A stretch of 64,000 bases of DNA, taken from Magnetospirillum sp. SS-4 (GTDB taxonomy: Bacteria; Pseudomonadota; Alphaproteobacteria; Rhodospirillales; Magnetospirillaceae). The notes under the pieces were generated by a model that saw only the letters and a list, made by a program, of their open reading frames with translations, had not been told where the DNA came from and searched no databases. The DNA is taken from assembly GCF_902729425.1 (NCBI RefSeq), contig NZ_CACVCH010000024.1, positions 62,001 to 126,000 on the forward strand. Direction: 5' to 3'. Made by a program: the position numbers and the translations under genes. This document shows, one piece after another, positions 1-64,000 of this stretch. Position 1 is the stretch's first letter; every line of letters begins with the position of its first letter.

Positions 1-3000
1 ATGGCGCGATCAGGCAAGAACTGCGGAAGATTTGTCGTCGTCGGACTGTACCCGGCATCGATGTCCGTCCTGAAATTTGCGCGTTGCTGGAGCGGATTGA
101 AAACGGCGAGCTGACATCGGCATCCAGGCCGATTATCGGAGAAGTTCTTCTCTGGGCGGCCCGCCTCCATGCGGCGGACGCGGCTTCCGGGACTGCGGCT
201 GCCGATTACTTGGCGAAGGCTGAGGCGATCATCCCCGGCTCCTCGGATGCAGCCATTGCCAAAGCATGGCTATTGTTTCATGCCGAAAGCCCGGATGAAG
301 CACTACGTTTCTTGCGCAGCCAAAACACCTCTCATGCCCGCAGTGTCATGTTGCTGTTCCTTTGCCGGTCTAATGGCGACAGCGACGCGCTTGAGTGGTT
401 CGATGCCCACGGATCTGTGGAGAATGATTTCTTTTCCCCTGCAGGATGGAAAAACCTAGCGATTTTGCGTCATAATGCCCGGCAATGGGATGGCGCAGTT
501 GAAGTCCTGGAAAAACTTGCCGACATTGATATGGCCGCGGAACCGGACATCCTCTATGTGCTGGGCACTTTCCATGCCGGTTTTCTTCTTCCCGAACCCA
601 TTCGTCAGCGTGTCCTGACCTTCACTTCGATCACGCCTGGGCTGCAGGTAAACGAAGGAGAGCAGGCAGAGCTTCATCGTGCTGCGGCGATTACCCGATT
701 CCGACAGGCGCGTGATCTGCTGCTCGAAATTGATGCCCAAGATCGTGTCAAGGGGTGTGACTACTGGCTGCTGTGGCTCGGATTGAGCGCCCCCAGTACA
801 AGGGCAGAAACCGCCACGCGCCTGCGGCAACAAATTGCGGCGGGGCCGGACGGACTGTTTTTTGTGGACCTCGCCATCACCTATGGCGTCGACTTCGATC
901 ATGAAGCGGTAGAGCGGCATTTTCGGGTGCGCGAACTGGATGGAGGGCTGACACCACAGGAACATGTGGCGCGTCTCGGCCTGCTTAGGTTCCGCAGCAC
1001 GCCGCAACGCTTGCTCGATTACCTCGATAGTGCGGCGGACCAGCTGAAGGATTTTATTACTCCGGCCCATTTGGCGCTGATGCGCGTAGAGGCGTTGATC
1101 GCAGATCGCCGTTTGGATGCGGCGGAACGCATTCTGGATGAAGACCCTGTCCTCAAGGACGATCCCGAGGTGTCAGGGGCACGTCTGGCCATTGCTGACC
1201 TGCGAGGGCAGGACGTTCTTGGTGACGCCATTCGACTCTACGACCAAGGCCGAGACCATGATGAATCGGGCAGCCGACTCAGCGACCTGAAGAACATCGT
1301 GACCGTTCTGCTGCGCGAGAAGCGTTGGAGCCAGATGTTACCCTATGCGCAAGAACTGTTCGGCCACGAACGAACGGCACGCAATCTGGGTTTGGCGACC
1401 GACTGCTCCTCCAGCGTTCACGGGCATCAGGCCACCCTGGACATCCTGGAAGCCCACCCAGATCTGGTCCATACCAATAGCGACATCGGTCGCCATTTAA
1501 TGGAAAAGAAGGCGGATTGTCTGTTTCGCTTGGGCCGGTTCCGTGAGGCGCGCGACATCAATGATCAACTCCTGACCGTGTCACCCGATGATCCCCGGTA
1601 TATTCACCACGATTTGAACATCGCGTTGCGCAGCGGAGCATGGGAACATTTTGCGGCCGTCCTTGATCGCCAACTTGAGAAGCGCGAATCCCTCGATCTG
1701 ACAGTGCTGATGCATCTCGCGCAGATGATCAGCAACATCGTGCCGGATCGGGCCATGGACTTGCTGAAGGTTGCCGCGAAACGAGAACCAGGAAACCCTC
1801 AGCTTCAACTTAATTGCTACATGCTGGCCAGCACCATTGGTCGCGATCACGAGGCGGGGCTATGGCTGCAACGTGGCGTGGAGCTGTCGAAGGATGGTCA
1901 AGGACCGGTTCGCAGCGTATCTCTGCGCGAACTTGTTGATATGGCCCCCGCCCATGCGCGGGAACGGGATGAGAAGCACCGCCGGCTCTTCTCCGGCGAA
2001 ATCGCCTTGCATATGGCATCCATGGACTTCCGTGTTCCGATGAGCCGGTTTTTCATCGTCATTCCACGGGCCAACGAACGCGAGCGGGACGCTCGCAAGC
2101 GGTTGCCGATAGCGATTCGAGCGGGAAATAGGCCGCCAATTGCCATGGGGGGAGTCGGGACGATTGCTCTCGATGTTTCCACGCTTTTGCTTCTGCATGA
2201 ACTGGATCTGTTCGATGCCGTCGTGGCGGCAGTCGGGCACGTCAAGGTGTCCCCGCGCTTGATGGATTTTCTGGCACGGGAAATGCGCGAGCTCCCCTAT
2301 CATCAGCCGTCTTTGGTCGACGAGGCTCGGACGCTCCGCAGCCATGTGTCGGCGGAACGGATCGCCGTGCTGAAGACCGAAGCTGTTGATACCCGTCTTA
2401 TTGCTGAATTCGGCGACGAAATGGCGCGCCTCGTCGCGGCTGCCAAAAGCCAAGGCGGCCGGGTCGTCGCCCCCGCCGAAATGCACAAGATCGGCTCCCT
2501 GATGGAGGAATTCGCCGACTGGGGTGATGCCGCCCCCTTGGTCTTGTCGACCCCTCAGTTGGCTGAGGGAATTCGCCACCTGGGCTATATTGACCAGGGG
2601 AGCTGCGACACCGCTTGCCAATTTCTGATGACCCAGGACAGGGGCATCCCTCCCGGCCCGCAAATGCGCTCCGAGCAGCCGCTGTTCATCGACAATCTGG
2701 CGCTGAAACACCTCACCGGGGCCGGCTTGCTGGACAAATTGGCCCAGTGCGGCATTCCGCTTTTCATCGACCGTTCCACAGATCAGGAGGCACGGGATCT
2801 GATTGCTGCCGACGAGGAGGGCCGGAGTGCAGTCGAGGTATTGCAGGCTTTGCGCCGTCGGGTGGCCGAATGCTATCGCCAGGGCACCCTTTCTTTCCTT
2901 CCGGAAGCTGCCGTGGTGGAGGATGACAAGGGGCCCGAGAAAGACGACCGGATGCTTTTGCTGTACGATCTGTTCAACGATGTGGAAACGGTTGATGCCA

Positions 3001-3710
3001 TCGCACTGGATGACAGGTGGCTGGGCCGGCATTCGAATGCCGCAGATAAGGCCGGTCGGACAGTCCCGCTCTTCGGCATTACCGACCTGCTCGGCCTATG
3101 CGGTATCTCGGATGAACAAAGGCTGCAAGCCACTCGGCGCCTCTGGCGTCGCGGCTTCGCGTTTTTGCCGCTTCACGAAAGCAACCTTCTGACCGATCTC
3201 ACGAATTGCTATTGGGATGACGGGGCAGCGATGCTGCGTGAAAGCGCTGAACTGCGTGCCGTGAGAGAAACTCTCTGTCGCATTCGGTCACTCAAGATGC
3301 TGCGAATTGGCGATGATCACGCATGGCTGGACCATTTGGCTCAGACCGCGGTCATGACAATCGTCAATATTTGGAGCGATGAAGCCATCGTGGAACCAAG
3401 AGCACGAGCGCTTTCCGACTGGCTGATCGACAACGTAACGCCATGGCCCGTTGGTTGGCAGGACAGTCTTGCCGAGGGGCATTGGATCGACGTGGATCTT
3501 GGCATGGCCCAGCGACTTTTCCAGCTATTGATTCTGCGCCCGCCTGACGCCTCTGAAATGCGGCAGGCAGCATATGGAAAATGGGCCGACGAGCGTCTGG
3601 TTCAGCCTTTCCGCGCCACCAGTCCCGGTGTCATCGATCTGGTCGCGCAATCTTTGGCGCAACAGTTCGCAGGGATGATCTCGGAGATACCCGATGAATC
3701 TGAAGGCTAG
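1..3710 (+). CDS. Large TPR-like protein with PIN-like C-terminal region (5' partial)
   Basis: The reading frame is open from the first bases of the window, so the true start lies upstream; the first internal start codon (TTG at 84) is probably not used. The N-terminal half is helical, with TPR-like repeats. From about base 2130 the character changes to alternating hydrophobic strands carrying acidic residues, for example IALDVSTLLLL (near 2160-2190), PLFIDNLALKHL (near 2680) and IALDDRWLGRH (near 3000). This pattern resembles a PIN-type nuclease core. The last 17 bp overlap the next gene, so the two are probably co-translated. I do not recognise a named family. TPR plus nuclease proteins of this size are common in bacterial defence loci, so an RNA- or DNA-cleaving role is inference only. 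Confidence 0.75.
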   Translation, partial: GAIRQELRKICRRRTVPGIDVRPEICALLERIENGELTSASRPIIGEVLLWAARLHAADAASGTAAADYLAKAEAIIPGSSDAAIAKAWLLFHAESPDEALRFLRSQNTSHARSVMLLFLCRSNGDSDALEWFDAHGSVENDFFSPAGWKNLAILRHNARQWDGAVEVLEKLADIDMAAEPDILYVLGTFHAGFLLPEPIRQRVLTFTSITPGLQVNEGEQAELHRAAAITRFRQARDLLLEIDAQDRVKGCDYWLLWLGLSAPSTRAETATRLRQQIAAGPDGLFFVDLAITYGVDFDHEAVERHFRVRELDGGLTPQEHVARLGLLRFRSTPQRLLDYLDSAADQLKDFITPAHLALMRVEALIADRRLDAAERILDEDPVLKDDPEVSGARLAIADLRGQDVLGDAIRLYDQGRDHDESGSRLSDLKNIVTVLLREKRWSQMLPYAQELFGHERTARNLGLATDCSSSVHGHQATLDILEAHPDLVHTNSDIGRHLMEKKADCLFRLGRFREARDINDQLLTVSPDDPRYIHHDLNIALRSGAWEHFAAVLDRQLEKRESLDLTVLMHLAQMISNIVPDRAMDLLKVAAKREPGNPQLQLNCYMLASTIGRDHEAGLWLQRGVELSKDGQGPVRSVSLRELVDMAPAHARERDEKHRRLFSGEIALHMASMDFRVPMSRFFIVIPRANERERDARKRLPIAIRAGNRPPIAMGGVGTIALDVSTLLLLHELDLFDAVVAAVGHVKVSPRLMDFLAREMRELPYHQPSLVDEARTLRSHVSAERIAVLKTEAVDTRLIAEFGDEMARLVAAAKSQGGRVVAPAEMHKIGSLMEEFADWGDAAPLVLSTPQLAEGIRHLGYIDQGSCDTACQFLMTQDRGIPPGPQMRSEQPLFIDNLALKHLTGAGLLDKLAQCGIPLFIDRSTDQEARDLIAADEEGRSAVEVLQALRRRVAECYRQGTLSFLPEAAVVEDDKGPEKDDRMLLLYDLFNDVETVDAIALDDRWLGRHSNAADKAGRTVPLFGITDLLGLCGISDEQRLQATRRLWRRGFAFLPLHESNLLTDLTNCYWDDGAAMLRESAELRAVRETLCRIRSLKMLRIGDDHAWLDHLAQTAVMTIVNIWSDEAIVEPRARALSDWLIDNVTPWPVGWQDSLAEGHWIDVDLGMAQRLFQLLILRPPDASEMRQAAYGKWADERLVQPFRATSPGVIDLVAQSLAQQFAGMISEIPDESEG

Positions 3711-5598
3711 CGTCGCCCTATACCTGCTGCGGGGACGACCGGAAATCATCGCCGACCGGATCGCCCAGAATGCCGAATTCAGAAGCACCACGGGTCTGGA
3801 TCTTCGGGCCAGCCCGTATGAGGGGTGGAGAAGTTTACCGTGGAGCATCCTGCTGGATGCGGTACAGCAAGTTGCAGAGGGCAAGAACAAGACGGTAACA
3901 GACTTGTTCGGCGTGCCCGTCCATATCGCCTTTGATGGTGAATGGGTTTCGGCTCGAAGGACGCGGCCAGACGGAACCGAAGAAATCATCGCCCCACCGG
4001 ATCTTCAGCTTTTTGCCCCTGATCCGACGAGAAGACTCCAGGCGCTCTCGTCCTTGATAGCTGAATATGGCGCTACGGGTCCCAAAGCAACGCGCTGGCG
4101 CCCGTTGCTGGAAGAACGCCCCGCCACACAAGATGAAGTCGGAAGCCTTTACACCGAGATACGGGAATCATCCAGCCAGTGGCATAGCTGGATCAGGGAA
4201 AAGATCGACGCACGGGAAATGCGGGCACGTGATCTGGTGCCGGACGACAGTGGCTATTTCCTTGGATTATGCGGCCCACTCCCACTTGATCAATCCCCGG
4301 ATGAATGGATGAATGGGCCGCTCCGCGACCATCGGCGCGCATTGCTGGACGCCGATCTGGTTAGCGGTCTGGCGGCGATTCTGCCAGGCGCTTTGCGCCA
4401 CGACCTCGGTCCTGCCGCTCTGCTGTCTGATATGGACAACGCTCGGATATGGTCGGCTGTTCAAGATCTCCCGGTGCAGGACGATCCATTCTCACTATTG
4501 GGACTCTTGGAAATCGCCCTGGAACGTCGCGAGGGCCACGCCGATTTTAGTGCATTGGCGGACGAACTGGTGGAAAGGCTGTTGGCAGAGCCTTTTTGCC
4601 GCCCAGATGGGGTAAATATCTCCATCGTCTACCCCGCGTTGGTCGGTTTGTCTTTGCAGGGTATCCGACGAACGGAGGGGTTGGGCACCTCGCCCCCGTG
4701 CTGGCAGAGGCTTTGTGCCTTTACCCATGCCGGGCACCTGCTTTCCATTATCAGCGATCTGAAGTTCAAGCCGCAGGAGATGGCTGACTGGTTGTCGCGT
4801 CAACGGGAAATCATTGATGTCCTGGGCGAGATACTGAACTGCCGATCTGACCCCATGTGGAACGCTGACGACTTGAACGCGTTAAAAATCAGGGCCGAGG
4901 TCATTGGGCGGTTACATCTGCTGAAGGTTCGGGAAGAGGAGGCTGGACGTTCTTTTCCGCATAAGGAAGCCCTGGAAGCTGCGAGCGAAGACATAATCGC
5001 CAGAGGACAATTCCCTTACCTGCCTGGACCGCTGGAGGGCCATCAGCGGCCAACTACGCACGGTAAGGATCGCATCCTGCCTGAGGAAGCGGCCGCAAAA
5101 CTGGTCGCCGGATTCCGGGACGATCCGCGTTCCACATGCGGATTACTGATGGCCTGCGCGGGATTCATCCCGCTGGATGAGGATATTATTGCCCTGGCCG
5201 TCCAGTCGGCCTCCACCATGCCGCTGGAAACCGAGAGCGTTTCCGCCGCTCTCACGCCCCTGATGTTCCTGGCTTTGGCAGCAAGTAGGCAGGCTTCCGC
5301 GTCCCTGGCGAATGCTGTTGCGGATCGATGTATCCGTGAGGCGCGCAATCTATCAACTGAAACGGAGGGCCAAGATCGGTCCGACCTTCTGCTTCGGTCA
5401 TTGCTGACCGCCTCAACCGTCCTGCCGAACTGGAAGGAATGGCTGGCGGACCGCCTCGCTTCCTATGCGGCGACGATGCCGATGGGCGCTTGGCACGGCG
5501 ATATGGTCCAGACGCTCACAGCAATGAAGGGCTTGGTTCCTGCAAAGGATTGGGTGTTTGGTCGGGCTGAGGCGTTGGCAAGGCTGGCAGACCGGTAA
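3694..5598 (+). CDS. Hypothetical 634-residue partner of the TPR/PIN-like protein
   Basis: The ATG at 3694 lies inside the upstream gene with a 17-bp overlap, which implies translational coupling and a shared function. The protein is soluble and mostly helical, with no signal peptide, membrane segment or recognisable nucleotide-binding motif. A Trp/Pro-rich N-terminal part (residues about 1-130) precedes a long helical body. No family is recognised. The obligate-looking pairing with a large TPR/PIN-like protein, next to a DUF4268-type gene and a prophage, fits an accessory or defence locus, but no function can be assigned from sequence alone. Confidence 0.75.
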   Translation: MNLKASVALYLLRGRPEIIADRIAQNAEFRSTTGLDLRASPYEGWRSLPWSILLDAVQQVAEGKNKTVTDLFGVPVHIAFDGEWVSARRTRPDGTEEIIAPPDLQLFAPDPTRRLQALSSLIAEYGATGPKATRWRPLLEERPATQDEVGSLYTEIRESSSQWHSWIREKIDAREMRARDLVPDDSGYFLGLCGPLPLDQSPDEWMNGPLRDHRRALLDADLVSGLAAILPGALRHDLGPAALLSDMDNARIWSAVQDLPVQDDPFSLLGLLEIALERREGHADFSALADELVERLLAEPFCRPDGVNISIVYPALVGLSLQGIRRTEGLGTSPPCWQRLCAFTHAGHLLSIISDLKFKPQEMADWLSRQREIIDVLGEILNCRSDPMWNADDLNALKIRAEVIGRLHLLKVREEEAGRSFPHKEALEAASEDIIARGQFPYLPGPLEGHQRPTTHGKDRILPEEAAAKLVAGFRDDPRSTCGLLMACAGFIPLDEDIIALAVQSASTMPLETESVSAALTPLMFLALAASRQASASLANAVADRCIREARNLSTETEGQDRSDLLLRSLLTASTVLPNWKEWLADRLASYAATMPMGAWHGDMVQTLTAMKGLVPAKDWVFGRAEALARLADR

Positions 5599-6103
5599 GC
5601 ACGGAAGGTAACCAATGCCGCCATTCTCTTGGGCGATAACAGATTGATTCCATTACGGAGAGGGTTGGCTGGCGGCTCCCTTTCCTACGCCAATCTTCAT
5701 AGAAAAACTGGCTCTACCGCAGTGACGCGACCTTGGATGCTCCAAGGTTCCGCGCGGTCTTGCGTGGTATAGGCGCTGACACGGGCATGCGGAGGATCGG
5801 CCGAATTCTCTCTCCAATGCCGTTTTTTCTCCAGACCCGTTGACACGCCGTTCCGTATCAACAGGCCAGCAACCGCCTGCATTTCCACCTTAACCCAAAA
5901 AATTCCCCACCGTGCAGTTTGCGGATTTTCGTGGAGGATCGACAGATGCCCGGATCGCACTCCTCACGCCGTATCAACGGGACATATCGTCAGCGGTACC
6001 TCTCACCCGGTCGGATTCAGCGATGAAGGATGCGTCCGGATGGATTCCTTGGTCTGTCCGTGGCACAACCACCGGACACGCAGTCGTGGACGGGAGAGTT
6101 ACC
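5599..6103. other. Intergenic stretch, no convincing gene
   Basis: About 500 bp between the 634-residue gene and the probable start of the DUF4268 gene. Short open frames exist on both strands, but none has a ribosome binding site or a protein-like composition. It presumably carries the terminator of the upstream pair and the promoter of the DUF4268 gene. No strong hairpin or consensus promoter was found by eye. Confidence 0.4.
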
Positions 6104-7084
6104 ATGTCGGTCACGTTGGGCAGGCTGGAGCAGGTTCCGCCAAGGACGCTGTGGGAGTCGGAGGCCCGCGATTTCACGCCATGGCTGGCTGAAAACCTGG
6201 GGCTGCTCGGCGAGGCATTGGGCCTTGATCTGGAACTGGTGCAGACCGAAGTCGCCGTCGGCAGTTTCTCCTGCGACATCGAATGCAGAGAACAGGGCAC
6301 GGGTCGGAAGGTCATCGTCGAGAACCAGCTTGAGCAGACCGACCACAGCCACCTGGGGCAACTACTCACCTATGCTGCCGGCCTGGACGCCGCTGTGGTG
6401 GTATGGATCTCGCCGGAAGTGCGTGACGAGCACCGTGAAGCCATCGACTGGCTCAACCGCCACACCCGCGAAACCGTAGACTTCTTTGCCGCTGCGCTGG
6501 AGGTCGTGCGGATCGGAAATTCTGATCCGGCCGTCATCTTCCGCCTCGCGGCATCGCCGAACGCCTGGGCCAAGACGGCAGCTGCCGGCGCATCACGGGG
6601 AGAAACGTCGAGCAGAATGGCGAGCTACCAGGCGTTCTGGCAGCCCCTGCTCGATGAACTGCGCGAGAAGCATCGGTTCACCAACGCCAAAGCGGCGCAG
6701 CCGCAGAGCTGGTATTCGTTCGCCAGCGGGGTGGCCTCAGGCATCACCTACGGCGTCGCGTTCGCCCGCGGCGACCGCCTCCAGGCCGAGGTCTATATCG
6801 ACGTTGGCGATGCCCCCCGCAACAAGGCCATTTTCGACTTCTTCCTGGCGGAGAAAATCGAACTGGAAGCGGCCATGGGCGAGCCACTGTCTTGGGAGCG
6901 GCTGGACGCCAAGCGAGCCTGCCGGATTGCCGTTGTTCGTCCCGCCACGACCATTGACGACGCTCCCGAACAGGGTGACGAGATGCGGACGTGGCTGGTG
7001 ACCCGCCTATTGAAGCTAAAGCAGGTCTTTGGCCCCAGGGTTAAGATGGCGCTTCAGGTGGCTGTCAACCCTCCGCCCGAGTAG
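6104..7084 (+). CDS. DUF4268-type protein with PD-(D/E)XK-like core
   Basis: The ATG at 6104 is preceded by GGAGAG at good spacing, so it is preferred over an upstream in-frame start at 5912. It encodes 326 residues. The N-terminal half has a nuclease-like signature: FSCDIECRE followed by VIVENQLEQTDHSHLGQLLTYAAG, i.e. Asp, then Glu-x-Gln, then a helix with Gln, as in restriction-endonuclease folds where the catalytic Lys is replaced by Gln. The C-terminal half, with RVEV/YIDVGDA-like strands, matches the general look of DUF4268 proteins, which occur as free-standing genes in defence islands. It sits between the large gene pair and the prophage recombinase cassette, transcribed towards the prophage. 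Nuclease activity is inferred. Confidence 0.75.
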   Translation: MSVTLGRLEQVPPRTLWESEARDFTPWLAENLGLLGEALGLDLELVQTEVAVGSFSCDIECREQGTGRKVIVENQLEQTDHSHLGQLLTYAAGLDAAVVVWISPEVRDEHREAIDWLNRHTRETVDFFAAALEVVRIGNSDPAVIFRLAASPNAWAKTAAAGASRGETSSRMASYQAFWQPLLDELREKHRFTNAKAAQPQSWYSFASGVASGITYGVAFARGDRLQAEVYIDVGDAPRNKAIFDFFLAEKIELEAAMGEPLSWERLDAKRACRIAVVRPATTIDDAPEQGDEMRTWLVTRLLKLKQVFGPRVKMALQVAVNPPPE

Positions 7085-7135
7085 ATGGCTTCCGGCGCTG
7101 TCAGCGGAATCGATTGTCGGCCGCTGTGTCAGTTC

Positions 7136-7522
7136 TCAAGCGGCATGATTGCTTTCCAGGAAAACCCGCCGCTGCTCCGCCCAGTCCGCCGGAAACGGCT
7201 CCAGCAGCGCACGCACGGTCAATTTTTCGGGCTGGCGGCCGGCGAGGATTGCCTCGACGATATCGGGGGCCAGCAGGGTCAGGCGGAGAACACGGCTGAC
7301 GAAGGCGCGATCGACGCGCTCGGCCTTGGCCAGTTCGTTGATCGAGACATGGCGCCCCGATTCCAGCATGCGCCGCCATCGGAAGGCGCGGGCGAGCGAG
7401 CGGACGATGGGGCTGTCGACCGGCACCCGCGTTTCCGGGTTATAAAGGCTGCCATCGGGCAGAACGATGCGCTTGCGCCCGCCGATGCGGCGGAAGGTCA
7501 TGGGCACGAACACGGTGGTCAT
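7136..7522 (-). CDS. Recombinase-associated HTH (ParB/KorB-like) protein
   Basis: 128 residues, starting at the ATG (7522 on the minus strand) that overlaps the recombinase stop as ATGA. The middle contains a helix-turn-helix-like segment, ISINELAKAERV followed by DRAFVSRVLRLTLLAPDIV and a short IVEAILAGRQP helix, as in the central domain of ParB/KorB proteins. It is the last gene of a four-gene minus-strand operon with a DUF2924 protein and a large serine recombinase. Proteins of this type accompany such recombinases in alphaproteobacteria, so a DNA-binding accessory or directionality role is plausible but unproven. Confidence 0.85.
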   Translation of the reverse strand: MTTVFVPMTFRRIGGRKRIVLPDGSLYNPETRVPVDSPIVRSLARAFRWRRMLESGRHVSINELAKAERVDRAFVSRVLRLTLLAPDIVEAILAGRQPEKLTVRALLEPFPADWAEQRRVFLESNHAA

Positions 7523-8838
7523 GCCGCAGCCCTCCGTCCCTTTGCCGGTTTCAGTTCCCCGGCAAGCTGGGCCAGGCCGTCGGTGCGCAGGCTGATATTG
7601 ATGCCCTGGGGCGAGAGATCGACCTTTTCCACCAGAAGCTGGACGATACGGGCCTGCTCGGCGGGGAACAGTTCGTCCCACAGGGGATCAAGCTGGCCGA
7701 GGGTGGTGGCGACCTCCCGCTCCGTCATAGCCTCGCCCTCGGCGCGGACGCTCTTCCAGGTGCGGGCCACCACCTCGGGGGTGCGCAGCAGGGAGCGCAA
7801 CTGGTCGATCACCGCGTTCTCGACCTGGGCGGCAGGCACGCGCCCGACCGGGCAGGCGTCGGGGCCTTCCTTGATGACATTCATGGTGACGTAGTAGCTG
7901 TACAGCCGCCCGTTCTTGCGGGTATGGGTCGGTGTCATGGCGCGACCGCCGGGGGCGAAGATCAGCCCCTTCAGCAGGGCGGGCGTTTGCGCCCGGGTGC
8001 GACAGGCCCGGGTGCGCGGGCTGACCTCCATCACGGATCGAACTTTGTCCCACAGGGCTTGGTCGATGATCGCCTCGTGCTCGCCGTCATACGCAACACC
8101 CTTGTGGACCGCCTTGCCGATGTAGACCTGATTGGCCAGCATCTTGTAGAGGCCGCCCTTGTCGAGCTTCTTGCCGCGGCGGGTGATGCCCTCGGCCGCC
8201 AGTTCGCCGACCAGCAGGGTGGCGGAGCCGGTGCGGATGAACCGTTCGAAAATCATCCGCACGATGGCGGCTTCTTCCTCGACCACCAGCAGCTTGCGGT
8301 CGGCGCAGCGGTAGCCGAACGGCACCGGCCCGCCCATCCAGATCCCCTTGCGCCGAGACGCCGCCACCTTGTCGCGGACGCGCTCGCCGATCACCTCGCG
8401 CTCGAACTGGGCGAAGGACAGCAGGATATTGAGCGTCAGCCGCCCCATCGACGTGGTGGTGTTGAACGACTGGGTGATGCTGACGAAGGTGACGTCGTTG
8501 CGGTCGAACACTTCGACCAGCTTAGAGAAATCCATCAGGGAACGTGACAGGCGGTCGATCTTGTAGACCACCACGACATCGACCAGTCCGGCCTCGATGT
8601 CGGCCAGCAGACGTTTCAGGCCGGGCCGCTCCAGGGTGCCGCCGGAGAAACCACCGTCGTCGTAATGGGTGGGCACCAGCACCCAGCCCTCGGCCTTCTG
8701 GCTGGCGACATAGGATTCGCAGGCTTCGCGCTGGGCGTCGAGAGAGTTGAACTCCATCTCCAGCCCTTCCTCGGTGGATTTGCGGGTGTAGACCGCGCAG
8801 CGCAGCTTGCGGATTGGCTTGCTTCCGGTGGGTTTCAT
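7519..8838 (-). CDS. Large serine recombinase (phage integrase)
   Basis: The start at 8838 overlaps the upstream DUF2924 stop as ATGA; 439 residues. The N-terminal resolvase domain shows CAVYTRKSTEEG with the conserved Ser nucleophile position (about residue 19), then YDDGGFSGGTLERPGLKRLL, VVVYKIDRLSRS and FAQFEREVIGERVRDK. This is followed by a recombinase domain with KGIWMGGPVPFGYR and a zinc-ribbon/coiled-coil-like C-terminal part. It integrates and excises circular phage DNA by double-strand cleavage with a 5' phosphoserine link at short attachment cores. It sits at the left prophage end beside the repressor, the expected position for the integrase. It is shorter than many large serine integrases but has all the usual parts. 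Confidence 0.95.
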   Translation of the reverse strand: MKPTGSKPIRKLRCAVYTRKSTEEGLEMEFNSLDAQREACESYVASQKAEGWVLVPTHYDDGGFSGGTLERPGLKRLLADIEAGLVDVVVVYKIDRLSRSLMDFSKLVEVFDRNDVTFVSITQSFNTTTSMGRLTLNILLSFAQFEREVIGERVRDKVAASRRKGIWMGGPVPFGYRCADRKLLVVEEEAAIVRMIFERFIRTGSATLLVGELAAEGITRRGKKLDKGGLYKMLANQVYIGKAVHKGVAYDGEHEAIIDQALWDKVRSVMEVSPRTRACRTRAQTPALLKGLIFAPGGRAMTPTHTRKNGRLYSYYVTMNVIKEGPDACPVGRVPAAQVENAVIDQLRSLLRTPEVVARTWKSVRAEGEAMTEREVATTLGQLDPLWDELFPAEQARIVQLLVEKVDLSPQGINISLRTDGLAQLAGELKPAKGRRAAA

Positions 8839-9278
8839 GCCCCCTTCCTCCAGTTCTTCAGGCCGAAGAACGCGTGCCCGTTCCACCGCGTGCCGGTGAT
8901 GGCGCGGGCCACCGCCGACAGCGACTGGTAGGGGCGCCCCTGGTATTCGAAGCCGTCCTCGCGGACGGTGATGCAGTGCTCGATGCCCTTCCATTCGCGC
9001 ACCAGTTGGCTGCCGGCGATGGGACGATCGAGTTCCTTCGCGCGGCGCGCTTTGCTGGTGTCGAAATCCTCGGCCATGTTTTCCAGCCGGGCGACGGTGG
9101 TGACCGCCAGCCCGCCATAGGCCAGTTCCTGGAGGCGGTAGGCCAGCCGGCTTTCCAGGAAGGTTCGGTTGTAGGGCGGTGCCTCGGCCTCGAACAGATC
9201 GCGCCACAGCGCCTTCAGGTCGGGGATCGGCGCGGTCTTCAGGGCGGCCAAGCGGGCCAGCAAGGGATCCTCGGTCAT
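8835..9278 (-). CDS. DUF2924 family protein
   Basis: 147 residues; ATG at 9278 with a GGAGGAAAT ribosome site just upstream on the minus strand. Features typical of DUF2924 are the LKALWRDLFEAEAPPYNRTF opening, the LESRLAYRLQELAYGGL helix, and the C-terminal TVREDGFEYQGRPYQSLSAV and GTRWNGHAFFGL motifs. DUF2924 proteins are almost always encoded directly upstream of serine recombinases, as here, with a 4-bp overlap. The biochemical role is not established; a recombination accessory role is inferred from linkage. Confidence 0.9.
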   Translation of the reverse strand: MTEDPLLARLAALKTAPIPDLKALWRDLFEAEAPPYNRTFLESRLAYRLQELAYGGLAVTTVARLENMAEDFDTSKARRAKELDRPIAGSQLVREWKGIEHCITVREDGFEYQGRPYQSLSAVARAITGTRWNGHAFFGLKNWRKGA

Positions 9279-9472
9279 GATTTCCTCCGTCGGTTGACGG
9301 GGACATGACCGCTCTGGCGGGCCGTGAAGTCGAGGCAACTGTCTCCGCGGTCAGCAGATAAACGCCTCGACTTCCGCGCTTTCAGGCGGATCAGACCAGA
9401 GGCCAAGATGTCCGCCACCTCGTCGAGACGTTCGGCGGCGGACATGCGGTCGGGATGGAGGGCGTTGGGCAT
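9275..9472 (-). CDS. Small recombinase-cassette protein
   Basis: 65 residues, starting at ATG 9472 and ending in an ATGA overlap with the DUF2924 gene. The sequence MSAAERLDEVADILASGLIR, then an Arg/Lys-rich stretch and SADRGDSCLDF, resembles the short conserved proteins that open DUF2924/recombinase operons in alphaproteobacteria. An internal ATG at MSAAER is an alternative start. It is small and basic. Function unknown; the unbroken chain of 4-bp overlaps through four genes implies one transcript and coupled translation. Confidence 0.75.
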   Translation of the reverse strand: MPNALHPDRMSAAERLDEVADILASGLIRLKARKSRRLSADRGDSCLDFTARQSGHVPVNRRRKS

Positions 9473-9545
9473 CGGGCGGCACCAGAGAACGATCCGTGAT
9501 CGTCGCCTTATGCCGCACCGCTCCGTATTCGGTCTAATCCGAATT

Positions 9546-10211
9546 TCAGGACAAGTTCCGCGCGAACCACACGATGCGTCCGACGATGTAGATCTCGTCC
9601 GCAGTGCGCTCGTAGGGCTGGTAGCGGGTGTTGTCCGAGATGATGCGCACGGAGGGAACCTCGCCGCCGGCCAGGCGCTCCAGCCGCTTGGCCACCAGCC
9701 CGAAGCCGTCGTGAAGGACAAAGATGCCGGTGGGATCGGGCATGGTCTGGGTGGTGTCGATCATCACCACGTCACCGCCCAGGAGGGTCGGCTCCATGCT
9801 GTCGCCGCGGACGCGGATCAGCTTCAGGCCGCCGGACCCCAGGCGCAGGACGTCGCGCAGCCACGCCTTGGGAAACCGCCAGGGAGCGCACTCTTCCTCG
9901 CTGTCCACCACCGCTCCGCCACCCATGTCGGCTTCGACGGCGACGAACGGCACGGTGACATAGGTCCGGCTGGAGACGGCGGCGACAGCGGGTGCATTCC
10001 CGCCGCCGTCGCCATACAGCAACGCCTCGACCGGCATCTTCAAGATCGTCGCGACGCGAGCCAGCTTCTCGCTGGACGGGTCGGAGGAGCGCCCGCGCAG
10101 GATGTCGTAGACGAAGGAGCGCCCCACCCCGGCCGCCTCCGCCACATGCAGCGGACGCAGGGAGAGTTCGGCCATGCGGGCGCGCATGCGGTCGGCCAGG
10201 GTGTCGGTCAT
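9546..10211 (-). CDS. Phage repressor, XRE HTH plus S24 peptidase domain
   Basis: 221 residues. Residues about 1-60 form an XRE-type HTH (MRARMAELSL, VAEAAGVGRSFVYDILRGRS). The C-terminal half is a LexA/CI-type S24 domain with the catalytic Ser in VRGDSMEPTLLGGD and the general-base Lys in FGLVAKRLERL, ending IVGRIVWFARNL. It should hold the prophage silent by binding operators in the 97-bp gap to the divergent Cro-like gene and be inactivated by RecA-stimulated self-cleavage. No obvious Ala-Gly cleavage pair is visible in the linker, so the cleavage point is unclear. The start ATG fits the divergent promoter described at 10241-10268. Confidence 0.95.
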   Translation of the reverse strand: MTDTLADRMRARMAELSLRPLHVAEAAGVGRSFVYDILRGRSSDPSSEKLARVATILKMPVEALLYGDGGGNAPAVAAVSSRTYVTVPFVAVEADMGGGAVVDSEEECAPWRFPKAWLRDVLRLGSGGLKLIRVRGDSMEPTLLGGDVVMIDTTQTMPDPTGIFVLHDGFGLVAKRLERLAGGEVPSVRIISDNTRYQPYERTADEIYIVGRIVWFARNLS

Positions 10212-10240
10212 GATGGCTCCTCGGGTTCGTGCGGATCCAT

Positions 10241-10268
10241 AAAATAGGATTGGTCCTAATCGTGTCAA
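10241..10268 (-). promoter_or_regulatory. Repressor promoter
   Basis: Read on the minus strand, TTGACA (10268-10263) is followed after 16 bp by TATTTT (10246-10241), a good sigma-70 promoter 30 bp before the repressor ATG. The spacer contains the dyad TAGGA-TTGG-TCCTA (10245-10258), a natural place for autoregulation. Confidence 0.65.
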
Positions 10269-10286
10269 GCTTGATAGGGTCCGTCC
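10244..10286. promoter_or_regulatory. Candidate operators of the lysogeny switch
   Basis: Two related words, ATAGGATTGGTCC (10244-10256) and ATAGGGTCCGTCC (10274-10286), match at 10 of 13 positions and start exactly 30 bp apart, close to three helical turns. The first is part of a dyad, TAGGA-N4-TCCTA. They lie between the divergent repressor and Cro-like genes and are the best candidates for the CI/Cro-type binding sites. Confidence 0.5.
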
Positions 10287-10308
10287 AACGGAAACGAAGG
10301 GGGACCGA

Positions 10309-10557
10309 ATGGACGCCACCGAAACCAACATCACCGATCACGTCAGCACCTTCATCTCCGACGTCCAGAAGGAGGTCGAGGTGTGGCTGGCGGAGACGGG
10401 GACCGCGCCGACCATGTTCTGCAAGAAGGCGGTCAACGACCCGAACCTGCTGCGCCATATCGAGCAGGGCCGCCGCCGTCTGACCTTCGCCATGGCCGTC
10501 CGCCTGCGCGAGTATATTGCCGAACAAAAGCAGAATATGGCGGGAGGTCGGGCATGA
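10309..10557 (+). CDS. Cro-like small regulator
   Basis: 82 residues, ATG at 10309 after AAGGGGGA. It is the first gene rightward, divergent from the S24 repressor. The sequence (MFCKKAVNDPNLLRHIEQGR, RRLTFAMAVRLREYI) looks like a shortened HTH region with an N-terminal helical extension. The position and divergent arrangement are those of a Cro or early activator. It ends in an ATGA overlap with the next gene, tying the switch directly to the recombination operon. Confidence 0.8.
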   Translation: MDATETNITDHVSTFISDVQKEVEVWLAETGTAPTMFCKKAVNDPNLLRHIEQGRRRLTFAMAVRLREYIAEQKQNMAGGRA

Positions 10558-11033
10558 CCATCCCCAATCGCCCCCGCCTGGCCGACATGGCCAACATGCC
10601 GCTCGGCGAAATCGTTGCCCTGTCCGGCGAGACCCTGGCTCTGTTGCAGGAAGAGGCCGAGGAGGCCCTGCGTCGCGCCAAGGCAGCCAAGGACTGGCTC
10701 GACGGCGCCCTGGAACGCAAGTACGGCGCCCTGGCGGCGGAGCGCCGCCGTGTCGAAGGCAAGGACTCCGGCACCGTTCGCTTCGATGACGGCGCCGTCA
10801 CCGTGGTGGCCGATCTGCCCAAGAAGATCGAGTGGGACCAGACGCAGTTGGCGGCCATCGTCGAGCGCATCCGCACGGGCGGTGGCGAGCCGGGCGAGTA
10901 CGTCGAGATGGCGTTCAAGGTGTCCGAGCGCAAGTACGGCGCCTGGCCGGCCCACATCCGCACCGCGTTCGAGGCCGCCCGCACGGTGAAGACCGGCAAG
11001 CCGACCTTCGCGCTCAAGTCCAACAGCCCATGA
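10554..11033 (+). CDS. Hypothetical phage early protein
   Basis: 159 residues, ATG overlapping the previous stop by 4 bp. A helical N-terminus with SGETLALLQEEAEEALRRAK and KKYGAL-like charged repeats precedes a compact C-terminal part with DLPKKIEWDQTQLAAIVERI and AFKVSERKYGAW. Proteins of this kind precede AAA ATPase and DUF669 genes in alphaproteobacterial phages, and the same synteny holds here, so a role in phage recombination is likely. No motif shows the activity. Confidence 0.8.
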   Translation: MTIPNRPRLADMANMPLGEIVALSGETLALLQEEAEEALRRAKAAKDWLDGALERKYGALAAERRRVEGKDSGTVRFDDGAVTVVADLPKKIEWDQTQLAAIVERIRTGGGEPGEYVEMAFKVSERKYGAWPAHIRTAFEAARTVKTGKPTFALKSNSP

Positions 11034-11128
11034 GACACGGCGGGGCGGCCCGTTCCGCAAGGGCGGGCAGGTTCCCCTCCGGCGCCCGGTCAACGCCCCG
11101 TCGTCCCCCCTTTGAATCGGAGAACCCC

Positions 11129-11965
11129 ATGGCCGTTCGCATCATCACCGCCGACGAGCGCCTGTCGTCCGCCGGCAACAAGACCTCGGTGGCCATTTTC
11201 GGCCCGCCCGGTGTCGGCAAGACGTCGCTGCTGAAGACCCTGCCGCCCGCCCAGACCGTCTGCCTGGATCTGGAAGCGGGGATGAAATCGGTGCAAGACT
11301 GGCCGGGCGCCAGCATCCCAGTGCGCAGCTTCGGCGACTTCCGCGACCTCGCCGTGCTCATCGGCGGCCCCGATCCGGCGGTCGATCCCAACGCCTGGTA
11401 TAGCGCCCAGCACCATCAGCATGTGCGCTCGGTCTATTCCGGTTCTGGGGTCGAGGAGTTCCTGGCCTCGATGCCGGTGGTGTTCGTCGATTCCATCACC
11501 GACCTGACCCGCCAGGCCATGGCCTATGCCAAACAGCAGCCCGAGGCGTTCTCGGACCGCACCGGCAAACCCGACGTGCGCGGCGCCTACGGCCTGCTGG
11601 GGCGCGAGGTGATCCAGGCCCTGAAGCACCTGCAGCACGCACCGGACAAGACGGTGATCTTTGTCGGCGTGCTGGAGAAGGTCACCGACGAATTCAACGT
11701 CGCCACCTGGCAGCCGCAGATGGAGGGATCGAAAGCGGGGCGGGAACTGCCCGGCATCGTCGATCAGGTCATCTCCATGCATCTGTTCTCGGCCGACGCC
11801 GAGGGCAACTGGCTGCTGGACGAGAAAGCCGTTGAGCGTCGCCTGGTCTGCCGTTCCGGCAATCCCTACGGCCTGCCCGCCAAGGATCGCTCCGGCCGCC
11901 TGGACGTGACCGAGCCGCCGGATCTCGGCGCCCTGCTTTCCAAGATCAACCGCGCCTCCGCCTGA
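11129..11965 (+). CDS. Phage AAA ATPase (AAA_24, Sak4-like candidate)
   Basis: 278 residues. The ATG at 11129 follows GGAGAA and is preferred to upstream starts inside the preceding gene. It has Walker A GPPGVGKTSLLKTL, an acidic CLDLEAGMKSV strand, and Walker B-like VVFVDSITDL. This is the RecA-fold ATPase type (AAA_24) found in phage recombination clusters, including Sak4-type single-strand annealing ATPases. The next gene is a DUF669 SSB-like protein, the usual partner of Sak4-type proteins, which supports a homologous-recombination role. Annealing activity is inferred. Confidence 0.85.
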   Translation: MAVRIITADERLSSAGNKTSVAIFGPPGVGKTSLLKTLPPAQTVCLDLEAGMKSVQDWPGASIPVRSFGDFRDLAVLIGGPDPAVDPNAWYSAQHHQHVRSVYSGSGVEEFLASMPVVFVDSITDLTRQAMAYAKQQPEAFSDRTGKPDVRGAYGLLGREVIQALKHLQHAPDKTVIFVGVLEKVTDEFNVATWQPQMEGSKAGRELPGIVDQVISMHLFSADAEGNWLLDEKAVERRLVCRSGNPYGLPAKDRSGRLDVTEPPDLGALLSKINRASA

Positions 11966-11984
11966 TTGAAAGGAACCTACCCCC

Positions 11985-12734
11985 ATGTCCTACGATTTCA
12001 ACGACGCCCAGCCGCAGATGATGCCCACGGGCGAACTGATCCCCGACGGCACCTTCGCCAAGGTGCGCATGACCATCCGCCCCGGCGGCACCAACGGCTC
12101 GGCCCCCATGGATGCCGGGCTGCTGAAGGCAGGCACCGACAGCGACGCCAGGATGCTCGACTGCGAATTCACCGTGGTCGAGGGGCCGTTCGTGCGCCGC
12201 AAGTTTTGGCAGAACTTCACGGTGGCCGGCGGCAAGGTTGACGACAAGGGCCAGTCCAAGGGCTGGAATATCTCGAAGGCGTCGTTCCGCGCCATGGTGG
12301 ATTCCGCCCTCGGCCTCAACCCCAAGGACATGAGCGACGCCGCCAAGGCCAAGCGGGTGCTGCAGGGGTTGAAGCAGCTGGACGGCATCACCTTCGCCGC
12401 CCGCATCATGGTCGAGCCGGCCAGCGACCCCAAATACCGCGACCAGAACCGGCTGGCCAACGTGGTACTGCCCGGCGAGCCGCAATACGAGCCGGTGATG
12501 AAGGGCGAGGTGGTGGAGCCCGATCCCATCAATGCCAAGCCGCGCAAACCGACCAATGCCGGTGCCGGGCAGAACGCCCCGGCCTGGGCCACCGATGCCG
12601 CACCGGCGCAGGCGCCGCAGCAGCAGGCCGGCAATGTTCCCTGGAACCAGCAGGGGGCGGCCCAGCCCCAGCCCGCCACCCAGCAGTCCACCGCCCAGCC
12701 GTCGGCCAACGGCCCGGCCTGGCTCAATGGTTGA
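11985..12734 (+). CDS. DUF669 single-strand-binding-like protein
   Basis: 249 residues. The N-terminal 180 residues match the DUF669 layout: MSYDFNDAQPQ opening, PDGTFAKVRMTIRPGG, LDCEFTVVEG, RKFWQNFTV, KASFRAMVDSALGLNP, and an FAARIMVEPA strand. The C-terminal 70 residues are a Gln/Ala/Pro-rich tail, the same architecture as SSB proteins with flexible tails, though the terminus WLNG is not acidic. It lies directly after the AAA ATPase with a 19-bp gap. It probably coats single-stranded phage DNA and partners the ATPase. Confidence 0.85.
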   Translation: MSYDFNDAQPQMMPTGELIPDGTFAKVRMTIRPGGTNGSAPMDAGLLKAGTDSDARMLDCEFTVVEGPFVRRKFWQNFTVAGGKVDDKGQSKGWNISKASFRAMVDSALGLNPKDMSDAAKAKRVLQGLKQLDGITFAARIMVEPASDPKYRDQNRLANVVLPGEPQYEPVMKGEVVEPDPINAKPRKPTNAGAGQNAPAWATDAAPAQAPQQQAGNVPWNQQGAAQPQPATQQSTAQPSANGPAWLNG

Positions 12735-12774
12735 CGGAGACGCCGCCCGTCGGCCCGGCGGGCGGCTTCACCCC

Positions 12775-13002
12775 ATGACGGACGATGAATGGCAGGCGCA
12801 TGTGACGCGTCAGGCGGCAAAGGCGATCGGTGAATGGCTCGAAGCCCGCGGAAGACTGCACCAGCCCATCAGGGTTCTCGCCCTGTGGGAACTGGAGGCC
12901 ATGGCTCAGGCGGCCATCAGCAGCTTCGTGGTGCTGGGCTGTTCGCGGATCAAGGACGAGCCGGGCGAACACCCGGACCTGACCCGGCTCTTGCTGGCCT
13001 GA
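12775..13002 (+). CDS. Small hypothetical phage protein
   Basis: 75 residues from ATG 12775 (MTDDEWQAHVTRQ). An in-frame ATG at 12727, overlapping the DUF669 gene by 8 bp, would add 16 residues; neither start has a clear ribosome site. It is helical, with IRVLALWELEAMAQAAISSF. It lies between the SSB-like gene and a zinc-ribbon gene, and its end overlaps the next gene's likely start. No function can be assigned. Confidence 0.65.
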   Translation: MTDDEWQAHVTRQAAKAIGEWLEARGRLHQPIRVLALWELEAMAQAAISSFVVLGCSRIKDEPGEHPDLTRLLLA

Positions 13003-13370
13003 CGCTGTGCGCGGTGTGCGGGCGGGAAGCCCGAGGCTTCGGCTACGTCCACCGCCTGCGCCACGACATCTACCCCCATTACGGCTTCTGCTCGACGCGC
13101 TGCCAGCAGGCCGGCGCCGAAATCGCCCGACGGAGCAACGGCATGATCGACAAAACCGCCCGCGAAACCCAGGCCATCAAGGATGCCCGTCCGCTCTTCG
13201 CCGAGGCCCTGACGGCGCTGGGTCTGATGGAGCATTTCTTCAACCGCAGTGCCGCCGACATCGACCGCCTGATCGAGGCCGCCGTCACCGGCTACGTCGA
13301 GTCCATGCAACGGCAGGCCAGTGTGCCGGAACGCACCGGTACCGCTTTCGACGATCCCATCCCGTTCTGA
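12999..13370 (+). CDS. Zinc-ribbon-like phage protein
   Basis: About 123 residues, start uncertain. The frame shows CAVCGREARGF and then YGFCSTRCQQAG, a CxxC...CxxxC zinc-binding pattern, followed by helices and a DDPIPF tail. Keeping both cysteine pairs requires a start near CTG 12999; GTG 13014 would lose the first Cys. A distant in-frame ATG at 12834 lies deep in the preceding gene and is unlikely. The acidic DDPIPF end resembles SSB-type C-terminal peptides, so interaction with replication proteins is possible but speculative. Confidence 0.6.
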   Translation: MTLCAVCGREARGFGYVHRLRHDIYPHYGFCSTRCQQAGAEIARRSNGMIDKTARETQAIKDARPLFAEALTALGLMEHFFNRSAADIDRLIEAAVTGYVESMQRQASVPERTGTAFDDPIPF

Positions 13371-13381
13371 AGGCCGCCGCC

Positions 13382-14179
13382 ATGCTCGACCTGAATCATG
13401 ACTCCGGCTGCCAGTATCTGGGACCTGCCCGCGATCCCGGCATCACCGTGGCGGTGAACGCCGCCATCGACAGCATGCTGGTCGCCCGCAACCGGGCGCA
13501 GGTGGCTCGCCAGTACGTCAGCACTTCGGGCATAGGCCGCGACTGCCTGCGCCAGATCCAGTACGACTACCTAGCCGTGCCCAAGGACGAGGGCCGCGAT
13601 TTCGAGCCCAAGACGCTCCGCATCTTCGAGGCCGGCCATCGCGGCGAGGACGTGGTGGCGGCATGGCTGAGATCGGCCGGGTTCGATCTGCGCACCGAAC
13701 GTCGCGACGGAAAGCAGTTCGGCTTCGCGGCGCTGAACGGCCGCTTCAAGGGCCACATCGACGGCTGCCTGGTCGGCGGCCCAGTGGCGATGGCCTATCC
13801 CGCCTTATGGGAGAACAAGGCGCTCGGCGCCTCATCGTGGAAGGACGTCGTCAAGCGCGGCGTGGTGCTGTCCAAGCCGGTCTATGCCGCGCAGATTGCG
13901 CTGTATCAGGCCTACATGGATCTGCCGGCACCGGCGCTGTTCACGGCTCTCAACCGCGACACCTGGGAGGTCTACTGCGAGCTGGTGCCGTTCGACGCTG
14001 CCCTGGCCCAGGCCATGAGCGACCGTGCCCTCCAGGTGGTGCAGGCCAGTGATGCCCACGAGTTGCTGCCCCGTGCCGCAGCCGAACGCAGCTCGGTGGT
14101 TTGCCGCGGCGGCAGGACGGCGGGCGGGTGGCACGGGGCCTGTTCCTGGCAGGACCGCTGCTGGGGAGCCTGCCGATGA
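13382..14179 (+). CDS. PD-(D/E)XK exonuclease-like protein (RecB/Cas4-like)
   Basis: 265 residues. The core motifs of a RecB-type nuclease are visible: RIFEAGHRGEDVVAAWL (His helix), FKGHIDGCLVGG (Asp) and ALWENKALG (Glu-x-Lys), then YAAQIALYQAYM with the conserved Gln and Tyr. The C-terminus has spaced cysteines (VVCRGG, then CSWQDRCWGAC) reminiscent of the iron-sulfur cluster of Cas4/AddB-like nucleases. It probably resects double-stranded ends for the AAA/SSB recombination pair. The stop overlaps the next start as ATGA. Confidence 0.85.
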   Translation: MLDLNHDSGCQYLGPARDPGITVAVNAAIDSMLVARNRAQVARQYVSTSGIGRDCLRQIQYDYLAVPKDEGRDFEPKTLRIFEAGHRGEDVVAAWLRSAGFDLRTERRDGKQFGFAALNGRFKGHIDGCLVGGPVAMAYPALWENKALGASSWKDVVKRGVVLSKPVYAAQIALYQAYMDLPAPALFTALNRDTWEVYCELVPFDAALAQAMSDRALQVVQASDAHELLPRAAAERSSVVCRGGRTAGGWHGACSWQDRCWGACR

Positions 14180-14808
14180 ATACCCGCCCCCTCAGCTACG
14201 ACGTGCTCCAGGTGCGCGACACCAGCGGCCCGCGCACCGTCGCCCGCCTGTGGTGCGCCCAATGCGGCGAGACGCTGGACCTCACCCTGAACAGCACCCA
14301 TCACGCCGATGGTGTCGAGCGCATGGCTCGGGCCAAGGGCTGGGACTGCGACAAGAACCGCCCCCGCCGCACCCTCTGCCCCGACTGCAAGGCCCGCCCG
14401 CGCCCGCCGGCTACGCCGGCAAACGTTGTGACCCGGAGCTCCGCCCCGCCGGTCAAGGCGGCAGCGCCGAAACCCATCAAACCAACCATCCCGAAGGAAA
14501 TGCCGATGACCACGCCCGCCCTCCGTCCCGCCACTCCCGACGAACGCATGCGCATCCGCCACAAGCTGGACGAGGTGTTCGACGATTCCAAGGGCATGTA
14601 CCTGGACGGCTATTCCGATCAGCGCGTCGCCGAGGACCTGAAGCTGCCGCGCAAGATGATCGAGCAGATCCGCGAGGCGGCCTATGGCCCCATCCGCACC
14701 GATCCCGAACTCGACCAGCTGCGCACCGACATCGCAGCCCTGGTCGCCCAGGCCAGCACCCTGGCCAACCGGCTGGCCGAGGTCGAGAAACGCTTCCAGC
14801 CCCGGTGA
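14176..14808 (+). CDS. Zinc-ribbon and HTH-like hypothetical protein
   Basis: 210 residues, ATG overlapping the nuclease stop by 4 bp. The N-terminus has two cysteine pairs, WCAQCGETL and LCPDCKARP. A Pro/Lys linker (residues about 75-115) leads to a C-terminal domain with RIRHKLDEVFDD, YSDQRVAEDLKLPRKMIEQI, which reads as an HTH, and a coiled coil. Nucleic-acid binding in the replication module is likely. No specific family is recognised. Confidence 0.75.
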   Translation: MNTRPLSYDVLQVRDTSGPRTVARLWCAQCGETLDLTLNSTHHADGVERMARAKGWDCDKNRPRRTLCPDCKARPRPPATPANVVTRSSAPPVKAAAPKPIKPTIPKEMPMTTPALRPATPDERMRIRHKLDEVFDDSKGMYLDGYSDQRVAEDLKLPRKMIEQIREAAYGPIRTDPELDQLRTDIAALVAQASTLANRLAEVEKRFQPR

Positions 14809-14813
14809 CGATA

Positions 14814-16118
14814 ATGGGCGACATCACTCCGTCCGACACCCAGGCCCAGGCCATCGCCGCCATCCGCGATTGGTTCCAGACCCGCACCAGCGAGCAGCAG
14901 GTGTTCCGGCTGTTCGGCTATGCCGGGACGGGAAAGTCCACGGTGCTGAAGTTCGCCCTCGACGATCTGGGCCTTTCGCCCCATTCCGAGGACCGCCCCG
15001 GCGTGGTCACTGCCACCTTCACCGGCAAGGCCGCCCTGGTGCTGCGGCGCAAGGGCACCCCGGCGCGCACCATCCATAGCCTGATCTACAGCGTCATCGA
15101 GGCCACCGAGGACGAGATCGAGGAAGCCCAGAAGCGCATCGCCCAGGCGGAAATCGACGCCCGCCACCTCGTCGGCTTCGACCGCACCTCCGCCGAGGCC
15201 GCCATCGAGGCGATGCGCCAGACTCTCCGTGAGATGAAGAAGCCGCGTTTCGCCATCAATCCCGACAGCCCTGCCGCATCGGCCAGGCTGATCGTGCTGG
15301 ACGAGGTGTCGATGGTCGGCGAGGACATGGCCCGCGACCTGATGAGCTTCGAGCGTCCCATCCTAGTGCTGGGCGATCCCGGCCAGTTACCGCCGATCAA
15401 GGGGGAAGGCGCCTTCACCCAAGCTGCGCCCGACATCATGCTGACCGAGATCCACCGCCAGGCGGCCGAGAGCGCCATCATCCGGCTGGCCACCCTGGCG
15501 CGCGAGGGGAGGCCCATCGGCTTCGGCCAGTACGACGACCATGCTTGGAAGATGCGGATGGCCGACGTCACGCCGGGACAATGTCTGCGCGGCGGTCAGG
15601 TCATCTGCGGCAAGAACGCCACTCGTTTCCAGCTCAACAACGCGCTCCGCCGTGCCGCCGGCTTCAGCGGATCGTTCCTGCCGACCGGGCCGGCGGAGAA
15701 GATCATCTGCCTCAAGAACCAGAACGACCTCGGCCTGATCAACGGCATGTTCCTGTCGCTGGCCGACATCGTCGACGAGGGCAGCCTGTACTTCTCGGCG
15801 GTGGTCACCGACGAGGAAGGAACCCCCATCGGTCCACCGGCCAGGGACGGCAAGCCGGGGCGGCTGATGCTCTACAAGGGCCATTTCCAGGACCATGTTG
15901 CCCTCGATCCCCACCGACATGACCGCGATTGGCGGGACAAGAAAAAGCTGGCCGAGGCCACCTTCGGCTGGGCCATCACCTGCCACAAGGCGCAGGGCTC
16001 GCAGTGGGAGAACGTCATCGTCTGGGACGACGGGCTGGGCCGCACCGAACAGGACCGCCGCCGCTGGCTGTACACCGCCATCACCCGAGCCGAACGGGGG
16101 CTGGTGATCCTGGCATGA
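14814..16118 (+). CDS. RecD-like SF1 DNA helicase
   Basis: 434 residues from ATG 14814; a GTG at 14805 overlapping the previous stop is an alternative start. It has Walker A FGYAGTGKSTVLKF, TFTGKAALVLRRKG with TIHSLIY (motif Ia region), Walker B LIVLDEVSMVGED, LVLGDPGQLPPIKGEG (motif III), and the C-terminal WAITCHKAQGSQWENV and LYTAITRAERGLVIL (motifs V-VI). These are the hallmarks of SF1B RecD2/Dda-type helicases. In phages such helicases act in replication or recombination. It overlaps the primase-helicase gene as ATGA. Confidence 0.95.
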   Translation: MGDITPSDTQAQAIAAIRDWFQTRTSEQQVFRLFGYAGTGKSTVLKFALDDLGLSPHSEDRPGVVTATFTGKAALVLRRKGTPARTIHSLIYSVIEATEDEIEEAQKRIAQAEIDARHLVGFDRTSAEAAIEAMRQTLREMKKPRFAINPDSPAASARLIVLDEVSMVGEDMARDLMSFERPILVLGDPGQLPPIKGEGAFTQAAPDIMLTEIHRQAAESAIIRLATLAREGRPIGFGQYDDHAWKMRMADVTPGQCLRGGQVICGKNATRFQLNNALRRAAGFSGSFLPTGPAEKIICLKNQNDLGLINGMFLSLADIVDEGSLYFSAVVTDEEGTPIGPPARDGKPGRLMLYKGHFQDHVALDPHRHDRDWRDKKKLAEATFGWAITCHKAQGSQWENVIVWDDGLGRTEQDRRRWLYTAITRAERGLVILA

Positions 16119-19100
16119 TCGACCTCAACGACGTCTGGGCGCCGCCGGCCCGCCATGACCTGCACAACATCCGCGACCGCCTCGCCGCGACGGCACCGGA
16201 TTGGCTGCCGGGGCTGTTTCCGCAGGCGCGGTGGTCGCAGGATCGGCGGACGTTGCGTTGCGCCGACCTGTCGGGCCGGGCGCCGCGGAAGGAAGGGTCG
16301 TGCATTCTCCACCTCGCCGGCCCCCACGCCGGCTGGGGCTTCGACCACGCCACCGGCGAGAGCGCCGGCCCCATCGACCTGATCCACCACGCCACCGGCC
16401 TCGCCGACCGCGATCTGTTCGAGGAGGCCGCCCGGCTGGCCCGCCTCGATCTGCCCGCGCCACCACGAGCCAACAACCCCAAGCCCACCCACGACCTGGA
16501 AGTGGCCCGCATCATCGGCTCTGCCCAACCGCTGGCCGGGACCGTCGGCGAGACCTATCTCCGCCACCGCGGGGTCGGCAATCCCCGTTCGCCCGATCTG
16601 CTGTACCACGATGACCTTCCCGACTTCGAGGGACGGCGCGGCTGGCCGGGTCTGGTGGGCGTCGTCCGTGACGGCGCCGGCAATCCCACCGGCGGCATCC
16701 ACCGCACCTTCCTGCTCGACGATGGCTCGGGCAAGGCCCCGCCGGGCAAGAAGATGCTGGGGGCTGTCGATGGCGGTTCGGTTCGGCTCGCGCCGCTGCC
16801 TGCCGACGGGCATCTCGGTGTCGCCGAGGGCATCGAGACCGCCCTGTCGGCCTGGGCCATCTTCGGCATCCCCACCTGGGCGGCGTTGTCGGCGGGCGGC
16901 ATCCGCCAATGGCAATGGCCCGAGGGCACAAGCCGCGTCACCATCTTCGCCGATGCCGGCGACGCCGGTCAGCAGGCCGCCGCCACCCTGGCTGATCGCC
17001 TCAATGCCGCCGACATCCCGTCCACCATCGTCTCGCCCCTGCACGGCGACGATTTCAACGACGATCTGCGCAAGGGCGCGGCGCTCGCACATTATAATAA
17101 TGTGCAGCCCGCCGCCGAGGAGGCTCCGACCTTCGAGAGCCTGATGGCACAGGTGGACAGCCTGCAAGACGGCGATGCCATCGCCCTGGGCCGCCTCTAT
17201 GCCGAGATCGCCAGTTGCAACCTGGAGATTTTCCAGCAGGACAAGTTATTCGCCGCCATCAGGAAGCAGGCCGGCATCGGCATCCCCACATCGCGGAAAC
17301 AGGTGGCCGCCCTGCGGAAGACGCTGGATGCAGCGGCGGCGGATCACGAGGCCGACGATGTCAGCTTCGACGACGAAGTGCGGCAGATGGCCACCCTCTT
17401 TCCGCTGCCCCGCACCGAGGGCGTCGACCTGCGTCTGTGCCGCGCGTCCCGCTCCGGCGAGATCCTGGTCCATCGCAACATGGGCAGCGGCAAGGATGGC
17501 CGAACCATGTGGCAGGCGGTCGCCAGCCCCTTCGGCATTCCCTCCCGGTTGCGCTATCTCGACCACGACGATGCCTACGGCCTGCGCGTCGTCATTCGCG
17601 ACATGCAGGGAAACCCGCGAGTGGTGGACTTTCCCCGCGCAGCCATTGCCCAGCAGGGGGCGCAGGAAATCCGCTCCGCCCTCTACGCCGCTGGTCTGCG
17701 CACCCTGGCCGATGGCGATCAGGTCGCAGTCATGCTGCTGAAGGCCGCCAATCCCCAGGCCGAGACCCTGGTGGTTAGCCGTCCCGGCTGGCATCGGCTG
17801 GAGGGGCGCGACCACCCGGTGTTCGTCACCCCGGCCGGGCAGGCCATGGGCGAGGCCACTGCGCTGGAATTGGCCGCCAATGCCCGCAGCGAGTCCGTGC
17901 GTGGCAATCTCGACGGCTGGAAGGCGGCGGTGGTGGCGGCGACCTCGGTCACCGGCTGTCCGCATTTCCTGCTCGGCGTCCTGGCCGGGTTCTCGGGTGT
18001 GGTGCAGTCGCTGGCCGGGTTGGACAGTTGCGGCCTCAATCTCAGCGGCCTGTCGTCCAGCGGTAAGACCACGGCGCAGAAGCTGGCGGTGTCCGCCTGG
18101 ACCGCCACCGGCATCGGCGACGGCCTGCTGCAATCCATGCGCTCCACCGAGAACGCCGTGGAAGTCTTCGCCCAGGCCGCCAGCGGCACCGTTCTGGCCC
18201 TGGACGAGCTGGCCCATGTCGATGGCCGCACCATCGCCAAGCTGATCTACGCCATTGCCGGTGGGCAGGGGAAAGCCCGCATGACCGCAGGCGCCATGCT
18301 CAAGCAGCGTTACGCCTGGTCGACCTATGCACTGCTGTCCAGCGAATGCTCCCTGGAAGAAAAGGTCCGCGCCGACGGCGGCGCCTGGATCGCCGGCATG
18401 GCGGTGCGCATCGTCGACGTGGACGTCACCGACGTGGACCGTCACGTTCCGGCCTCCACCCTGCAGGCCATCGCGGGGATCAACAATCACCATGGCCACG
18501 CCGGACCCGCCTTCGTCGAACGGATCATCGCCGCCGACATGCACCGCACGCCCGACGCGCTGCGTGACCGCATCCTGACCGAGGCCCGCAAGCTGGCGGG
18601 CGACACCACCGATTCCGCCCGCATCCGCGCCGCCACCTGTCTGGCCCTGCCGCTGGTCGCCGGGCAACTGGCGCAGGAATTCGGGTTGCTGCCGTCGTTC
18701 ATCGACATCGAGACCCCGGTGCGCTGGGCGTGGAGCCGCTTCCAGAAATCGTCCGATGCCGAGGCGCTGACCCCCGGCGATCAAGTCGTCTCTATGCTGC
18801 GGGCCTGGATCGCCGAACGCTGGGACGTCACCATCAAGGCTGTGGACGCGGGCGAATACGGCTTCGACCGCAAGCACAACAACCGCGAGGCCGTCGCCTG
18901 GTACGACCGCGACGCCATCTACATCCCGGCCCACCGCCTGCGCGAGGCGGCAGGCGAAACCCTGAAGGCGGCGCAGATCAGCAGGATCCTGACCGACCGC
19001 GATATGCTGGCCCGCCGAGGCGACGAAAAGCGGGCGGCGATCCGTTACATCCCCGGCATCGGGCGTATCGACGCCTATGCGCTGAAACGCTCCGAACTGG

Positions 19101-19141
19101 GCCGCAGCGGGCGCTGGGTCGACGAAGACGACGACCTGTAG
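16115..19141 (+). CDS. Primase-helicase fusion: Toprim plus DUF927-type ATPase
   Basis: 1008 residues. The N-terminal third resembles phage DNA primases: a CHC2-like region with GWGFDHATGESAGPIDLI, then a Toprim domain with GVAEGIETALSAWAIFG and VTIFADAGDAGQQAA. The C-terminal part is a DUF927-like P-loop ATPase with Walker A LSGLSSSGKTTAQKLA and Walker B TVLALDELAHVDGR, followed by a winged-helix-like end. It should prime and unwind phage DNA. The ATG at 16115 overlaps the helicase stop by 4 bp. It is the last gene of the tightly coupled early operon before a gene-poor gap. Confidence 0.9.
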   Translation: MIDLNDVWAPPARHDLHNIRDRLAATAPDWLPGLFPQARWSQDRRTLRCADLSGRAPRKEGSCILHLAGPHAGWGFDHATGESAGPIDLIHHATGLADRDLFEEAARLARLDLPAPPRANNPKPTHDLEVARIIGSAQPLAGTVGETYLRHRGVGNPRSPDLLYHDDLPDFEGRRGWPGLVGVVRDGAGNPTGGIHRTFLLDDGSGKAPPGKKMLGAVDGGSVRLAPLPADGHLGVAEGIETALSAWAIFGIPTWAALSAGGIRQWQWPEGTSRVTIFADAGDAGQQAAATLADRLNAADIPSTIVSPLHGDDFNDDLRKGAALAHYNNVQPAAEEAPTFESLMAQVDSLQDGDAIALGRLYAEIASCNLEIFQQDKLFAAIRKQAGIGIPTSRKQVAALRKTLDAAAADHEADDVSFDDEVRQMATLFPLPRTEGVDLRLCRASRSGEILVHRNMGSGKDGRTMWQAVASPFGIPSRLRYLDHDDAYGLRVVIRDMQGNPRVVDFPRAAIAQQGAQEIRSALYAAGLRTLADGDQVAVMLLKAANPQAETLVVSRPGWHRLEGRDHPVFVTPAGQAMGEATALELAANARSESVRGNLDGWKAAVVAATSVTGCPHFLLGVLAGFSGVVQSLAGLDSCGLNLSGLSSSGKTTAQKLAVSAWTATGIGDGLLQSMRSTENAVEVFAQAASGTVLALDELAHVDGRTIAKLIYAIAGGQGKARMTAGAMLKQRYAWSTYALLSSECSLEEKVRADGGAWIAGMAVRIVDVDVTDVDRHVPASTLQAIAGINNHHGHAGPAFVERIIAADMHRTPDALRDRILTEARKLAGDTTDSARIRAATCLALPLVAGQLAQEFGLLPSFIDIETPVRWAWSRFQKSSDAEALTPGDQVVSMLRAWIAERWDVTIKAVDAGEYGFDRKHNNREAVAWYDRDAIYIPAHRLREAAGETLKAAQISRILTDRDMLARRGDEKRAAIRYIPGIGRIDAYALKRSELGRSGRWVDEDDDL

Positions 19142-19351
19142 GGATCAGGCACCCGCCTGCCGCCGCAGGGCGGCGCGATATCCCTGCCAGACCGGCGACG
19201 GCCTCCTCGCAGCTCCCCTCATTGCCAGATAGCGCTTCAGTTCCTCTCCCTCACGCACTCACCCCATCTGAGGGGTCTAAGTCATCGGGACGCGGGAAAA
19301 TCCTTCTTCCTAAAAAATATATTGCGCCCACCGTGCCCTGGGCTTATAAAA

Positions 19352-19373
19352 GCGGGAGGCGGGAATGTCCCGC
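19352..19373. promoter_or_regulatory. GCGGGA...TCCCGC dyad before the cassette
   Basis: In the 254-bp gap after the primase gene, GCGGGA (19352-19357) and TCCCGC (19368-19373) form an inverted repeat, with an inner copy CGGGA-ATG-TCCCG (19360-19372). It lies 23 bp before the ATG at 19396 and just after an A+T-rich run (about 19298-19326) that could hold a promoter. It is either an operator or a leader hairpin of the cassette. Confidence 0.35.
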
Positions 19374-19395
19374 ATCCCGTTATAAGGTGCAGGCG

Positions 19396-20373
19396 ATGAA
19401 CTTCGAATTTCAGTATGACTCCTACGACGGCTACGAGCTGTTCAAGCTGGGCGACCATGTCGGCCAGTTGGCCGAGGTCATGTATGGCAAGCGTGCCGCC
19501 AACGCGGCGATGATTGCTTTAATCCAGGAACTGCTTGCGCAGATTGGAAACGAGGGGCTTCTCACCATCGAGCCCTATGCCTCGGCCATGGCGACCGGCG
19601 GCTGGCGCGCCGTGTGGGAAGCCCTCGACGGCGAGGACAGCCACGTCTCCCCTAGTGACTACGACAGGAACGAGACGGCCCAGTGGTGCTGCGAGCTTTA
19701 TCGGTATGGCATTGACGGTTACTCCGAGGGATACGACGCCTCCGGAGAGAACCCGCTGACCGTCGAGCAGCAACTGCGTCAGATGCTGGACTGGGCGGCC
19801 GAGCTCCTGGCCAACGTACCCTCGCATTGGCTGGCGCCCCTGGACGACTTACCCAAAACCATCGCCGCAGCGCAAGGCCGTTGGAAGCTCGACATCACCC
19901 GCGAGGCGCTGACCGTCGAGGAGGTCGCTGCTTTGGCCAAGGTGTCGGCCAAGACCATTCGCAACCTGCTCTCCAAGGGCGATCTCCAGCGGGAAGGGAG
20001 CACTATCCCTGCTGACTCCGCCGAGGCTTGGCTCAATGGCAGCCCGAACTTCACACCGTCGAGCTGGCGTGATGCCGAGCCCCGGCAAAAGCCCGAGGCG
20101 GCGCCGAGCATCGACCGTCCTGTTTTTGTACCCCATGACGCTGATGGCCGCGCCTTTCTTCCCGACGTCAAGACGCCCGGCGGGTACGTCCTGGGGCCGA
20201 AGGGGGCCGAGGAAAAATTCGATGATTTCTGGGCTGCGATGAACCGGCTTCAGGAGATGGATACGCCTCGGTGGCGCCGTCCGTCCACTGGCTCCGGCCG
20301 CCCCAGCATTGTCATCGGCAAGGGCTGGAAGCGCATGTCCATCGCCGAAATCGAGCGGATGCTCGCTGGCTAA
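19396..20373 (+). CDS. Hypothetical protein with central HTH
   Basis: 325 residues from ATG 19396. Residues about 1-140 are an acidic, Tyr-rich domain (FQYDSYDGYELFKLGDHVG). Residues about 170-205 form a helix-turn-helix of excisionase/MerR look: LTVEEVAALAKVSAKTIRNL, then KGDLQREGSTIPADSAEAWL. The C-terminus carries a disordered Arg/Pro-rich linker and a short GKGWKRMSIAEIERML helix. It opens a three-gene cassette with a UDG-like protein and a small conserved protein. It may be the cassette regulator or a DNA-targeting component. Confidence 0.8.
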   Translation: MNFEFQYDSYDGYELFKLGDHVGQLAEVMYGKRAANAAMIALIQELLAQIGNEGLLTIEPYASAMATGGWRAVWEALDGEDSHVSPSDYDRNETAQWCCELYRYGIDGYSEGYDASGENPLTVEQQLRQMLDWAAELLANVPSHWLAPLDDLPKTIAAAQGRWKLDITREALTVEEVAALAKVSAKTIRNLLSKGDLQREGSTIPADSAEAWLNGSPNFTPSSWRDAEPRQKPEAAPSIDRPVFVPHDADGRAFLPDVKTPGGYVLGPKGAEEKFDDFWAAMNRLQEMDTPRWRRPSTGSGRPSIVIGKGWKRMSIAEIERMLAG

Positions 20374-20391
20374 CTGAGGGAGGGGAAAACG

Positions 20392-21147
20392 ATGGAAAAC
20401 CGCTTTCATTCCGCCATTGCGGCTCGTTCGCTTAACCCGCAGGACAGCGAACTTATAATGGCTCAGGACGGCAACGTCACCGTCTACTACAGCCCGTTCG
20501 ATTACGTTCGCCCGACCGCGCGCGTCGTCATCGTTGGCATCACGCCTGGGGCCCAGCAGTCGGGCAATGCTTTAGCCGCGGCTCACAACGCCCTGAAACG
20601 TGGTGCCAGCCTTGAGGATGCCCTGCGCTCCGCCAAGGACTACGCCTCGTTTAGCGGCGCCATGCGTTCCAATCTGGTCGCCATGCTTGACCATGTCGGT
20701 GTCGCCCAGTGGCTAGGCATTCCGTCGACAGCGTCGCTTTGGGCGGAGAACCTCCACCTGGCACACTTCACCTCGGTGCTGCGCTACCCGGTGTTTGTCG
20801 GCGGCAAGGATTACAGCGGCAGCTCGCCTGACATGCTGGCCCATCCGCTGCTGCGCCAGCAAATTGACAACTGGTTCGGCCGGGAGTTGGAGCAGCTCCC
20901 CAATGCCCTTTGGGTTCCACTGGGCGACAAGGTGGCCAAGGTGCTGTCGTCCGTGGCCGCACTGAAGGGATTGTCACCGCGCGTATTGGATGGGCTTCCG
21001 CACCCTTCTGGCGCCAACGCCGAGCGCATCTCTTACTTCTTGGGACGAAAGGCCCGAGAGGCGCTCTCCCCCAAGACCAACGCCGCCAAGATTGATAGCG
21101 CCAAGATCCGTGCCACGTCGACCATGCGAGCGCTGCTGGCCGTCTAA
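20392..21147 (+). CDS. Uracil-DNA-glycosylase-superfamily-like protein
   Basis: 251 residues; ATG preceded by GGGAGGGG. Two motifs suggest the UDG fold: VVIVGITPGAQQSGN (residues about 44-58), corresponding to the water-activating GxxPG loop, and GLPHPSGANAERISYFLGRK (about 201-220), corresponding to the HPS leucine-loop region. Between them are helices and a WVPLGDKVAKVL strand like the central sheet of UDG enzymes. The usual Asp or Asn after the first Gly is replaced by Ile-Thr, so the substrate or activity may differ. It lies in a replication region of the phage. Base-excision activity is inferred. Confidence 0.65.
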   Translation: MENRFHSAIAARSLNPQDSELIMAQDGNVTVYYSPFDYVRPTARVVIVGITPGAQQSGNALAAAHNALKRGASLEDALRSAKDYASFSGAMRSNLVAMLDHVGVAQWLGIPSTASLWAENLHLAHFTSVLRYPVFVGGKDYSGSSPDMLAHPLLRQQIDNWFGRELEQLPNALWVPLGDKVAKVLSSVAALKGLSPRVLDGLPHPSGANAERISYFLGRKAREALSPKTNAAKIDSAKIRATSTMRALLAV

Positions 21148-21186
21148 GTCGAGCCCAGGACAAACCCGAGCTATTGGAGGTAACCC

Positions 21187-21468
21187 ATGTTGCAGATGAC
21201 CCGTCATGGCGCCTGCCGCGCCCAGCAGCGCTCCGTCCCGCCCGCGGTCCTGGACTGGCTTATTCAGTTCGGGGAAGAGGAGTTTCTTGGTGAAGGCGTT
21301 CGCCGCTACGCCTTCACCAAGCGCACCTGGAAGAAGCTTTCGTCCTATCTCGGCGGCCTCGGTCTGGCAGAACCTGACAAGGCTCGGTCAGCGTATGCTG
21401 TTGTCGCACCGGACGACTCCCTGATCACCGTCGGCTATCGGACCGGCCGCCTTAAGTCCGCGTGGTAA
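21187..21468 (+). CDS. Small conserved hypothetical protein (RHG..AQQRSVPP type)
   Basis: 93 residues, ATG 6 bp after GGAGG. The N-terminus TRHGACRAQQRSVPPAVLDW and the C-terminal VVAPDDSLITVGYRTGRLK strand match a recurrent family of about 90-residue proteins starting with RHA/RHG..QQRG.PP. They are distantly reminiscent of the DUF4258/toxin-like BECR fold. It is the third gene of the UDG-like cassette. A ribonuclease-like or regulatory role is a guess. Confidence 0.75.
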   Translation: MLQMTRHGACRAQQRSVPPAVLDWLIQFGEEEFLGEGVRRYAFTKRTWKKLSSYLGGLGLAEPDKARSAYAVVAPDDSLITVGYRTGRLKSAW

Positions 21469-21575
21469 ACAACATGTTCCAGCTGTCCGCTGAAGCGCGG
21501 ATCACGCCGTATGTCTTCGTCGAAATACTTGCGGTCCCAGCATAGCCTGCCCGCAATATACTCCCGAAACGTCAT
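21435..21575 (-). CDS. Possible 46-residue protein
   Basis: Minus-strand frame from ATG 21575 with GGAG 8-9 bp upstream, overlapping the convergent 93-residue gene by 34 bp. The sequence (MTFREYIAGRLCWDRKYFDE and a charged tail) looks protein-like and slightly resembles YozE/SAM-like small phage proteins. It is short, and one edge of the GTGGCCAC array lies over its 5' side. Uncertain. Confidence 0.3.
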   Translation of the reverse strand: MTFREYIAGRLCWDRKYFDEDIRRDPRFSGQLEHVVYHADLRRPVR

Positions 21576-21596
21576 GGGCCACTCCGCCATCGAGGA

Positions 21597-22000
21597 GTGG
21601 CCATTGTGGCCACCCCCACGACTGTCATCAACCGCCGGGCCGACGGAAAATCCCGTCGGCAGGCCCTGGCCGTGGCCACTGGTGACCACCGCGACCGTCC
21701 AGTGGCCACTCGGCCATTCTCAGGTGGCCACTAATTTCCCATTACAGATCAACGTGTTGTCCAGGTTGTGACCACAGTGGCCACTGTGGCCACCTTCCCG
21801 GCGTGAGGTCGGGCATAGATGAGAATTTTTCTGTTCGTCCCAGGTGCCCGAAAAAAATCTTTTGGTCGCGCGTCGAGGCTATTCCCGGCGGAAAAGGTGG
21901 CCACAGTGGCCACAACCTTACTTACTTATTGTTTTTAAAGAGAAAAAGTAGTGGCCACCTCAATCCCGCGAGTGGCCACTCGGTGGCCACTGGTGGCCAC
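21597..22000. repeat. Array of GTGGCCAC palindromes with A+T-rich core
   Basis: Twelve perfect copies of GTGGCCAC start at 21606, 21672, 21702, 21724, 21777, 21786, 21897, 21906, 21951, 21972, 21983 and 21993. Near-copies lie at 21597 (GTGGCCAT), 21682 and 21768 (GTGACCAC). Start-to-start spacings within clusters are 9-11 or 20-22 bp, i.e. one or two helical turns, so bound proteins would line one face of the DNA. An A+T-rich run (about 21918-21948) lies between the 21906 and 21951 copies. The 630-bp region has no convincing gene. The array sits between the UDG-like cassette and the RuvC-like gene, next to the replication genes. Replication origin or multi-site operator are the main readings. 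Confidence 0.85.
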
Positions 22001-22100
22001 ACGCAAATGGACGTGCAATTCGGTTTGAACCGTAATCCCGCGATTCATAAAGTGCCCATCGACCAAAGCCGGAGGCCCACTGTTCTCGTGAGCCTTCATC

Positions 22101-22568
22101 ATGACCACCATCCTCGCCCTTGACCTGGGCACGACCACCGGCTGGGCCATGCGCCTGGCCGATGGTGCCGTTGTTTCCGGCACCATGGAATTCAAACCCG
22201 GCCGATACGAAGGCGGCGGCATGCGCTTCCTTCGCTTCCGCTCCTGGCTCGACCACCTGCTGGACGGCGCCAGGACCATCGACCTCCTGCATTTCGAGGA
22301 AGTCCGCCGTCACGCCGGCACCGATGCCGCCCACATCTATGGCGGCTTCCTCGCCCATCTCGCCGCCTGGTGCGAGCTGAAGCAGATCCCGTACCAGGGC
22401 GTGCCGGTCGGGACCATCAAGCGCCACGCCACCGGCAAAGGCAATGCGGGCAAGGACGCGGTGATCGCCGCCATGCAGGCCCGCGGTTTCAATCCCGAGG
22501 ACGACAACGAGGCCGACGCCCTGGCCATCCTGTCCTGGGCCATCGACACCCAGGGAGGTGCCCGATGA
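22101..22568 (+). CDS. RuvC-like Holliday junction resolvase
   Basis: 155 residues. RNase H-fold acidic residues are in place: ILALDLGTTTGWAM (first Asp), LLHFEEVRRHAG (Glu), and DDNEADALAIL (C-terminal acidic pair), with VGTIKRHATGKGNAGKDAV before the last helix. This is the layout of phage RuvC/Holliday resolvase-like proteins. It should resolve branched DNA before packaging or during recombination. It lies immediately right of the GTGGCCAC array, and its stop overlaps the next ATG by 4 bp. Confidence 0.9.
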   Translation: MTTILALDLGTTTGWAMRLADGAVVSGTMEFKPGRYEGGGMRFLRFRSWLDHLLDGARTIDLLHFEEVRRHAGTDAAHIYGGFLAHLAAWCELKQIPYQGVPVGTIKRHATGKGNAGKDAVIAAMQARGFNPEDDNEADALAILSWAIDTQGGAR

Positions 22569-23047
22569 ACTGGACGCCGTCCCTGGTCGAAGACCGTCTC
22601 GCCGAAGCCGCCGACACCCTGCACCGTCTGCCCGAGACCAGAGTGCAGGGCCACGCCAGCACCTGGCCGCCCTACATCCGGGAAAGCTGGTCGACCGATG
22701 AAGTGACGCTTCGTCGTCCGCCACCCTCGGCCGCCGCGATCACCCGCATGGACGAAACTCTGCCGTGGCTCCAGCTCCTGGATCCGGTCGATGCCAAGAT
22801 CGTCTGGGCGCGGGCCGATGGCAAACCGTGGAAGGTGATTTCCTGGGAGGTCGGCATGACCCGATCCGCCGCCCATCGGCACTGGCTGTTCGCGTTGTGC
22901 GTCATCGCCTGGAAGCTCAATGGCCACCGCATCCCCAAGCACATCACCAAGGCCGAGCTGATCGCCCGCACCAGGGCGGCGGCCAACAGCCAGCCGACGA
23001 TCAGGAGGACAAAATCCGAAATGACACAGGGGGGCATGAAAGCGTAG
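22565..23047 (+). CDS. DUF6362-like phage protein
   Basis: 160 residues, ATGA overlap with the RuvC-like gene. Features are LVEDRLAEAADTLHRLPETR, WPPYIRESW, then an HTH-like segment with LDPVDAKIVWARADGKPWKV, EVGMTRSAAHRHWLFALCVI. The segment resembles a sigma-70 region 4 or DUF6362 helix-turn-helix found in alphaproteobacterial phages. It could regulate middle or late genes. It is the last gene of this operon. Confidence 0.7.
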   Translation: MNWTPSLVEDRLAEAADTLHRLPETRVQGHASTWPPYIRESWSTDEVTLRRPPPSAAAITRMDETLPWLQLLDPVDAKIVWARADGKPWKVISWEVGMTRSAAHRHWLFALCVIAWKLNGHRIPKHITKAELIARTRAAANSQPTIRRTKSEMTQGGMKA

Positions 23048-23224
23048 AACGGACCCAGGCTCGCGAGGGGCGGCGGAAACGATCATCAAATGATCCGCCG
23101 CCCGAAGCGGGCGAAACAATAGAACAAGTCAAGGCGTGTCGGAGGGAAATTGGTTCCTCCCGGGCACTTTCTCTATGCGGGAGGGCTCAGCGCCGAAGAT
23201 CGGTAGCGACAGCCGAAAATTCCA

Positions 23225-23383
23225 GGTTTCCACTCTGGTTTCCAGGTTTCCATTCAGAAGGCGCGGCGCCTAGGCATTCCGCGCCTTTTGCGTCTTCGCG
23301 GGGTGGAAATCGCCCGCTGGAAACCGCCCCCTGGAAACCCGGTCAGGTTTCCATTCCGGTTTCCACGCAGACATAGGTTTCCA
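23225..23383. repeat. GGTTTCCA repeat cluster
   Basis: Eight copies of GGTTTCCA lie in 159 bp just before the cytosine methyltransferase gene. Forward copies start at 23225, 23237, 23245, 23346, 23358 and 23376; inverted copies (TGGAAACC) start at 23318 and 23332. A hairpin (23258-23287) separates the first three from the rest. The last copy ends 5 bp before the methyltransferase ATG, so a binding protein could block transcription or translation of that gene. Confidence 0.8.
23258..23289 (+). terminator. Possible rho-independent terminator
   Basis: AAGGCGCGG (23258-23266) pairs with CCGCGCCTT (23279-23287) around a 12-nt loop, and the second arm runs into a short T tract (TTTT at 23286-23289). 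It lies about 210 bp after the DUF6362-like stop and could end the replication transcript, or act as an attenuator before the methyltransferase. Confidence 0.4.
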
Positions 23384-23388
23384 GCTTC

Positions 23389-24642
23389 ATGCATCTTGCT
23401 CTCTCCGAGCCGGCTCCCCCGGCCGTCGGCGCGATGTCGTGCGCCGCCGAGCTGGTCTACGGCTCGGTGTGCAGTGGCATCGAAGCTGCCACGGTGGCGT
23501 GGGAGCCGCTGGGCTGGAAGCCGGCGTTCTTCGCCGAGATCGAACCATTCCCCTCCGCCGTGCTGGCGCACCGACATCCGGCCATCCCCAACCTGGGTGA
23601 CATGACCGCCATCGACGGGTCGGCGTGGCGGGGAAGGATCGACGTGCTGGTGGGCGGCACGCCCTGCCAGGCGTTCTCGGTGGCGGGCCGACGCAGGTCG
23701 CTGGACGACGCTCGAGGCAATCTCGCCCTTACCTTCGTGGACCTTGCCGATGCTATCGCCCCCGCCTGGATCGTCTGGGAGAACGTCCCCGGCGTGCTGT
23801 CCACCCGCGACAATGCCTTCGGGTGCCTTCTGGGCGGATTGGCCGGAGAAGATGGTCCGTTGCTCCCGCCAGGGAGAAAATGGTCGGACGCTGGTGTTGT
23901 CGTTGGACCCGCGCGAACAGTCGCGTGGCGGGTGCTCGACGCCCAATATTTCGGCCTGGCCCAACGCCGCCGCCGTGTGTTCGTTGTCGCGGGTGCTGGA
24001 GACCGGGCCGATCCCGTCGAGGTACTATTTGAGCGCGAAAGCGTGCGCCGGGATTATTCGCCGCGCCGCCAACCGGAACAAGGTCTTGCCGGAACCCTTG
24101 CGGGCGGCGCTCGCCGCCGTGGCGGCTTCAGTCTCGACGACCTGCCCGTCGCTTTCGGCGGTAACAACACCTCCGGTCCCATCGACGTCGCCACCGCACT
24201 GAATGCCTGCGCCTCGGCCAGCGGGCGGATGGACTTCGAGACCGAGACCTTCGTCACCCATTCCCTGCGCGGCGAGGGCTTCGACGCCTCGGAGGACGGA
24301 ACCGGGCGCGGCACCCCGCTGGTGCCGGTCGCCTTCGACTGCAAGGCCGCCACCCCGGTTGCCGGCGAGACCGTCGCGCCGACCTTGCGGGCGATGAATG
24401 CTGTTGGCCGCGACAATGCCGGTGGCCAGTTGGCTGTCCAGCACGGCTTGGCGGTGCGCCGCCTGACGCCGACCGAATGCGAGCGGCTCCAGGGGTTCCC
24501 GGACGACTACACCCGCATCTCCTGGCGCGGCCGCCCTGCGGATCGCTGTCCCGACGGCCCGCGCTATCGGGCGCTGGGCAACAGCATGGCGGTGCCGGTG
24601 ATGGCCTGGATCGGCCGCCGCATCGAAGGAACCAGGTCGTGA
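23389..24642 (+). CDS. Phage cytosine-C5 DNA methyltransferase
   Basis: 417 residues from ATG 23389; an ATG at 23434 is an alternative because the first has no clear ribosome site. Conserved motifs are SVCSGIEAATVAWEPLGW (I), GGTPCQAFSVAGRR (IV, catalytic Pro-Cys), IVWENVPGVLST (VI, Glu-Asn-Val), FGLAQRRRRVFVVA (VIII), RLTPTECERLQGFPDDY (IX) and YRALGNSMAVPVMAWIG (X). The region between VIII and IX is the target-recognition domain. It should methylate C5 of cytosine in a short site to protect phage DNA from host restriction. It opens the modification block. Confidence 0.95.
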   Translation: MHLALSEPAPPAVGAMSCAAELVYGSVCSGIEAATVAWEPLGWKPAFFAEIEPFPSAVLAHRHPAIPNLGDMTAIDGSAWRGRIDVLVGGTPCQAFSVAGRRRSLDDARGNLALTFVDLADAIAPAWIVWENVPGVLSTRDNAFGCLLGGLAGEDGPLLPPGRKWSDAGVVVGPARTVAWRVLDAQYFGLAQRRRRVFVVAGAGDRADPVEVLFERESVRRDYSPRRQPEQGLAGTLAGGARRRGGFSLDDLPVAFGGNNTSGPIDVATALNACASASGRMDFETETFVTHSLRGEGFDASEDGTGRGTPLVPVAFDCKAATPVAGETVAPTLRAMNAVGRDNAGGQLAVQHGLAVRRLTPTECERLQGFPDDYTRISWRGRPADRCPDGPRYRALGNSMAVPVMAWIGRRIEGTRS

Positions 24643-25505
24643 CCCGCAATCCCTATCGCATCGACGGCCCGGCGCTGGTGTCGTTCTCGGGCGGGCGGAC
24701 ATCGGGGTTCATGCTGCGCCAGATTCTCGACGCCCATGATGGTCGTCTGCCCGACGACGTCCATGTGGTGTTCTTTAACACCGGCCGCGAGTTCGAGCAG
24801 ACGCTGCGCTTCGTCCACGAATGTGGGTCGCGGTGGTCTGTGCTGATCACCTGGCTGGAATACGATCCCGCCGAGCCGTTCGACACCGGCGTGGTGGGGT
24901 ACAACAGCGCCAGCCGAGATGGGGAACCGTTCGCCAAGGTGATCCAGGCACGGGGTTTCCTGCCCAACCCGACCATGCGGCTCTGCACCCATTACCTGAA
25001 GGTCAAGCGCGGCATCGCCTACATGCGCGACCTGCTGGGCTACCCGGAATGGGTCAACGTCGTCGGCCTGCGCCATGACGAGCCCCGCCGGGTCGCCCGC
25101 CAGAAGGCCATGAACGAGGCCGGCAAGGAACGGTTCGAGACCATCCTGCCGCTGGATCAGGCGAAGGTCACCCGCCAGGACGTCTCCGCGTTCTGGAAGC
25201 GCCAGCCCTTCGATCTTGGCCTGCCCGACAATGACGGCAAGACACCGCTGGGCAATTGCGACCTGTGTTTCATGAAGGGCGCGGCGACCATCAAAGGCAT
25301 CATGCGCCTGTTCCCGGATCGGGCCAAATGGTGGATCGACATGGAACGCAACGCCCCGGCGCTCGGCACCCTGACCAAGCCCGAGATGGCACTGTTCCGG
25401 GCCGACCGGCCCAGCTACCGCGAGATGCTCCGCTTCGTCCGCCGCCAGCGGGATTTCGAGGGCGGGCCATCCGATGACTGCCTGCCCTGCGACTGCACGG
25501 ACTGA
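24639..25505 (+). CDS. PP-loop PAPS-reductase-like phage protein
   Basis: 288 residues starting at a GTG that overlaps the methyltransferase stop (GTGA). The PP-loop SFSGGRTSGFMLRQ is near the N-terminus, followed by VVFFNTGREFEQTLRFV and cysteines in RLCTHYLKVK, GNCDLCFMKGA and DDCLPCDCTD. These suggest an adenylating sulfur-transfer or metal-binding fold of the PAPS reductase/DndC superfamily. Phage members are common and mostly uncharacterised. Its position between DNA methyltransferases suggests a nucleic-acid modification or sulfur-transfer role rather than sulfate assimilation. That link is inference. Confidence 0.85.
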   Translation: MTRNPYRIDGPALVSFSGGRTSGFMLRQILDAHDGRLPDDVHVVFFNTGREFEQTLRFVHECGSRWSVLITWLEYDPAEPFDTGVVGYNSASRDGEPFAKVIQARGFLPNPTMRLCTHYLKVKRGIAYMRDLLGYPEWVNVVGLRHDEPRRVARQKAMNEAGKERFETILPLDQAKVTRQDVSAFWKRQPFDLGLPDNDGKTPLGNCDLCFMKGAATIKGIMRLFPDRAKWWIDMERNAPALGTLTKPEMALFRADRPSYREMLRFVRRQRDFEGGPSDDCLPCDCTD

Positions 25506-25507
25506 CC

Positions 25508-26887
25508 ATGCCCCATCCGCTTCCCGATACGGTCGAGCACTGGCCGATTGCCCGGCTGCGCCCGTATGACCGCAACGCGCGGACCCATTCGGACGGTCAG
25601 GTCGCCCAGATCGCCGCCAGCATCGTCGAGTTCGGCTGGACCAACCCGGTGCTGGCCGACAGCCAGGGCAACGTCATTGCCGGCCACGGTCGATTGGCAG
25701 CGGCCCAGCGGCTGGCGCTGGACACCGTGCCGGTGCTGGTGCTCGACCACCTGACCGAGGCCCAGCGCCGCGCCTACGTGCTGGCCGACAACAAGCTGGC
25801 GCTCAACGCCGGCTGGGATGAGGAACTGCTGGCGGCGGAACTGCATGCGCTGAGTGGCGACGGCTTCGACCTGGGGCTGACCGGCTTTTCCGATGAGGAA
25901 CTGGCCGACCTGATGGCCCCGCTCGACGACGTGCCGGAGGAAGATGCGGCTGATGCCGACGACGACGACACGGCCCCGGAGCCGCCCCGTGACCCGGTGT
26001 CGCGTCCTGGCGACCTCTGGCATTTTGGCGAGCATCGCCTGCTGTGCGGCGATTCCACCGACGCGGCTGCCATCGCCACGCTGATGGCGGGGGAAACGGC
26101 TGCGCTGGTGTTCACCTCGCCGCCCTACGGCCAGCAGCGGGACTATGCCTCCGGCGGTATCGCCGATTGGGACCGGCTGATGGAAGGCGTGTTCGCCGCC
26201 CTGCCGATGAAACCCGACGCCCAGGTGCTGGTCAATCTCGGCCTGATCCACCGCGAGGGGGAATGGGTGCCGTACTGGCACGGCTGGCTCGACGCGATGC
26301 GCGATGCCGGCTGGCGGCAGTTCGGCCTCTATGCCTGGGATCAGGGGCCGGGCCTGCCGGGCGACTGGGGTGGACGATTGGCGCCCGCCTTCGAACTGGT
26401 GTTCCACTTCAACAAGGTTTCGCGCCAGCCCAACAAGATCGTCCCGTGCGCCCATGCCGGGGAGAAACTCGGTGGCGGCGGATTGCGAGCCGCCGACGGC
26501 ACCGTGCCGCGGAAGAGCGGCCAGGGCAACGCTATCCAGGATCACCGCATTCCCGACAGCGTGCTGCGGGTGACCCGCCACAAGGGCGCCATCGAAGGCG
26601 ACGGCAGTCATCCGGCGGTGTTTCCGGTGGCGCTGCCGGACTTCGTCATGCGGGCCTATTCCGACGCGGGTGAACTGGTGTTCGAGCCGTTCAGCGGATC
26701 GGGCAGCACCATCATCGCCGGGCAGCGGTGCGGGCGGATCGTCCGCGCCATGGAACTGGCCCCCGCTTATTGCGACGTGGCGATCCTGCGCTGGCAGGCG
26801 CTGTTTCCTGAAATCCCGGTGACGCTGGCCGATGGCCGCCCGTATGCGGCGGTGGCGGCCGAGCGTGGAGTTGACCATGCTGGTTGA
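25508..26887 (+). CDS. ParB-like/DNA methyltransferase fusion (SPPY type)
   Basis: 459 residues. The N-terminal ParB/sulfiredoxin-like domain (residues about 8-105) has LRPYDRNARTHSDGQVAQIA, FGWTNPVL and GNVIAGHGRLAAA. An acidic linker leads to an amino-methyltransferase domain with LLCGDSTDAAA, VFTSPPYGQQRDY (motif IV) and VFEPFSGSGSTIIAG (motif I, SAM binding). The order IV before I is the beta class. The SPPY form occurs in N4-cytosine and some N6-adenine enzymes. It is a paralogue of the next gene. The target site cannot be read from sequence. Confidence 0.95.
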   Translation: MPHPLPDTVEHWPIARLRPYDRNARTHSDGQVAQIAASIVEFGWTNPVLADSQGNVIAGHGRLAAAQRLALDTVPVLVLDHLTEAQRRAYVLADNKLALNAGWDEELLAAELHALSGDGFDLGLTGFSDEELADLMAPLDDVPEEDAADADDDDTAPEPPRDPVSRPGDLWHFGEHRLLCGDSTDAAAIATLMAGETAALVFTSPPYGQQRDYASGGIADWDRLMEGVFAALPMKPDAQVLVNLGLIHREGEWVPYWHGWLDAMRDAGWRQFGLYAWDQGPGLPGDWGGRLAPAFELVFHFNKVSRQPNKIVPCAHAGEKLGGGGLRAADGTVPRKSGQGNAIQDHRIPDSVLRVTRHKGAIEGDGSHPAVFPVALPDFVMRAYSDAGELVFEPFSGSGSTIIAGQRCGRIVRAMELAPAYCDVAILRWQALFPEIPVTLADGRPYAAVAAERGVDHAG

Positions 26888-28136
26888 AGTGATCGAGAAA
26901 TGGCCGCTCGACCGGCTGCTGCCCTATGCCGCCAACGCCCGCACCCATTCCGAATCCCAGGTGGCACAGCTTGCCGCCAGCATCGTCGAATTCGGCTTCA
27001 ACGCTCCGATCCTGGTGGATGACAAGGGCGTGCTGATCGCCGGCCACGGTCGCCTGCTGGCCGCCCGCCATCTGGGGCTGACCGAGGTGCCGGTGATTCG
27101 GCTCGACCACCTCACCGACGCCCAGGCCCGCGCCTATCGCCTGGCCGACAACCAGTTGGCGCTGAATGCCGGCTGGGACGACGAATTGCTCGCCGCCGAA
27201 CTGGCCCGCCTCCAGGAGGACGGATTCAGCCTCGACCTGATCGGCTTCTCCGACGAAGACCTGGACCGGCTGATGGCCGACACGGAAGCCGAGGGCGACG
27301 GTGTCGGTGAGGCCGGCGAAGACGAGATTCCCGAACCGCCCGCCGATCCGGTGACGCGACCGGGCGATCTGTGGATCCTGGGCCGTCACCGCCTGCTGTG
27401 CGGCGACAGCACGGTGGCCACCGACGTGGAACGCCTGCTGGCCGGCGCTACGCCCCACCTGATGGTGACCGATCCGCCCTATGGGGTCGAATACGATCCC
27501 ACCTGGCGCAACGAGGCCGGGGTGTCGTCCACCGCCCGCACCGGCAAGGTGGCCAACGACGACCGTGCCGACTGGCGGGAAGCCTGGGCGCTGTTTCCCG
27601 GCGAGGTCGCCTATGTCTGGCACGCGGCGATCTTCGCCAAGGTGGTGGCCGAGAGCCTGGAGGCCAACGACTTCAAGGTCCGCGCCCAGATCATCTGGTC
27701 GAAGTCCCGGTTCGTCCTGGGCCGCGGCGATTACCACTGGCAGCACGAACCGTGCTGGTACGCGGTACGCAAGACCGGCACCGGCCATTGGCAGGGGGCG
27801 CGGGACCAGGCCACCGTCTGGGCCATCGGCAATAACGGCGATGAGGACGAGGCCACGGTTCACGGCACCCAAAAGCCGGTGGAATGCATGCGCCGCCCGA
27901 TCCTCAACAACAGCGCCGAGGGCGACGGGGTGTACGAACCGTTCGCCGGCAGCGGCACCACGGTGATCGCCGCCGAGACCACGGGCCGCGTCTGCTTCGC
28001 CATGGAGCTGAACCCGGCCTATGCCGACGTGATCGTCGGCCGCTGGCAGAAGCTGACCGGGCAGAAGGCCGTGCTGGACGGCGATGGCCGCAGCTTCGAG
28101 GAGATCGTCGCCGGAAAGGCGGTCAGCGCCGGGTGA
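26877..28136 (+). CDS. ParB-like/N6-adenine methyltransferase fusion (DPPY type)
   Basis: 419 residues; ATG 26877 overlaps the previous gene by 11 bp and follows GTGGAG. The ParB-like domain is closely related to its neighbour: LLPYAANARTHSESQVAQLA, FGFNAPIL, LIAGHGRLLAA. The methyltransferase half has LLCGDSTVATD, MVTDPPYGVEYDP (motif IV, DPPY as in N6-adenine enzymes), KPVECMRRPI and VYEPFAGSGTTVIAAE (motif I). It probably arose by duplication with divergence of the catalytic half and target. The tandem arrangement gives the phage two amino-methylation specificities in addition to C5. Confidence 0.95.
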   Translation: MLVEVIEKWPLDRLLPYAANARTHSESQVAQLAASIVEFGFNAPILVDDKGVLIAGHGRLLAARHLGLTEVPVIRLDHLTDAQARAYRLADNQLALNAGWDDELLAAELARLQEDGFSLDLIGFSDEDLDRLMADTEAEGDGVGEAGEDEIPEPPADPVTRPGDLWILGRHRLLCGDSTVATDVERLLAGATPHLMVTDPPYGVEYDPTWRNEAGVSSTARTGKVANDDRADWREAWALFPGEVAYVWHAAIFAKVVAESLEANDFKVRAQIIWSKSRFVLGRGDYHWQHEPCWYAVRKTGTGHWQGARDQATVWAIGNNGDEDEATVHGTQKPVECMRRPILNNSAEGDGVYEPFAGSGTTVIAAETTGRVCFAMELNPAYADVIVGRWQKLTGQKAVLDGDGRSFEEIVAGKAVSAG

Positions 28137-28332
28137 TCCGGCGCAGGGAATGCTGGTACTTGGCGTCGGTGGGCTTCCAGTTCAGCGGCTGGCAGCCGAG
28201 GCGCAGGTCACGCTCCCAGAATTCGAGAATCTGCTGGTTGGAATAGCCCTTGCCCCGGAAGTATTCGAAGTCGGTCTGCGACCACTGCGGATGGGCCTTC
28301 AGAGCGGCGGTGGGGCGAACGGTCAAGGCCAT
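28123..28332 (-). CDS. Small conserved phage protein
   Basis: 69 residues, ATG at 28332 on the minus strand; its 3' end overlaps the convergent methyltransferase gene by 14 bp. The sequence contains WSQTDFEYFRGKGYSNQQIL and EFWERDLRLGCQPLNW, which read as a small helical DNA-binding-like domain. It is the second of two minus-strand genes. Function unknown. Confidence 0.65.
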   Translation of the reverse strand: MALTVRPTAALKAHPQWSQTDFEYFRGKGYSNQQILEFWERDLRLGCQPLNWKPTDAKYQHSLRRITRR

Positions 28333-28334
28333 GT

Positions 28335-28499
28335 TCACTTCGCCTCCTGGCCGGCTGCGTAGGCGGCTTCCAGAGCGGCCTTGATGCCCCAGACCGAAAG
28401 CTCGTGGAAGTCGAGGCGGTCGCTGTTGCGGGTCTCCAGGGTTTCCATGTCCAGGATGGTGGCAGCGATGTTCGCCAGGGCTTCGTCGCGGGTTTGCAT
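28335..28499 (-). CDS. DUF6900-like small protein
   Basis: 54 residues from ATG 28499 (MQTRDEALANIAATILDMET). The LETRNSDRLDFHELSVWGIK and ALEAAYAAGQ segments match the DUF6900 pattern found in phage and plasmid genes. It lies 2 bp upstream of the 69-residue gene on the same strand, so the two form a mini-operon. Role unknown. Confidence 0.75.
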   Translation of the reverse strand: MQTRDEALANIAATILDMETLETRNSDRLDFHELSVWGIKAALEAAYAAGQEAK

Positions 28500-28591
28500 C
28501 GTGGTGTCCCTCCGTTTTGGTGGACCCAGTAACGCTCTCCTGCGCAGGCTTATCAAGTCGATTACTCAATCATTTTCAATGGATTAGAGTG

Positions 28592-28801
28592 ATGGCCCAA
28601 TCCCGCCGCATGTCGTTGGCCGAGGCCATCGCCAACGTGATCATCGGCTACATTCTGGCGGTGGCGACGCAGGTGGCGGTGTTCCCGCTGTTCGGTATCC
28701 GCATCGCCATCTCGGACGATTTGGCCATCGGCGGGATCTTCGCCCTGGTGTCCCTGCTGCGCGGTTTCGTCCTACGGCGGGTCTTCGAGCGATTCCGGTG
28801 A
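28592..28801 (+). CDS. Small two-helix membrane protein
   Basis: 69 residues from ATG 28592. After an N-terminal basic segment come two hydrophobic helices: ANVIIGYILAVATQVAVFPL (residues about 15-34) and a second one around GGIFALVSLLRGFVL (about 47-61), ending in Arg residues. It resembles DUF7220-type small phage membrane proteins. The upstream region is A+T-rich and probably holds its own promoter. A holin or exclusion role cannot be told from sequence. Confidence 0.75.
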   Translation: MAQSRRMSLAEAIANVIIGYILAVATQVAVFPLFGIRIAISDDLAIGGIFALVSLLRGFVLRRVFERFR

Positions 28802-28867
28802 GGGCTTGGATTCGGGCGCGCCCGAATCTACTGTTCGAAATCGCGTCCAAGAAAGGTTTCGTTAACC

Positions 28868-29137
28868 ATGTCCAAGTCTGCCCTCTCGAAGTCCGTCCGC
28901 GAGGCCACCGGCTGCACCGTCGCCCAGGCCGATGCCGCCGTCGAGGCCATGCTGTCCACCATCATCGACGGTGTGAAGACCGATGGCAGCTTCCGCCTGA
29001 TCGGCTTCGGCACCTTTGCCAAGGCCGAGCGCCCCGCGCGCCAGGGCCGCAATCCAAAGACCGGCGAGACCATCGACATTGCCGCCTCCACGAGCATCAA
29101 GTTCAGCACGGCAGCGGCTTTGAAGAAGTCGCTGTAA
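28868..29137 (+). CDS. HU-family DNA-binding protein
   Basis: 89 residues; AGAAAGG lies upstream of ATG 28868. Typical HU/IHF sequence: MSKSALSKSVREATGCTVAQ, FRLIGFGTFAKAERPARQGR, NPKTGETIDIAASTSIKF, with the RQGRNPKTG DNA-intercalating arm and the Phe-rich core. It is a histone-like dimer that bends DNA. A phage-borne HU may act in packaging, in recombination at att or in the repeat-rich control regions of this prophage. Confidence 0.95.
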   Translation: MSKSALSKSVREATGCTVAQADAAVEAMLSTIIDGVKTDGSFRLIGFGTFAKAERPARQGRNPKTGETIDIAASTSIKFSTAAALKKSL

Positions 29138-29140
29138 GTC

Positions 29141-29338
29141 ATGGCGGTCAATCCCGAGCATGTGGCCCGTGCTGCGAATGACCTGATGGATCACTATGGT
29201 CGGGCCGCTCTCGATGAGGCCAAGACGCAGGTGGACCGCGCATCGAGGGCCGGTGATATGCCGGCCCTCGATCAAGCCCTGATGGTTCTGACCGAAATCG
29301 AGCGCCATCAGGGCAGTTCGTCCACGCCGGTGATGTAG
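29141..29338 (+). CDS. Small hypothetical helical protein
   Basis: 65 residues, beginning 3 bp after the HU stop, so probably in the same operon. Helical, with VARAANDLMDHYGRAALDEA and MPALDQALMVLTEIER. Its 3' end overlaps a convergent minus-strand gene by 31 bp. No function recognised. Confidence 0.6.
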   Translation: MAVNPEHVARAANDLMDHYGRAALDEAKTQVDRASRAGDMPALDQALMVLTEIERHQGSSSTPVM

Positions 29339-29505
29339 GAATCGCCCTTGTTCCAAGACCCTTCGTCGAGTTCCCACTCGGTGTCGGCGCTGTCGTGCAG
29401 TTTCTCGAAGGCCGCCGTCTCGGCCTGTTCCGGCGTTGCCGCCTCGACCTCAACGACGGTGCTTTCGGTGACGTCGCGGGTGATGATCACGCTGTAGCGG
29501 GGCAT
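29308..29505 (-). CDS. Small acidic hypothetical protein
   Basis: 65 residues from ATG 29505: MPRYSVIITRDVTESTVVEV, then EAATPEQAETAAFEKL and an acidic C-terminus with DTEWELDEGSWNKGDSYITG. The beta-alpha-beta pattern resembles small plasmid and phage DpnD/PcfM-like proteins. It is transcribed with the DUF3489 gene upstream on the minus strand (9 bp apart). Function unknown. Confidence 0.75.
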   Translation of the reverse strand: MPRYSVIITRDVTESTVVEVEAATPEQAETAAFEKLHDSADTEWELDEGSWNKGDSYITGVDELP

Positions 29506-29514
29506 GGGCGGCTC

Positions 29515-30078
29515 CTACTCGGCAATTTTGTAGGTGCGGCCCCGGATTTCATGCTTCTCGCTGGTGATCGTCAGGCCCAGCTTCTTCTTCAAGGCCCCGG
29601 CAATCGCCCCCCTGACGGTGTGTGCCGCCCAGCCAAACTCCGCAGCGATTTCGGCGATGCTGGCGCCCTCGGGCTGCCGCAGCATGGTGATCAGTGCCTC
29701 CTGCTTGGTGCCCTCGCGGGTCTTGCGCGGCGCGTTCGGGCCGTGGGCGCCCGTGGGCGGAGTTTCTGGCTGGTCGGCCATGTCAGTCGCCGGCACCTCT
29801 TCCGGCGCCCCGTCTGCGCCCGTGTCGCCAACAATGCCCAGGGCCGCGTAGGCTGCGGCGGTGGCGCGGAGCGTCAGCGGGGTGCCGTCTTCGTCCTCGC
29901 GCCAGACCGGGGCGCCGGGTTCGGCGGGGATTTCCTCGGCCAGTTCCTTCTTGATCAAGCTGCTCAGCACTATGTTGACCGCGCCGCCCTTCAGGGACGC
30001 GGTGATGGGCAGCAGAAAACCACCTTTGCGGGCGCAGGCGGTGGACAGGATGACGGCTTGGGCATCGGACAGCGACAT
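29515..30078 (-). CDS. DUF3489 family protein
   Basis: 187 residues from ATG 30078 on the minus strand. The N-terminal half has LSDAQAVILSTACARKGG, FLLPITASLKGGAVN. After a Pro-rich linker the C-terminal DUF3489 domain has GTKQEALITMLRQPEGASIA, EIAAEFGWAAHTVRGAIAGA, a winged-helix look. DUF3489 proteins are widespread in alphaproteobacterial phages and plasmids and are probably DNA-binding regulators. It is transcribed away from the late genes. Confidence 0.9.
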   Translation of the reverse strand: MSLSDAQAVILSTACARKGGFLLPITASLKGGAVNIVLSSLIKKELAEEIPAEPGAPVWREDEDGTPLTLRATAAAYAALGIVGDTGADGAPEEVPATDMADQPETPPTGAHGPNAPRKTREGTKQEALITMLRQPEGASIAEIAAEFGWAAHTVRGAIAGALKKKLGLTITSEKHEIRGRTYKIAE

Positions 30079-30175
30079 GGTGGTTCCCTCCGGGATGCGA
30101 CGCGGGCAATCCACGCCTGTACCACCCCGAGCCCCGCCGGGGAGACCCGGTCGGGGCGGCAGGGAAAGGCACCAA

Positions 30176-30532
30176 TCAGGCGACGTCGGCCTGGATCTCG
30201 AAGTGGGTGACGAAGCCCGTCAGGTAGGGCCGCCCGTGGGGGATGCCGGTGTCGCGCGACGTGTTCCGGCTGATCCGCCAGCCCATCCAGCGGGCCACCG
30301 CCGCCTCGGTGGCCGTCGCCAGCGGCTGGCCGGCAAACAATCCGTTGGCGACGTCGTCGGCGAAGTGGCGTCCGCAGGTCGAGTCGAGGAAGTCCCGCAC
30401 CGCCGCGTCGGGGCAGCCGGTGGCGGCCTGGATCGCGGGCATCGCCAAGCCCCAGGCCGCGGCGGAATCGGCGTGGTGGCGGATGGTTCCGAAGAAGCCC
30501 CAATCGGGGTTGTTGGTGGGCAGGGTGGACAT
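30176..30532 (-). CDS. Conserved hypothetical protein
   Basis: 118 residues from ATG 30532 (MSTLPTNNPDWGFFGTIRHH). It contains AWGLAMPAIQAATGCPDAAV, RDFLDSTCGRHFADDV and AVARWMGWRISRNTSRDTGI, a pattern shared by many plasmid and phage proteins of about 110-120 residues in alphaproteobacteria. It is the first gene of the minus-strand accessory cluster and faces the late operon across about 100 bp of divergent promoter space. Role unknown. Confidence 0.8.
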   Translation of the reverse strand: MSTLPTNNPDWGFFGTIRHHADSAAAWGLAMPAIQAATGCPDAAVRDFLDSTCGRHFADDVANGLFAGQPLATATEAAVARWMGWRISRNTSRDTGIPHGRPYLTGFVTHFEIQADVA

Positions 30533-30633
30533 GCTGGCCTCCTTTGTTCGTGGGACCATCAATCACTCTGCGGGCGGGACACATCAACCGGATAAGCCGG
30601 TTCCTTCATTGCTTTCTCAGGCGACTTCCGATC

Positions 30634-31179
30634 ATGGGATTATCCGTCCGCGAATACGCCCGCAGGCGGGGCGTCAGCCATACCGCCGTGCGCAAGGCGG
30701 TGCAGACGGGGCGCATTCCGCAGGAGCCCGACGGCACCATCGACCCGGTCAAGGCCGACGCCGCCTGGGATGCCCGGACTGATCCGGCCCGGAAAGCGCC
30801 GTCAGCCCCGGTGGCTGCGATAGCCGCTCCGCCGCCGGTCGCCCCTAGTCCGAAGCCGACAGCATCGCCACCGCCACCCGCCGCCTCCGGCGCCACCTTC
30901 GCCCAGGCGCGGACCATGCATGAGGTGGCCAAGGCGCAGAAGGCACGGCTGCAGGTGGATCGCCTCAAGGAAGAGGTGGTCGACCGGGCGCGGGCCTCGG
31001 CCCTGGTGTTCAAGCTGGCCCGCCAGGAGCGCGATGCCTGGATCACCTGGCCGGCACGGGTCGCCGCCCAGATGGCGCTGGAGGCCGGGATCGACGCCCA
31101 CACCATGCAGACCCTGCTGGAAACCTATGTGAGGGATCACCTTGGGGAACTCGCCGCCATCGAGCCGAATTTCCGGTGA
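30634..31179 (+). CDS. Terminase small subunit-like protein
   Basis: 181 residues from ATG 30634. The N-terminal HTH (MGLSVREYARRRGVSHTAVR, KAVQTGRIPQEPDG) resembles Nu1-type terminase small subunits. A Pro/Ala-rich linker follows, then a helical C-terminal domain with ARTMHEVAKAQKARLQVDRL and TWPARVAAQMALEAGIDAHT. It directly precedes the large terminase with a 38-bp overlap. It should recognise the packaging site and recruit the large subunit. It is the first gene of the rightward late operon. Confidence 0.85.
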   Translation: MGLSVREYARRRGVSHTAVRKAVQTGRIPQEPDGTIDPVKADAAWDARTDPARKAPSAPVAAIAAPPPVAPSPKPTASPPPPAASGATFAQARTMHEVAKAQKARLQVDRLKEEVVDRARASALVFKLARQERDAWITWPARVAAQMALEAGIDAHTMQTLLETYVRDHLGELAAIEPNFR

Positions 31180-33106
31180 CACCCTGGGCTTCCGGGGATC
31201 GGAGATCCTGCTCCAGGCTTGGCGCGACGGATTGCGGCCCGATCCGCTGCTGACGGTGTCGGAATGGGCCGACCGGCACCGGGTCTTGTCCAGCCGCGCC
31301 TCCGCCGAGCCGGGCCGCTACCGCACGGCCCGCACGCCGTATTTGCGCGAGATCATGGATTGCCTGTCGCCGTCCCATCCCTGCCGGCGGGTGGTGTTCA
31401 TGAAGGGCGCCCAGGTCGGCGCGACCGAAGCCGGCAACAACTTCCTCGGCTTCATCATCCACCATGCCCCCGGCCCAGTGCTGGCGGTGCAGCCCACCGT
31501 CGAGATGGCCAAGCGCAACTCGCGCCAGCGCATCGATACCCTGATTGACGAAAGCCCCATCTTGCGCGAGCGGGTCAAGCCGGCCCGCTCGCGCGACGCC
31601 GGCAACACCATGCTGTCGAAGGACTTTCCCGGCGGCACCCTGGTAATGACCGGGGCCAACAGCGCGGTGGGCCTGCGCTCTATGCCTGCCCGTTACCTGT
31701 TCCTCGACGAGGTCGATGCCTACCCGGCCTCGGCCGACGAGGAGGGCGACCCGGTGGCGCTGGCCTGTGCCCGCATGGCCACCTTCGCCCACCGCGCCAA
31801 GGCGTTCCTGGTCTCGACGCCGACCATTCGCGGGCTGTCGCGGATCGAGCGGGAATTCGAGGCATCCGACCAGCGCCGCTTCTTCGTGCCGTGCCCCCAT
31901 TGCGGCGAAATGCAGTGGCTGAAGTTCGAGCGGCTGAAATGGGACAAGGGCCAACCCGCCTCAGTCCATTACCTGTGCGAGGCCTGCGACCAGCCGATCA
32001 CCGAATCGGCCAAGGCCACCATGCTGGCGGCAGGCGTTTGGCGGGCCACAGCGGTGGCCGAGGATCCCGGCACCGTCGGCTTCCACATCTCGGCGCTCTA
32101 TTCGCCGCCCGGCTGGCAGTCCTGGGAGAGCATCGCCCGTCTGTGGGAAGCGGCGCAGGGATCCGACGATGCACTGCGGGTGTTCCGCAACACCGTGCTG
32201 GGCGAAACCTGGGTCGAGAGCGGTGAAGCCCCCGACTGGCAGCGGCTCTACGACCGCCGCGAAACCTGGGCCAATGGCAGCGTGCCTGCCGGCGGGTTGT
32301 TCCTCACCGCCGGGGCCGACGTCCAGAAGGACCGCGTCGAGATCGACGTCTGGGCCTGGGGCCGCAATCTGGAAAGCTGGCTGGTCGATCACATCGTCAT
32401 CGATAGCGGGCCGGAACATGCCGAAACCTGGACGGCGCTGGAGCGGGTGCTGGGCCAGACCTGGACCCATGCCAGCGGCGCAGCCCTCAAGATCGCCCGT
32501 CTGGCCATCGACAGCGGTTACGAATCCTCGGCGGTCTATACCTGGGGCCGCCGGATGGGCGTCGGCCAGGTCTCGCCCATCAAGGGCGTGGAGGGCTTCA
32601 ACCGCTCCAGCCCGGTCTCCGGCCCCACCCTGGTCGATGCCACCGAGGGCGGCAAGAAGGTGCGCCGTGGTGCCCGCCTGTGGACGGTAGCGGTGTCCAC
32701 CTTCAAGTCGGAGACCTACCGGTACCTGCGGCTCGAACGGCCCACCGACGAGGAACTGGCCGAGGGTGTCCGTTTCCCGGCCGGAACGGTGCATCTGCCA
32801 TCGTGGGCGGATTCGGAGTGGTGCAAGCAATTCGTCGCCGAGCAACTGGTGACGGTCAAGAACCGCCGCGGCTTCTCCAAGCTGGAATGGCAGAAGCTGC
32901 GCGAGCGCAACGAGGCGTTGGATTGCCGGGTCTATGCCCGCGCCGCCGCCTGGATCGCCGGTGCCGACCGCTGGCCCGAGGCCAAATGGCGCGATCTGGA
33001 AGGGCAACTGGTCGTCGTCGCCAGCACCAGCGACCCCGAAGCCGGGCAGGTGCGCCGGATCGCCCGCCGTCCCCGGCGGATCATCAAGTTCAGCGGGATG
33101 CACTGA
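31142..33106 (+). CDS. Terminase large subunit (GpA family)
   Basis: 654 residues; TTG at 31142 is the best available start and overlaps the small subunit. Features are VVFMKGAQVGATEAGNNFLG (Walker A-like adenine/P-loop region of the GpA family), RYLFLDEVDAYPASADEEGD (Walker B), FLVSTPTIRGLSRIEREFEA (coupling motif), a zinc-ribbon CPHCGEMQWLKF...CEACDQPI, and a C-terminal nuclease domain with LTAGADVQKDRVEIDVWAWG. It is the ATP-driven motor and endonuclease that packages DNA and cuts it at cos, as in lambda gpA. Length is normal for the family. Confidence 0.97.
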   Translation: MGNSPPSSRISGDTLGFRGSEILLQAWRDGLRPDPLLTVSEWADRHRVLSSRASAEPGRYRTARTPYLREIMDCLSPSHPCRRVVFMKGAQVGATEAGNNFLGFIIHHAPGPVLAVQPTVEMAKRNSRQRIDTLIDESPILRERVKPARSRDAGNTMLSKDFPGGTLVMTGANSAVGLRSMPARYLFLDEVDAYPASADEEGDPVALACARMATFAHRAKAFLVSTPTIRGLSRIEREFEASDQRRFFVPCPHCGEMQWLKFERLKWDKGQPASVHYLCEACDQPITESAKATMLAAGVWRATAVAEDPGTVGFHISALYSPPGWQSWESIARLWEAAQGSDDALRVFRNTVLGETWVESGEAPDWQRLYDRRETWANGSVPAGGLFLTAGADVQKDRVEIDVWAWGRNLESWLVDHIVIDSGPEHAETWTALERVLGQTWTHASGAALKIARLAIDSGYESSAVYTWGRRMGVGQVSPIKGVEGFNRSSPVSGPTLVDATEGGKKVRRGARLWTVAVSTFKSETYRYLRLERPTDEELAEGVRFPAGTVHLPSWADSEWCKQFVAEQLVTVKNRRGFSKLEWQKLRERNEALDCRVYARAAAWIAGADRWPEAKWRDLEGQLVVVASTSDPEAGQVRRIARRPRRIIKFSGMH

Positions 33107-33108
33107 TC

Positions 33109-33318
33109 ATGACCCTCGACGAAATGAAGGCCGAACGCGAACGGGTGCTGGCGCGGCGCAATTCCCTGGTGGCCCGCGTCACCGTGGGCGACCGCACCGT
33201 CCAATACGACCTGACCCAGGCCAATCATGTTCTGGCCGATCTCGACCGCCGCATCGCCGTGCTGGAGGGCAAGAAGCCCCGCCGCCGGATTCTCGCCGTC
33301 GCCACCAAGGGGCTGTGA
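33109..33318 (+). CDS. Head-tail joining protein, gpW-like
   Basis: 69 residues, 2 bp after the terminase stop. The sequence has DEMKAERERVLARRNSLVAR, VTVGDRTVQYDLTQANHVLA, then LDRRIAVLEGKK, matching the helical gpW fold. Between terminase and portal is exactly the lambda W position. It should stabilise the portal and connect to FII. Confidence 0.8.
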   Translation: MTLDEMKAERERVLARRNSLVARVTVGDRTVQYDLTQANHVLADLDRRIAVLEGKKPRRRILAVATKGL

Positions 33319-33320
33319 TC

Positions 33321-34745
33321 ATGCTGTCGGGACTGCGCAGGAGGATCGGCGCTCTGATCGGTGGCTTCGAGGCCGCCCAGGGCAGCCGCCGGCTCAAGGG
33401 CTTCCAGCCCAGCCGCGCCCACGTCAACACCCTGATCGCCGCCGCCGGCTCGGACATCACCGCCCGTGCCCGCTATCTGGTGCGCAACAACGGCTATGCC
33501 CTCAACGCCGCCGAAAGCTGGACCGGCAACGCTGTGGGCACCGGCATCAAGCCGTCGTCGCTGATCGCCGACAAGGATCTGAAGACCCGGGTGCAGCAGC
33601 TCTGGCTGGCCTGGACCGACGAGTCCGATGCCGAGGGGCTGACCGATTTTTATGGGCAGCAGCGCCGTGCTGCCCGTGAGGTGTTCATCGCCGGCGAGGT
33701 GTTCTTCCGCTTCCGTCCCCGCCGGCCGGAGGACGGGCTGGCGGTGCCACTGCAGCTTCAGATGCTGCCCTCCGAAATGCTGCCGCTGACCAGGACAGAA
33801 ACCCTGCCCGGCGGCAACGTCATCCGCCAGGGGATCGAATTCGACCGCATCGGCCGCCGCGTCGCCTATCACTTCCTGCGCCGCCACCCCGGTGATCTCA
33901 CCGATCCCGGCCTGGCGGGCGAGACGGTGCGGGTTCCGGCGTCCGAGATCATTCACGTCATCGACCCGGTGGAATCCGGCCAGCTTCGCGGCGTGTCGCG
34001 GCTGGCTCCGGCGGTGGTGAAGCTGTTCCTGCTCGACCAGTACGACGACGCAGAGTTGGAGCGCAAGAAGATCGCGGCCATGTACGCCATGTTCGTGACC
34101 TCGCCGGCCCCCGCCGACGTGATCGACGTGGTCGATGATGGTTCCGGCGACCGCATCGTCGAGGTGCAGCCCGGCCAGGTGGTGCCGCTGGAGCCGGGCG
34201 AGCAGATCCAGACCTCGGCCCCTGCCGATGTCGGCGGATCGTATGAGCCGTTCGAGTACCGCACCCTGCTGCAGATCTCCGCCGCCACCGGGGTGCCCTA
34301 CGCCTACCTGTCCAACGACATGCTGAAGGCCAACTACTCCAACTCGCGCATGGCGCTGCTGGAGTTCCGCCGCCGGGTCGAGGCGTGGCAGCACTCGGTG
34401 ATGGTCCATCAGATGTGCCGGGTGGTGTGGCAGCGCTGGATGGACGTGGCCGTGTTGTCCGGGGCGCTCGACATTCCCGGCTATGAGCGCAACCGCGCCA
34501 GCTTCATCGCCTGCTCCTGGCTGCCGCCGAAATGGGACTGGGTCGATCCGCTGAAAGACACCAAGGCCGAGATCGAGCAGATCGGTGCCGGCCTGAAAAG
34601 CCGCACCCAGGCCCTGGCCGAGCGCGGCTTCGACGCCGAGCAGGTGGATGCGGAGATCGCCGCCGACCGGGACCGGGAACAGCGGCTGGGGCTGGCCTTC
34701 GGGTCCGATCCGTCACCGCTCCTGCTGCCCCCACCGACACCGTAA
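33321..34745 (+). CDS. Portal protein, lambda gpB family
   Basis: 474 residues. Lambda-type portal features are SRAHVNTLIAAAGSDITARA, YLVRNNGYALNAAESWTGNA, GIKPSSL, GEVFFRFRPR, RQGIEFDRIGRRVAYHFLRR, EIIHVIDPVESGQLRGVSRL, ATGVPYAYLSNDMLKANYSN and SFIACSWLPPKWDWVDPLKD. It forms the dodecameric ring through which DNA enters and leaves the capsid. The Pro-rich end (LLLPPPTP) is a short disordered tail. Confidence 0.97.
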   Translation: MLSGLRRRIGALIGGFEAAQGSRRLKGFQPSRAHVNTLIAAAGSDITARARYLVRNNGYALNAAESWTGNAVGTGIKPSSLIADKDLKTRVQQLWLAWTDESDAEGLTDFYGQQRRAAREVFIAGEVFFRFRPRRPEDGLAVPLQLQMLPSEMLPLTRTETLPGGNVIRQGIEFDRIGRRVAYHFLRRHPGDLTDPGLAGETVRVPASEIIHVIDPVESGQLRGVSRLAPAVVKLFLLDQYDDAELERKKIAAMYAMFVTSPAPADVIDVVDDGSGDRIVEVQPGQVVPLEPGEQIQTSAPADVGGSYEPFEYRTLLQISAATGVPYAYLSNDMLKANYSNSRMALLEFRRRVEAWQHSVMVHQMCRVVWQRWMDVAVLSGALDIPGYERNRASFIACSWLPPKWDWVDPLKDTKAEIEQIGAGLKSRTQALAERGFDAEQVDAEIAADRDREQRLGLAFGSDPSPLLLPPPTP

Positions 34746-34753
34746 GGACCGAC

Positions 34754-35962
34754 ATGCACGATCTGCCCCATCTCGCAGCCCGTCTGTACGGGACGCCGCT
34801 GCTGGTTGCCCGCAGCAAGCTGGATGTGATCCTTGGCGCCCTTACCCCTCGGTTGGCCGGGCAGCCTCTTTCCTTCGACGGTGAGGCAGCTTCGATCGGC
34901 GATGTCGTGGTCACCACCGACGGCATCGCCATCGTGCCGGTGATCGGCACCCTGGTGGCCCGCTCCGGATATCTGGGTGCCGCCAGCGGGTTGACCGCTT
35001 ATTCCGACATCGCCGAAGCCATCGAGGCGGCGGCCACCGATCCCGGCATCCGCGCCATCCTGCTGGATGTGGATTCCTCCGGCGGCGAGGTGGGCGGTCT
35101 GTTTGATCTGGTCGACCACGTCCAGGCCATCCGGGCGCAATGCGGCAAGCCCATCTGGGCGGTAGCCGACGAGGCGGCGCTGTCGGCGGCCTACGCCATC
35201 GCCTGCACCGCCGACCGATTGTACGTCACCCAGACCGGGGAGGTTGGCTCCATCGGCGTGGTGGCGGTCCACCGCGACGAATCCGGGGCCGATGCCCAGG
35301 CCGGGCTGACCTGGAGCTTCGTTCATGCCGGAGCCTGCAAGGTGGACGGCAATCCCCACCAGCCGCTGTCCGACTCTGCCCGCGCCACGCTCCAGGCCGA
35401 CGTGGATGCCCTTTATGGCCGGTTCGTCGATCTGGTCGCCAAGTGCCGCAAGAAGCCGCCCGAAGCGATCCGCGCCACCGAGGCGGCGGTCTATCGCGGC
35501 GACCAGGCTGTGGCCGCCGGGCTGGCCGACAAGGTCGGCACCCTGCGTGTCGCCCTGGCCGATCTCGGGGCCGTGCTGGCCCGACCCACCATTTCCCGCC
35601 CCATCGCCGCCCGAAAGGAAGTCCCGATGTCCGAATCCCAGGGGGAAATCCCCGTGATCGCTGCGGTGCCCCAGCCGCCCGCCCAGGCCAACGCCGATCT
35701 GGAGCAGCGCCTGCGCGCCGAATATGCCGAGATCAGCGCCGTCGCCGCCCAGGCCGCCCGCCTCGGCGTGACCATCGATCCCGCCGAGGCCATGGCCAAG
35801 GGCATCCGCCCCGAAGCCCTGCGCCGTTCGGTGCTGGATCAACTGGCCGAGCGTTCCGATGCCACCGACGTGGTGGCCGCTGCTCCGCCGTTCGCCACCC
35901 CCAAGACCGAAACCGAAAGCCCCATCGTCCGGCGTGCCCGCGAAGCCGCCTCCCGCAAATAA
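34754..35962 (+). CDS. Capsid maturation protease, S49 (lambda gpC-like)
   Basis: 402 residues; ATG 34754 follows AAGGA. The N-terminal 280 residues are a SppA/ClpP-fold protease: IAIVPVIGTLVARSGYLGAA, AILLDVDSSGGEVGGLFDLV, IWAVADEAALSAAYAIACTA (nucleophile-region Ser and surrounding Ala) and QTGEVGSIGVVAVHRDESGA, with a downstream Lys in GACKVDG. The C-terminal third is a scaffold-like helical region that can also be made from an internal start at 35627, as lambda Nu3 is from C. It cleaves scaffold and portal during prohead maturation. Confidence 0.93.
   Translation: MHDLPHLAARLYGTPLLVARSKLDVILGALTPRLAGQPLSFDGEAASIGDVVVTTDGIAIVPVIGTLVARSGYLGAASGLTAYSDIAEAIEAAATDPGIRAILLDVDSSGGEVGGLFDLVDHVQAIRAQCGKPIWAVADEAALSAAYAIACTADRLYVTQTGEVGSIGVVAVHRDESGADAQAGLTWSFVHAGACKVDGNPHQPLSDSARATLQADVDALYGRFVDLVAKCRKKPPEAIRATEAAVYRGDQAVAAGLADKVGTLRVALADLGAVLARPTISRPIAARKEVPMSESQGEIPVIAAVPQPPAQANADLEQRLRAEYAEISAVAAQAARLGVTIDPAEAMAKGIRPEALRRSVLDQLAERSDATDVVAAAPPFATPKTETESPIVRRAREAASRK
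35627..35962 (+). CDS. Nested scaffold protein (lambda Nu3-like internal start)
   Basis: An in-frame ATG at 35627 inside the protease gene is preceded by AAAGGAAG at 6-bp spacing, a stronger ribosome site than most in the operon. It would yield 111 residues: MSESQGEIPVIAAVPQPPAQ, a helical core DLEQRLRAEYAEISAVAAQA, and a charged end with VRRAREAASRK. Making protease and scaffold from overlapping in-frame starts is established for lambda C/Nu3. Confidence 0.7.
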   Translation: MSESQGEIPVIAAVPQPPAQANADLEQRLRAEYAEISAVAAQAARLGVTIDPAEAMAKGIRPEALRRSVLDQLAERSDATDVVAAAPPFATPKTETESPIVRRAREAASRK

Positions 35963-35974
35963 GGACTCATCGCC

Positions 35975-36364
35975 ATGCCGACGTTGACCGCATCGCCCAC
36001 CCTGGGTGACCTGCTGAAATTCGAGTGCAATCCCAGCTATGGCCGCGAGACCGTAACGATGAAGGCCGGCGCCAATTACCCGCTCGGCTCCGTGCTCGGC
36101 AAGATCACAGCCAGCGGCGAATACCGCCTGTCGCCCGCCGCCGAGGTGGTCGGGGACGAGGGGGCCGAAACCGCCATCGCCGTGCTGCTGGAAGCGGTGG
36201 ACGCCACCGGCGCCGCCACCACCGGCCTGATCGCCGCCCGCGGCCCGGTCATCCTGGCCGAAGCTGCCCTGGTGTTCGACGCCTCGGTGGATCAGCCCGC
36301 CGAACGGGCCGCCAAGGTCACCCAGCTTTCTGCCCAGGGCCTCGTCGCCCGCGCCACCGTCTGA
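35975..36364 (+). CDS. Head decoration protein, gpD-like
   Basis: 129 residues with the lambda D layout: SPTLGDLLKFECNPSYGRET, LGSVLGKITASGEYRLSPAA, AIAVLLEAVDATGAATTGLI, VILAEAALVFDASV. Trimers bind the expanded capsid and stabilise it against DNA pressure. It lies between the protease/scaffold and the major capsid gene, as in lambda. Confidence 0.93.
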   Translation: MPTLTASPTLGDLLKFECNPSYGRETVTMKAGANYPLGSVLGKITASGEYRLSPAAEVVGDEGAETAIAVLLEAVDATGAATTGLIAARGPVILAEAALVFDASVDQPAERAAKVTQLSAQGLVARATV

Positions 36365-36379
36365 ACGGAGTTCCTCTTC

Positions 36380-37402
36380 ATGGTCGAGATTCTCAACCCC
36401 TTCGACGCGGGCGGCTATTCGCTCGCCGAGATGACCCAGGCCATCAACCTGCTGCCCAACCTTTACACCCGCCTCGGCCAGATGGGGCTGTTCCGCTTCG
36501 AAGGCGTCACCCAGCGATCGGTGATCATCGAGCAGGCCGAGGGTGTCCTCAACCTGCTGCCCACCGTGCCGCTGGGCGGCCCGGCCACCGTCGCCAATCG
36601 CGACAGCCGCGCCATGCGCTCGTTCACGGTGCCGTGGATCCCGCATGACGACGCCATTACGCCCCAGGACGTCCAGGGGGTGCGCGGCTTCGGCGTCGCC
36701 GATGCCGCCGACCCGCTGGCCACGGTGATGGAGCGCAAGCTCACCCGCATGCGGAGCAAGCACGCCCAGACCCGCGAGTTCATGGAGGTCAATGCGCTCA
36801 AGGGCATCGTCCGCGATGGCGCCGGCAGCACGTTGTACGACTACTTCGCCGAGTTCGGGCTCAATCGCCAGCAGGTGGATTTCGCCCTCGGTACCGCCGC
36901 CACCAACGTCCAGGGCAAGATCCGCGATGTCCTGCGCAAGGTGGAGACGGAACTCAAGGGCGAGACCATGACCGGCGTGCTGGCCCTGGTGAGCCCGGAG
37001 TTCTTCGACAAGCTGATCGGCCATGCCAGGGTCGAGACGGCCTACCAGTTCTTCTCGTCGGCCGGCGCCCAGCCGCTCAGGGAAGACGTGCGCCGCCGCT
37101 TCCCCTTCGCCGGCATGGTGTTCGAAGAGTACAACGCCACCGTCACCCTCTCCACGGGGCAGACGGAAACCCTGATCCCGGCCGGCGAAGGTATCGCTTT
37201 CCCGCTGGGCACCATGGACACCTTCGTCACCTATGGCGCCCCGGCCAACCTGATCGAGACGGTCAACACCCTGGGCGTGCCCATGTACGCCCGCCAGCTT
37301 GCCCGCATGGACGGCAGCGCCATCGACGTCAAAACCGAGGCGTCGATCCTGCCGGTCAACAAGCGGCCCCGCCTGGCGGTGCGGTTGTTCTCGGGCAACT
37401 GA
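36380..37402 (+). CDS. Major capsid protein, gpE family
   Basis: 340 residues. Family features are EILNPFDAGGYSLAEMTQAI, LLPNLYTRLGQMGLFRFEGV, PLGGPATVANRDSRAMRSFT, VPWIPHDDAITPQDVQGVRG, ALKGIVRDG and FPLGTMDTFVTYGAPANLIE. It forms the HK97-fold icosahedral shell with gpD. Length matches lambda gpE (341). Confidence 0.97.
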   Translation: MVEILNPFDAGGYSLAEMTQAINLLPNLYTRLGQMGLFRFEGVTQRSVIIEQAEGVLNLLPTVPLGGPATVANRDSRAMRSFTVPWIPHDDAITPQDVQGVRGFGVADAADPLATVMERKLTRMRSKHAQTREFMEVNALKGIVRDGAGSTLYDYFAEFGLNRQQVDFALGTAATNVQGKIRDVLRKVETELKGETMTGVLALVSPEFFDKLIGHARVETAYQFFSSAGAQPLREDVRRRFPFAGMVFEEYNATVTLSTGQTETLIPAGEGIAFPLGTMDTFVTYGAPANLIETVNTLGVPMYARQLARMDGSAIDVKTEASILPVNKRPRLAVRLFSGN

Positions 37403-37404
37403 CC

Positions 37405-37701
37405 ATGTCGGCCTTCGCCGACGCTCTGGACGACCTGTTCGCCGATCCCAACATCGCCGCCACCGTCAGCTACCAGGGCCGTCCCGTGCGTGCCCTGGTA
37501 CTCCGACCCGATCGCGATCTCGAATTTTCCGACATCACCATTCAGACGGCGACGGCGGTGTTCGAGATCCGGCGGCGGGAGTTTCCAACTCCCCAGGCGG
37601 GGGATGTGATCGTCCATGACGGCGACAGCTTCGTCGTCCAGGGCGAACCCCGTCTGGATGCCGAGCGGTTGGTCTGGACCTTGAACACGAGACCGGCATG
37701 A
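37405..37701 (+). CDS. Head-tail joining protein, gpFII-like
   Basis: 98 residues, 2 bp after the capsid gene. MSAFADALDDLFADPNIAAT, VLRPDRDLEFSDITIQTATA, FEIRRREFPTPQAGDVIVHD, DGDSFVVQGEPRLDAERLVW matches small FII/head-completion proteins. Its stop codon forms an ATGA with a start-like ATG whose downstream gene is no longer there: the moron at 37729-38937 splits what was an overlapping gene junction, and a diverged copy of this gene's last codons reappears at 39099. Confidence 0.85.
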   Translation: MSAFADALDDLFADPNIAATVSYQGRPVRALVLRPDRDLEFSDITIQTATAVFEIRRREFPTPQAGDVIVHDGDSFVVQGEPRLDAERLVWTLNTRPA

Positions 37702-37703
37702 AA
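37669..37703 (+). repeat. Left copy of the 35-bp junction repeat
   Basis: This 35-bp segment encodes the last residues of the gpFII-like protein (LVWTLNTRPA, stop) and the ATGAAA of a start codon. A copy with 30 of 35 identical bases lies at 39099-39133. The two copies bracket the opposite-strand moron. Confidence 0.85.
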
Positions 37704-37728
37704 TCAAACGCTTTCATCGTATCCGGTT

Positions 37729-38937
37729 TCAATATCCGATGACGAACGCCGCATCGACATTGACTTCGTTTCCATACTGAAAAAATGCCGTGAGCCGATT
37801 CACTACACGGTCAAAGACCAGTGTCCGGTTGCCTTTCTTGTTATTCCGGATCTTTGGTACGATGATAATTAGATAATTGGCATGTGTGCAGATGTGGCAC
37901 TTCCACAGGTCCAATAGATCCATGTTGTTCTCAAGCGTTTTTCCCCGTTCCACCTCGATCAGAATCCCTCCACCGTCCCGGTACGGTCGGAAATAGTCAG
38001 GTCGGAGGCTCTTGGTGCCATAAGCGGCGAATAGATCAGTCTGCTCAGATGAGAAGCCGAGGTGCTGTAAATGTGGCTTCAAAATAATTTGAATGGCATG
38101 GCTAGTTGCATCAACAACATTGGCTCTCGATATGTCGGAGAAAATTCCGGGTTGGGTCATGAATTCCACGATGCTGTCCGCAGCCGAATACGCTTCTGCA
38201 TAGCTCAGGAGGTTCGGAAGATTCGTGTTGCTTAACACGCAAAACGCGGGGATTAGGTCACCCGAGGCATTTCCTGTCATGGTCTGCATAACGCGGTCGG
38301 CATAGACAAGATGCCCGCGTTCGGAACCATCAGCTACGCGGCACCAAGACTCGACACACAGGCAAGCCTCCGTCCCTTTTTCGTCGGAGAACCAGTATAG
38401 GAAGCCGCCATGCATGCCGGGGACAGCGAACCAAACCCTTTTTCCCTGTTCAAGTTCGGTAAGGCATTCCAGATCGGGCAATCTGATACACCCCTCCTCA
38501 ATCAACCAATTGGCTCGACCGCGAATAAGCCGATGAAACTGACCTTGAATGCGGGATAACACGTCAGGGTCAATTTGGACCCGGCGTTCCGGTGCCAGTA
38601 GTTTCTCAATTTCCGCATGCCCCCGTCGCCGAGCAATCTCTTGGGCAGTTTCCCCATCCCGATTCTTCAAAGTGCGGGAGGCCCCGAGATCCAACAAACG
38701 CCGGATAACGGCGACTGGAGCGCCTGAGTAAGCTGCTTGATGCAGCGGGGTATAGTGAAAATTCCCGCCCGGTCGGATGGCGTTGATCAGTTCCGGCGAT
38801 TCCCCGATCATGGTAAGGAGCTTGTTCCAATCGGCACTCTTGGCGGCATCGGCCAATTCGTGCCGCATGGCCAGCGCGTCAGCATTGGCGTTTTCCGGAA
38901 CGCCCATGACGCCATCCCAGTACATTTGGTCGGACAT
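37729..38937 (-). CDS. Ankyrin-repeat protein with nuclease-like C-terminus (moron)
   Basis: 402 residues on the minus strand inside the rightward late operon; ATG 38937 follows GGGAGGGG. Ankyrin repeats occupy residues about 25-125 (HYTPLHQAAYSGAPVAVIRR, LLDLGASRTLKNRDGETAQE). The C-terminal part has PDYFRPYRDGGGILIEVERG and KTLENNMDLLDLWKCHICTH, then LIIIVPKI: the Asp...Glu-x-Glu-x-Gly-Lys pattern of a degenerate PD-(D/E)XK nuclease. Base composition is visibly less G+C-rich than its neighbours, a sign of transfer. It sits between duplicated copies of the FII junction. A role in excluding other phages during lysogeny is inferred. Confidence 0.85.
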   Translation of the reverse strand: MSDQMYWDGVMGVPENANADALAMRHELADAAKSADWNKLLTMIGESPELINAIRPGGNFHYTPLHQAAYSGAPVAVIRRLLDLGASRTLKNRDGETAQEIARRRGHAEIEKLLAPERRVQIDPDVLSRIQGQFHRLIRGRANWLIEEGCIRLPDLECLTELEQGKRVWFAVPGMHGGFLYWFSDEKGTEACLCVESWCRVADGSERGHLVYADRVMQTMTGNASGDLIPAFCVLSNTNLPNLLSYAEAYSAADSIVEFMTQPGIFSDISRANVVDATSHAIQIILKPHLQHLGFSSEQTDLFAAYGTKSLRPDYFRPYRDGGGILIEVERGKTLENNMDLLDLWKCHICTHANYLIIIVPKIRNNKKGNRTLVFDRVVNRLTAFFQYGNEVNVDAAFVIGY

Positions 38938-39098
38938 CGTTCCCCTCCCGCGCCCCGTATTCTAGATGTTGGCTCGTGGGTTGGCGCAGTGCCGATGTCT
39001 GGTCACGATCAACAGCCTGAAGACAGCCTAAGGTCACTGGGAAGACGCGGCAACTTCCGCGTCATTAGGGACCGTCATCTCTAATGATTTTGCGGTCG

Positions 39099-39133
39099 CT
39101 GGTGTGGACCCTGGATACGAGACCGGCATGAAA
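39099..39133 (+). repeat. Right, diverged copy of the 35-bp junction repeat
   Basis: It encodes LVWTLDTRPA, stop, overlapping the ATG of the DUF6441-like gene. Compared with the left copy there are three silent changes (TTG/CTG, GTC/GTG, TTG/CTG) and one Asn-to-Asp codon change. This looks like the end of an FII gene from a related phage rather than a fresh target duplication. Confidence 0.85.
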
Positions 39134-39766
39134 CTCGCGGCAGCCCTTTCCGGCGATCTGCGCAAGATCATGGCCGAGGAGGTCAAGGCCGCCGAGGATG
39201 CCGTCACCGCCGCCATGCGTCAGGCTGCGGACGGGCTGAAGGCCGACCTCCGCCGCCAGATCACCGAGGCGGGAATGGGCCAGCGCCTTGCCAACACCTG
39301 GCGGGCCGAGCATTATCCCAAGGGCCGCAATAGCATCAAGGCGGCGGGCTTCGTCTTCACCAAGGCCCCCACCATCATCCGCGCCTTCGACGAGGGGGCG
39401 GTGATCAAGTCCAGGCATGGCTTCTGGCTGGCGATCCCCACGCCCGCCGCCGGCACCGGCGCCCGAGGTCGGCGCATGACGCCCGGCCTGTGGGAACAGA
39501 TGCACGGGAATCGGCTCCGCTTCATCTACCGCCGCGGCGCTCCCTCGTTGCTGGTGGCCGAGAACATGCGGGCACGCACCGGCAAACGGGGCGGGTTCGG
39601 CCATGGCAGTGCCTCGGCGTTGCGCACCGGACGCGGGTTGGCCACCGTGGTGATGTTCATCCTGGTGCTGCAGGTGAGCTTGAAGAAACGCCTGGACGTG
39701 AACGCCGCCGCCGAGCGGTGGGCCGATGCCCTGCCGGGGCTGATCGTGGGGAATTGGAGGTCCTGA
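39128..39766 (+). CDS. DUF6441-like tail completion protein
   Basis: 212 residues from ATG 39128, which overlaps the relic FII stop. MKLAAALSGDLRKIMAEEVK, then helical AEDAVTAAMRQAADGLKADL, NTWRAEHYPKGRNSIKAAGF, VFTKAPTIIRAFDEGAVIKS, GFWLAIPT and the Arg/Gly-rich GARGRRMTPGLWEQMHGN match DUF6441. The position corresponds to lambda Z, a minor tail or tail-completion protein. Ending TGATG couples it to the next gene. Confidence 0.8.
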   Translation: MKLAAALSGDLRKIMAEEVKAAEDAVTAAMRQAADGLKADLRRQITEAGMGQRLANTWRAEHYPKGRNSIKAAGFVFTKAPTIIRAFDEGAVIKSRHGFWLAIPTPAAGTGARGRRMTPGLWEQMHGNRLRFIYRRGAPSLLVAENMRARTGKRGGFGHGSASALRTGRGLATVVMFILVLQVSLKKRLDVNAAAERWADALPGLIVGNWRS

Positions 39767-40194
39767 TGCCGTCCATCCGCGAACAGATTTTCACCGCCCT
39801 GCTGGCACGGCTGGAAACGGTCCCCGATGCGACGGCCAAGCGGGAAGCCCCATTGCCGGAGACAGTGCCCGCCGGTGGGCTGATCATCCTGCGCGACGGC
39901 GATCCTGGCGACCCGGAAGTGGTGCTGTCGCCCGTCACCTATCTCTGGGAACACCAAACCGAGATCGAGGTGATCCGCCAACGCGGCCAGGACGACGACA
40001 GTGCGGCATTGGACGCCTTGCTGGTGGCGGTGGGAATCGCTTTGGCGGCTGACCGTTCCCTCGGTGGTCTGGCTGAATGGCTGGACTGGGGCGCCCCCAA
40101 GACCTCGGGCCTCGCCATCGACGGGGCTGCTTCCTTACGCGGCGCCACGGTGCCCCTCACCATCCATTACAGCAGCCCCGATCCGTTGGGCTGA
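39766..40194 (+). CDS. Minor tail protein, gpU-like
   Basis: 142 residues, ATG sharing one base with the previous stop. MPSIREQIFTALLARLETVP, GGLIILRDGDPGDPEVVLSP, WEHQTEIEVIRQ, LDALLVAVGIALAADRSLGG and a final strand VPLTIHYSSPDP are the pattern of U-type tail terminator proteins. It should cap the tail tube and join it to the head. Confidence 0.8.
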   Translation: MPSIREQIFTALLARLETVPDATAKREAPLPETVPAGGLIILRDGDPGDPEVVLSPVTYLWEHQTEIEVIRQRGQDDDSAALDALLVAVGIALAADRSLGGLAEWLDWGAPKTSGLAIDGAASLRGATVPLTIHYSSPDPLG

Positions 40195-40217
40195 TCCTTT
40201 CCAATCGGAGTTTCGAC

Positions 40218-41207
40218 ATGGGCAAAACGCGCGCTTACGGCGCCGATTGCGTGCTGCTGGCCGCCTTCGAGGCGGGCTACGGCGTGCTTCCGGCCAACGG
40301 CTACACCCGGCTGTCATTCACGGAATGCAGCCTGGGGGCCGAGCGCCCCCTGGGCTACGACCCGCTGCTAGGCCAGGGCCGCGATGCCCAGGATCCCTAT
40401 TACGAGGCGGTCAAGGACGAGGGCGATGTCGGCGTGCCACTCGATGTGCGGGCGCTGGGGTTCTGGCTGAAGGGCCTGTTCGGCGCACCCGCCACCACGG
40501 GCGATACCGACACCGGTTTCACCCATGTGTTCACCTCGGGCGGCACCTTGCCCAGCCTGGCGCTGGAAATCGGCCACGCCAAGCTGGCCATCCCTAAGTT
40601 CTTCCGCCATGCCGGGGCCAAGCTGGACAAGCTGTCCTTCGATATGGCCCGCTCCGGCGCCGCCAATGCCACCGTCTCGGTGATCGCCCAGGGCGAGACC
40701 GAAACCGCCGCCCCCATCGACGCCGCCCCGGCGGCCTTTCCTCTGAAACGCTTTTCCCAGGGCAGCGGCACCATCCGGATCGGCGGCGGCCAACTGGCCA
40801 ACGTGGTCGGCGGCAAGCTGTCCTTCTCCAACAATCTGGAGCGGGTCGAGACCATCCGCGCCGACGGCCTGATCGACGGCGTCGACGAGACCGAGGCCAC
40901 CGCCGAAGGCTCGGTGGACATCCGTTTCGGCACCGATACCACGCTCACCGCCGCCATCGCCGCCGAAAGCCCGGTGGAGATGGAATACGGCTTCACCATT
41001 CCCGCTGCCGGAGGCGGCAATTCAACAACGTCGCCCTTTGCCCTGACCTTCCATCTGCCCCGCGTCTTCCTGCCCAAGAAGAAGCAGGAGATCAAAGGCC
41101 CCGGCGGTATCCAGGCCAGCTACGACTGGCGGGCCGCCCGCGATCCGGTGGCCGGGTATCTGCTCCGCGTCACCCTGGTCAACGACGTGGCGGGGTACGG
41201 GCCATGA
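40218..41207 (+). CDS. Phage tail tube protein
   Basis: 329 residues. Tail tube features are MGKTRAYGADCVLLAAFEAG, GYDPLLGQGRDAQDPYYEAV, VDVRALGFWLKGLFGAP-like segments, FTHVFTSGGTLPSLALEIGH, FSQGSGTIRIGGGQLANVVG and VSFSNNLERVETIR-like beta strands. This is the major tube subunit (lambda gpV role) in an alphaproteobacterial phage form. The last 4 bp overlap the chaperone gene. Confidence 0.9.
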   Translation: MGKTRAYGADCVLLAAFEAGYGVLPANGYTRLSFTECSLGAERPLGYDPLLGQGRDAQDPYYEAVKDEGDVGVPLDVRALGFWLKGLFGAPATTGDTDTGFTHVFTSGGTLPSLALEIGHAKLAIPKFFRHAGAKLDKLSFDMARSGAANATVSVIAQGETETAAPIDAAPAAFPLKRFSQGSGTIRIGGGQLANVVGGKLSFSNNLERVETIRADGLIDGVDETEATAEGSVDIRFGTDTTLTAAIAAESPVEMEYGFTIPAAGGGNSTTSPFALTFHLPRVFLPKKKQEIKGPGGIQASYDWRAARDPVAGYLLRVTLVNDVAGYGP

Positions 41208-41719
41208 TCCGCCTGACCATCCCCAAGGAACCCTACTGGATCGATCTGCCCCATGGCGTGCGGGTGTTCGTCCGCCCCCTGACCACGGCAGTCTACGAGG
41301 CTGCCCGGGCAAGGGGGTGGCGCATGGCCCGCGCCATTGCCGCCGAACATGCGGATCTCAAGGCGGCCGGGGCCGACATCACCGGCCTGCCGGACCTGTC
41401 CGACGAGGACGCCCTGGCCGGGCTGTCGCAGATGCTGTTCGCCCAAGGTCTGGCCCGCTCGGCCATCACCAAATGGGAGGGTGTGCTGGGGGCTGACGAT
41501 CAGGCCGCCGAGATCTCCGACGCCGCTATCGCCGAGTTGATGCAGCTTCCCCGCATGGCCGAGTCCTTCGTCGTCCAATACACCGAAACCCACGAAGCGG
41601 TCATCGCCGAGGGAAACGTCTCCAGGCCCGCGCCGAATGGCACTTCGGCGGCGGGCCGGACTACTGCCGAGGCTGCGGTGGAAACTGCGACTGCCCCTAC
41701 GACACCAACGCCCCCCTGA
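41204..41719 (+). CDS. Tail assembly chaperone, gpG-like (0 frame)
   Basis: 171 residues in the unshifted frame. The folded part ends near codon 138: YWIDLPHGVRVFVRPLTTAV, AIAAEHADLKAAGADITGLP, ALAGLSQMLFAQGLARSAIT, ISDAAIAELMQLPRMAESFV, VQYTETHEAVIAEGN. After that the sequence becomes low-complexity Ala/Thr/Pro, as expected for a frame kept open only until a nearby stop. A slippery heptamer at 41611 allows a -1 shift into the 41617-41931 frame. It coats the tape measure before tube assembly. Confidence 0.9.
   Translation: MIRLTIPKEPYWIDLPHGVRVFVRPLTTAVYEAARARGWRMARAIAAEHADLKAAGADITGLPDLSDEDALAGLSQMLFAQGLARSAITKWEGVLGADDQAAEISDAAIAELMQLPRMAESFVVQYTETHEAVIAEGNVSRPAPNGTSAAGRTTAEAAVETATAPTTPTPP
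41611..41617 (+). promoter_or_regulatory. -1 ribosomal frameshift site GGGAAAC
   Basis: Codons in frame read G-GGA-AAC, a perfect X-XXY-YYZ heptamer; lambda uses GGGAAAG at the same gene. After slippage the ribosome reads GGG-AAA-CGT and continues in the -1 frame to the stop at 41929. It lies 34 codons before the unshifted stop. Confidence 0.85.
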
Positions 41720-41931
41720 CCGAAGCGGGCTGGCAGGCCTGGGAATTGCTGACCGGGGCCATCGGCGCCATTCGCATTGGCCCGCGTGGCGGCATCACCG
41801 GCCTCGACCTTCCCGCCCTGCTGATCCAGGCCGAGGCCCTGGGTTACGACCAGCCCCTGGTGGCGCGGCTGCTGCCCTTCGCCGAGCGGGGCATGGTGGC
41901 AGGGGCTGCGAAGATGCACACCGAGACCTGA
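41617..41931 (+). CDS. GT extension of the tail chaperone (-1 frame)
   Basis: Reached only by frameshift; no start with a ribosome site covers the conserved part. The 104 residues include RAEWHFGGGPDYCRGCGGNC, DTNAPLTEAGWQAWELLTGA, RIGPRGGITGLDLPALLIQA and LVARLLPFAERGMVAGAAKM. Trp-rich and GLD motifs are typical of T domains that bind the tube protein. The cluster CRGCGGNCDC may bind metal. The full fusion from 41204 is 242 residues. It ends 3 bp before the tape measure ATG. Confidence 0.85.
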   Translation, partial: RLQARAEWHFGGGPDYCRGCGGNCDCPYDTNAPLTEAGWQAWELLTGAIGAIRIGPRGGITGLDLPALLIQAEALGYDQPLVARLLPFAERGMVAGAAKMHTET

Positions 41932-41934
41932 TTC

Positions 41935-44916
41935 ATGGCCACCAAATCCGTCTCCATCCGCCTGTCCCTGCAGGACGGCGAAACCGTTCGTCGTGCCCTG
42001 CTGAAGCTGGGCGAGGACGGGCAGAAGGCGCTGGCCCGGATCGAAGGGGCGGCGCAGCCCGCGTCCAAGTCGCTGCTGGCCATCAACGCCGCCAGCCAGG
42101 ATATCCAGGGCGGCATGGCGGCTTTCGCCTCGCGGCTCGGCCCCATCGGTTCGGTGATGATGGCGCTGGGGCCAGCTGGGCTGGCGGCAGGTGCGGCCAT
42201 CGGCCTGTTCGGCAAGGCGATGGTCGACTCCACCGTCAAGATGGAGACCCTGGAAGCGCGGCTGAAGGGTCTGGTCGGCACTGCGGCCCTGGCCGAAACC
42301 ACCAGCTATCTCTACGCCCAGGCCCAGAAGACCGGCACCGCCCTCGAGACGGTGATCGACGCCTATTCCCGGCTGGCGGCGCTGCAGAAGGCGGGGATCA
42401 TCACCACCGGCGAATCCCGCGCTCTGCTGGAGGGCTTCCAGGCCACCGCCATCGCGCTGGGCGCCTCGTCCGGGCAGTTGGAGCAGTCGCTGTTCGGCCT
42501 CGCCCAGGGTCTGTCCTCGGGCACGCTCCGCGCCGAGGAGCTGAACCAGGTGGTCGAGCCCATGCCCGGCCTGCTGCAGGCTCTGGACCGGGCAGCCAAT
42601 CTGCCATCGGGCGGCTTCCGCCAGATGGTGGCCCAGGGCAAGGTGACGGCGGACATGTTCCGCGACACCCTGATCAAGGCGCTGAAGAGCTTCGACGCCG
42701 CCGCCAGCGACAGCGCCGACACCAGCGAGCGGTCGTTCCAGCGGCTGTCCAACGCCTGGACCAACTTCACCAACGCGCCGTGGCTGCGCAAGGTGCTGTC
42801 CGGCGCTGCCAATGCCGGGACCTTCCTGCTGGAGGACGCCACGCCGGGGGACGGCAGCCTCGCCGCCCAGTTGAAGGCAGTTGAGGCCCGCATCGCCCAG
42901 GCCTCCAGCGGTTCTGCCATGGGCAAGCCGCTGGCCACCGGCTATCGCGGCACCACCACGTCGCTGCAGTTGGACAACCAGGAACTGGTCAAGCTGCGCG
43001 CCGAGCGCCAGCGCCTCCTCGATGAGATCGCCCAGGCCGACCGGCGGGCGGCCGAGGAGGAGGTCCGGGCCAAGGCCGAGCGCGACCGGGTCCGGGCAGG
43101 GCAGCGCGAGCCGGCCTATGTGGAGAAGCTGTCCGACCTGAAGTTCGAGGTGGAATGGCAGGAGCGCCTCAACGCCGCTCGCGCCGCCGGCAACGCCGAG
43201 TTCGCCCGCACCAAGGCCCAGTACGATGCCGCCAAGGGCTTCCGCCAGCTTGAGAAGGATCTGTTCCAGCAGGGTGGTGTCTACCGCACCCCGGCCAAGG
43301 AACAGGAAATCCGCGACCTGCTGGCGCGCGAGGCCCAGGCCAAGGGAACGGGCGAAATGTCCGCCCAGGCCCAGGCCGAGGTACTGGGGCTGGAGCTTCA
43401 GGCCCGTGGCCAGGAGCGCCTTGCCCTGGCCGCCCGCGAGGGTGGTCGCGCCCAGATCGACGCCGCCCGCGCCGCCAAGGTGCTGGAATTCGCCTTCAAG
43501 AACGGCGGTGTCGCCGTCGCCGCCTACGACCAAGCGCTGCGGCGCATCGACGACGCCAAGCTGCTGGAGCAGAAGAACGGCTTGCTCCGCTCGCTGGAGC
43601 AGGAATCCGCCGCCAACGACCGCCTTGCCGACGCGGCGCGGGGATCGGTGGCCGACACCCTGTTGGCGGAGCGCACCAACTGGCTGGCAGAGCAGGCCTC
43701 CAAGGGGCTGACCGACGCCAACGGTGACCTGGCCCGCTCTTACGATCAGGTGCAGAAATCCCGCGCCGAAAGCGAGGCCGCCCGTGCCATCGCCGATCTG
43801 GAGCGCGAGATCGATGCCCAGAGGCGGCTGGCCGAGGCGGTGCGCAGCGGCGACCGCGCCCGGGTCCGCGACGTCACCATCGACACCGACGTGGCCCGCT
43901 TTGCCCGCAGCCGCAAGCTGGCCGAGGACGATCCCAAGGTCGACGAATACCGGTCGGCCCGGTCACGCCAGTATGCCGAGGCGGTCAAGGACGAGGCCCA
44001 GCAGACCAATCTGGCCTACGACGCCACCCTGCGGTTCAGGGACGAGCTGGCCAAGCTCAACGAACAGCGGGCCAGTGGCGCCTTGTCGGAGGAAGCCTAC
44101 GCCCGCCGCTATCAGGAACTGGAGCAGGACAAACTGGCGGCCAGCCGGGAATGGCAGGACGGCGCCATCCGAGCTGTGCGGGCCTATGTGGATGAGGCCA
44201 CCAATGCCGCCGCCTCGGCCGAGCGCGCCATGAACGGCATGCTGAAATCGTCCGAGGATGCCTTCGTCCAGTGGGCGACCACCGGCAAGCTGGCGGCGGG
44301 CGACCTGTTCAACACCCTGGCCGAGGAGGCACTGCGCGCCGCCTGGCGCATGGCAGTAGTGGCGCCCTTGTTCGGCGGAGCCAGCGGCGGCCTGTTCGGC
44401 GGCCTGATCGCCGGCATCGGCAGCTTCTTCTCCGGCGGGGGCGCCAGCAGCGGCGGCTCGGTCCCGGTGCCCGACACCGGCGCCTTCGCCATCGCCCATA
44501 CCGGTGGCCTGGTCGGCCTCGACCGCCTCCAGACCCGCTCGTACAACCCCGCCGTCTTCGCCAATGCGCCCAAGTATCACGGTGGCGGTTTGGTAGCCGG
44601 CGAACGCCCCATCGTTGCCCGCGTCGGCGAGGGCGTGTTCACGCCGCGGCAGATGGACAATGCCGACCGCCTGCTGGGCGCGGCCCTGTCCCGGCCGGCA
44701 GCAGCGGTCAACGTGCAGGTCACCGTCCATAACAATGCCGCCGGCACCGAGGCCAAGGCCCAGTGGTCGCAGGGAGCGGACGGCAACGTCCAGGTCGATG
44801 TCTTCGTCGAGGAAATCGAGAACCGCCTCAACCGCCGCATCGGCCGCGGCGAGGGCATGGCGCCGGTGCTGGAGCATCGCTATGGCCTCAATCCGGCGGC
44901 CGGAGCCTACCGATGA
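41935..44916 (+). CDS. Tail tape measure protein
   Basis: 993 residues. The N-terminal tape-measure domain (residues about 70-260) has METLEARLKGLVGTAALAET, ALLEGFQATAIALGASSGQL, LRAEELNQVVEPMPGLLQAL and VAQGKVTADMFRDTLIKALK. Two hydrophobic stretches (about residues 70-90, and 800-850 with GGASGGLFGGLIAGIGSFFS) flank long Ala/Arg/Glu coiled coils. The C-terminus has the usual LVAGERPIVARVGEGVFTPR. The length suggests a tail of about lambda size (inferred from the lambda gpH length rule). Confidence 0.95.
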   Translation: MATKSVSIRLSLQDGETVRRALLKLGEDGQKALARIEGAAQPASKSLLAINAASQDIQGGMAAFASRLGPIGSVMMALGPAGLAAGAAIGLFGKAMVDSTVKMETLEARLKGLVGTAALAETTSYLYAQAQKTGTALETVIDAYSRLAALQKAGIITTGESRALLEGFQATAIALGASSGQLEQSLFGLAQGLSSGTLRAEELNQVVEPMPGLLQALDRAANLPSGGFRQMVAQGKVTADMFRDTLIKALKSFDAAASDSADTSERSFQRLSNAWTNFTNAPWLRKVLSGAANAGTFLLEDATPGDGSLAAQLKAVEARIAQASSGSAMGKPLATGYRGTTTSLQLDNQELVKLRAERQRLLDEIAQADRRAAEEEVRAKAERDRVRAGQREPAYVEKLSDLKFEVEWQERLNAARAAGNAEFARTKAQYDAAKGFRQLEKDLFQQGGVYRTPAKEQEIRDLLAREAQAKGTGEMSAQAQAEVLGLELQARGQERLALAAREGGRAQIDAARAAKVLEFAFKNGGVAVAAYDQALRRIDDAKLLEQKNGLLRSLEQESAANDRLADAARGSVADTLLAERTNWLAEQASKGLTDANGDLARSYDQVQKSRAESEAARAIADLEREIDAQRRLAEAVRSGDRARVRDVTIDTDVARFARSRKLAEDDPKVDEYRSARSRQYAEAVKDEAQQTNLAYDATLRFRDELAKLNEQRASGALSEEAYARRYQELEQDKLAASREWQDGAIRAVRAYVDEATNAAASAERAMNGMLKSSEDAFVQWATTGKLAAGDLFNTLAEEALRAAWRMAVVAPLFGGASGGLFGGLIAGIGSFFSGGGASSGGSVPVPDTGAFAIAHTGGLVGLDRLQTRSYNPAVFANAPKYHGGGLVAGERPIVARVGEGVFTPRQMDNADRLLGAALSRPAAAVNVQVTVHNNAAGTEAKAQWSQGADGNVQVDVFVEEIENRLNRRIGRGEGMAPVLEHRYGLNPAAGAYR

Positions 44917-45410
44917 CCACCACCATCTCCTGGCCCGCCCGGCTGCCGCGTCCCACCTATGACGGTTACGCCCTCGAACCCCAGGACGCCACCTCGCGCA
45001 CCGACATGGAGGCGGGGCCGGCGCGGCAGCGGCGCCGCTTCACCGGCACGCCCACCCGCATCCCGGTGCGCTGGCGGATGTCCCAGATCGAGTTTGCCAC
45101 CTTCGAGGCATGGTTCCGCCTCAAGCTGGCCGACGGTGCCGAATGGTTCGCGGTCGACCTGCTGAGCGGGATCGGCGTCGCCGGTCACGAGGCTCGCTTT
45201 CCTGGCCAGAGCGGCAGCCCCTACCGGGCGGTGCCCGGCCGGAGCGGCTCCTGGATCGTCACCTCGGTGCTGGAAATTCGCGAGCGCCCCATGTTCGACG
45301 AGGGAGCGCTGGACATCCTGCTGGCCGAGGACGTGGTCGCTCTCTTCGCCAACATCCAGACCCTCCATACCACCCTGCATGTCGGCTTGTCCGTCAGCAT
45401 TCGCTGGTGA
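44913..45410 (+). CDS. Minor tail protein after tape measure (gpM-like position)
   Basis: 165 residues, ATGA overlap with the tape measure. MTTTISWPARLPRPTYDGYA, RRRFTGTPTRIPVRWRMSQI, FATFEAWFRLKLADGAEWFA, WIVTSVLEIRERPMFDEGAL are typical of distal tail or baseplate hub-adjacent proteins of lambdoid phages. It probably connects tube end and hub. Confidence 0.8.
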   Translation: MTTTISWPARLPRPTYDGYALEPQDATSRTDMEAGPARQRRRFTGTPTRIPVRWRMSQIEFATFEAWFRLKLADGAEWFAVDLLSGIGVAGHEARFPGQSGSPYRAVPGRSGSWIVTSVLEIRERPMFDEGALDILLAEDVVALFANIQTLHTTLHVGLSVSIRW

Positions 45411-45416
45411 TCGCCC

Positions 45417-46286
45417 ATGACCCTGCAAACCAATCTCGCCGCTGCCGTCGCCCAGGTGACCGCGGACAGCACCCTGCTGCACAAGGTGGTGCATGGCCCC
45501 GCCAGTGGAACCGAGTGCCAGGTCGTCACCGAGGGCGGGGTCGTCAAGACGGTGGCCAAGGCCATCGCCGATATCGACACCCAGCTTCAGTCCGGTCTGG
45601 AAACGCTGGACCAGAAGGTTGCCGCGGCGGCGGCCAGCGCGGCTGTCGCCGTCCGCAGCGCCGATACGGCGGCGACGAGCGAGGCGGCTATCGCGGCCAA
45701 TGCTCAGGCCGCCAGCCTGTCGGAAACAAATGCCGCCGCCAGTGCATTATCCGCATCTGGCAGTGCCGCCGCAGCCAATACCAGCGCGGACGTGGCGCAG
45801 GCTTCCCGGCAAGCGGCGGAAAACGCCGCCGCCCAGGCGGAGCAGTCCCGGATCGCCACCACGGCGGCGGAGGCCGTCACTTCGCAGGCAGCGACGGATG
45901 CCGGTGCTTCGGCAGCGGCGGCCAATGCCTCGGCCATCGCGGCTGGTGCCAGCGAAACTACCGCCCAGGCGAGCGCGGAGGCGGCGGGTCTGTCCGAACA
46001 GCAAGCGGCCGAATCCTCGGCTGTGGCAGTAGCCGCCGAGGCCAGTGCCTCCGCGTCGGCGGCCCAGGCCCGCGCCTCGGAAGCCGCCGCCGCAGGCTCG
46101 GCCACGGCGGCGGCGCAGTCGGAGGCCATGAGCACCATTCGGGCCGGACAAGCCGAGAGCTTCGCCGTCGCGGCCGAAGCGGCGGCCACCATCGTCGCCG
46201 AGGCGACGGGGCTGGATCTGCCGACGCTGATCGTTTCCGCCCGCAGGGGCTCGGACTACCGGACGCTCGGCATCGAACTGTTCTGA
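45417..46286 (+). CDS. Ala/Ser-rich coiled-coil tail fibre-stem-like protein
   Basis: 289 residues. A short folded head (about residues 1-60, VVHGPASGTECQVVTEGGVV) is followed by about 190 residues of Ala/Ser/Glu/Gln heptad-like repeats such as SETNAAASALSASGSAAAAN, then a short C-terminal domain (ATGLDLPTLIVSARRGSDYR). This is the composition of trimeric fibre stems such as lambda Stf. It probably forms a stalk between tail and receptor-binding proteins. Confidence 0.75.
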   Translation: MTLQTNLAAAVAQVTADSTLLHKVVHGPASGTECQVVTEGGVVKTVAKAIADIDTQLQSGLETLDQKVAAAAASAAVAVRSADTAATSEAAIAANAQAASLSETNAAASALSASGSAAAANTSADVAQASRQAAENAAAQAEQSRIATTAAEAVTSQAATDAGASAAAANASAIAAGASETTAQASAEAAGLSEQQAAESSAVAVAAEASASASAAQARASEAAAAGSATAAAQSEAMSTIRAGQAESFAVAAEAAATIVAEATGLDLPTLIVSARRGSDYRTLGIELF

Positions 46287-46297
46287 AGGGAAGGCCC

Positions 46298-46708
46298 ATG
46301 ACCACCCTTGCCCATTACCTGACGGTCAAGGCCGCCCAGGACAACGCCTTCGCCACCATCTCGGCCAAGCTCGACGACCCCAACCTGCGGATGGACGATT
46401 TCGCCCTGATGGTGAAGGCCATCGAGCTGATCGAGACCGTCCAGGACACGGATTCCTTCAATGCCCTGCTGCGCAAGGTGGTCGCCAAGGCTGCCGGGTT
46501 TTACGCCCCGAACTTAAGCGGCGAGGACATCCTCATGCTCACCCGGGCCTCCCGGCTGGGCGACATCCCCCATGGCGGGGAAGAGCGATGGCAACTGCTC
46601 AATCGCGACGACCGGAACATGGATGTCACCGGCGCCGTGATGGTCGGTGAACGAAGCCTGGAATCCTTCGGCGATTGCGTCCTCGAAACCTTCTACGCGG
46701 AGACCTGA
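46298..46708 (+). CDS. Hypothetical tail-region protein
   Basis: 136 residues, ATG 46298 after AAGGGAAGG. Helical, with VKAAQDNAFATISAKLDDPN, FALMVKAIELIETVQDTDSF, NALLRKVVAKAAG, then GEDILMLTRASRLGDIP and GGEERWQLLNRDDRNM. It sits between the fibre-stem-like gene and another small tail gene. Function unknown; a small structural or assembly protein is likely. Confidence 0.65.
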   Translation: MTTLAHYLTVKAAQDNAFATISAKLDDPNLRMDDFALMVKAIELIETVQDTDSFNALLRKVVAKAAGFYAPNLSGEDILMLTRASRLGDIPHGGEERWQLLNRDDRNMDVTGAVMVGERSLESFGDCVLETFYAET

Positions 46709-46712
46709 TTCC

Positions 46713-47279
46713 ATGCCCCTGACCATCCCCCCGATCCCCAATGCCGCTCCCTTCGCGGCGTTCTCCGACAATGTCGGCATCTTCAGCAATTCCAAGGCCC
46801 GCGACATTCCGGCCCGGCTCAATGCCATCGCCCAGGCGCTGAAGGACCACATCAATACGCTCTGGCTGGCCACGGCCACCGGCTTCATCAATGGCACGGT
46901 GATCGCCGGCCTGAACGCCGCCATCGCCAAGATCGAGACCTTCTCCAACGGGATCGAAACCCGCATCAACGATCAGATGGCCGAATTTCAGGTCAATCTT
47001 GCCAGTTACCTGGGCACCGGCGCCGGCTATTCGGTCAATGCCGCCAATGCCGCCCTGTTCACCGGGGCCATCGTCGCGGGCGATGTCGTCTACGACGTTG
47101 CCGGTCGGGCGGTCTCCATCCGCCAGGGGCCGCGCCTGATCAGCGGCATCACCTACAACGACGACGGCACCATGGCGGGCTACGCCGAAGAGCTGACCCT
47201 CGGCGGCATCACCTATTCCCGCGCCTTCACCTTCAGCTACACGCCCGACGGCCAACTCGCCGCCGTTACGGAGGTTTGA
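46713..47279 (+). CDS. Hypothetical tail fibre-associated protein
   Basis: 188 residues from ATG 46713; an earlier in-frame ATG overlaps the previous gene and is less likely. The N-terminus MPLTIPPIPNAAPFAAFSDN and helices (RDIPARLNAIAQALKDHINT, GLNAAIAKIETFSNGIETRI) lead to a beta-rich C-terminus with VYDVAGRAVSIRQGPRLISG and ITYNDDGTMAGYAEELTLGG, resembling short-repeat beta structure in fibres. Probably a fibre adaptor or stalk. Confidence 0.65.
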   Translation: MPLTIPPIPNAAPFAAFSDNVGIFSNSKARDIPARLNAIAQALKDHINTLWLATATGFINGTVIAGLNAAIAKIETFSNGIETRINDQMAEFQVNLASYLGTGAGYSVNAANAALFTGAIVAGDVVYDVAGRAVSIRQGPRLISGITYNDDGTMAGYAEELTLGGITYSRAFTFSYTPDGQLAAVTEV

Positions 47280-47281
47280 CG

Positions 47282-48625
47282 ATGGATATCCTGACCTTCA
47301 ACGCGCTGAAACAGCACCAGCGCCACCTTGATCGCGATCTTCTCGATCCCTGGAAGCGCCCGGCCTTCGCCGTGGTGACCATGAGCAGTTCGGCGCCCTG
47401 GGGCACGGTGGTCTACAACCACTACCTCCAGGAGCTTTGCCGCCAGCACTACAATGACAGCGGCTACATGCAGGGCAGCACCAGCAGCATGGGCACCGAG
47501 TTCTTCAACAACTGGTATTCCTACGGCCAGACCAACTCCAACATCAGCTCGACCGACACCTCCTATGGTGACGGCACCGCCCGCTGCGGTCATCTCGGCC
47601 ATATCGCCCTTGGCGTTGGCCCCGACGGCTCGATGATCGGCCGCCCCAGCCCCTATGCCGGCACGGCGCTGAGGAATGTCGGTGTCTGGGTCAACAACAA
47701 GACCAACAAGAACCTCGCCCTGTTCATGGAGAACCAGTATGCGGGCGTGGCGCCGCGCGCCATCGCCCCTGGCCGCCTGACCGGCACCGAGGGTTGGCAT
47801 CTGGCCTGGACCAACACCAAGTTCTACGCCCAGAACAATTTCGGCACCTACAACAAGTACGGGATGATCGGCTACAACGAGAAAACCGGCACGCTGGTCA
47901 TCAACGAGAACAGGAATGGCGGCACCTCCATGCGGCTGCACGTCTATTCCAACGTCCCGCCGTTCGACATCGCCGCCAGCAACCGCCACGCCTGGTTCAA
48001 TGGCCTCGACGAGACCAAGCACACCGTCTACGACTGGACGGCCAATTCGGCGGGGTACGCCGAGAGCCTGTATCGCGGCATCGTCATTCCCTGCGACGAC
48101 GGCAAGATCATCATCGTGCGGATGGAACCCAGCAATTACTGCATGCTGGACCGCTTCACGCCGAACGGCGCCGGGGGCTACACCAAGGAAGCCACCCACA
48201 CCCTGAGCACGACCACCACCTACGGCATGGAATCCGGGGATCGCAACGGCATCCGCTTCCAGATCTCCAACGACGGCAAATACGTCATCTGCTACCAGCC
48301 CTATTACTACTATGGCGCTGGCGCCGAGGTGTTCCTGATCCGGGTGTCGGACGGGAAGTACGCCTTCCTGCAATACCAAGATTCCAGCTATGGGCGGTCG
48401 TTCGCGCCCATCCGCGATAGCGACTTCATGGTCTCGTACAGCCCGAATTCGGACAGCGGCTACGGCATCTACATGTCGCACATCGACACCCGGACGGTGT
48501 TCCAGGCCATCGCCGACAAGGGCGACATGAGCTCCAAGGTGCCGGGCTTCAACGTCTACATCTTCGACAGCGCCTATCACTCGACCAACTACCCCTACAT
48601 CGTTCCGATCATCGGAGGGAATTGA
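47282..48625 (+). CDS. Candidate receptor-binding tail protein
   Basis: 447 residues; ATG 47282 follows GGAGG by 7 bp. After a short helical N-terminus (MDILTFNALKQHQRHLDRDL) the protein is rich in Tyr, Asn, Ser and Gly and in beta-type repeats: GTYNKYGMIGYNEKTGTLVI, GIRFQISNDGKYVICYQPYY, FLIRVSDGKYAFLQYQ, FMVSYSPNSDSGYGIYMSHI. The repeats read like blades of a propeller or a beta-helix fibre tip. Position after stalk-like genes and before a fibre-assembly-like gene fits the adhesin. No family is recognised. Confidence 0.7.
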   Translation: MDILTFNALKQHQRHLDRDLLDPWKRPAFAVVTMSSSAPWGTVVYNHYLQELCRQHYNDSGYMQGSTSSMGTEFFNNWYSYGQTNSNISSTDTSYGDGTARCGHLGHIALGVGPDGSMIGRPSPYAGTALRNVGVWVNNKTNKNLALFMENQYAGVAPRAIAPGRLTGTEGWHLAWTNTKFYAQNNFGTYNKYGMIGYNEKTGTLVINENRNGGTSMRLHVYSNVPPFDIAASNRHAWFNGLDETKHTVYDWTANSAGYAESLYRGIVIPCDDGKIIIVRMEPSNYCMLDRFTPNGAGGYTKEATHTLSTTTTYGMESGDRNGIRFQISNDGKYVICYQPYYYYGAGAEVFLIRVSDGKYAFLQYQDSSYGRSFAPIRDSDFMVSYSPNSDSGYGIYMSHIDTRTVFQAIADKGDMSSKVPGFNVYIFDSAYHSTNYPYIVPIIGGN

Positions 48626-48627
48626 TC

Positions 48628-49065
48628 ATGGCCGCCAAAATCAGCTTCCCCCACGGCAATGACTGGGGCGTCATCGGTCCCGAGGGCGACCACGATCTGC
48701 CGGTGGACTCGACCTTGGGCCACCGCTTCCATCTCGTCGACGGCGAGGTCGTCGACCGCTATGACGGCGCCACCGACGACGAGGTCCGCGAGATTGATGC
48801 CGCGCGCGTCGTCGAGCGGCAGGCCGAGGAACTCCAGGCGGCCAGAACCGCCCTGGTTCGACGGGTCAAAGGGGAAGCGGCGCAGAGGATCGCCGCTCTC
48901 GACTGGAAGGTCGAACGCGCCCGCGAGCGGGATGCCCTGAACGGCACGACGACCCTCCAGGACGTCTATACCGAGCGCGAGCTCATTCGGATGGCGAGCA
49001 ACGAGGCCGAAGCCGCCATCGCCAAACTCGCCTCCCCGGAAGAGATCCTGGCCTTCTCCTGGTAG
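48628..49065 (+). CDS. Tail fibre assembly-like protein
   Basis: 145 residues; ATG 48628 after GGAGGG. The N-terminus MAAKISFPHGNDWGVIGPEG is beta-like. The C-terminal half is a charged helix: EAAQRIAALDWKVERARERD, ALNGTTTLQDVYTERELIRM, ASNEAEAAIAKLASPEEI. This resembles the helical region of small fibre-assembly chaperones (lambda Tfa-like in context only). It follows the putative adhesin directly. Confidence 0.6.
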   Translation: MAAKISFPHGNDWGVIGPEGDHDLPVDSTLGHRFHLVDGEVVDRYDGATDDEVREIDAARVVERQAEELQAARTALVRRVKGEAAQRIAALDWKVERARERDALNGTTTLQDVYTERELIRMASNEAEAAIAKLASPEEILAFSW

Positions 49066-49078
49066 GGAACGATCCGTC

Positions 49079-49411
49079 ATGACTGAACAATCACCCGAGG
49101 TCTGGGCCGGCGTCGCCACCCAGTATGTCGGCGCCTGGGGCAGTGCCGCACCCGTCGTCCAAATCGCTGCCATCATCGCCGTGGTGATCGTGGTGGCGAT
49201 CCTGGCCTGGGCTTGGTCGCGGCGGCGGGAACTGCCGGAGTCCTCCGGTGTCCCTGTCGAAGCCTTTGCCCATGTGGTCGAGGAGCAGGCTCGCCAGACC
49301 GAGGCGCTACGCTCAGCGGTCGAAGGGCTGTCCGAGATCGTCCACCAGATCCGCCTGCTGCTGGAAGCCCGCACCCTGTGCCCCTATGGCGAGGACCGGC
49401 GGGATGCCTGA
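49079..49411 (+). CDS. Single-span membrane protein
   Basis: 110 residues. One hydrophobic helix, VVQIAAIIAVVIVVAILAWA (residues about 26-45), is followed by WSRRREL and a long amphipathic or coiled helix (VVEEQARQTEALRSAVEGLS, EIVHQIRLLLEARTL). The topology (short outside N-terminus, one span, cytoplasmic or periplasmic coiled coil) recalls i-spanin or phage shock-like proteins. It lies in the tail region rather than the lysis cassette, so the role is open. Confidence 0.6.
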   Translation: MTEQSPEVWAGVATQYVGAWGSAAPVVQIAAIIAVVIVVAILAWAWSRRRELPESSGVPVEAFAHVVEEQARQTEALRSAVEGLSEIVHQIRLLLEARTLCPYGEDRRDA

Positions 49412-49928
49412 TCCGCGCTTAAGCCAGGCGTTGCGCGAGGCCTATGCCGCCGCACCCGCCGACACCGTCATCCTGCACACCCTGGAAATCTGGCACCCGA
49501 CCTTCACCGAACCGATCCGGGTGGTCCGCGACCATGCCGACCTCACCGCCCGGCTGGAGGCGGGGGCGGCGCGGGACGGGGGGCAAAGGGTCACCTTCAT
49601 CGCGCTGACCTTCGATCTTGACCTGCCGCCGGTGGACACCGGGCCGGTCCCCGAGATCGCCGTCACCCTCGACAATGTCGGCCGCGAGCTCTCGGATGCG
49701 CTCGAGGCCGCCGCCATCAGCCAGGACCGGATCGAGGTCATCTATCGGCCCTTCCTCTCCACCGACCTGGAGGGGCCTCACATGGACCCGCCCATCACCC
49801 TGACTCTGGCCGAGGTCGAGGCCGACACCCTGCGTGTCACCTGCCGAGCCCGCATGCTCGACGCCGGCAACAAATCGTTCCCCTCCATCACCTATACCGC
49901 CCAGCGGTTTCCCGGTCTGGCGCGGTGA
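49404..49928 (+). CDS. DUF1833 family tail protein
   Basis: 174 residues, ATG 49404 overlapping the previous gene by 8 bp. DUF1833 features are SQALREAYAAAPADTVILHT, LEIWHPTFTEPIRVVRDHAD, VTFIALTFDLDLPPVDTGPV, PEIAVTLDNVGRELSDALEA and a C-terminal SFPSITYTAQRFPGLAR. This family is encoded just upstream of NlpC/P60 and tail-hub genes in lambdoid phages (lambda L position) and forms part of the tail tip. Confidence 0.85.
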   Translation: MPDPRLSQALREAYAAAPADTVILHTLEIWHPTFTEPIRVVRDHADLTARLEAGAARDGGQRVTFIALTFDLDLPPVDTGPVPEIAVTLDNVGRELSDALEAAAISQDRIEVIYRPFLSTDLEGPHMDPPITLTLAEVEADTLRVTCRARMLDAGNKSFPSITYTAQRFPGLAR

Positions 49929-49935
49929 GGTGATT

Positions 49936-49975
49936 GCGGGCTGCCGCCCGCGCCCGCCTGGAGGATCGCCTCCAG
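49936..49975 (+). other. Two tandem hairpins between tail-tip genes
   Basis: GCGGGC-TGCC-GCCCGC (49936-49951) and CTGGAGG-ATCG-CCTCCAG (49958-49975) fill most of the 72-bp gap before the NlpC/P60 gene, which starts at 50001 after GAGGTG. There is no T tract, so they are more likely RNA stability or translation-control elements than terminators. Confidence 0.55.
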
Positions 49976-50000
49976 ACCTCCGTTCCATTCGAGGTGCTTA

Positions 50001-50396
50001 ATGCATTGGGCTGCCGCCTATATCGGCCTGCCATGGTCCGCCCACGGCAGCGGGCCGGACGCGTTCAATTGCTGGGAATTCGTCCGGGTGGTGCAGGACC
50101 GCCACTTTGGCCGCGTCCTGCCCGACATCGCCAATCCCGAGGACATGCTGGCCATGGGGCGTACCTTCCGCGACCACCCGGAACGTCGGCGTTGGGCCAA
50201 AGTCGTCGATTCCCTGGAAGGCGATTGCGTCCTGCTGCGCCGGTCCCGCCATCCCATCCATGTCGGCATCTGGCTCGACGTCGATGGCGGCGGTGTCCTG
50301 CATTGCAGCCAGGAGTCCGGCGTGGTGTTCCAACGCCCCGACGCGCTCCGCCTCAACGGCTGGGCGGTCGAGGGCTTCTACCGGTATTCGCCGTGA
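50001..50396 (+). CDS. NlpC/P60-type tail tip hydrolase (gpK-like)
   Basis: 131 residues. The catalytic Cys is in GPDAFNCWEFVRVVQDRHFG (about residue 24) and the His in RHPIHVGIWLDVDGGGVLHC (about residue 86), the order of NlpC/P60 papain-like amidases. GDCVLLRRS precedes the His strand as usual. In lambda-like phages this protein sits in the tail tip and degrades peptidoglycan at entry. Its stop overlaps the hub start (GTGA). Confidence 0.9.
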   Translation: MHWAAAYIGLPWSAHGSGPDAFNCWEFVRVVQDRHFGRVLPDIANPEDMLAMGRTFRDHPERRRWAKVVDSLEGDCVLLRRSRHPIHVGIWLDVDGGGVLHCSQESGVVFQRPDALRLNGWAVEGFYRYSP

Positions 50397-52720
50397 GCGC
50401 GTCCGTTGTCATCGTCGCCAACCCGTTCGAGCCGGTGGCCAGCCGCTCGGTCCATGCCGTGGCCTCTGGAATCACCGTCGGAGCCTTGCTGCTCGACTGC
50501 GGCATCGGTGAGGACCGCTGGGACGATGGCCCGGAAATCCGCATCGGCGGGTCTTCGGTGCCGCCGGAGGTGTTCACCGTCCGCGTCATCGGCGAGGGCG
50601 ACATCGTCTCGGTGATTCGCTGGCCGCAGGGAGGCGGCGGAGGAGGTGGGGGCGGCAAGAACCCCCTGCGGATCGTGCTGACCATCGCGGTGATGGTGGC
50701 CGCCATCTATCTCGGGCCAATGGCGGCGGTCGCCATGGGCTACACGGCCACCGGCACCGCCGCGGCGATGGCCACCGCCGGCATCGCCATGGTCGGCTCG
50801 GTGCTGATCAACACCGTGATCCCGGCGCCCAAGCCGTCGATGCCCTCGCTCAACTGGGGAGGCAGCGGCAGCGCGCCGGCTCCCAGTCCGACCTATTCGC
50901 TCCAGGCCCAGGGCAACCAGGGGCGACTGGGCCAGCCGATCCCGGTGATCTATGGCCGCCACCTGATCTTCCCCGACCTCGCCGCGGAGCCCTACCAGGA
51001 TTACGTCGGCGGTGAGCAGTACCTGTATCAGCTCCATGTCATCGGCCAGGGCGAGTATGCGGTCGAACAGATCCGCATCGAGGACACCCCCATCGCCTCC
51101 TTCGAGGAGGTGCAGACCCAGATCGTCCCGCCCGGTGGCGAGGTGACGCTGTTCGAGCCCGACGTCATCACCGCCGCCGAGATCGCCGGCCAGGAACTGG
51201 TCGCCCCCAATCTGGTGGCCTCCGGCGACGACGGATATATCGGCCCGTTCACCGCCAATCCGGTGGACACGTCCGCGGGGGCGCTGGGCATCGACGTGGT
51301 GATGCCGCGCGGCCTCTATTACGCCAATGACGGCGGCAGCCTCGATACCCGCACCGTCCAATGGCAGGTCGAGGTGCGCGCCATCGGTGCCGATGGCGAG
51401 GCTCTTGCCGGCTGGTTGGTGCTGGCGACCGAATCCCACACCGCCGCCACCAATACCGCCATCCGCCTGTCTTTCCGCTATGCGGTGCCGACCGGGCGCT
51501 ACGAGGTCCGCCTCAGACGCCTCGACACCAAGGACACCGCCGAGCGGGCCGGGCATGAGTTCCGCTGGGCCGCGCTGCGCGCCTACCTTGTCGGCCAGCC
51601 CGATTTCGGCGCCGTTACCCTGCTGGCGGTAAAGATGCGGGCCACCGACAATCTGTCGCAACGATCCAGCCGCATGGTCAACGTCATCGCCACCCGCAAG
51701 CTGCCGGTGTGGTCGGCTGATGGCGGGTGGTCGGCACCCCAACCAACCCGCTCCATCGCCTGGGCCTTCGCCGACGCCTGCAAGGCGCAGTACGGCGGCA
51801 AGCTGGCTGATGCCCGCATCGACCTGAAGGCGCTGCTGGCCCTGGATGCCATCTGGACCGCCCGAGGCGACAGTTTCGACGCGGTGTTCGACACCAGCAT
51901 GACGGTGTGGGAGGCGCTGACCCGTATCGCCCGCTGTGGCCGCGCCGTGCCCATTCAGCAGGGCGGCATTGTCCGCATCATCCGCGACCAGCCCCAGGCC
52001 ATCCCCGTGGCGCTGTTCGGGCCGCGCAACATCGTCAAAGGCTCGTTCAAGATCAAATACGTCATGCCGGGCGAGGACACCGCCGACGCGGTGACGGTGG
52101 AGTATTTCTCGTCCCGCACCTGGAAGCCCGACGAGGTCACCGCCAAGCTGGACGATTCCTCCGGCGACAATCCGGCCAAGGTCAATCTGTTCGGCTGCAC
52201 CGCCAAGGACCACGCCCAGCGGGAAGGCCTCTACATCGCCGCCAATAACCGCTACCGCCGCCGCCTTGTGACCTTCCGCACCGAGTTGGAAGGGATGATC
52301 CCCACCTATGGCGATCTCGTCGCCATCACCCACGACATGCCCCGCTGGGGGCAAGGCGGCGAGGTGATCGACTGGCGGGCCGAATCCGCCAAGCCGCCCT
52401 GGACGGGGGCGGTTCTGGTGCTGTCCGAACCGCTGACCTGGACCGAGGGCGCCAGCCATTACCTGGCGCTGCGCCGGCGCGACGGCAGCCTCGCCGGGCC
52501 GTTCCGGGTCGAGCCGGTGGCCGATGCGCCCACCATGGTGCGTCTCGCCGATCCCCTGACCGTCATCCCCTACACCGGCGGCTCCGAGGAGCGGACCTAC
52601 TTCAGCTTCGGCCCCGGCCAGGCCTGGGCGCAAGCCGCCCGTGTCCTCGCCATCCGTCCCCGCGCCGAGCAGGTGGAGATCACCGCCGTCGCCGAAGATT
52701 CCCGCGTCCATATCAACTGA
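50393..52720 (+). CDS. Tail hub/host-specificity protein, gpJ-like
   Basis: 775 residues starting at GTG 50393. Near the N-terminus a run of nine Gly (about residues 80-88) precedes a hydrophobic region (IVLTIAVMVAAIYLGPMAAV and MATAGIAMVGSVLINTVIPA, residues about 93-140), then the GQPIPVIYGRHLIFPDLAAE motif typical of J-type hubs. FRYAVPTGRYEVRLRRLDTK and later fibronectin-like or beta domains follow (VMPGEDTADAVTVEYFSSRT). It closes the tail tip and contacts the host. It is shorter than lambda J (1132), so adhesion may be delegated to the separate fibre genes upstream. Confidence 0.9.
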   Translation: MSASVVIVANPFEPVASRSVHAVASGITVGALLLDCGIGEDRWDDGPEIRIGGSSVPPEVFTVRVIGEGDIVSVIRWPQGGGGGGGGGKNPLRIVLTIAVMVAAIYLGPMAAVAMGYTATGTAAAMATAGIAMVGSVLINTVIPAPKPSMPSLNWGGSGSAPAPSPTYSLQAQGNQGRLGQPIPVIYGRHLIFPDLAAEPYQDYVGGEQYLYQLHVIGQGEYAVEQIRIEDTPIASFEEVQTQIVPPGGEVTLFEPDVITAAEIAGQELVAPNLVASGDDGYIGPFTANPVDTSAGALGIDVVMPRGLYYANDGGSLDTRTVQWQVEVRAIGADGEALAGWLVLATESHTAATNTAIRLSFRYAVPTGRYEVRLRRLDTKDTAERAGHEFRWAALRAYLVGQPDFGAVTLLAVKMRATDNLSQRSSRMVNVIATRKLPVWSADGGWSAPQPTRSIAWAFADACKAQYGGKLADARIDLKALLALDAIWTARGDSFDAVFDTSMTVWEALTRIARCGRAVPIQQGGIVRIIRDQPQAIPVALFGPRNIVKGSFKIKYVMPGEDTADAVTVEYFSSRTWKPDEVTAKLDDSSGDNPAKVNLFGCTAKDHAQREGLYIAANNRYRRRLVTFRTELEGMIPTYGDLVAITHDMPRWGQGGEVIDWRAESAKPPWTGAVLVLSEPLTWTEGASHYLALRRRDGSLAGPFRVEPVADAPTMVRLADPLTVIPYTGGSEERTYFSFGPGQAWAQAARVLAIRPRAEQVEITAVAEDSRVHIN

Positions 52721-52731
52721 CCGAGGTTCCC

Positions 52732-53361
52732 ATGCTGTCTGTCGACATCCTGCGTGCCGCCCTGCCGGCGGCGCGGTCCACCGATATTGCCCGCTTCGCC
52801 ACCCCTTTGACGGAGGCTTGCGCCGAATGGGGCATCGACACGCCGCTGCGATTGGCCGCTTTCCTCGCCCAGATCGCCCATGAGAGCGGGCAGTTGCGCC
52901 TTCTGGCAGAGAACCTGAACTACTCCGCCGAGGCGCTGCTGCGGATCTTTCCCCGCCACTTCGACGCAGGCCAAGCCGCCGCCTACGCCCGCCAGCCCGA
53001 ACGCATCGGCTCCAGGGTCTACGCCAACCGCATGGGCAATGGCGACGAGGCCGGCGGCGACGGCTGGCGCTATCGCGGGCGGGGCCTGATCCAGGTGACC
53101 GGCCACGACAATTACGCCGCCTGCGGCACCGCCCTCGGCGTCGACCTGATCGCCCAGCCCGAGCTGCTGGAGCAGCCCGGTTCCGCCGCCCGCTCGGCCG
53201 GATGGTTCTGGCACCGCCACGATCTCAACCGCCTCGCCGACGCCCGCGACATCGCCACCATCACCCGGCGCATCAACGGCGGTCTCACCGGTCTCGACGA
53301 CCGCAAGGCCTGCTACGCCCATGCCTGCGCTGCCCTGGAGGTCTCCCATGAACCTGCTTGA
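52732..53361 (+). CDS. Endolysin, glycoside hydrolase family 19
   Basis: 209 residues. GH19 chitinase-type lysozyme features are RLAAFLAQIAHESGQLRLLA with the catalytic Glu in HESG, ENLNYSAEALLRIFPRHF, YRGRGLIQVTGHDNYAACGT, and WFWHRHDLNRLADARDIATI plus TRRINGG. No signal peptide, so it needs a holin to reach the wall. The next gene overlaps its end by 14 bp. Confidence 0.93.
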   Translation: MLSVDILRAALPAARSTDIARFATPLTEACAEWGIDTPLRLAAFLAQIAHESGQLRLLAENLNYSAEALLRIFPRHFDAGQAAAYARQPERIGSRVYANRMGNGDEAGGDGWRYRGRGLIQVTGHDNYAACGTALGVDLIAQPELLEQPGSAARSAGWFWHRHDLNRLADARDIATITRRINGGLTGLDDRKACYAHACAALEVSHEPA

Positions 53362-53947
53362 TCTCCTCGGCGATGCCGCCGCCATCGCCGCCAACCCGGT
53401 CTCCGGTCTCGCCAAGGTGGCCTTGGACGTGGCTCCCGATATCGCCGGCCTGTTCGGTGACGATGCCGAGAAGGCGGTAGGCAAGCTGGCCGACACCGTC
53501 CGCGCCATCACCGGTACCGACGATCCCGACAAGGCCCGCGAAGCGCTGGCCGATCCCAACCTCGTCTTCCAGCTTCGCTCCCAAGCGCAAGTATTCGCTC
53601 ACGAAGAGCGCATGCAGCAGATGGCCGGCGCCATCACCACGCTCACCGCCACCCTGGCCGACCGCCAGGACGCCCGCGCCCGCGACGCCGAGTTCATCAA
53701 GGCCGGGCGCAGTAATGTCCGCGCCAACGTCCTGCTGGTGACGGCGGGAGCAGGCATCGTCGGCGGCATCGCCTTCATGGTATTCGGCCACGTCGATGGC
53801 AACACCGCCGTCGGAGGCTGCATCATCTCGGTGGTGACCCTGCTGGCCGGCAAGTTCGCCACCGCCTTCGATTTCGAGTTCGGCGGATCGGCGGATTCCG
53901 AGCAGACCCGCACCCTGCTGGCGCAGGCGCCGCCTATCGGCAAATAG
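53348..53947 (+). CDS. Holin-type membrane protein (candidate)
   Basis: 199 residues from ATG 53348, overlapping the endolysin gene. The N-terminal part is soluble and helical (VALDVAPDIAGLFGDDAEKA). Two hydrophobic helices lie near the C-terminus, VLLVTAGAGIVGGIAFMVFG (about residues 126-145) and CIISVVTLLAGKFATAF (about 157-173). This resembles 3TM/holin-type proteins of alphaproteobacterial phages and GTA-like elements. It is the last gene before the late terminator, the expected lysis slot. Confidence 0.75.
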   Translation: MNLLDLLGDAAAIAANPVSGLAKVALDVAPDIAGLFGDDAEKAVGKLADTVRAITGTDDPDKAREALADPNLVFQLRSQAQVFAHEERMQQMAGAITTLTATLADRQDARARDAEFIKAGRSNVRANVLLVTAGAGIVGGIAFMVFGHVDGNTAVGGCIISVVTLLAGKFATAFDFEFGGSADSEQTRTLLAQAPPIGK

Positions 53948-53970
53948 AACAGATCGAATTTCGCATTGAC

Positions 53971-54008
53971 GCGGCCGACCGGGGGAAACCCTGGTCGGCC
54001 GCTTTTTT
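53971..54008 (+). terminator. Strong rho-independent terminator of the late operon
   Basis: GCGGCCGACC (53971-53980) pairs perfectly with GGTCGGCCGC (53993-54002) over a 12-nt loop, followed by TTTTTT (54003-54008). It ends the rightward structural/lysis transcript and separates it from the convergent minus-strand operon. Confidence 0.93.
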
Positions 54009-54051
54009 GCGTTCTGGTGGGCGCAGGGGATCTGCGCTTCCACCGCCCCTG

Positions 54052-54693
54052 TCACGCCAGCGCCTGACTGTTGAGGGCGATGCGCCACTGCCGACGACAG
54101 CTCATTCCACCGGCAGCCAAATCCTGAAACACTGTCAGAAAGCGCTTCCGTGCTGTCGGAGCATCCCAGGGGTCAATATCAACGTCGGGCGCGGGGCGAC
54201 GGAAGCCGAAGACCTGTCGGGCCTCGGCTTCGGTAAAGCCAGCGAGATGAATGGCCTCGATGAAGGCGGCAAGCCTGTCGGCGCGGTCGATCATCTCTCG
54301 CCATTCCTGCGGCAACAGAGCCGGCAGCCCGAACGCCAAGTGAATGGTTCGGGCCAGGCGAGCCTCCAGTTCCACATAGGCGGGACCGATCGCTCTCTTG
54401 AACGGGGTGACCAGATCGGATGTCACGAATTCGGGACCGTCGTGAAGCAGGGCGGCAAGCAGGCAGGGGGCCGGCGCCGACGGCGTCTCTGTGGCGACCA
54501 ATTCCGCGACCAGGATCGAATGCTGAGCGACAGAATAGCCGTGTTCGCCGTGAGTTTGGCCATTCCATCGGTTAAGGCGGGCCAACCCAAGGGCGATGTC
54601 GTCGATTTCGATGTCCAGCGGCGAGGGATCAATGATGTCAAGGCGCCGACCTGAGAGCATTCGTTGCCATGCACGGCCGCCGATTTCGCTCAT
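54052..54693 (-). CDS. HD-domain hydrolase (YfbR-like)
   Basis: 213 residues. The HD motif set is visible: NGQTHGEHGYSVAQHSILVA (first His), CLLAALLHDGPEFVTSDLVT (His-Asp pair), then AIGPAYVELEARLARTIH and MIDRADRLAAFIEAIHLAGF (last Asp). YfbR-like enzymes are deoxynucleotide 5' nucleotidases; here HDGPE replaces the common HDAPE or HDAAE. It is the last gene of a four-gene minus-strand operon and overlaps its upstream neighbour as ATGA. A role in nucleotide-pool control during lysogeny is possible. Confidence 0.85.
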   Translation of the reverse strand: MSEIGGRAWQRMLSGRRLDIIDPSPLDIEIDDIALGLARLNRWNGQTHGEHGYSVAQHSILVAELVATETPSAPAPCLLAALLHDGPEFVTSDLVTPFKRAIGPAYVELEARLARTIHLAFGLPALLPQEWREMIDRADRLAAFIEAIHLAGFTEAEARQVFGFRRPAPDVDIDPWDAPTARKRFLTVFQDLAAGGMSCRRQWRIALNSQALA

Positions 54694-55070
54694 TTCCAGC
54701 GCTTCTCCACCGTTCCGATGCGGCGCCCCATATTGTCCCGCAAGGCATAGCCTCCGGTGATGGCGTCGGGTTCAATGGTCTGAAGACGTTTGCCGGTCAG
54801 ATCGCGAATGACCATTTCCTGGCCGTATCCGGGCTCGACGGTGCCCGTCCTGCGTCCATCGCCATCCCGGAGGATTTTCTGCCCGCCGATGCCGTCTTCC
54901 ACGGTTCCAATCCTGCGGCCGGAGGCGTCTCGGCGCACCATGGCGCCGCCGATGCCCTGTTCGACCGTCCCGACGGTTCGGCCTCGCTGGTCGCGAACAA
55001 TGAAATCGTCGGCCCGCGACGGCAAGGCGACCAGGATGGCGAGCAGCCAGAGACACCAACCACGCATCAT
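54690..55070 (-). CDS. Secreted protein made of five 21-residue repeats
   Basis: 126 residues. A signal peptide (MMRGWCLWLLAILVALPSRA) is followed by five units of about 21 residues with the consensus RD..GRR.GTVE.G.GG: RDQRGRTVGTVEQGIGGA, RDASGRRIGTVEDGIGGQ, RDGDGRRTGTVEPGYGQE, RDLTGKRLQTIEPDAITGG, RDNMGRRIGTVE. The pattern suggests a short beta-solenoid or propeller-like strand repeat in the periplasm. It is coupled by ATGA to both neighbours. Function unknown. Confidence 0.85.
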   Translation of the reverse strand: MMRGWCLWLLAILVALPSRADDFIVRDQRGRTVGTVEQGIGGAMVRRDASGRRIGTVEDGIGGQKILRDGDGRRTGTVEPGYGQEMVIRDLTGKRLQTIEPDAITGGYALRDNMGRRIGTVEKRWK

Positions 55071-55309
55071 GCATTCCGTCCCTCGGCCAGGGTCTCCACC
55101 ACGGTCAACACTCGCATGGCGACGTCATGTTCCGGCCAGCGGGCCAGCCGAGCCAACCGGGCCGCTCGTTCCGCCGCCTCGGTCCTGGCGGCGCATCCGA
55201 ACAGGGTGACCAGCCGCCGGGCGGCATGCTGTACCTCAATCTCGGGTATGGGTATGCGCGGCGTGATCATGGCCTCAGGCTGCCACGGGCGGGTGTCAGA
55301 AACGGTCAT
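55067..55309 (-). CDS. Small hypothetical protein
   Basis: 80 residues from ATG 55309, which overlaps the PLD gene end by 14 bp; its own end overlaps the repeat-protein start as ATGA. Residues about 20-80 are helical and rich in Ala and Arg (PEIEVQHAARRLVTLFGCAA, RWPEHDVAMRVLTVVETLAE). It might be a TraD-like conjugation fragment, but this is not supported further. The coupling implies it is a real gene of the operon. Confidence 0.65.
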   Translation of the reverse strand: MTVSDTRPWQPEAMITPRIPIPEIEVQHAARRLVTLFGCAARTEAAERAARLARLARWPEHDVAMRVLTVVETLAEGRNA

Positions 55310-55850
55310 GTCGCCTGGTCTCCCCGCTCGTTTCCGCCAGTCTTGCCTCGAAGGGGGGCGAGTGATCGGCGTGTCGGTGCCAATTGGCCGCGTACTGCCC
55401 CGCCAGGGTCTCGTCGTGTAGGATAACAAGGTTTTCGGCGTTCCGGCTCTGGGCCGAGCGGGTGAAATTGAACGATCCCGTCACCACCGTGCTCCCATCG
55501 ATCACCATCACCTTGTTGTGGGCGATGGCGTGGTCTCCATCGACCAGAATGTGAATTCCGGCGGCGGCAAGCTGTTGTGCCACAGCGCTGCCGGCCTTCT
55601 GCCCCAGCGCGCCACCGTCGAGGATCACGCTTATCGTGACCTGGCGGCGACGGGCGTCGGACAGCGCCTGGGCTATGGCGGGATTGGTGAAGCCATAGGC
55701 CTGAACCAGGACCTCGCGCCGGGCGGTGGCGAGCTCAGTCACAAGCATACCGGTGCAGTCTTCGCCCGGCGTGAAGCACACCTGGGCATCGCCGGCCCAG
55801 GCGGGTGGCATGATCAATAACGACAGTGCCAAAGCCCCACAGATCCGCAT
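55296..55850 (-). CDS. Secreted PLD-family endonuclease (Nuc-like)
   Basis: 184 residues. The signal peptide (MRICGALALSLLIMPPAWA) is followed by CFTPGEDCTGMLVTELATAR, VLVQAYGFTNPAIAQALSDA, VTISVILDGG and the HKD motif AHNKVMVIDGSTVVTGSFNF (HxKxxxxD), then NAENLVILHDETLAGQYAAN. A single HKD motif implies a dimer like Nuc. It should act as a periplasmic DNase, which could degrade incoming DNA of rival phages or plasmids. It is the first gene of the minus-strand operon at the right prophage end. Confidence 0.9.
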   Translation of the reverse strand: MRICGALALSLLIMPPAWAGDAQVCFTPGEDCTGMLVTELATARREVLVQAYGFTNPAIAQALSDARRRQVTISVILDGGALGQKAGSAVAQQLAAAGIHILVDGDHAIAHNKVMVIDGSTVVTGSFNFTRSAQSRNAENLVILHDETLAGQYAANWHRHADHSPPFEARLAETSGETRRHDRF

Positions 55851-55894
55851 CGCAGCCGCCGGTTGATCTTGCCCACTTCATTTGACGGCCTGTC

Positions 55895-55913
55895 CGTGTC
55901 AGAATTGGACACG
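55895..55913. promoter_or_regulatory. Candidate operator of the WYL regulator
   Basis: CGTGTC (55895-55900) and GACACG (55908-55913) form a perfect 6-bp inverted repeat with a 7-bp spacer, centred about 30 bp before the probable GTG start of the WYL gene. A TTGACG (55882-55887) upstream could be the -35. WYL regulators such as BrxR/CapW repress defence operons by binding inverted repeats like this. Confidence 0.5.
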
Positions 55914-55934
55914 TTTCATGGACTGGGGGCGGCG

Positions 55935-56921
55935 GTGCGCTACGAGAAGGCCGACAACCTGCTGCAATTGGCGCTGGAGATGCAGGCGGCGCGCGGCGGC
56001 CTGTCGTTGAAGGATATCGAGGACAAATTCGGAATCGGCCGGCGCACCGCCATGCGCATGCGCGATGCGGTCCTGCGCAATTTCCCTCAGTGCGAGGAGG
56101 TGGAAACCGATGAGCGGATCAAGCGCTGGCGAATTCCGTCCGGCACCCTGGATCGCCTGATCATCTTCACCGCCGATGAACTGGCCGCGCTGGAGTCGGC
56201 CATCCGGCTGCTCGACCGCGACAACCGCGAGGACGAGGCGGCGAACCTCTCCACGCTTTCCGGCAAGCTGAGGGCGCTTCTGCGTCCCGACGTGGCCCGC
56301 AAGGTGGAGCCCGACCTGGAAGCCATGCTGGAGGCCGAGGGTCTGGCCATGCGTCCCGGACCGCGCCCGCGGATCAAGGTGTTCGTGGTCGAGGACCTGC
56401 GCGAGGCGATCACGGCCTGCCGCAAGGTCAAGATCCGGTATAAAAACCGCCACACCAAGCGGACCGCCGAGCGGCTGGTTCATCCCTACGGCTTCCTCCA
56501 TGGTCACCGCAACTACCTGGTCGGCTGGCATGAGAACCCCAAGGCCAACAAGGTGGCCCTGTTTGCCCTTCCCAACGTTGAAGAGGTGGAGATCCTCGCC
56601 GAAACCTTCGTCCGCGATCCCGGCTTCGACCTCGCTGGCTTCGCCGCCCGCTCCTTCGGCCTGTTCCAGGAGGAGCCCTATTCGGTGGCCTGGCGCTTCG
56701 CTCCCGAAGCGGCCGAGGATGCCGCCGATTTCGTCTTCCACCCGACCCAGACCATGGAAAAGCAGCCCGACGGCTCGCTGATCGTCCGGTTTATCGCCGG
56801 CGGCGACCTGGAGATGGCCTGGCACCTCTACTGCTGGGGCGACAAGGTCGAAGTACTGGAGCCAGCGAAGTTGGCCGAGATGGTCAACGAAAGCCGGGTG
56901 GCGTGGGGGGCGCTGCCGTGA
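55935..56921 (+). CDS. WYL-domain transcriptional regulator
   Basis: 328 residues from GTG 55935, just after a GGGGG tract; in-frame TTG starts further up (55863) would place the operator inside the gene. An N-terminal winged HTH (MRYEKADNLLQLALEMQAAR, LSLKDIEDKFGIGRRTAMRM, RDAVLRNFP) is followed by the WYL domain with ITACRKVKIRYKN, VHPYGFLHGHRNYLVGWHEN and a C-terminal WCX-like extension (DLEMAWHLYCWGDKVEVLEP). WYL proteins sense nucleotide-type ligands and control phage-defence genes. It directly precedes the ATPase/helicase/MORC operon on the same strand. Confidence 0.93.
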   Translation: MRYEKADNLLQLALEMQAARGGLSLKDIEDKFGIGRRTAMRMRDAVLRNFPQCEEVETDERIKRWRIPSGTLDRLIIFTADELAALESAIRLLDRDNREDEAANLSTLSGKLRALLRPDVARKVEPDLEAMLEAEGLAMRPGPRPRIKVFVVEDLREAITACRKVKIRYKNRHTKRTAERLVHPYGFLHGHRNYLVGWHENPKANKVALFALPNVEEVEILAETFVRDPGFDLAGFAARSFGLFQEEPYSVAWRFAPEAAEDAADFVFHPTQTMEKQPDGSLIVRFIAGGDLEMAWHLYCWGDKVEVLEPAKLAEMVNESRVAWGALP

Positions 56922-57177
56922 GAAGCGCACATGTGAGTCGCCGCTGATTTCGTGGCCAAAGCATGGGCCGTTGGGGGAATAAAAGTCCTAATCGCTGGGC
57001 AACCGCGGATGCCGACATGTGCCCGTGTTTGTCACCCAACTATTTTCTAATCACAAGGGTGAAGACGCTGCGTCGCTGGGTAGCTATAAGATTGAGAGCA
57101 AAATCCTTGGTGATCCAACGAATTTCGGCCGGGAGGCCAGATCAGTCACGATGGGCGCGATTCGGGGAGGGGGTCAG

Positions 57178-57360
57178 ATGTCAGATGAAAACTGGATAGA
57201 GGAACTGGCGGTTAGGGCCGTCGAAATCGAAAAGCGGCACGCTCACGACCTGGTGAACGCGCAGACGGAACGCCGTCGCCGCATCCGGGATGCCGTCGAC
57301 GAGGTGGCCGGGCAGATCATCGCCGCGTCCCAGGACGCGGACGCCCTGGCAAGCAACTGA
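57178..57360 (+). CDS. Small hypothetical protein opening the defence operon
   Basis: 60 residues; ATG 57178 follows GGGGAGGGGG, a strong ribosome site, and is preferred to a start at 57019. The sequence is one or two charged helices: MSDENWIEELAVRAVEIEKR, TERRRRIRDAVDEVAGQIIA. It sits 13 bp before the DndD-like ATPase gene. It may be an antitoxin-like or assembly subunit. Nothing specific is recognised. Confidence 0.7.
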   Translation: MSDENWIEELAVRAVEIEKRHAHDLVNAQTERRRRIRDAVDEVAGQIIAASQDADALASN

Positions 57361-57373
57361 AGGCGGGCGGGAC

Positions 57374-59401
57374 ATGAAGATCAAGAAGATCACCCTCTCG
57401 AACTTCCGCCAGTTCTACGGCGACCAGGACATCGAGATCTCCGACGACCCGGAGAAGAACGTCACCCTCATCCATGCCCAGAATGGCGTGGGTAAGACCA
57501 CCATTCTGAACTCGGTCCTGTGGACCTTCTACAACCAGCCCACCAAGAAGTTCCTGGAGCCGGAGAAAATAATCAACTTCGCCTCCTACAAGGAAGGCAA
57601 CCGGACCGCCTCGGTGGGCATCGAGTTCAGCCACGAGGGCACCGATTACCTGGCTCAACGGTTCCACCGCCAGGACCGCGGCTATCCCGAGCAGGTGTTC
57701 AAGGTCCACAAGATTATCAACGGCGACTACCAGGAGCTCCGCACCCCCGACCCGTTCGTGCAGTCGGTGATGCCCCAGGCCATGGCGCCGTACTTCTTCT
57801 TCGACGGCGAACATGCCGAGACCTTCAGCGCCACCCATAATCACAAGGAAGTGGCCAAGGCCATCCGCAATATCCTCGGCTGCAACATCGCAGAGTTGGC
57901 CATCGAGGATCTGACCTCCTGCGCCAAGAAGCTGGTGAAGGAAATCGCCGACATCCCCGACGCCAGCGACCTGAAGCAGGCCGAGCAGGAACTGAGTCGT
58001 CTGGAGACCAACGCTCAGCAGTTGGACCAGAAGATTGAGGTGCTGCAGGAACGTCGCACCACCTTCCAGGAGACGGTCGACGAACTCAGCCGCCAGCTGG
58101 CCTCCCTGCAGATCGTCGCCGCCAAGCAGCAGACCCGCGCCGCCAAGGAGAAGTCCCTCGCCGACGTCCGCAGGCGGATCGCGGATGCGCAGGTGTCCAT
58201 CGTCAGCTGGGCAGGCCGCCCCGATACCCTGCGCCTGGTCGCGGAGAAGCTGTCCGGCTCGTCGCTCGATTTCATCGACGAGGAGACCCTGAAGGGCCGC
58301 ATCCCCAGCCCGTACAACGAAACCTTCGTGAAGGGGCTCCTGCAGGCCCACAGCTGCATCTGCGGCCGCCATCTGCCCGAGGGCTCCGACGAGTTCAAGG
58401 CGGTGGCCAAACTCCTCGAGTCGGCTGGCAACGCCCTGGTGCTGAACCGGGTCGTGAAGGCCCGCTCCAAGTGCGAGGAGCTCCGCAAAGACAAGGAATC
58501 CTCGGTCCGCTACCTGCGCAAACTACAGGAGGAGATCGGCAGGTTGCGTCAGGACGAGCAGGACCTCGAGCAGGAAATCGCAGCCATCTCCAAGGAGATC
58601 GCCTCCATCGACGCGAGCGAGGTGAAGGAGAAGGAAGAGGCCCGGCGCAAGGCGCAGAACGAAATCCGCGCCATTACGGAGGCCATCGGCGCGGCCTTGC
58701 ACCAGAAACGGAATGCAGACTCCGACTTCGCCGAGGCCAAGCGGCGCTACCAGAAATTATCAGGCGAGAATAATAGAGCCAGACCGCTCAAGGTGCGCCA
58801 GGAGCTGGCTGAGGCGGCGGCTGGGTTTCTGAGTAGTGAACTCAAGGGCCATGAAAACTCGGCCCGCATCCAAATTCAAAGTGAGGTGTCCAGGATCATC
58901 AAAGAGACCGCGCGGCGTGACTACAAATTTCGGCTCTCTCAAAATGATTATCGAATGGAGCTGCTGTTTGAAGATGGCAGCATGGTGCCGCGGAGCACCG
59001 GCGAGAGCCAGTTGCTGAGCCTGGCATTCATCGCGGCCCTGGTCCGCTACGCCAAGATGCGCAGCAATGCCAACGGCCGCATCCTCATCCCCGGCATCGT
59101 CGCCCCGCTGATCCTCGACTCGCCGTTCGGTCAGCTCGACGACGTCTACCGCGAGGCGACCGCCCGCTTCGTTCCCCTGCTCGCTGAGCAGGTCGTGGTG
59201 CTGGTTTCTCGTTCCCAGGGCGACGAGAACGTCCTGGGGGCCATGCGGGCCAAGGTCGGCGCCGAGTACGTGCTGACGGCCGAGAACACGGCGCCCCGCG
59301 GCGAAAAGCGGGAAGAGGTCATTGCCATCAACGGCCGGACCTACCCCCTGACCAGCTATGAATGTGCGGTCGACAAGACCCGTGTCCAGCAGGTGAAGTG
59401 A
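57374..59401 (+). CDS. DndD/Rad50-like SMC-family ATPase
   Basis: 675 residues from ATG 57374. The N-terminal half-ATPase has KKITLSNFRQFYGDQDIEIS, Walker A LIHAQNGVGKTTILNSVLW, and AMAPYFFFDGEHAETFSA, a DndD hallmark. Long coiled-coil arms flank a hook-like HSCICGRHLPEG (CxC rather than CxxC). The C-terminal half has the ABC signature RSTGESQLLSLAFIAALVRY and Walker B VAPLILDSPFGQLDD, then LVSRSQGDENVLGAM. DndD belongs to phosphorothioation systems, but such ATPases also occur in other defence operons. Here it is paired with a helicase and a MORC-type ATPase, with no dndB/C/E in view. Confidence 0.9.
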   Translation: MKIKKITLSNFRQFYGDQDIEISDDPEKNVTLIHAQNGVGKTTILNSVLWTFYNQPTKKFLEPEKIINFASYKEGNRTASVGIEFSHEGTDYLAQRFHRQDRGYPEQVFKVHKIINGDYQELRTPDPFVQSVMPQAMAPYFFFDGEHAETFSATHNHKEVAKAIRNILGCNIAELAIEDLTSCAKKLVKEIADIPDASDLKQAEQELSRLETNAQQLDQKIEVLQERRTTFQETVDELSRQLASLQIVAAKQQTRAAKEKSLADVRRRIADAQVSIVSWAGRPDTLRLVAEKLSGSSLDFIDEETLKGRIPSPYNETFVKGLLQAHSCICGRHLPEGSDEFKAVAKLLESAGNALVLNRVVKARSKCEELRKDKESSVRYLRKLQEEIGRLRQDEQDLEQEIAAISKEIASIDASEVKEKEEARRKAQNEIRAITEAIGAALHQKRNADSDFAEAKRRYQKLSGENNRARPLKVRQELAEAAAGFLSSELKGHENSARIQIQSEVSRIIKETARRDYKFRLSQNDYRMELLFEDGSMVPRSTGESQLLSLAFIAALVRYAKMRSNANGRILIPGIVAPLILDSPFGQLDDVYREATARFVPLLAEQVVVLVSRSQGDENVLGAMRAKVGAEYVLTAENTAPRGEKREEVIAINGRTYPLTSYECAVDKTRVQQVK

Positions 59402-59865
59402 TGCGCACCATCCGCCGAAGCAAGAAGTACGATGACCTGGTCTCGCGGCTGGCCGAGAAGCCGGTCAACGACCAGCAGAAGATCTTCCCAACCTACAAGG
59501 CGCTGATGTGCTTCGCCGCCTGCCTGGGCTACGATGCCGGCGAGGAAGGCGATGTCAGCGACCCAATCGACTTCGTCGACTCCCGCGTCATCGAACGTGA
59601 TGCCGACTGCATGGATCTCATCTACCTCATCGCTCTGGCCAAGAGCCGGGACGCCAACATCCTCAAGGACGGCAGCGAAAGCGAGACCCAGTTGGCAAGC
59701 GCCTTCGAGCGGTTCTCCGAGGGCGGTCTTGGGGTGCTCCAGAAGTGGATGAACGAGACGCCGTCCGACGCCTACGGCCATGAGGCCATCATCGTTGCCA
59801 TGCAGAAGTACGGCTACCTGCCCGCGCCGAATGCCAAAGCCTCCCAGGAGGAGCCGACGTTTTGA
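59401..59865 (+). CDS. Small protein resembling Dnd-associated protein 4
   Basis: 154 residues; its ATG shares one base with the ATPase stop (TGATG). IRRSKKYDDLVSRLAEKPVN, FPTYKALMCFAACLGYDAGE, DFVDSRVIERDADCMDLIYL, FERFSEGGLGVLQKWM matches the general pattern of the small proteins found beside dnd genes (my recollection of the family called dnd system-associated protein 4; needs a profile search). An AGGAGGAG site for the next gene lies in its end, and it overlaps that gene by 4 bp. Confidence 0.75.
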   Translation: MRTIRRSKKYDDLVSRLAEKPVNDQQKIFPTYKALMCFAACLGYDAGEEGDVSDPIDFVDSRVIERDADCMDLIYLIALAKSRDANILKDGSESETQLASAFERFSEGGLGVLQKWMNETPSDAYGHEAIIVAMQKYGYLPAPNAKASQEEPTF

Positions 59866-62036
59866 GCCTGGCAGCCCTCTCGCTGAAACCCGTCTACCGG
59901 TCGGGCCGGGACGATCTGGTCAAGGACTTCTACATCCCCTGCCTCAAGGCGTCGGTGAAGTACGACCGCGCGGTCGGCTTCTTTTCGGCCTCCATGCTGT
60001 CTCTGGCGGCCCAGGGCCTGAGCGCCCTGGTCGAACGCCAGGGCGCCATGCGCCTGATCGTCGGCGGCGCCCTGACCGAGGACGAAGCCGAAGCCGTGAT
60101 GCGCGGCTACACCGAACGGGCCAAGACCGAGGCGGAAGAGCGCATTCACCAGGAGGTCCAGGCCCTCATCAAGGACATCTCGGACAGCCTGTTCGAATGC
60201 CGCCTGCATGCGCTGTCGAACCTCATTGCCTTCGGACGGCTCGACATCAAGGTCGCGCTGACCCGCAAAGGCATGTACCATGAGAAAATCGGTGTCTTTT
60301 ACGACGGCGAGGGCAACTCGGTGGTCTTCGCCGGGTCGGCCAACGAGTCGCAGAGCGCGCTTTCGCCCGACTTCAACTTCGAGTCCATTTCGGTCTATCC
60401 GTCCTGGAAGGAATCCGTCCGCGACTACCACGACGAATTCTCCGGTGGCTTCCAATCTCTGTGGGACAACAACGAGAACCGGGCCATCGTCATCGACTTT
60501 CCAACCGCGGCCAAGGAAGAGCTGATCAAGTTCGCCACCTCCCGGGCCGGGATGGTGACACCCGACCTGGAATTGGCCATCTGGGACGAGATGCGGCGGA
60601 AATACGCGCCCAAGGAGGAGAGCAAGACGACCTCCTCGTTGCCCAGCCTCCCCACGGTCTACAAGGGACGTGAGTTCGACATACGGCGTCACCAACGCTT
60701 GGCACTGAACAAGTGGCAGGCGGCCGACTACCTCGGCATCCTCGCCCTGGCCACCGGCGCCGGTAAGACCGTCACCGCCATCTACGCCGCCACGAAGATG
60801 CTGATGACCAAGGGACGCTTGGCCCTGATCGTCGCTGTCCCGTATCAGAGCCTAGCCGAGCAGTGGGTCGAGGAAATGGCCCTGTTCGGCTGGCGCGCTA
60901 TCCCCTGCTTCGGCGGCTGGCAGAACTGGCTGGAGAAGGCCAGCGAGCTGTCGATGTCCTTCCAGAGCGGCGGCATCCAGGCCCTGTCCTTCGTGGTCGT
61001 GAACGCCACCCTGACCTCGGACAAGTTCCAGGACGTGCTGAAGCGCCTGCCCAGCGAGGATTTGATGTGGGTGGGTGACGAGTGCCATCACCATGGCAGC
61101 GAGCGGCTAGCCAACAACATCCCCAAGCAGGCCCGCTACCGCCTGGGCCTGTCGGCGACACCGTTCGACTACATGTCGGAAACCCGAAATGAACGGGTCC
61201 AGGATTGCTACGGCTCGGTGGTCAGCACCTACGGCCTCAAGGAGGCCCTCGAGGACGACGTCCTCACGCCCTACGACTACCATGTCCATGTCGTCGAGTT
61301 GACGGACAAGGAGACCCAGGACTACATCGAGATCTCCAACAAGATCCGCAGCCTGATGCTCTCCGGCGCTGACGCCGAGGAGAGCCAGGCGCTGACGGCG
61401 GCCCTGATGCAGCGGGCCCGCATCCTGGGTTCGGCCTACAACAAGCTGGGGCTGCTGCGCGACCTGCTGGCCGAACGCGGCGTCGAGCCCATGACGCTGC
61501 TCTATTGCGGCGACGGCTCGGTGGAAGACGAGGACGAAGCCGAGTCCATGCGGCAGGTCGACGCCGTGTCCCTGCTGGTGCGGGAATACGGCTGGCGCAC
61601 CAGCCACTTCACGGCCCATGAAAGCCGCAAGGAGCGTCAGGCGATCCTGGACAACTTCCGCCTCGGTATCATCGACGGCCTGGTGGCTATCCGATGCCTG
61701 GACGAAGGCGTCGACGTCCCGTCCTGCCGCACGGCCTACATCATGGCGAGCTCGCGCAATCCGCGGCAGTTCATACAACGCCGTGGCCGTATCCTGCGCC
61801 GGTCGTCTGGCAAGGACTTCGCCGTCATCCACGACTTCCTGGTCCGCGTGCCGAAGATGGGCGATGACAGCTATTCGCTGGAGCGCAGCCTCGTCAGCGC
61901 CGAGCTGAAGCGCGTCGCCGAGTTCGCTGGCCTAGCCCGCAATTTCACCCAGGTATTCGAGAAGGTGAAGCCGCTGCTGGCCGAGTATGACTTGTTGCAC
62001 GAACTCATTGTCGGGTCATTGCAGCACCAAGATTAG
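59862..62036 (+). CDS. PLD-nuclease/SF2 helicase fusion
   Basis: 724 residues from TTG 59862 after AGGAGGAG. The N-terminal PLD-like domain (residues about 1-200) has VKYDRAVGFFSASMLSLAAQ and YHEKIGVFYDGEGNSVVFAG with ANESQSAL; the Asp is one residue later than in classic HxKxxxxD. The SF2 helicase follows: LALATGAGKTVTAIYAATKM (I), MWVGDECHHHGS (II), YRLGLSATPFDYM (III), IDGLVAIRCLDEGVDVPSCR (V) and FIQRRGRILRRSSGK (VI). This architecture occurs in anti-phage restriction complexes, where the helicase moves the nuclease on DNA. Confidence 0.93.
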   Translation: MSLAALSLKPVYRSGRDDLVKDFYIPCLKASVKYDRAVGFFSASMLSLAAQGLSALVERQGAMRLIVGGALTEDEAEAVMRGYTERAKTEAEERIHQEVQALIKDISDSLFECRLHALSNLIAFGRLDIKVALTRKGMYHEKIGVFYDGEGNSVVFAGSANESQSALSPDFNFESISVYPSWKESVRDYHDEFSGGFQSLWDNNENRAIVIDFPTAAKEELIKFATSRAGMVTPDLELAIWDEMRRKYAPKEESKTTSSLPSLPTVYKGREFDIRRHQRLALNKWQAADYLGILALATGAGKTVTAIYAATKMLMTKGRLALIVAVPYQSLAEQWVEEMALFGWRAIPCFGGWQNWLEKASELSMSFQSGGIQALSFVVVNATLTSDKFQDVLKRLPSEDLMWVGDECHHHGSERLANNIPKQARYRLGLSATPFDYMSETRNERVQDCYGSVVSTYGLKEALEDDVLTPYDYHVHVVELTDKETQDYIEISNKIRSLMLSGADAEESQALTAALMQRARILGSAYNKLGLLRDLLAERGVEPMTLLYCGDGSVEDEDEAESMRQVDAVSLLVREYGWRTSHFTAHESRKERQAILDNFRLGIIDGLVAIRCLDEGVDVPSCRTAYIMASSRNPRQFIQRRGRILRRSSGKDFAVIHDFLVRVPKMGDDSYSLERSLVSAELKRVAEFAGLARNFTQVFEKVKPLLAEYDLLHELIVGSLQHQD

Positions 62037-62070
62037 AAAGACCTGATTATACCGAACTGCAGGAGCCGAT

Positions 62071-63405
62071 ATGACCGATCACGATGACGATGTCGATGTT
62101 CTGCCGACAAAGTCCTTATTCGTCGAGATGCTGACTCGGGACATCGGACTAAATAGGGCAATTATTGACTTGGTTGACAACAGCGTTGACGGAGCTCGAC
62201 GCCTTCGCCCTGAACCGGATGCGGACCTCAGTGACCTTAAAATAGAAATTACAGTCAACGGCGATACATTCAAGATAAAGGACAATTGTGGCGGCATAGG
62301 AATAGACCTTGCCAAGCGATATGCTTTCAGAATTGGAAGGCCAAAGGACATGCCTTCGACTCCTAATTCCGTTGGTCAATTCGGCGTCGGGATGAAGCGA
62401 GCACTGTTTAAGTTCGGCAGACAGTTTAAGGTAATTTCTAAAAGCGCCGCTGATAGATTCATTCTGGATGTGGACGTCGATGTCTGGGAGGCCGACTCGA
62501 CTCAGTGGCGCTTTAAGTTCACTGAGGCCGAAAGAGAGCTTGATATACCTGAGGATGAGACCGGAACAGAAATCATTGTGACGCGCTTGCGTAGCGCCAC
62601 GGCATCATCCTTTGGGCTCACTACATTCCAGAACTCTTTGAGCCGGGAGATTGCATCAGCCCAGCAGCAATACATCGACAGAGGGTTGAAAATCGTATTT
62701 AACGGTACGCCATTACTTTCTTCTCCATGGACACTTCTCAAGGCAGAAGGCTTTGAGCCTGAGAAAATCGAAAAGGAGCTCCTGGTTAACGGAGCAAGGG
62801 TCCTGGTCAGGATTTTTGCCGGAGTCCAGGCCCCCAATCCCCGTCAAGCGGGCTGGTACATCTTCTGCAATGGGCGAATGGTGCTGGAAGCCGATCAGAA
62901 TGCATTGACCGGCTGGGGCCGACTGGCTGAAACCGACGGGGTGGTTGCACCAAAATATCACAACCAGTTCGCAATGTTCCGTGGTTACGTTTTCTTTGAT
63001 TCTGAGGATGCCTCTCTTCTCCCCTGGAATACCACCAAGACTGGTGTGGACGAGTTTTCAGAAATATACAAAGCAGTATTTCTCGATATGCTCGAACCGA
63101 TGCGGCGTGTTCTCGATTTTCTGCGGCGCCTGGACGACGAAAAGGATTCGCCTGAACAAGAGCGCCCGCTCAACGATGCGATCAAGCGCGCGGCGCCTTT
63201 GCGTATCAGAGATATTTCCAGGAGCGGCCCATTTATCTATCCAGAGCGCGCAATCAAGAAAGGGCCCCCTTTGGTCTCTATCCAATACCGCAGACCAAGG
63301 GACCAGATTGAGGCGCTTCAAAACGCTCTTTCCGCTCGCTCAGCCCGCGAAGTCGGTGAAACAACTTTCGACTTGTATTATAGCCAGTTCTCGTCGGAGA
63401 GCTGA
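62071..63405 (+). CDS. GHKL (MORC/Hsp90-like) ATPase
   Basis: 444 residues; ATG 62071 after AGGAG. The Bergerat ATP-binding motifs are clear: NRAIIDLVDNSVDGARRL (N box), FKIKDNCGGIGIDLAKRYAF (G1) and SVGQFGVGMKRALFKFGRQF (G2), then an S5-like second domain (YIFCNGRMVLEADQNALTGW). Prokaryotic MORC and paraMORC ATPases have been linked by gene neighbourhoods to restriction systems with SF2 helicases, as here. Base composition shifts to A+T-rich compared with the helicase just upstream, which suggests this part of the operon was acquired separately. Confidence 0.9.
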   Translation: MTDHDDDVDVLPTKSLFVEMLTRDIGLNRAIIDLVDNSVDGARRLRPEPDADLSDLKIEITVNGDTFKIKDNCGGIGIDLAKRYAFRIGRPKDMPSTPNSVGQFGVGMKRALFKFGRQFKVISKSAADRFILDVDVDVWEADSTQWRFKFTEAERELDIPEDETGTEIIVTRLRSATASSFGLTTFQNSLSREIASAQQQYIDRGLKIVFNGTPLLSSPWTLLKAEGFEPEKIEKELLVNGARVLVRIFAGVQAPNPRQAGWYIFCNGRMVLEADQNALTGWGRLAETDGVVAPKYHNQFAMFRGYVFFDSEDASLLPWNTTKTGVDEFSEIYKAVFLDMLEPMRRVLDFLRRLDDEKDSPEQERPLNDAIKRAAPLRIRDISRSGPFIYPERAIKKGPPLVSIQYRRPRDQIEALQNALSARSAREVGETTFDLYYSQFSSES

Positions 63406-63407
63406 AG

Positions 63408-64000
63408 ATGGCGAAGAGCTACAGGAAAATTGATTATCGGATTCGCCCGGCGAAATATGCTGAGCGAAATATGCTATGCGCCGCCTTCCAGAAGATTCGA
63501 TTCGGGAGCATCGAAAGCTACCAATATATTGGGATGGGCTCCGTCTACTTCAGTGACTTCATCCTATTCCATCGGGCCCTCGGAATAAGCAGGATGATAA
63601 GCATTGAGAAGGAAGAAGGAGACCAACAGCGCTTCCTGGACAACCTTCCCTTCTCGTTCATCGAGATGAACTGGGGAACGACAACAACCCAGCTTCCAAA
63701 CATAGATTTGTCACTGCGCAGTATCGCATGGCTAGACTACGATGGACGCTTGTCGAGATCGGTATTGGACGATGTCCGCAGCTTCGTGTCCCGCGCATGC
63801 AGTGGCAGCATCCTCATCGTGTCTGTTCAGTGCAATCCAGAGGGCTTCTCTCCGACAGAGCCGACCAAAAATGTCCAGGCGATCCGCGATGAACTTGGCG
63901 ATCCATACGTCGAGATTAACCTAACCGATGCGGACCTACTTGGCTGGGGCACGGCTAAGGTTTTCAGAAAAGCAATTATAAATCAAATTGAAGAAGCTCT
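63408..64000 (+). CDS. Rossmann/methyltransferase-like protein (3' partial)
   Basis: 197 residues are visible before the window ends; the ATG is 2 bp after the GHKL gene stop. YQYIGMGSVYFSDFILFHRA, LGISRMISIEKEEGDQQRFL, SIAWLDYDGRLSRSVLDDVR and GSILIVSVQCNPEGF read as a Rossmann-like sheet with the spacing of a SAM methyltransferase (YxGMGS loop, acidic residue at the end of strand 2 in ISIEKE, LDYDG in the motif IV position). The specific family is unknown to me. The tight spacing makes it part of the MORC unit. Confidence 0.75.
   Translation, partial: MAKSYRKIDYRIRPAKYAERNMLCAAFQKIRFGSIESYQYIGMGSVYFSDFILFHRALGISRMISIEKEEGDQQRFLDNLPFSFIEMNWGTTTTQLPNIDLSLRSIAWLDYDGRLSRSVLDDVRSFVSRACSGSILIVSVQCNPEGFSPTEPTKNVQAIRDELGDPYVEINLTDADLLGWGTAKVFRKAIINQIEEA

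What the first reader, a model, noticed from the sequence alone, without database searches (positions are those of the whole stretch)
57178..64000. Candidate anti-phage system: DndD-like ATPase, Dnd-associated-like protein, PLD-SF2 helicase, MORC ATPase and Rossmann-like protein without Dnd modification genes
Five or six tightly spaced genes combine a DndD/Rad50-type ATPase, a small protein like those next to dnd loci, a nuclease-helicase, a GHKL/MORC-type ATPase and a methyltransferase-like fold, all behind a WYL regulator. DndD-type and MORC-type ATPases are each known from modification-linked defence, but I do not know a named system with this full set, and dndB/C/E are absent from view. 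It may be a restriction-only or self-marking relative. The operon runs off the window, so further members are likely.
Basis: partly seen in the sequence, partly recalled or inferred. Interest (0 to 1): 0.8.

Follow-up and report, generated by a model that had tools for sequence, protein, structure and literature searches.

The report
Add-on gene pair in phage-defence locus
Four of the genes match a known phage-blocking operon sitting right beside the DNA-sulphur-marking genes it depends on, and the last two are a separate, apparently unnamed pair of genes found in bacteria and prophages, usually beside an enzyme that chemically marks DNA.

Summary
The genes are real, but the locus is not Dnd-less. 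Nineteen bases past the last gene, beyond the window, lie dndE-D-C-B, then dndA: a complete phosphorothioate (PT) modification set, each over its curated cut-off. Four window genes match the known PT-dependent PbeABCD operon. So the 'restriction-only / self-marking' reading fails.

The open part is the last two genes, a MORC-type ATPase and a Methyltransf_35 protein (MT35). They are compositionally foreign (GC3 0.55/0.61 against 0.79-0.89) and form a conserved pair: 78 of 79 scanned genome loci, 69 of 77 viral contigs. A cytosine-C5 methylase lies near MORC in 63 of 79 genome and 75 of 77 viral loci; in 8 of 79 a Dnd set stands there instead, never both. The partner changed at least three or four times. 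In 16 of 21 P2-like contigs MORC, MT35 and methylase are the only sizeable genes at the site.

I infer a mobile, modification-coupled silencing pair plugged into a Dnd-Pbe locus. Function is untested; ten full-text searches showed me no name for it. New variant of a known kind.

The parts
55863..56921 (+). WYL/WCX transcription regulator upstream of the operon (same strand; membership in the system not shown)
   Evidence: PF13280 and PF25583 over cut-off
57178..57360 (+). PbeB-like small protein (60 aa)
   Evidence: Position directly before pbeC and size; small ORFs before pbeC in L263 and L266 share an I-E-(K/Q)-R pattern seen by eye. No family hit for the longer 112-aa frame
57374..59401 (+). 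PbeC: DndD-like ABC ATPase with CxC motif
   Evidence: PADLOC PbeC E 1.6e-206, though PADLOC PbeC models also hit the canonical DndD next door best; TIGR03185 152.8 bits, below cut-off; C-I-C at residue 330 of the 677-aa frame, no CxC in that canonical DndD
59401..59865 (+). PbeD (154 aa, dnd_assoc_4-like)
   Evidence: TIGR04062 E 2.6e-15, 56.8 bits, cut-off 74.25; TGATG overlap with pbeC; 25% identity to a small protein at the same place in L263
59862..62036 (+). PbeA: PLD (HKD) nuclease-like domain fused to SF2 helicase
   Evidence: PADLOC PbeA E 2.4e-242; TIGR04095 475.6 bits, cut-off 600; ResIII and Helicase_C over cut-off, PLDc_2 just below
62071..63405 (+). MORC-type GHKL ATPase, first gene of the add-on pair
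63408..64000 (+). Methyltransf_35 (MT35), class I SAM-methyltransferase fold, second gene of the pair; the gene runs on to 64358, beyond the window (L003 9408-10358). The Dnd genes that follow lie wholly beyond the window, in L003: DndE 10378-10776 (-), DndD 10766-12757 (-), DndC 12739-14280 (-), DndB 14270-15364 (-), DndA 15452-16588 (+), PT-associated putative methyltransferase 16625-19234 (+); add 54000 for window-equivalent positions

Best explanation
The locus is a DndABCDE phosphorothioate system with a PbeABCD restriction operon, into which a separate two-gene cassette, MORC-MT35, has been inserted. DndABCDE writes PT marks on host DNA, and PbeABCD stops DNA that lacks them (shown for a relative in PMC6459918, inferred here). 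The MORC-MT35 pair is a mobile effector that needs a self-mark written by a neighbouring enzyme and does not care about its chemistry: usually 5-methylcytosine, here PT. Proposed action (inference): the MORC ATPase dimerises on ATP and clamps or loops DNA. MT35, a SAM-binding methyltransferase-fold partner, couples the clamp to recognition, or modifies a target once the clamp closes. Unmarked invader DNA is silenced without needing a dedicated nuclease. Shown here: gene content, Dnd and Pbe identity by sequence, the conserved pairing, foreign composition, coupling to either methylase or Dnd but not both in the loci scanned, partner switching, predicted folds. Inferred: antiviral function, dependence on the mark, the clamp mechanism, the role of MT35.
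For: Dnd genes over cut-off next door. Pbe genes by PADLOC and CxC motif; G073 (L263) has pbeC-D-A and dndB-C-D-E-A in a row without the pair. Pair GC 0.51 and GC3 0.55/0.61 against 0.61-0.67 and 0.79-0.89 for neighbours; pair lower in GC than its flanks in 65 of 66 genome loci measured. MORC followed by MT35 in 78 of 79 scanned genome loci and 69 of 77 viral ones; anchored on MT35 instead, MORC precedes it in 7 of 8 genomes, the eighth being cut inside MT35. C5 methylase in 63 of 79, each within 2.3 kb of a MORC frame; DndC in 8 of 79; both in none; Fisher p 4.9e-7, loci not independent. PT-coupled pairs are not one clade (AU p 1.7e-58); the window's pair sits in a 98/95-supported group of 7 with 6 rows not PT-coupled. 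The pair follows directly on DptFGH in L096 and lies inside DISARM in L028. P2-like prophages carry it between portal and gene A. MORC-like and methyltransferase folds.
Against: No experiment. The pair is an optional rarity at Dnd and Pbe loci: 0 of 12 other DndC loci and 0 of 7 other PbeA-like loci. A C5-methylase gene does exist in the window, in phage-like DNA 37 kb upstream (23389-24642), and about five more elsewhere in the genome, so the pair could use an unlinked methylase. Eight genome loci have neither C5 methylase nor DndC; two of these have an N6/N4 methylase, in one I saw no methylase, and five are degenerate or cut by a contig end. One methylase locus (L102) also has a DndA-like hit, but no DndC. 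At Dnd-Pbe and DptFGH loci nucleases are present, and in 8 viral loci an HNH endonuclease family lies 4-8 genes upstream, so nuclease-free action is not required there. The MORC label rests mainly on the S5 signature: by Foldseek E-value TRAP1/Hsp90 rank first, and the best sequence-profile match is HtpG, ahead of MORC2.
Confidence: 0.55

Rival explanations
1. Passenger: MORC-MT35 is an independent defence cassette that landed in a Dnd-Pbe island and does not use PT marks; it works alone or with an unlinked C5 methylase.
For: Foreign composition; absent from 7 of 7 other PbeA-like loci and 12 of 12 other DndC loci fetched; C5-methylase genes elsewhere in the genome; defence genes cluster (recalled).
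Against: If the methylase were still needed, PT-neighboured pairs should mostly keep one: the other loci have it in 63 of 71, PT loci in 0 of 8, and the window locus has none for 37 kb upstream or in the 19.6 kb held downstream. The association arose more than once and is often immediate: same-strand after DndC-DndD and a HerA-like gene in L083, L103, L109, or 3 bp after DptH in L096.
Confidence: 0.25
2. Modification-side helper: MORC-MT35 helps the neighbouring enzyme write or maintain the mark (as plant MORCs help establish DNA methylation), and does not attack invaders.
For: Three-gene cassettes with a methylase and no other frame of 100 aa or more in 16 of 21 P2-like contigs; SAM-methyltransferase fold of MT35; Arabidopsis MORC role in RNA-directed DNA methylation (PMC8277788, title and abstract start in the listings).
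Against: DndC and C5 methylases share no chemistry (recalled), and DndC occurs without the pair in 12 of 12 other loci. In the window and L096 the pair continues the restriction operon (PbeBCDA, DptFGH) on the strand opposite to dndEDCB.
Confidence: 0.12
3. One reading: a single six-gene, Dnd-less, restriction-only or self-marking machine.
For: Tight spacing of all six genes on one strand; the Pbe-type + pair combination recurs in L087 and, less completely, L089 and L104.
Against: Complete dndABCDE begins 19 bp downstream. The two halves differ in composition and occur without each other in most loci seen.
Confidence: 0.03

Closest known systems
DndABCDE-PbeABCD PT-based antiviral system (Xiong 2019, PMC6459918, sections 8 and 11 and passages; CxC ABC-ATPase/DndE systems, PMC10853773, section 16 and passages)
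   Same: All modification genes plus PbeA (HKD-SF2), PbeB-like small ORF, PbeC with CxC, PbeD-like gene, adjacent to one another.
   Different: Has dndB, which the four haloarchaeal dndCDEA clusters of that paper lack; gene order B-C-D-A; dnd genes convergent; a MORC-MT35 pair inserted between. The parts read mention no such pair, and the terms MORC and GHKL do not occur in the held text of PMC10853773.
Bacterial MORC/paraMORC restriction-modification operons (Iyer 2008, PMC2292703, abstract and sections 4-6 read)
   Same: MORC ATPase with the GhXhhpXXRhl signature, described there beside cytosine methylases, Vsr and SF2 helicases, some with an HKD domain.
   Different: The MT35 partner gene and PT modification are not described in the sections read; the terms Dnd, phosphorothio and O-methyl do not occur in that text (its figures are not held).
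[not shown]
   Same: A cytosine methylase with an associated MORC-type protein; the window MORC has a weak MzaB hit (20.6 bits in PADLOC, 24.6 bits against a cut-off of 850 in NCBIfam).
DISARM
   Same: A Microvirga plasmid carries the pair inside a DISARM operon.
   Different: No drm hit in the rows shown for the window and L003 proteins (lists capped at 25 for the longest).
Shedu type I-D / paraMORC3 (VcSduA, PMC12137116, passages)
   Same: GHKL ATPase used in phage defence.
   Different: VcSduA has a fused C-terminal DUF4263 nuclease; the MORC here has no such Pfam hit.

Membership tests
Dnd phosphorothioate modification system | DndA, B, C, D and E genes | tested here: met
   All five over NCBIfam cut-offs within 7 kb beyond MT35; one DndC match in the genome. 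PADLOC scores SspA slightly above DndA for the desulfurase
Dnd phosphorothioate modification system | PT-linked DNA in the host | not testable with these tools
   Needs mass spectrometry
PbeABCD | PbeA: HKD/PLD domain fused to SF2 helicase | tested here: met
   PADLOC PbeA E 2.4e-242; ResIII and Helicase_C over cut-off, PLDc_2 at 24.6 bits just below 27; NCBIfam dnd_restrict_1 below its cut-off
PbeABCD | PbeC: ABC ATPase with CxC hook | tested here: met
   CxC at residue 330, none in the DndD of the same locus; PADLOC PbeC E 1.6e-206, a label that by itself does not separate the two, as the canonical DndD also hits a PbeC model best
PbeABCD | PbeD: small DndE cognate | tested here: inconclusive
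   dnd_assoc_4 E 2.6e-15 but under its cut-off; 154 aa against 152 aa in H. jeotgali; a DndE-like fold was not tested
PbeABCD | PbeB: small, fast-evolving protein | tested here: inconclusive
   60 aa against 66 aa; right place; faint shared pattern with L263 and L266
PbeABCD | PT-dependent block of viral replication without DNA cleavage | not testable with these tools
   Needs phage assays
MORC ATPase family | GHKL motifs plus S5 domain with GhXhhpXXRhl | tested here: met
   GWYIFCNGRMV in the window protein against the motif of PMC2292703; lysine of TTK in 106 of 107 rows; the usual catalytic Glu (recalled) is Asp in 102 of 107
MORC ATPase family | Closest solved structures are MORCs | tested here: inconclusive
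   [not shown]
MORC ATPase family | ATP-driven DNA clamping or looping | not testable with these tools
   Needs biochemistry
Methyltransf_35 / class I SAM methyltransferase | Rossmann methyltransferase fold with SAM-binding motifs | tested here: met
   [not shown]
MORC-type restriction-modification operons | DNA base methylase gene in the operon | tested here: inconclusive
   No C5 methylase in L003 or L004; nearest 37 kb upstream in phage-like DNA. Adenine methylases were not scanned for, and a putative PT-associated methyltransferase (TIGR04096) lies 6 kb downstream
DISARM | drmA, drmB, drmC | tested here: not met
   No PADLOC drm hit in the rows shown for the 7 window and 9 L003/L004 proteins scanned
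MZA | Full mzaA-E set | tested here: not met
   Only a weak MzaB hit in the rows shown
Shedu type I-D | C-terminal DUF4263 nuclease domain | tested here: not met
   No such Pfam hit in the 444-aa MORC
DndFGH (DptFGH) | dptF, G, H genes | tested here: inconclusive
   DptH not found in the genome, but no control genome rang; DptF and DptG not searched

The most novel reading that the evidence does not exclude
MORC-MT35 is a modification-agnostic, nuclease-free bacterial silencing effector: a SAM-bound MORC clamp that shuts down DNA lacking whatever self-mark its neighbour writes, be it 5-methylcytosine, N6/N4-methyl bases or phosphorothioate. Apparently orphan cytosine methylases of P2 and Pf prophages would then be its marking half, and eukaryotic MORC silencing a kindred mechanism. 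Here it has been plugged into a PT system as a second effector beside PbeABCD.
Probability: 0.3. Interest if true: 0.8.

Novelty: new variant of a known kind. Interest (0 to 1): 0.55.

Why it matters
The Dnd-Pbe part is known. The added value is a conserved two-gene module, MORC-MT35: 455 stretches encoding MORC relatives were found in a collection of 84,980 species (pairing checked in 79 loci), and 77 viral contigs. It sits with chemically unrelated self-marks and swaps between them. If it defends, one effector reads different marks, or the absence of any, which would make the question of how restriction modules recognise a modification directly testable. It would also give a purpose to supposedly orphan prophage C5 methylases: PfAC20's is described in print as an incomplete system (PMC11878078, passages). 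And it would offer a small bacterial model for MORC silencing.

Tried and rejected
Rejected: 'Dnd-less'; 'part of PbeABCD' (7 other PbeA-like loci lack the pair; three of these are weak PbeA matches and some flanks are short); DISARM, MZA and Shedu membership; Vsr as the restriction nuclease (41 of 63 methylase loci have it within the held flanks, 0 of the 16 others; Vsr repairs 5mC deamination, recalled, so it tracks the mark. A narrower gene-cluster count gave 29 of 63).

Led nowhere: sequence search of MT35 in solved structures (one match at E 0.56); promoter/terminator scan (no promoter-like site, terminators at chance level); paper searches for PF20553 or Methyltransf_35 (none) and for MORC with PT, DISARM, anti-phage or prophage terms (listings only, except papers named elsewhere). 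The fold searches listed no nuclease among the rows shown for either model, which is no proof of absence.

Dropped or limited: genome loci are the best 80 of 455 by similarity to the PfAC20 MORC, so the PT share may be biased. L088 (4.4 kb) fell under my 4.5-kb floor, leaving 79. L054, L095, L097 and L103 count as paired although my frames overlap by more than 60 nt. L033 is one frame matching both families and is not counted as paired; L110, counted, has MT35 in two pieces. L053 is the same locus as L029 (zero branch length). Viral contigs include near-copies. Of 28 other genomes with any DndC match I fetched only the 12 over the cut-off. Trees: 85 pairs by FastTree, then 35 rows I picked for the careful tree; the second clade test (window with L083, L098, L103; p 2e-4) was named after I had seen the first tree. 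In the P2-like count frames under 100 aa were ignored.
Full report
1. What is there. The window is G000:C29:62001-126000 of an unnamed 4.53-Mb genome. It is in class Alphaproteobacteria by inference: a 'same class' genome, G605, has a contig of the same length (347,917) as an Acetobacteraceae record, and the two loci are identical in my tree. Behind a WYL/WCX regulator run six + strand genes with overlaps or short gaps: pbeB-like 57178-57360, pbeC 57374-59401, pbeD 59401-59865, pbeA 59862-62036, MORC 62071-63405, MT35 63408-64358.

2. The locus continues, and it is a Dnd locus. L003 (the contig beyond the window) shows, 19 bp after the MT35 stop and on the opposite strand, dndE, dndD, dndC, dndB, then dndA and a PT-associated putative methyltransferase on the + strand. 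Each passes its NCBIfam cut-off: 122.6, 612.5, 664.8, 532.6, 495.1 and 534.4 bits.

3. Four genes match PbeABCD. PADLOC gives PbeC (E 1.6e-206) and PbeA (E 2.4e-242). The PbeC label alone is weak, because the canonical DndD of the locus also hits a PADLOC PbeC model best. The better evidence is C-I-C at residue 330 of PbeC, where that DndD has no CxC, as PMC10853773 (section 16 and passages read) says of CxC ABC-ATPases. That paper assigns PbeA to the HKD-SF2 protein, PbeB to the small protein and PbeD to the DndE cognate. In PMC6459918 (sections 8 and 11 and passages read) PbeB and PbeD have 66 and 152 aa, against 60 and 154 here; each of the four genes was needed for full protection, and no cleavage of viral DNA was seen. 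The window scores for TIGR03185, TIGR04062 and TIGR04095 lie below their curated cut-offs. A relative in the same class, G073 (L263), has pbeC-D-A followed by dndB-C-D-E-A on one strand, without the last two genes of the window.

4. The last two genes look like a foreign insert. MORC and MT35 have GC 0.511 and 0.507 and GC3 0.55 and 0.61. The WYL, Pbe (C, D, A) and Dnd genes around them have GC 0.61-0.67 and GC3 0.79-0.89. Of 64 reading frames chosen along the joined contig, MT35 and MORC are the second and third lowest in GC. In 66 of the 80 genome loci that could be measured, the pair is poorer in GC than its flanks in 65, by a median of 0.11.

5. They are a conserved pair. A scan of a collection of 84,980 species with a MORC alignment found 455 stretches encoding relatives; the best 80 were kept and 79 scanned. 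MT35 follows directly in 78 of 79: 74 within my gap limits and 4 with longer frame overlaps. The 79th, L033, is a single frame holding MORC and the end of MT35. In viral contigs 69 of 77 are paired; the other 8 are distant MORCs, seven of them 573-631 aa long and one cut by its contig end. Starting from MT35 instead, PF20553 was found in 5 of 398 genomes of the phylum sample and 5 of 385 of the class sample, 8 different genomes in all, the window's included. MORC precedes MT35 in 7, and the eighth contig begins inside MT35.

6. They go with DNA modification. In the held flanks a cytosine-C5 methylase lies in 63 of 79 genome loci and 75 of 77 viral ones (68 of the 69 paired). DndC lies in 8 of 79 (L078, L083, L087, L089, L096, L103, L104, L109), and never together with a methylase (Fisher p 4.9e-7, though loci are not independent). 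L102 has a methylase and a DndA-like hit but no DndC. All 63 methylase loci have a copy within 2.3 kb of a MORC frame, against about six such genes in the whole 4.53-Mb genome of the window. Of the 8 loci with neither, L044 and L080 have an N6/N4 methylase, L094 a NERD and a UvrD gene, L033 and L110 are degenerate, and L068, L098 and L112 are cut by contig ends. Vsr accompanies 41 of the 63 methylase loci and none of the 16 others, as expected of a repair enzyme for deaminated 5mC (recalled).

7. PT-coupled arrangements. In L096 (Cellvibrio) the pair follows DptF-G-H with MORC starting 3 bp after the DptH stop, and dndE-D-C-B converge on it. L078 (Billgrantia) has a PIN_8 protein, then the pair, facing dndE-D-C-B (DndE there below its cut-off), with no Pbe or Dpt seen. 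L083, L103 and L109 have DndC, DndD and a HerA-like protein (with a DndE domain in L083 and L109), then the pair, on one strand. L087 has the pair, PbeA, a CxC ATPase, a 188-aa protein, then DndB-C-D. L104 and L089 have Dnd, a PbeA relative and the pair, but the 712-aa protein of L104 has no CxC and no NCBIfam hit. The reverse holds weakly: 0 of 12 other DndC loci over cut-off and 0 of 7 other PbeA-like loci carry the pair, some with flanks cut by contig ends. So it is an optional add-on.

8. Partners were swapped. On a careful tree of 35 rows (MORC and MT35 joined), the nine PT-coupled rows are not one clade (AU p 1.7e-58), and strongly supported branches force at least four changes. The window's pair lies in a 98/95-supported group of seven whose six other members are not PT-coupled: five methylase loci and one cut contig. 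FastTree on 85 rows gives three changes against a mean of 8.7 in 1000 label shuffles; so the label is also conserved within groups. From, if PT-coupling arose four times and a methylase were merely kept at the rate of other loci (63 of 71), finding none would have a chance near 2 in 10,000. This is my rough arithmetic.

9. In phages. In 21 contigs with P2-type genes (named by PHROGs on one of them, L142, and by similarity in the rest) the pair lies between the portal and the replication gene A; in 16 of these MORC, MT35 and the methylase are the only frames of 100 aa or more there. E. coli EC77 shows the same three genes at the same place of a P2-family prophage, annotated only as ATP-binding protein, O-methyltransferase and DNA cytosine methyltransferase. 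I recall this site as the P2 old/tin defence hotspot; no call shows it. PHROGs has both proteins of L142 as families of unknown function. The filamentous phage PfAC20 begins with the same three genes, and the paper on it (PMC11878078, passages) calls its methylase an incomplete system. No nuclease gene of 100 aa or more stands between portal and gene A in those 16; in 8 other viral loci an HNH family lies 4-8 genes upstream of the pair.

11. How it most likely works. Shown: gene content, pairing, foreign composition, coupling to a mark-writing enzyme, exchange of that enzyme, folds. Established for a relative: Dnd writes PT, Pbe stops unmarked virus. Inferred: the pair is a second effector that spares marked DNA and clamps unmarked DNA, with MT35 linking SAM to recognition or response. 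The main rival is a passenger cassette that ignores PT; the lack of a linked methylase at all 8 PT loci and in the window locus speaks against it, the unlinked methylases of this genome for it.

Noticed in passing
L004 5972-8283 (same contig, about 80-82 kb in window-equivalent coordinates): Two Thoeris-type ThsB TIR genes (392 and 165 aa, PADLOC E about 1e-69) with a SLOG-family protein between them (PF18180); more defence genes beyond the Dnd locus.
   Followed up: partly
L004 3468-5360: A 630-aa protein with Schlafen AlbA_2 and RecG-type HATPase_c_4 domains.
   Followed up: no
window 23389-24642 and about 31-53 kb: A C5 DNA methylase gene, and lambda-type terminase, tape-measure and tail genes: phage-like DNA upstream of the finding. 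About five further C5 methylases lie on this and other contigs.
   Followed up: partly
window 55296-55850 (minus strand): A small PLD-domain protein (PF13091) just before the WYL gene, on the other strand, with what looks like a signal peptide.
   Followed up: no
L173, L175, L178, L181, L182, L183, L186, L187: Distant viral MORCs without MT35; seven are 573-631 aa with a C-terminal extension, and all but L187 (cut by its contig end) have a C5 methylase nearby. The extension, with no Pfam hit in the two tested, might stand in for MT35.
   Followed up: partly
L028 8986-11400: The pair lies inside a DISARM operon of a Microvirga terrae plasmid, between an MmeI-type gene and drmA.
   Followed up: yes
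L083 8489-9982, L109 8416-9978: DndE domain fused to a HerA-like ATPase directly upstream of the pair; a similar ATPase without a DndE hit in L103.
   Followed up: partly
L027 9590-13347, L143, L110 11391-12275: MT35 is broken into two pieces (about 2.8 kb apart in Sinorhizobium meliloti psymA); described only.
   Followed up: no
A8 column of window MORC residue 33: Asp instead of the usual GHKL catalytic Glu (recalled) in 102 of 107 MORC rows.
   Followed up: partly
L042, L034, L102: A second, longer MORC-like protein (546-582 aa) upstream of the pair, perhaps the paraMORC1 of PMC2292703.
   Followed up: no
G000:C29:54847-55098 (7 kb before the window): NOV_C domain in a 1183-aa frame.
   Followed up: no
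E. coli genomes: The methylase/MT35 part of the L142 cassette matches only 2 of 5,426 E. coli genomes by megablast.
   Followed up: no
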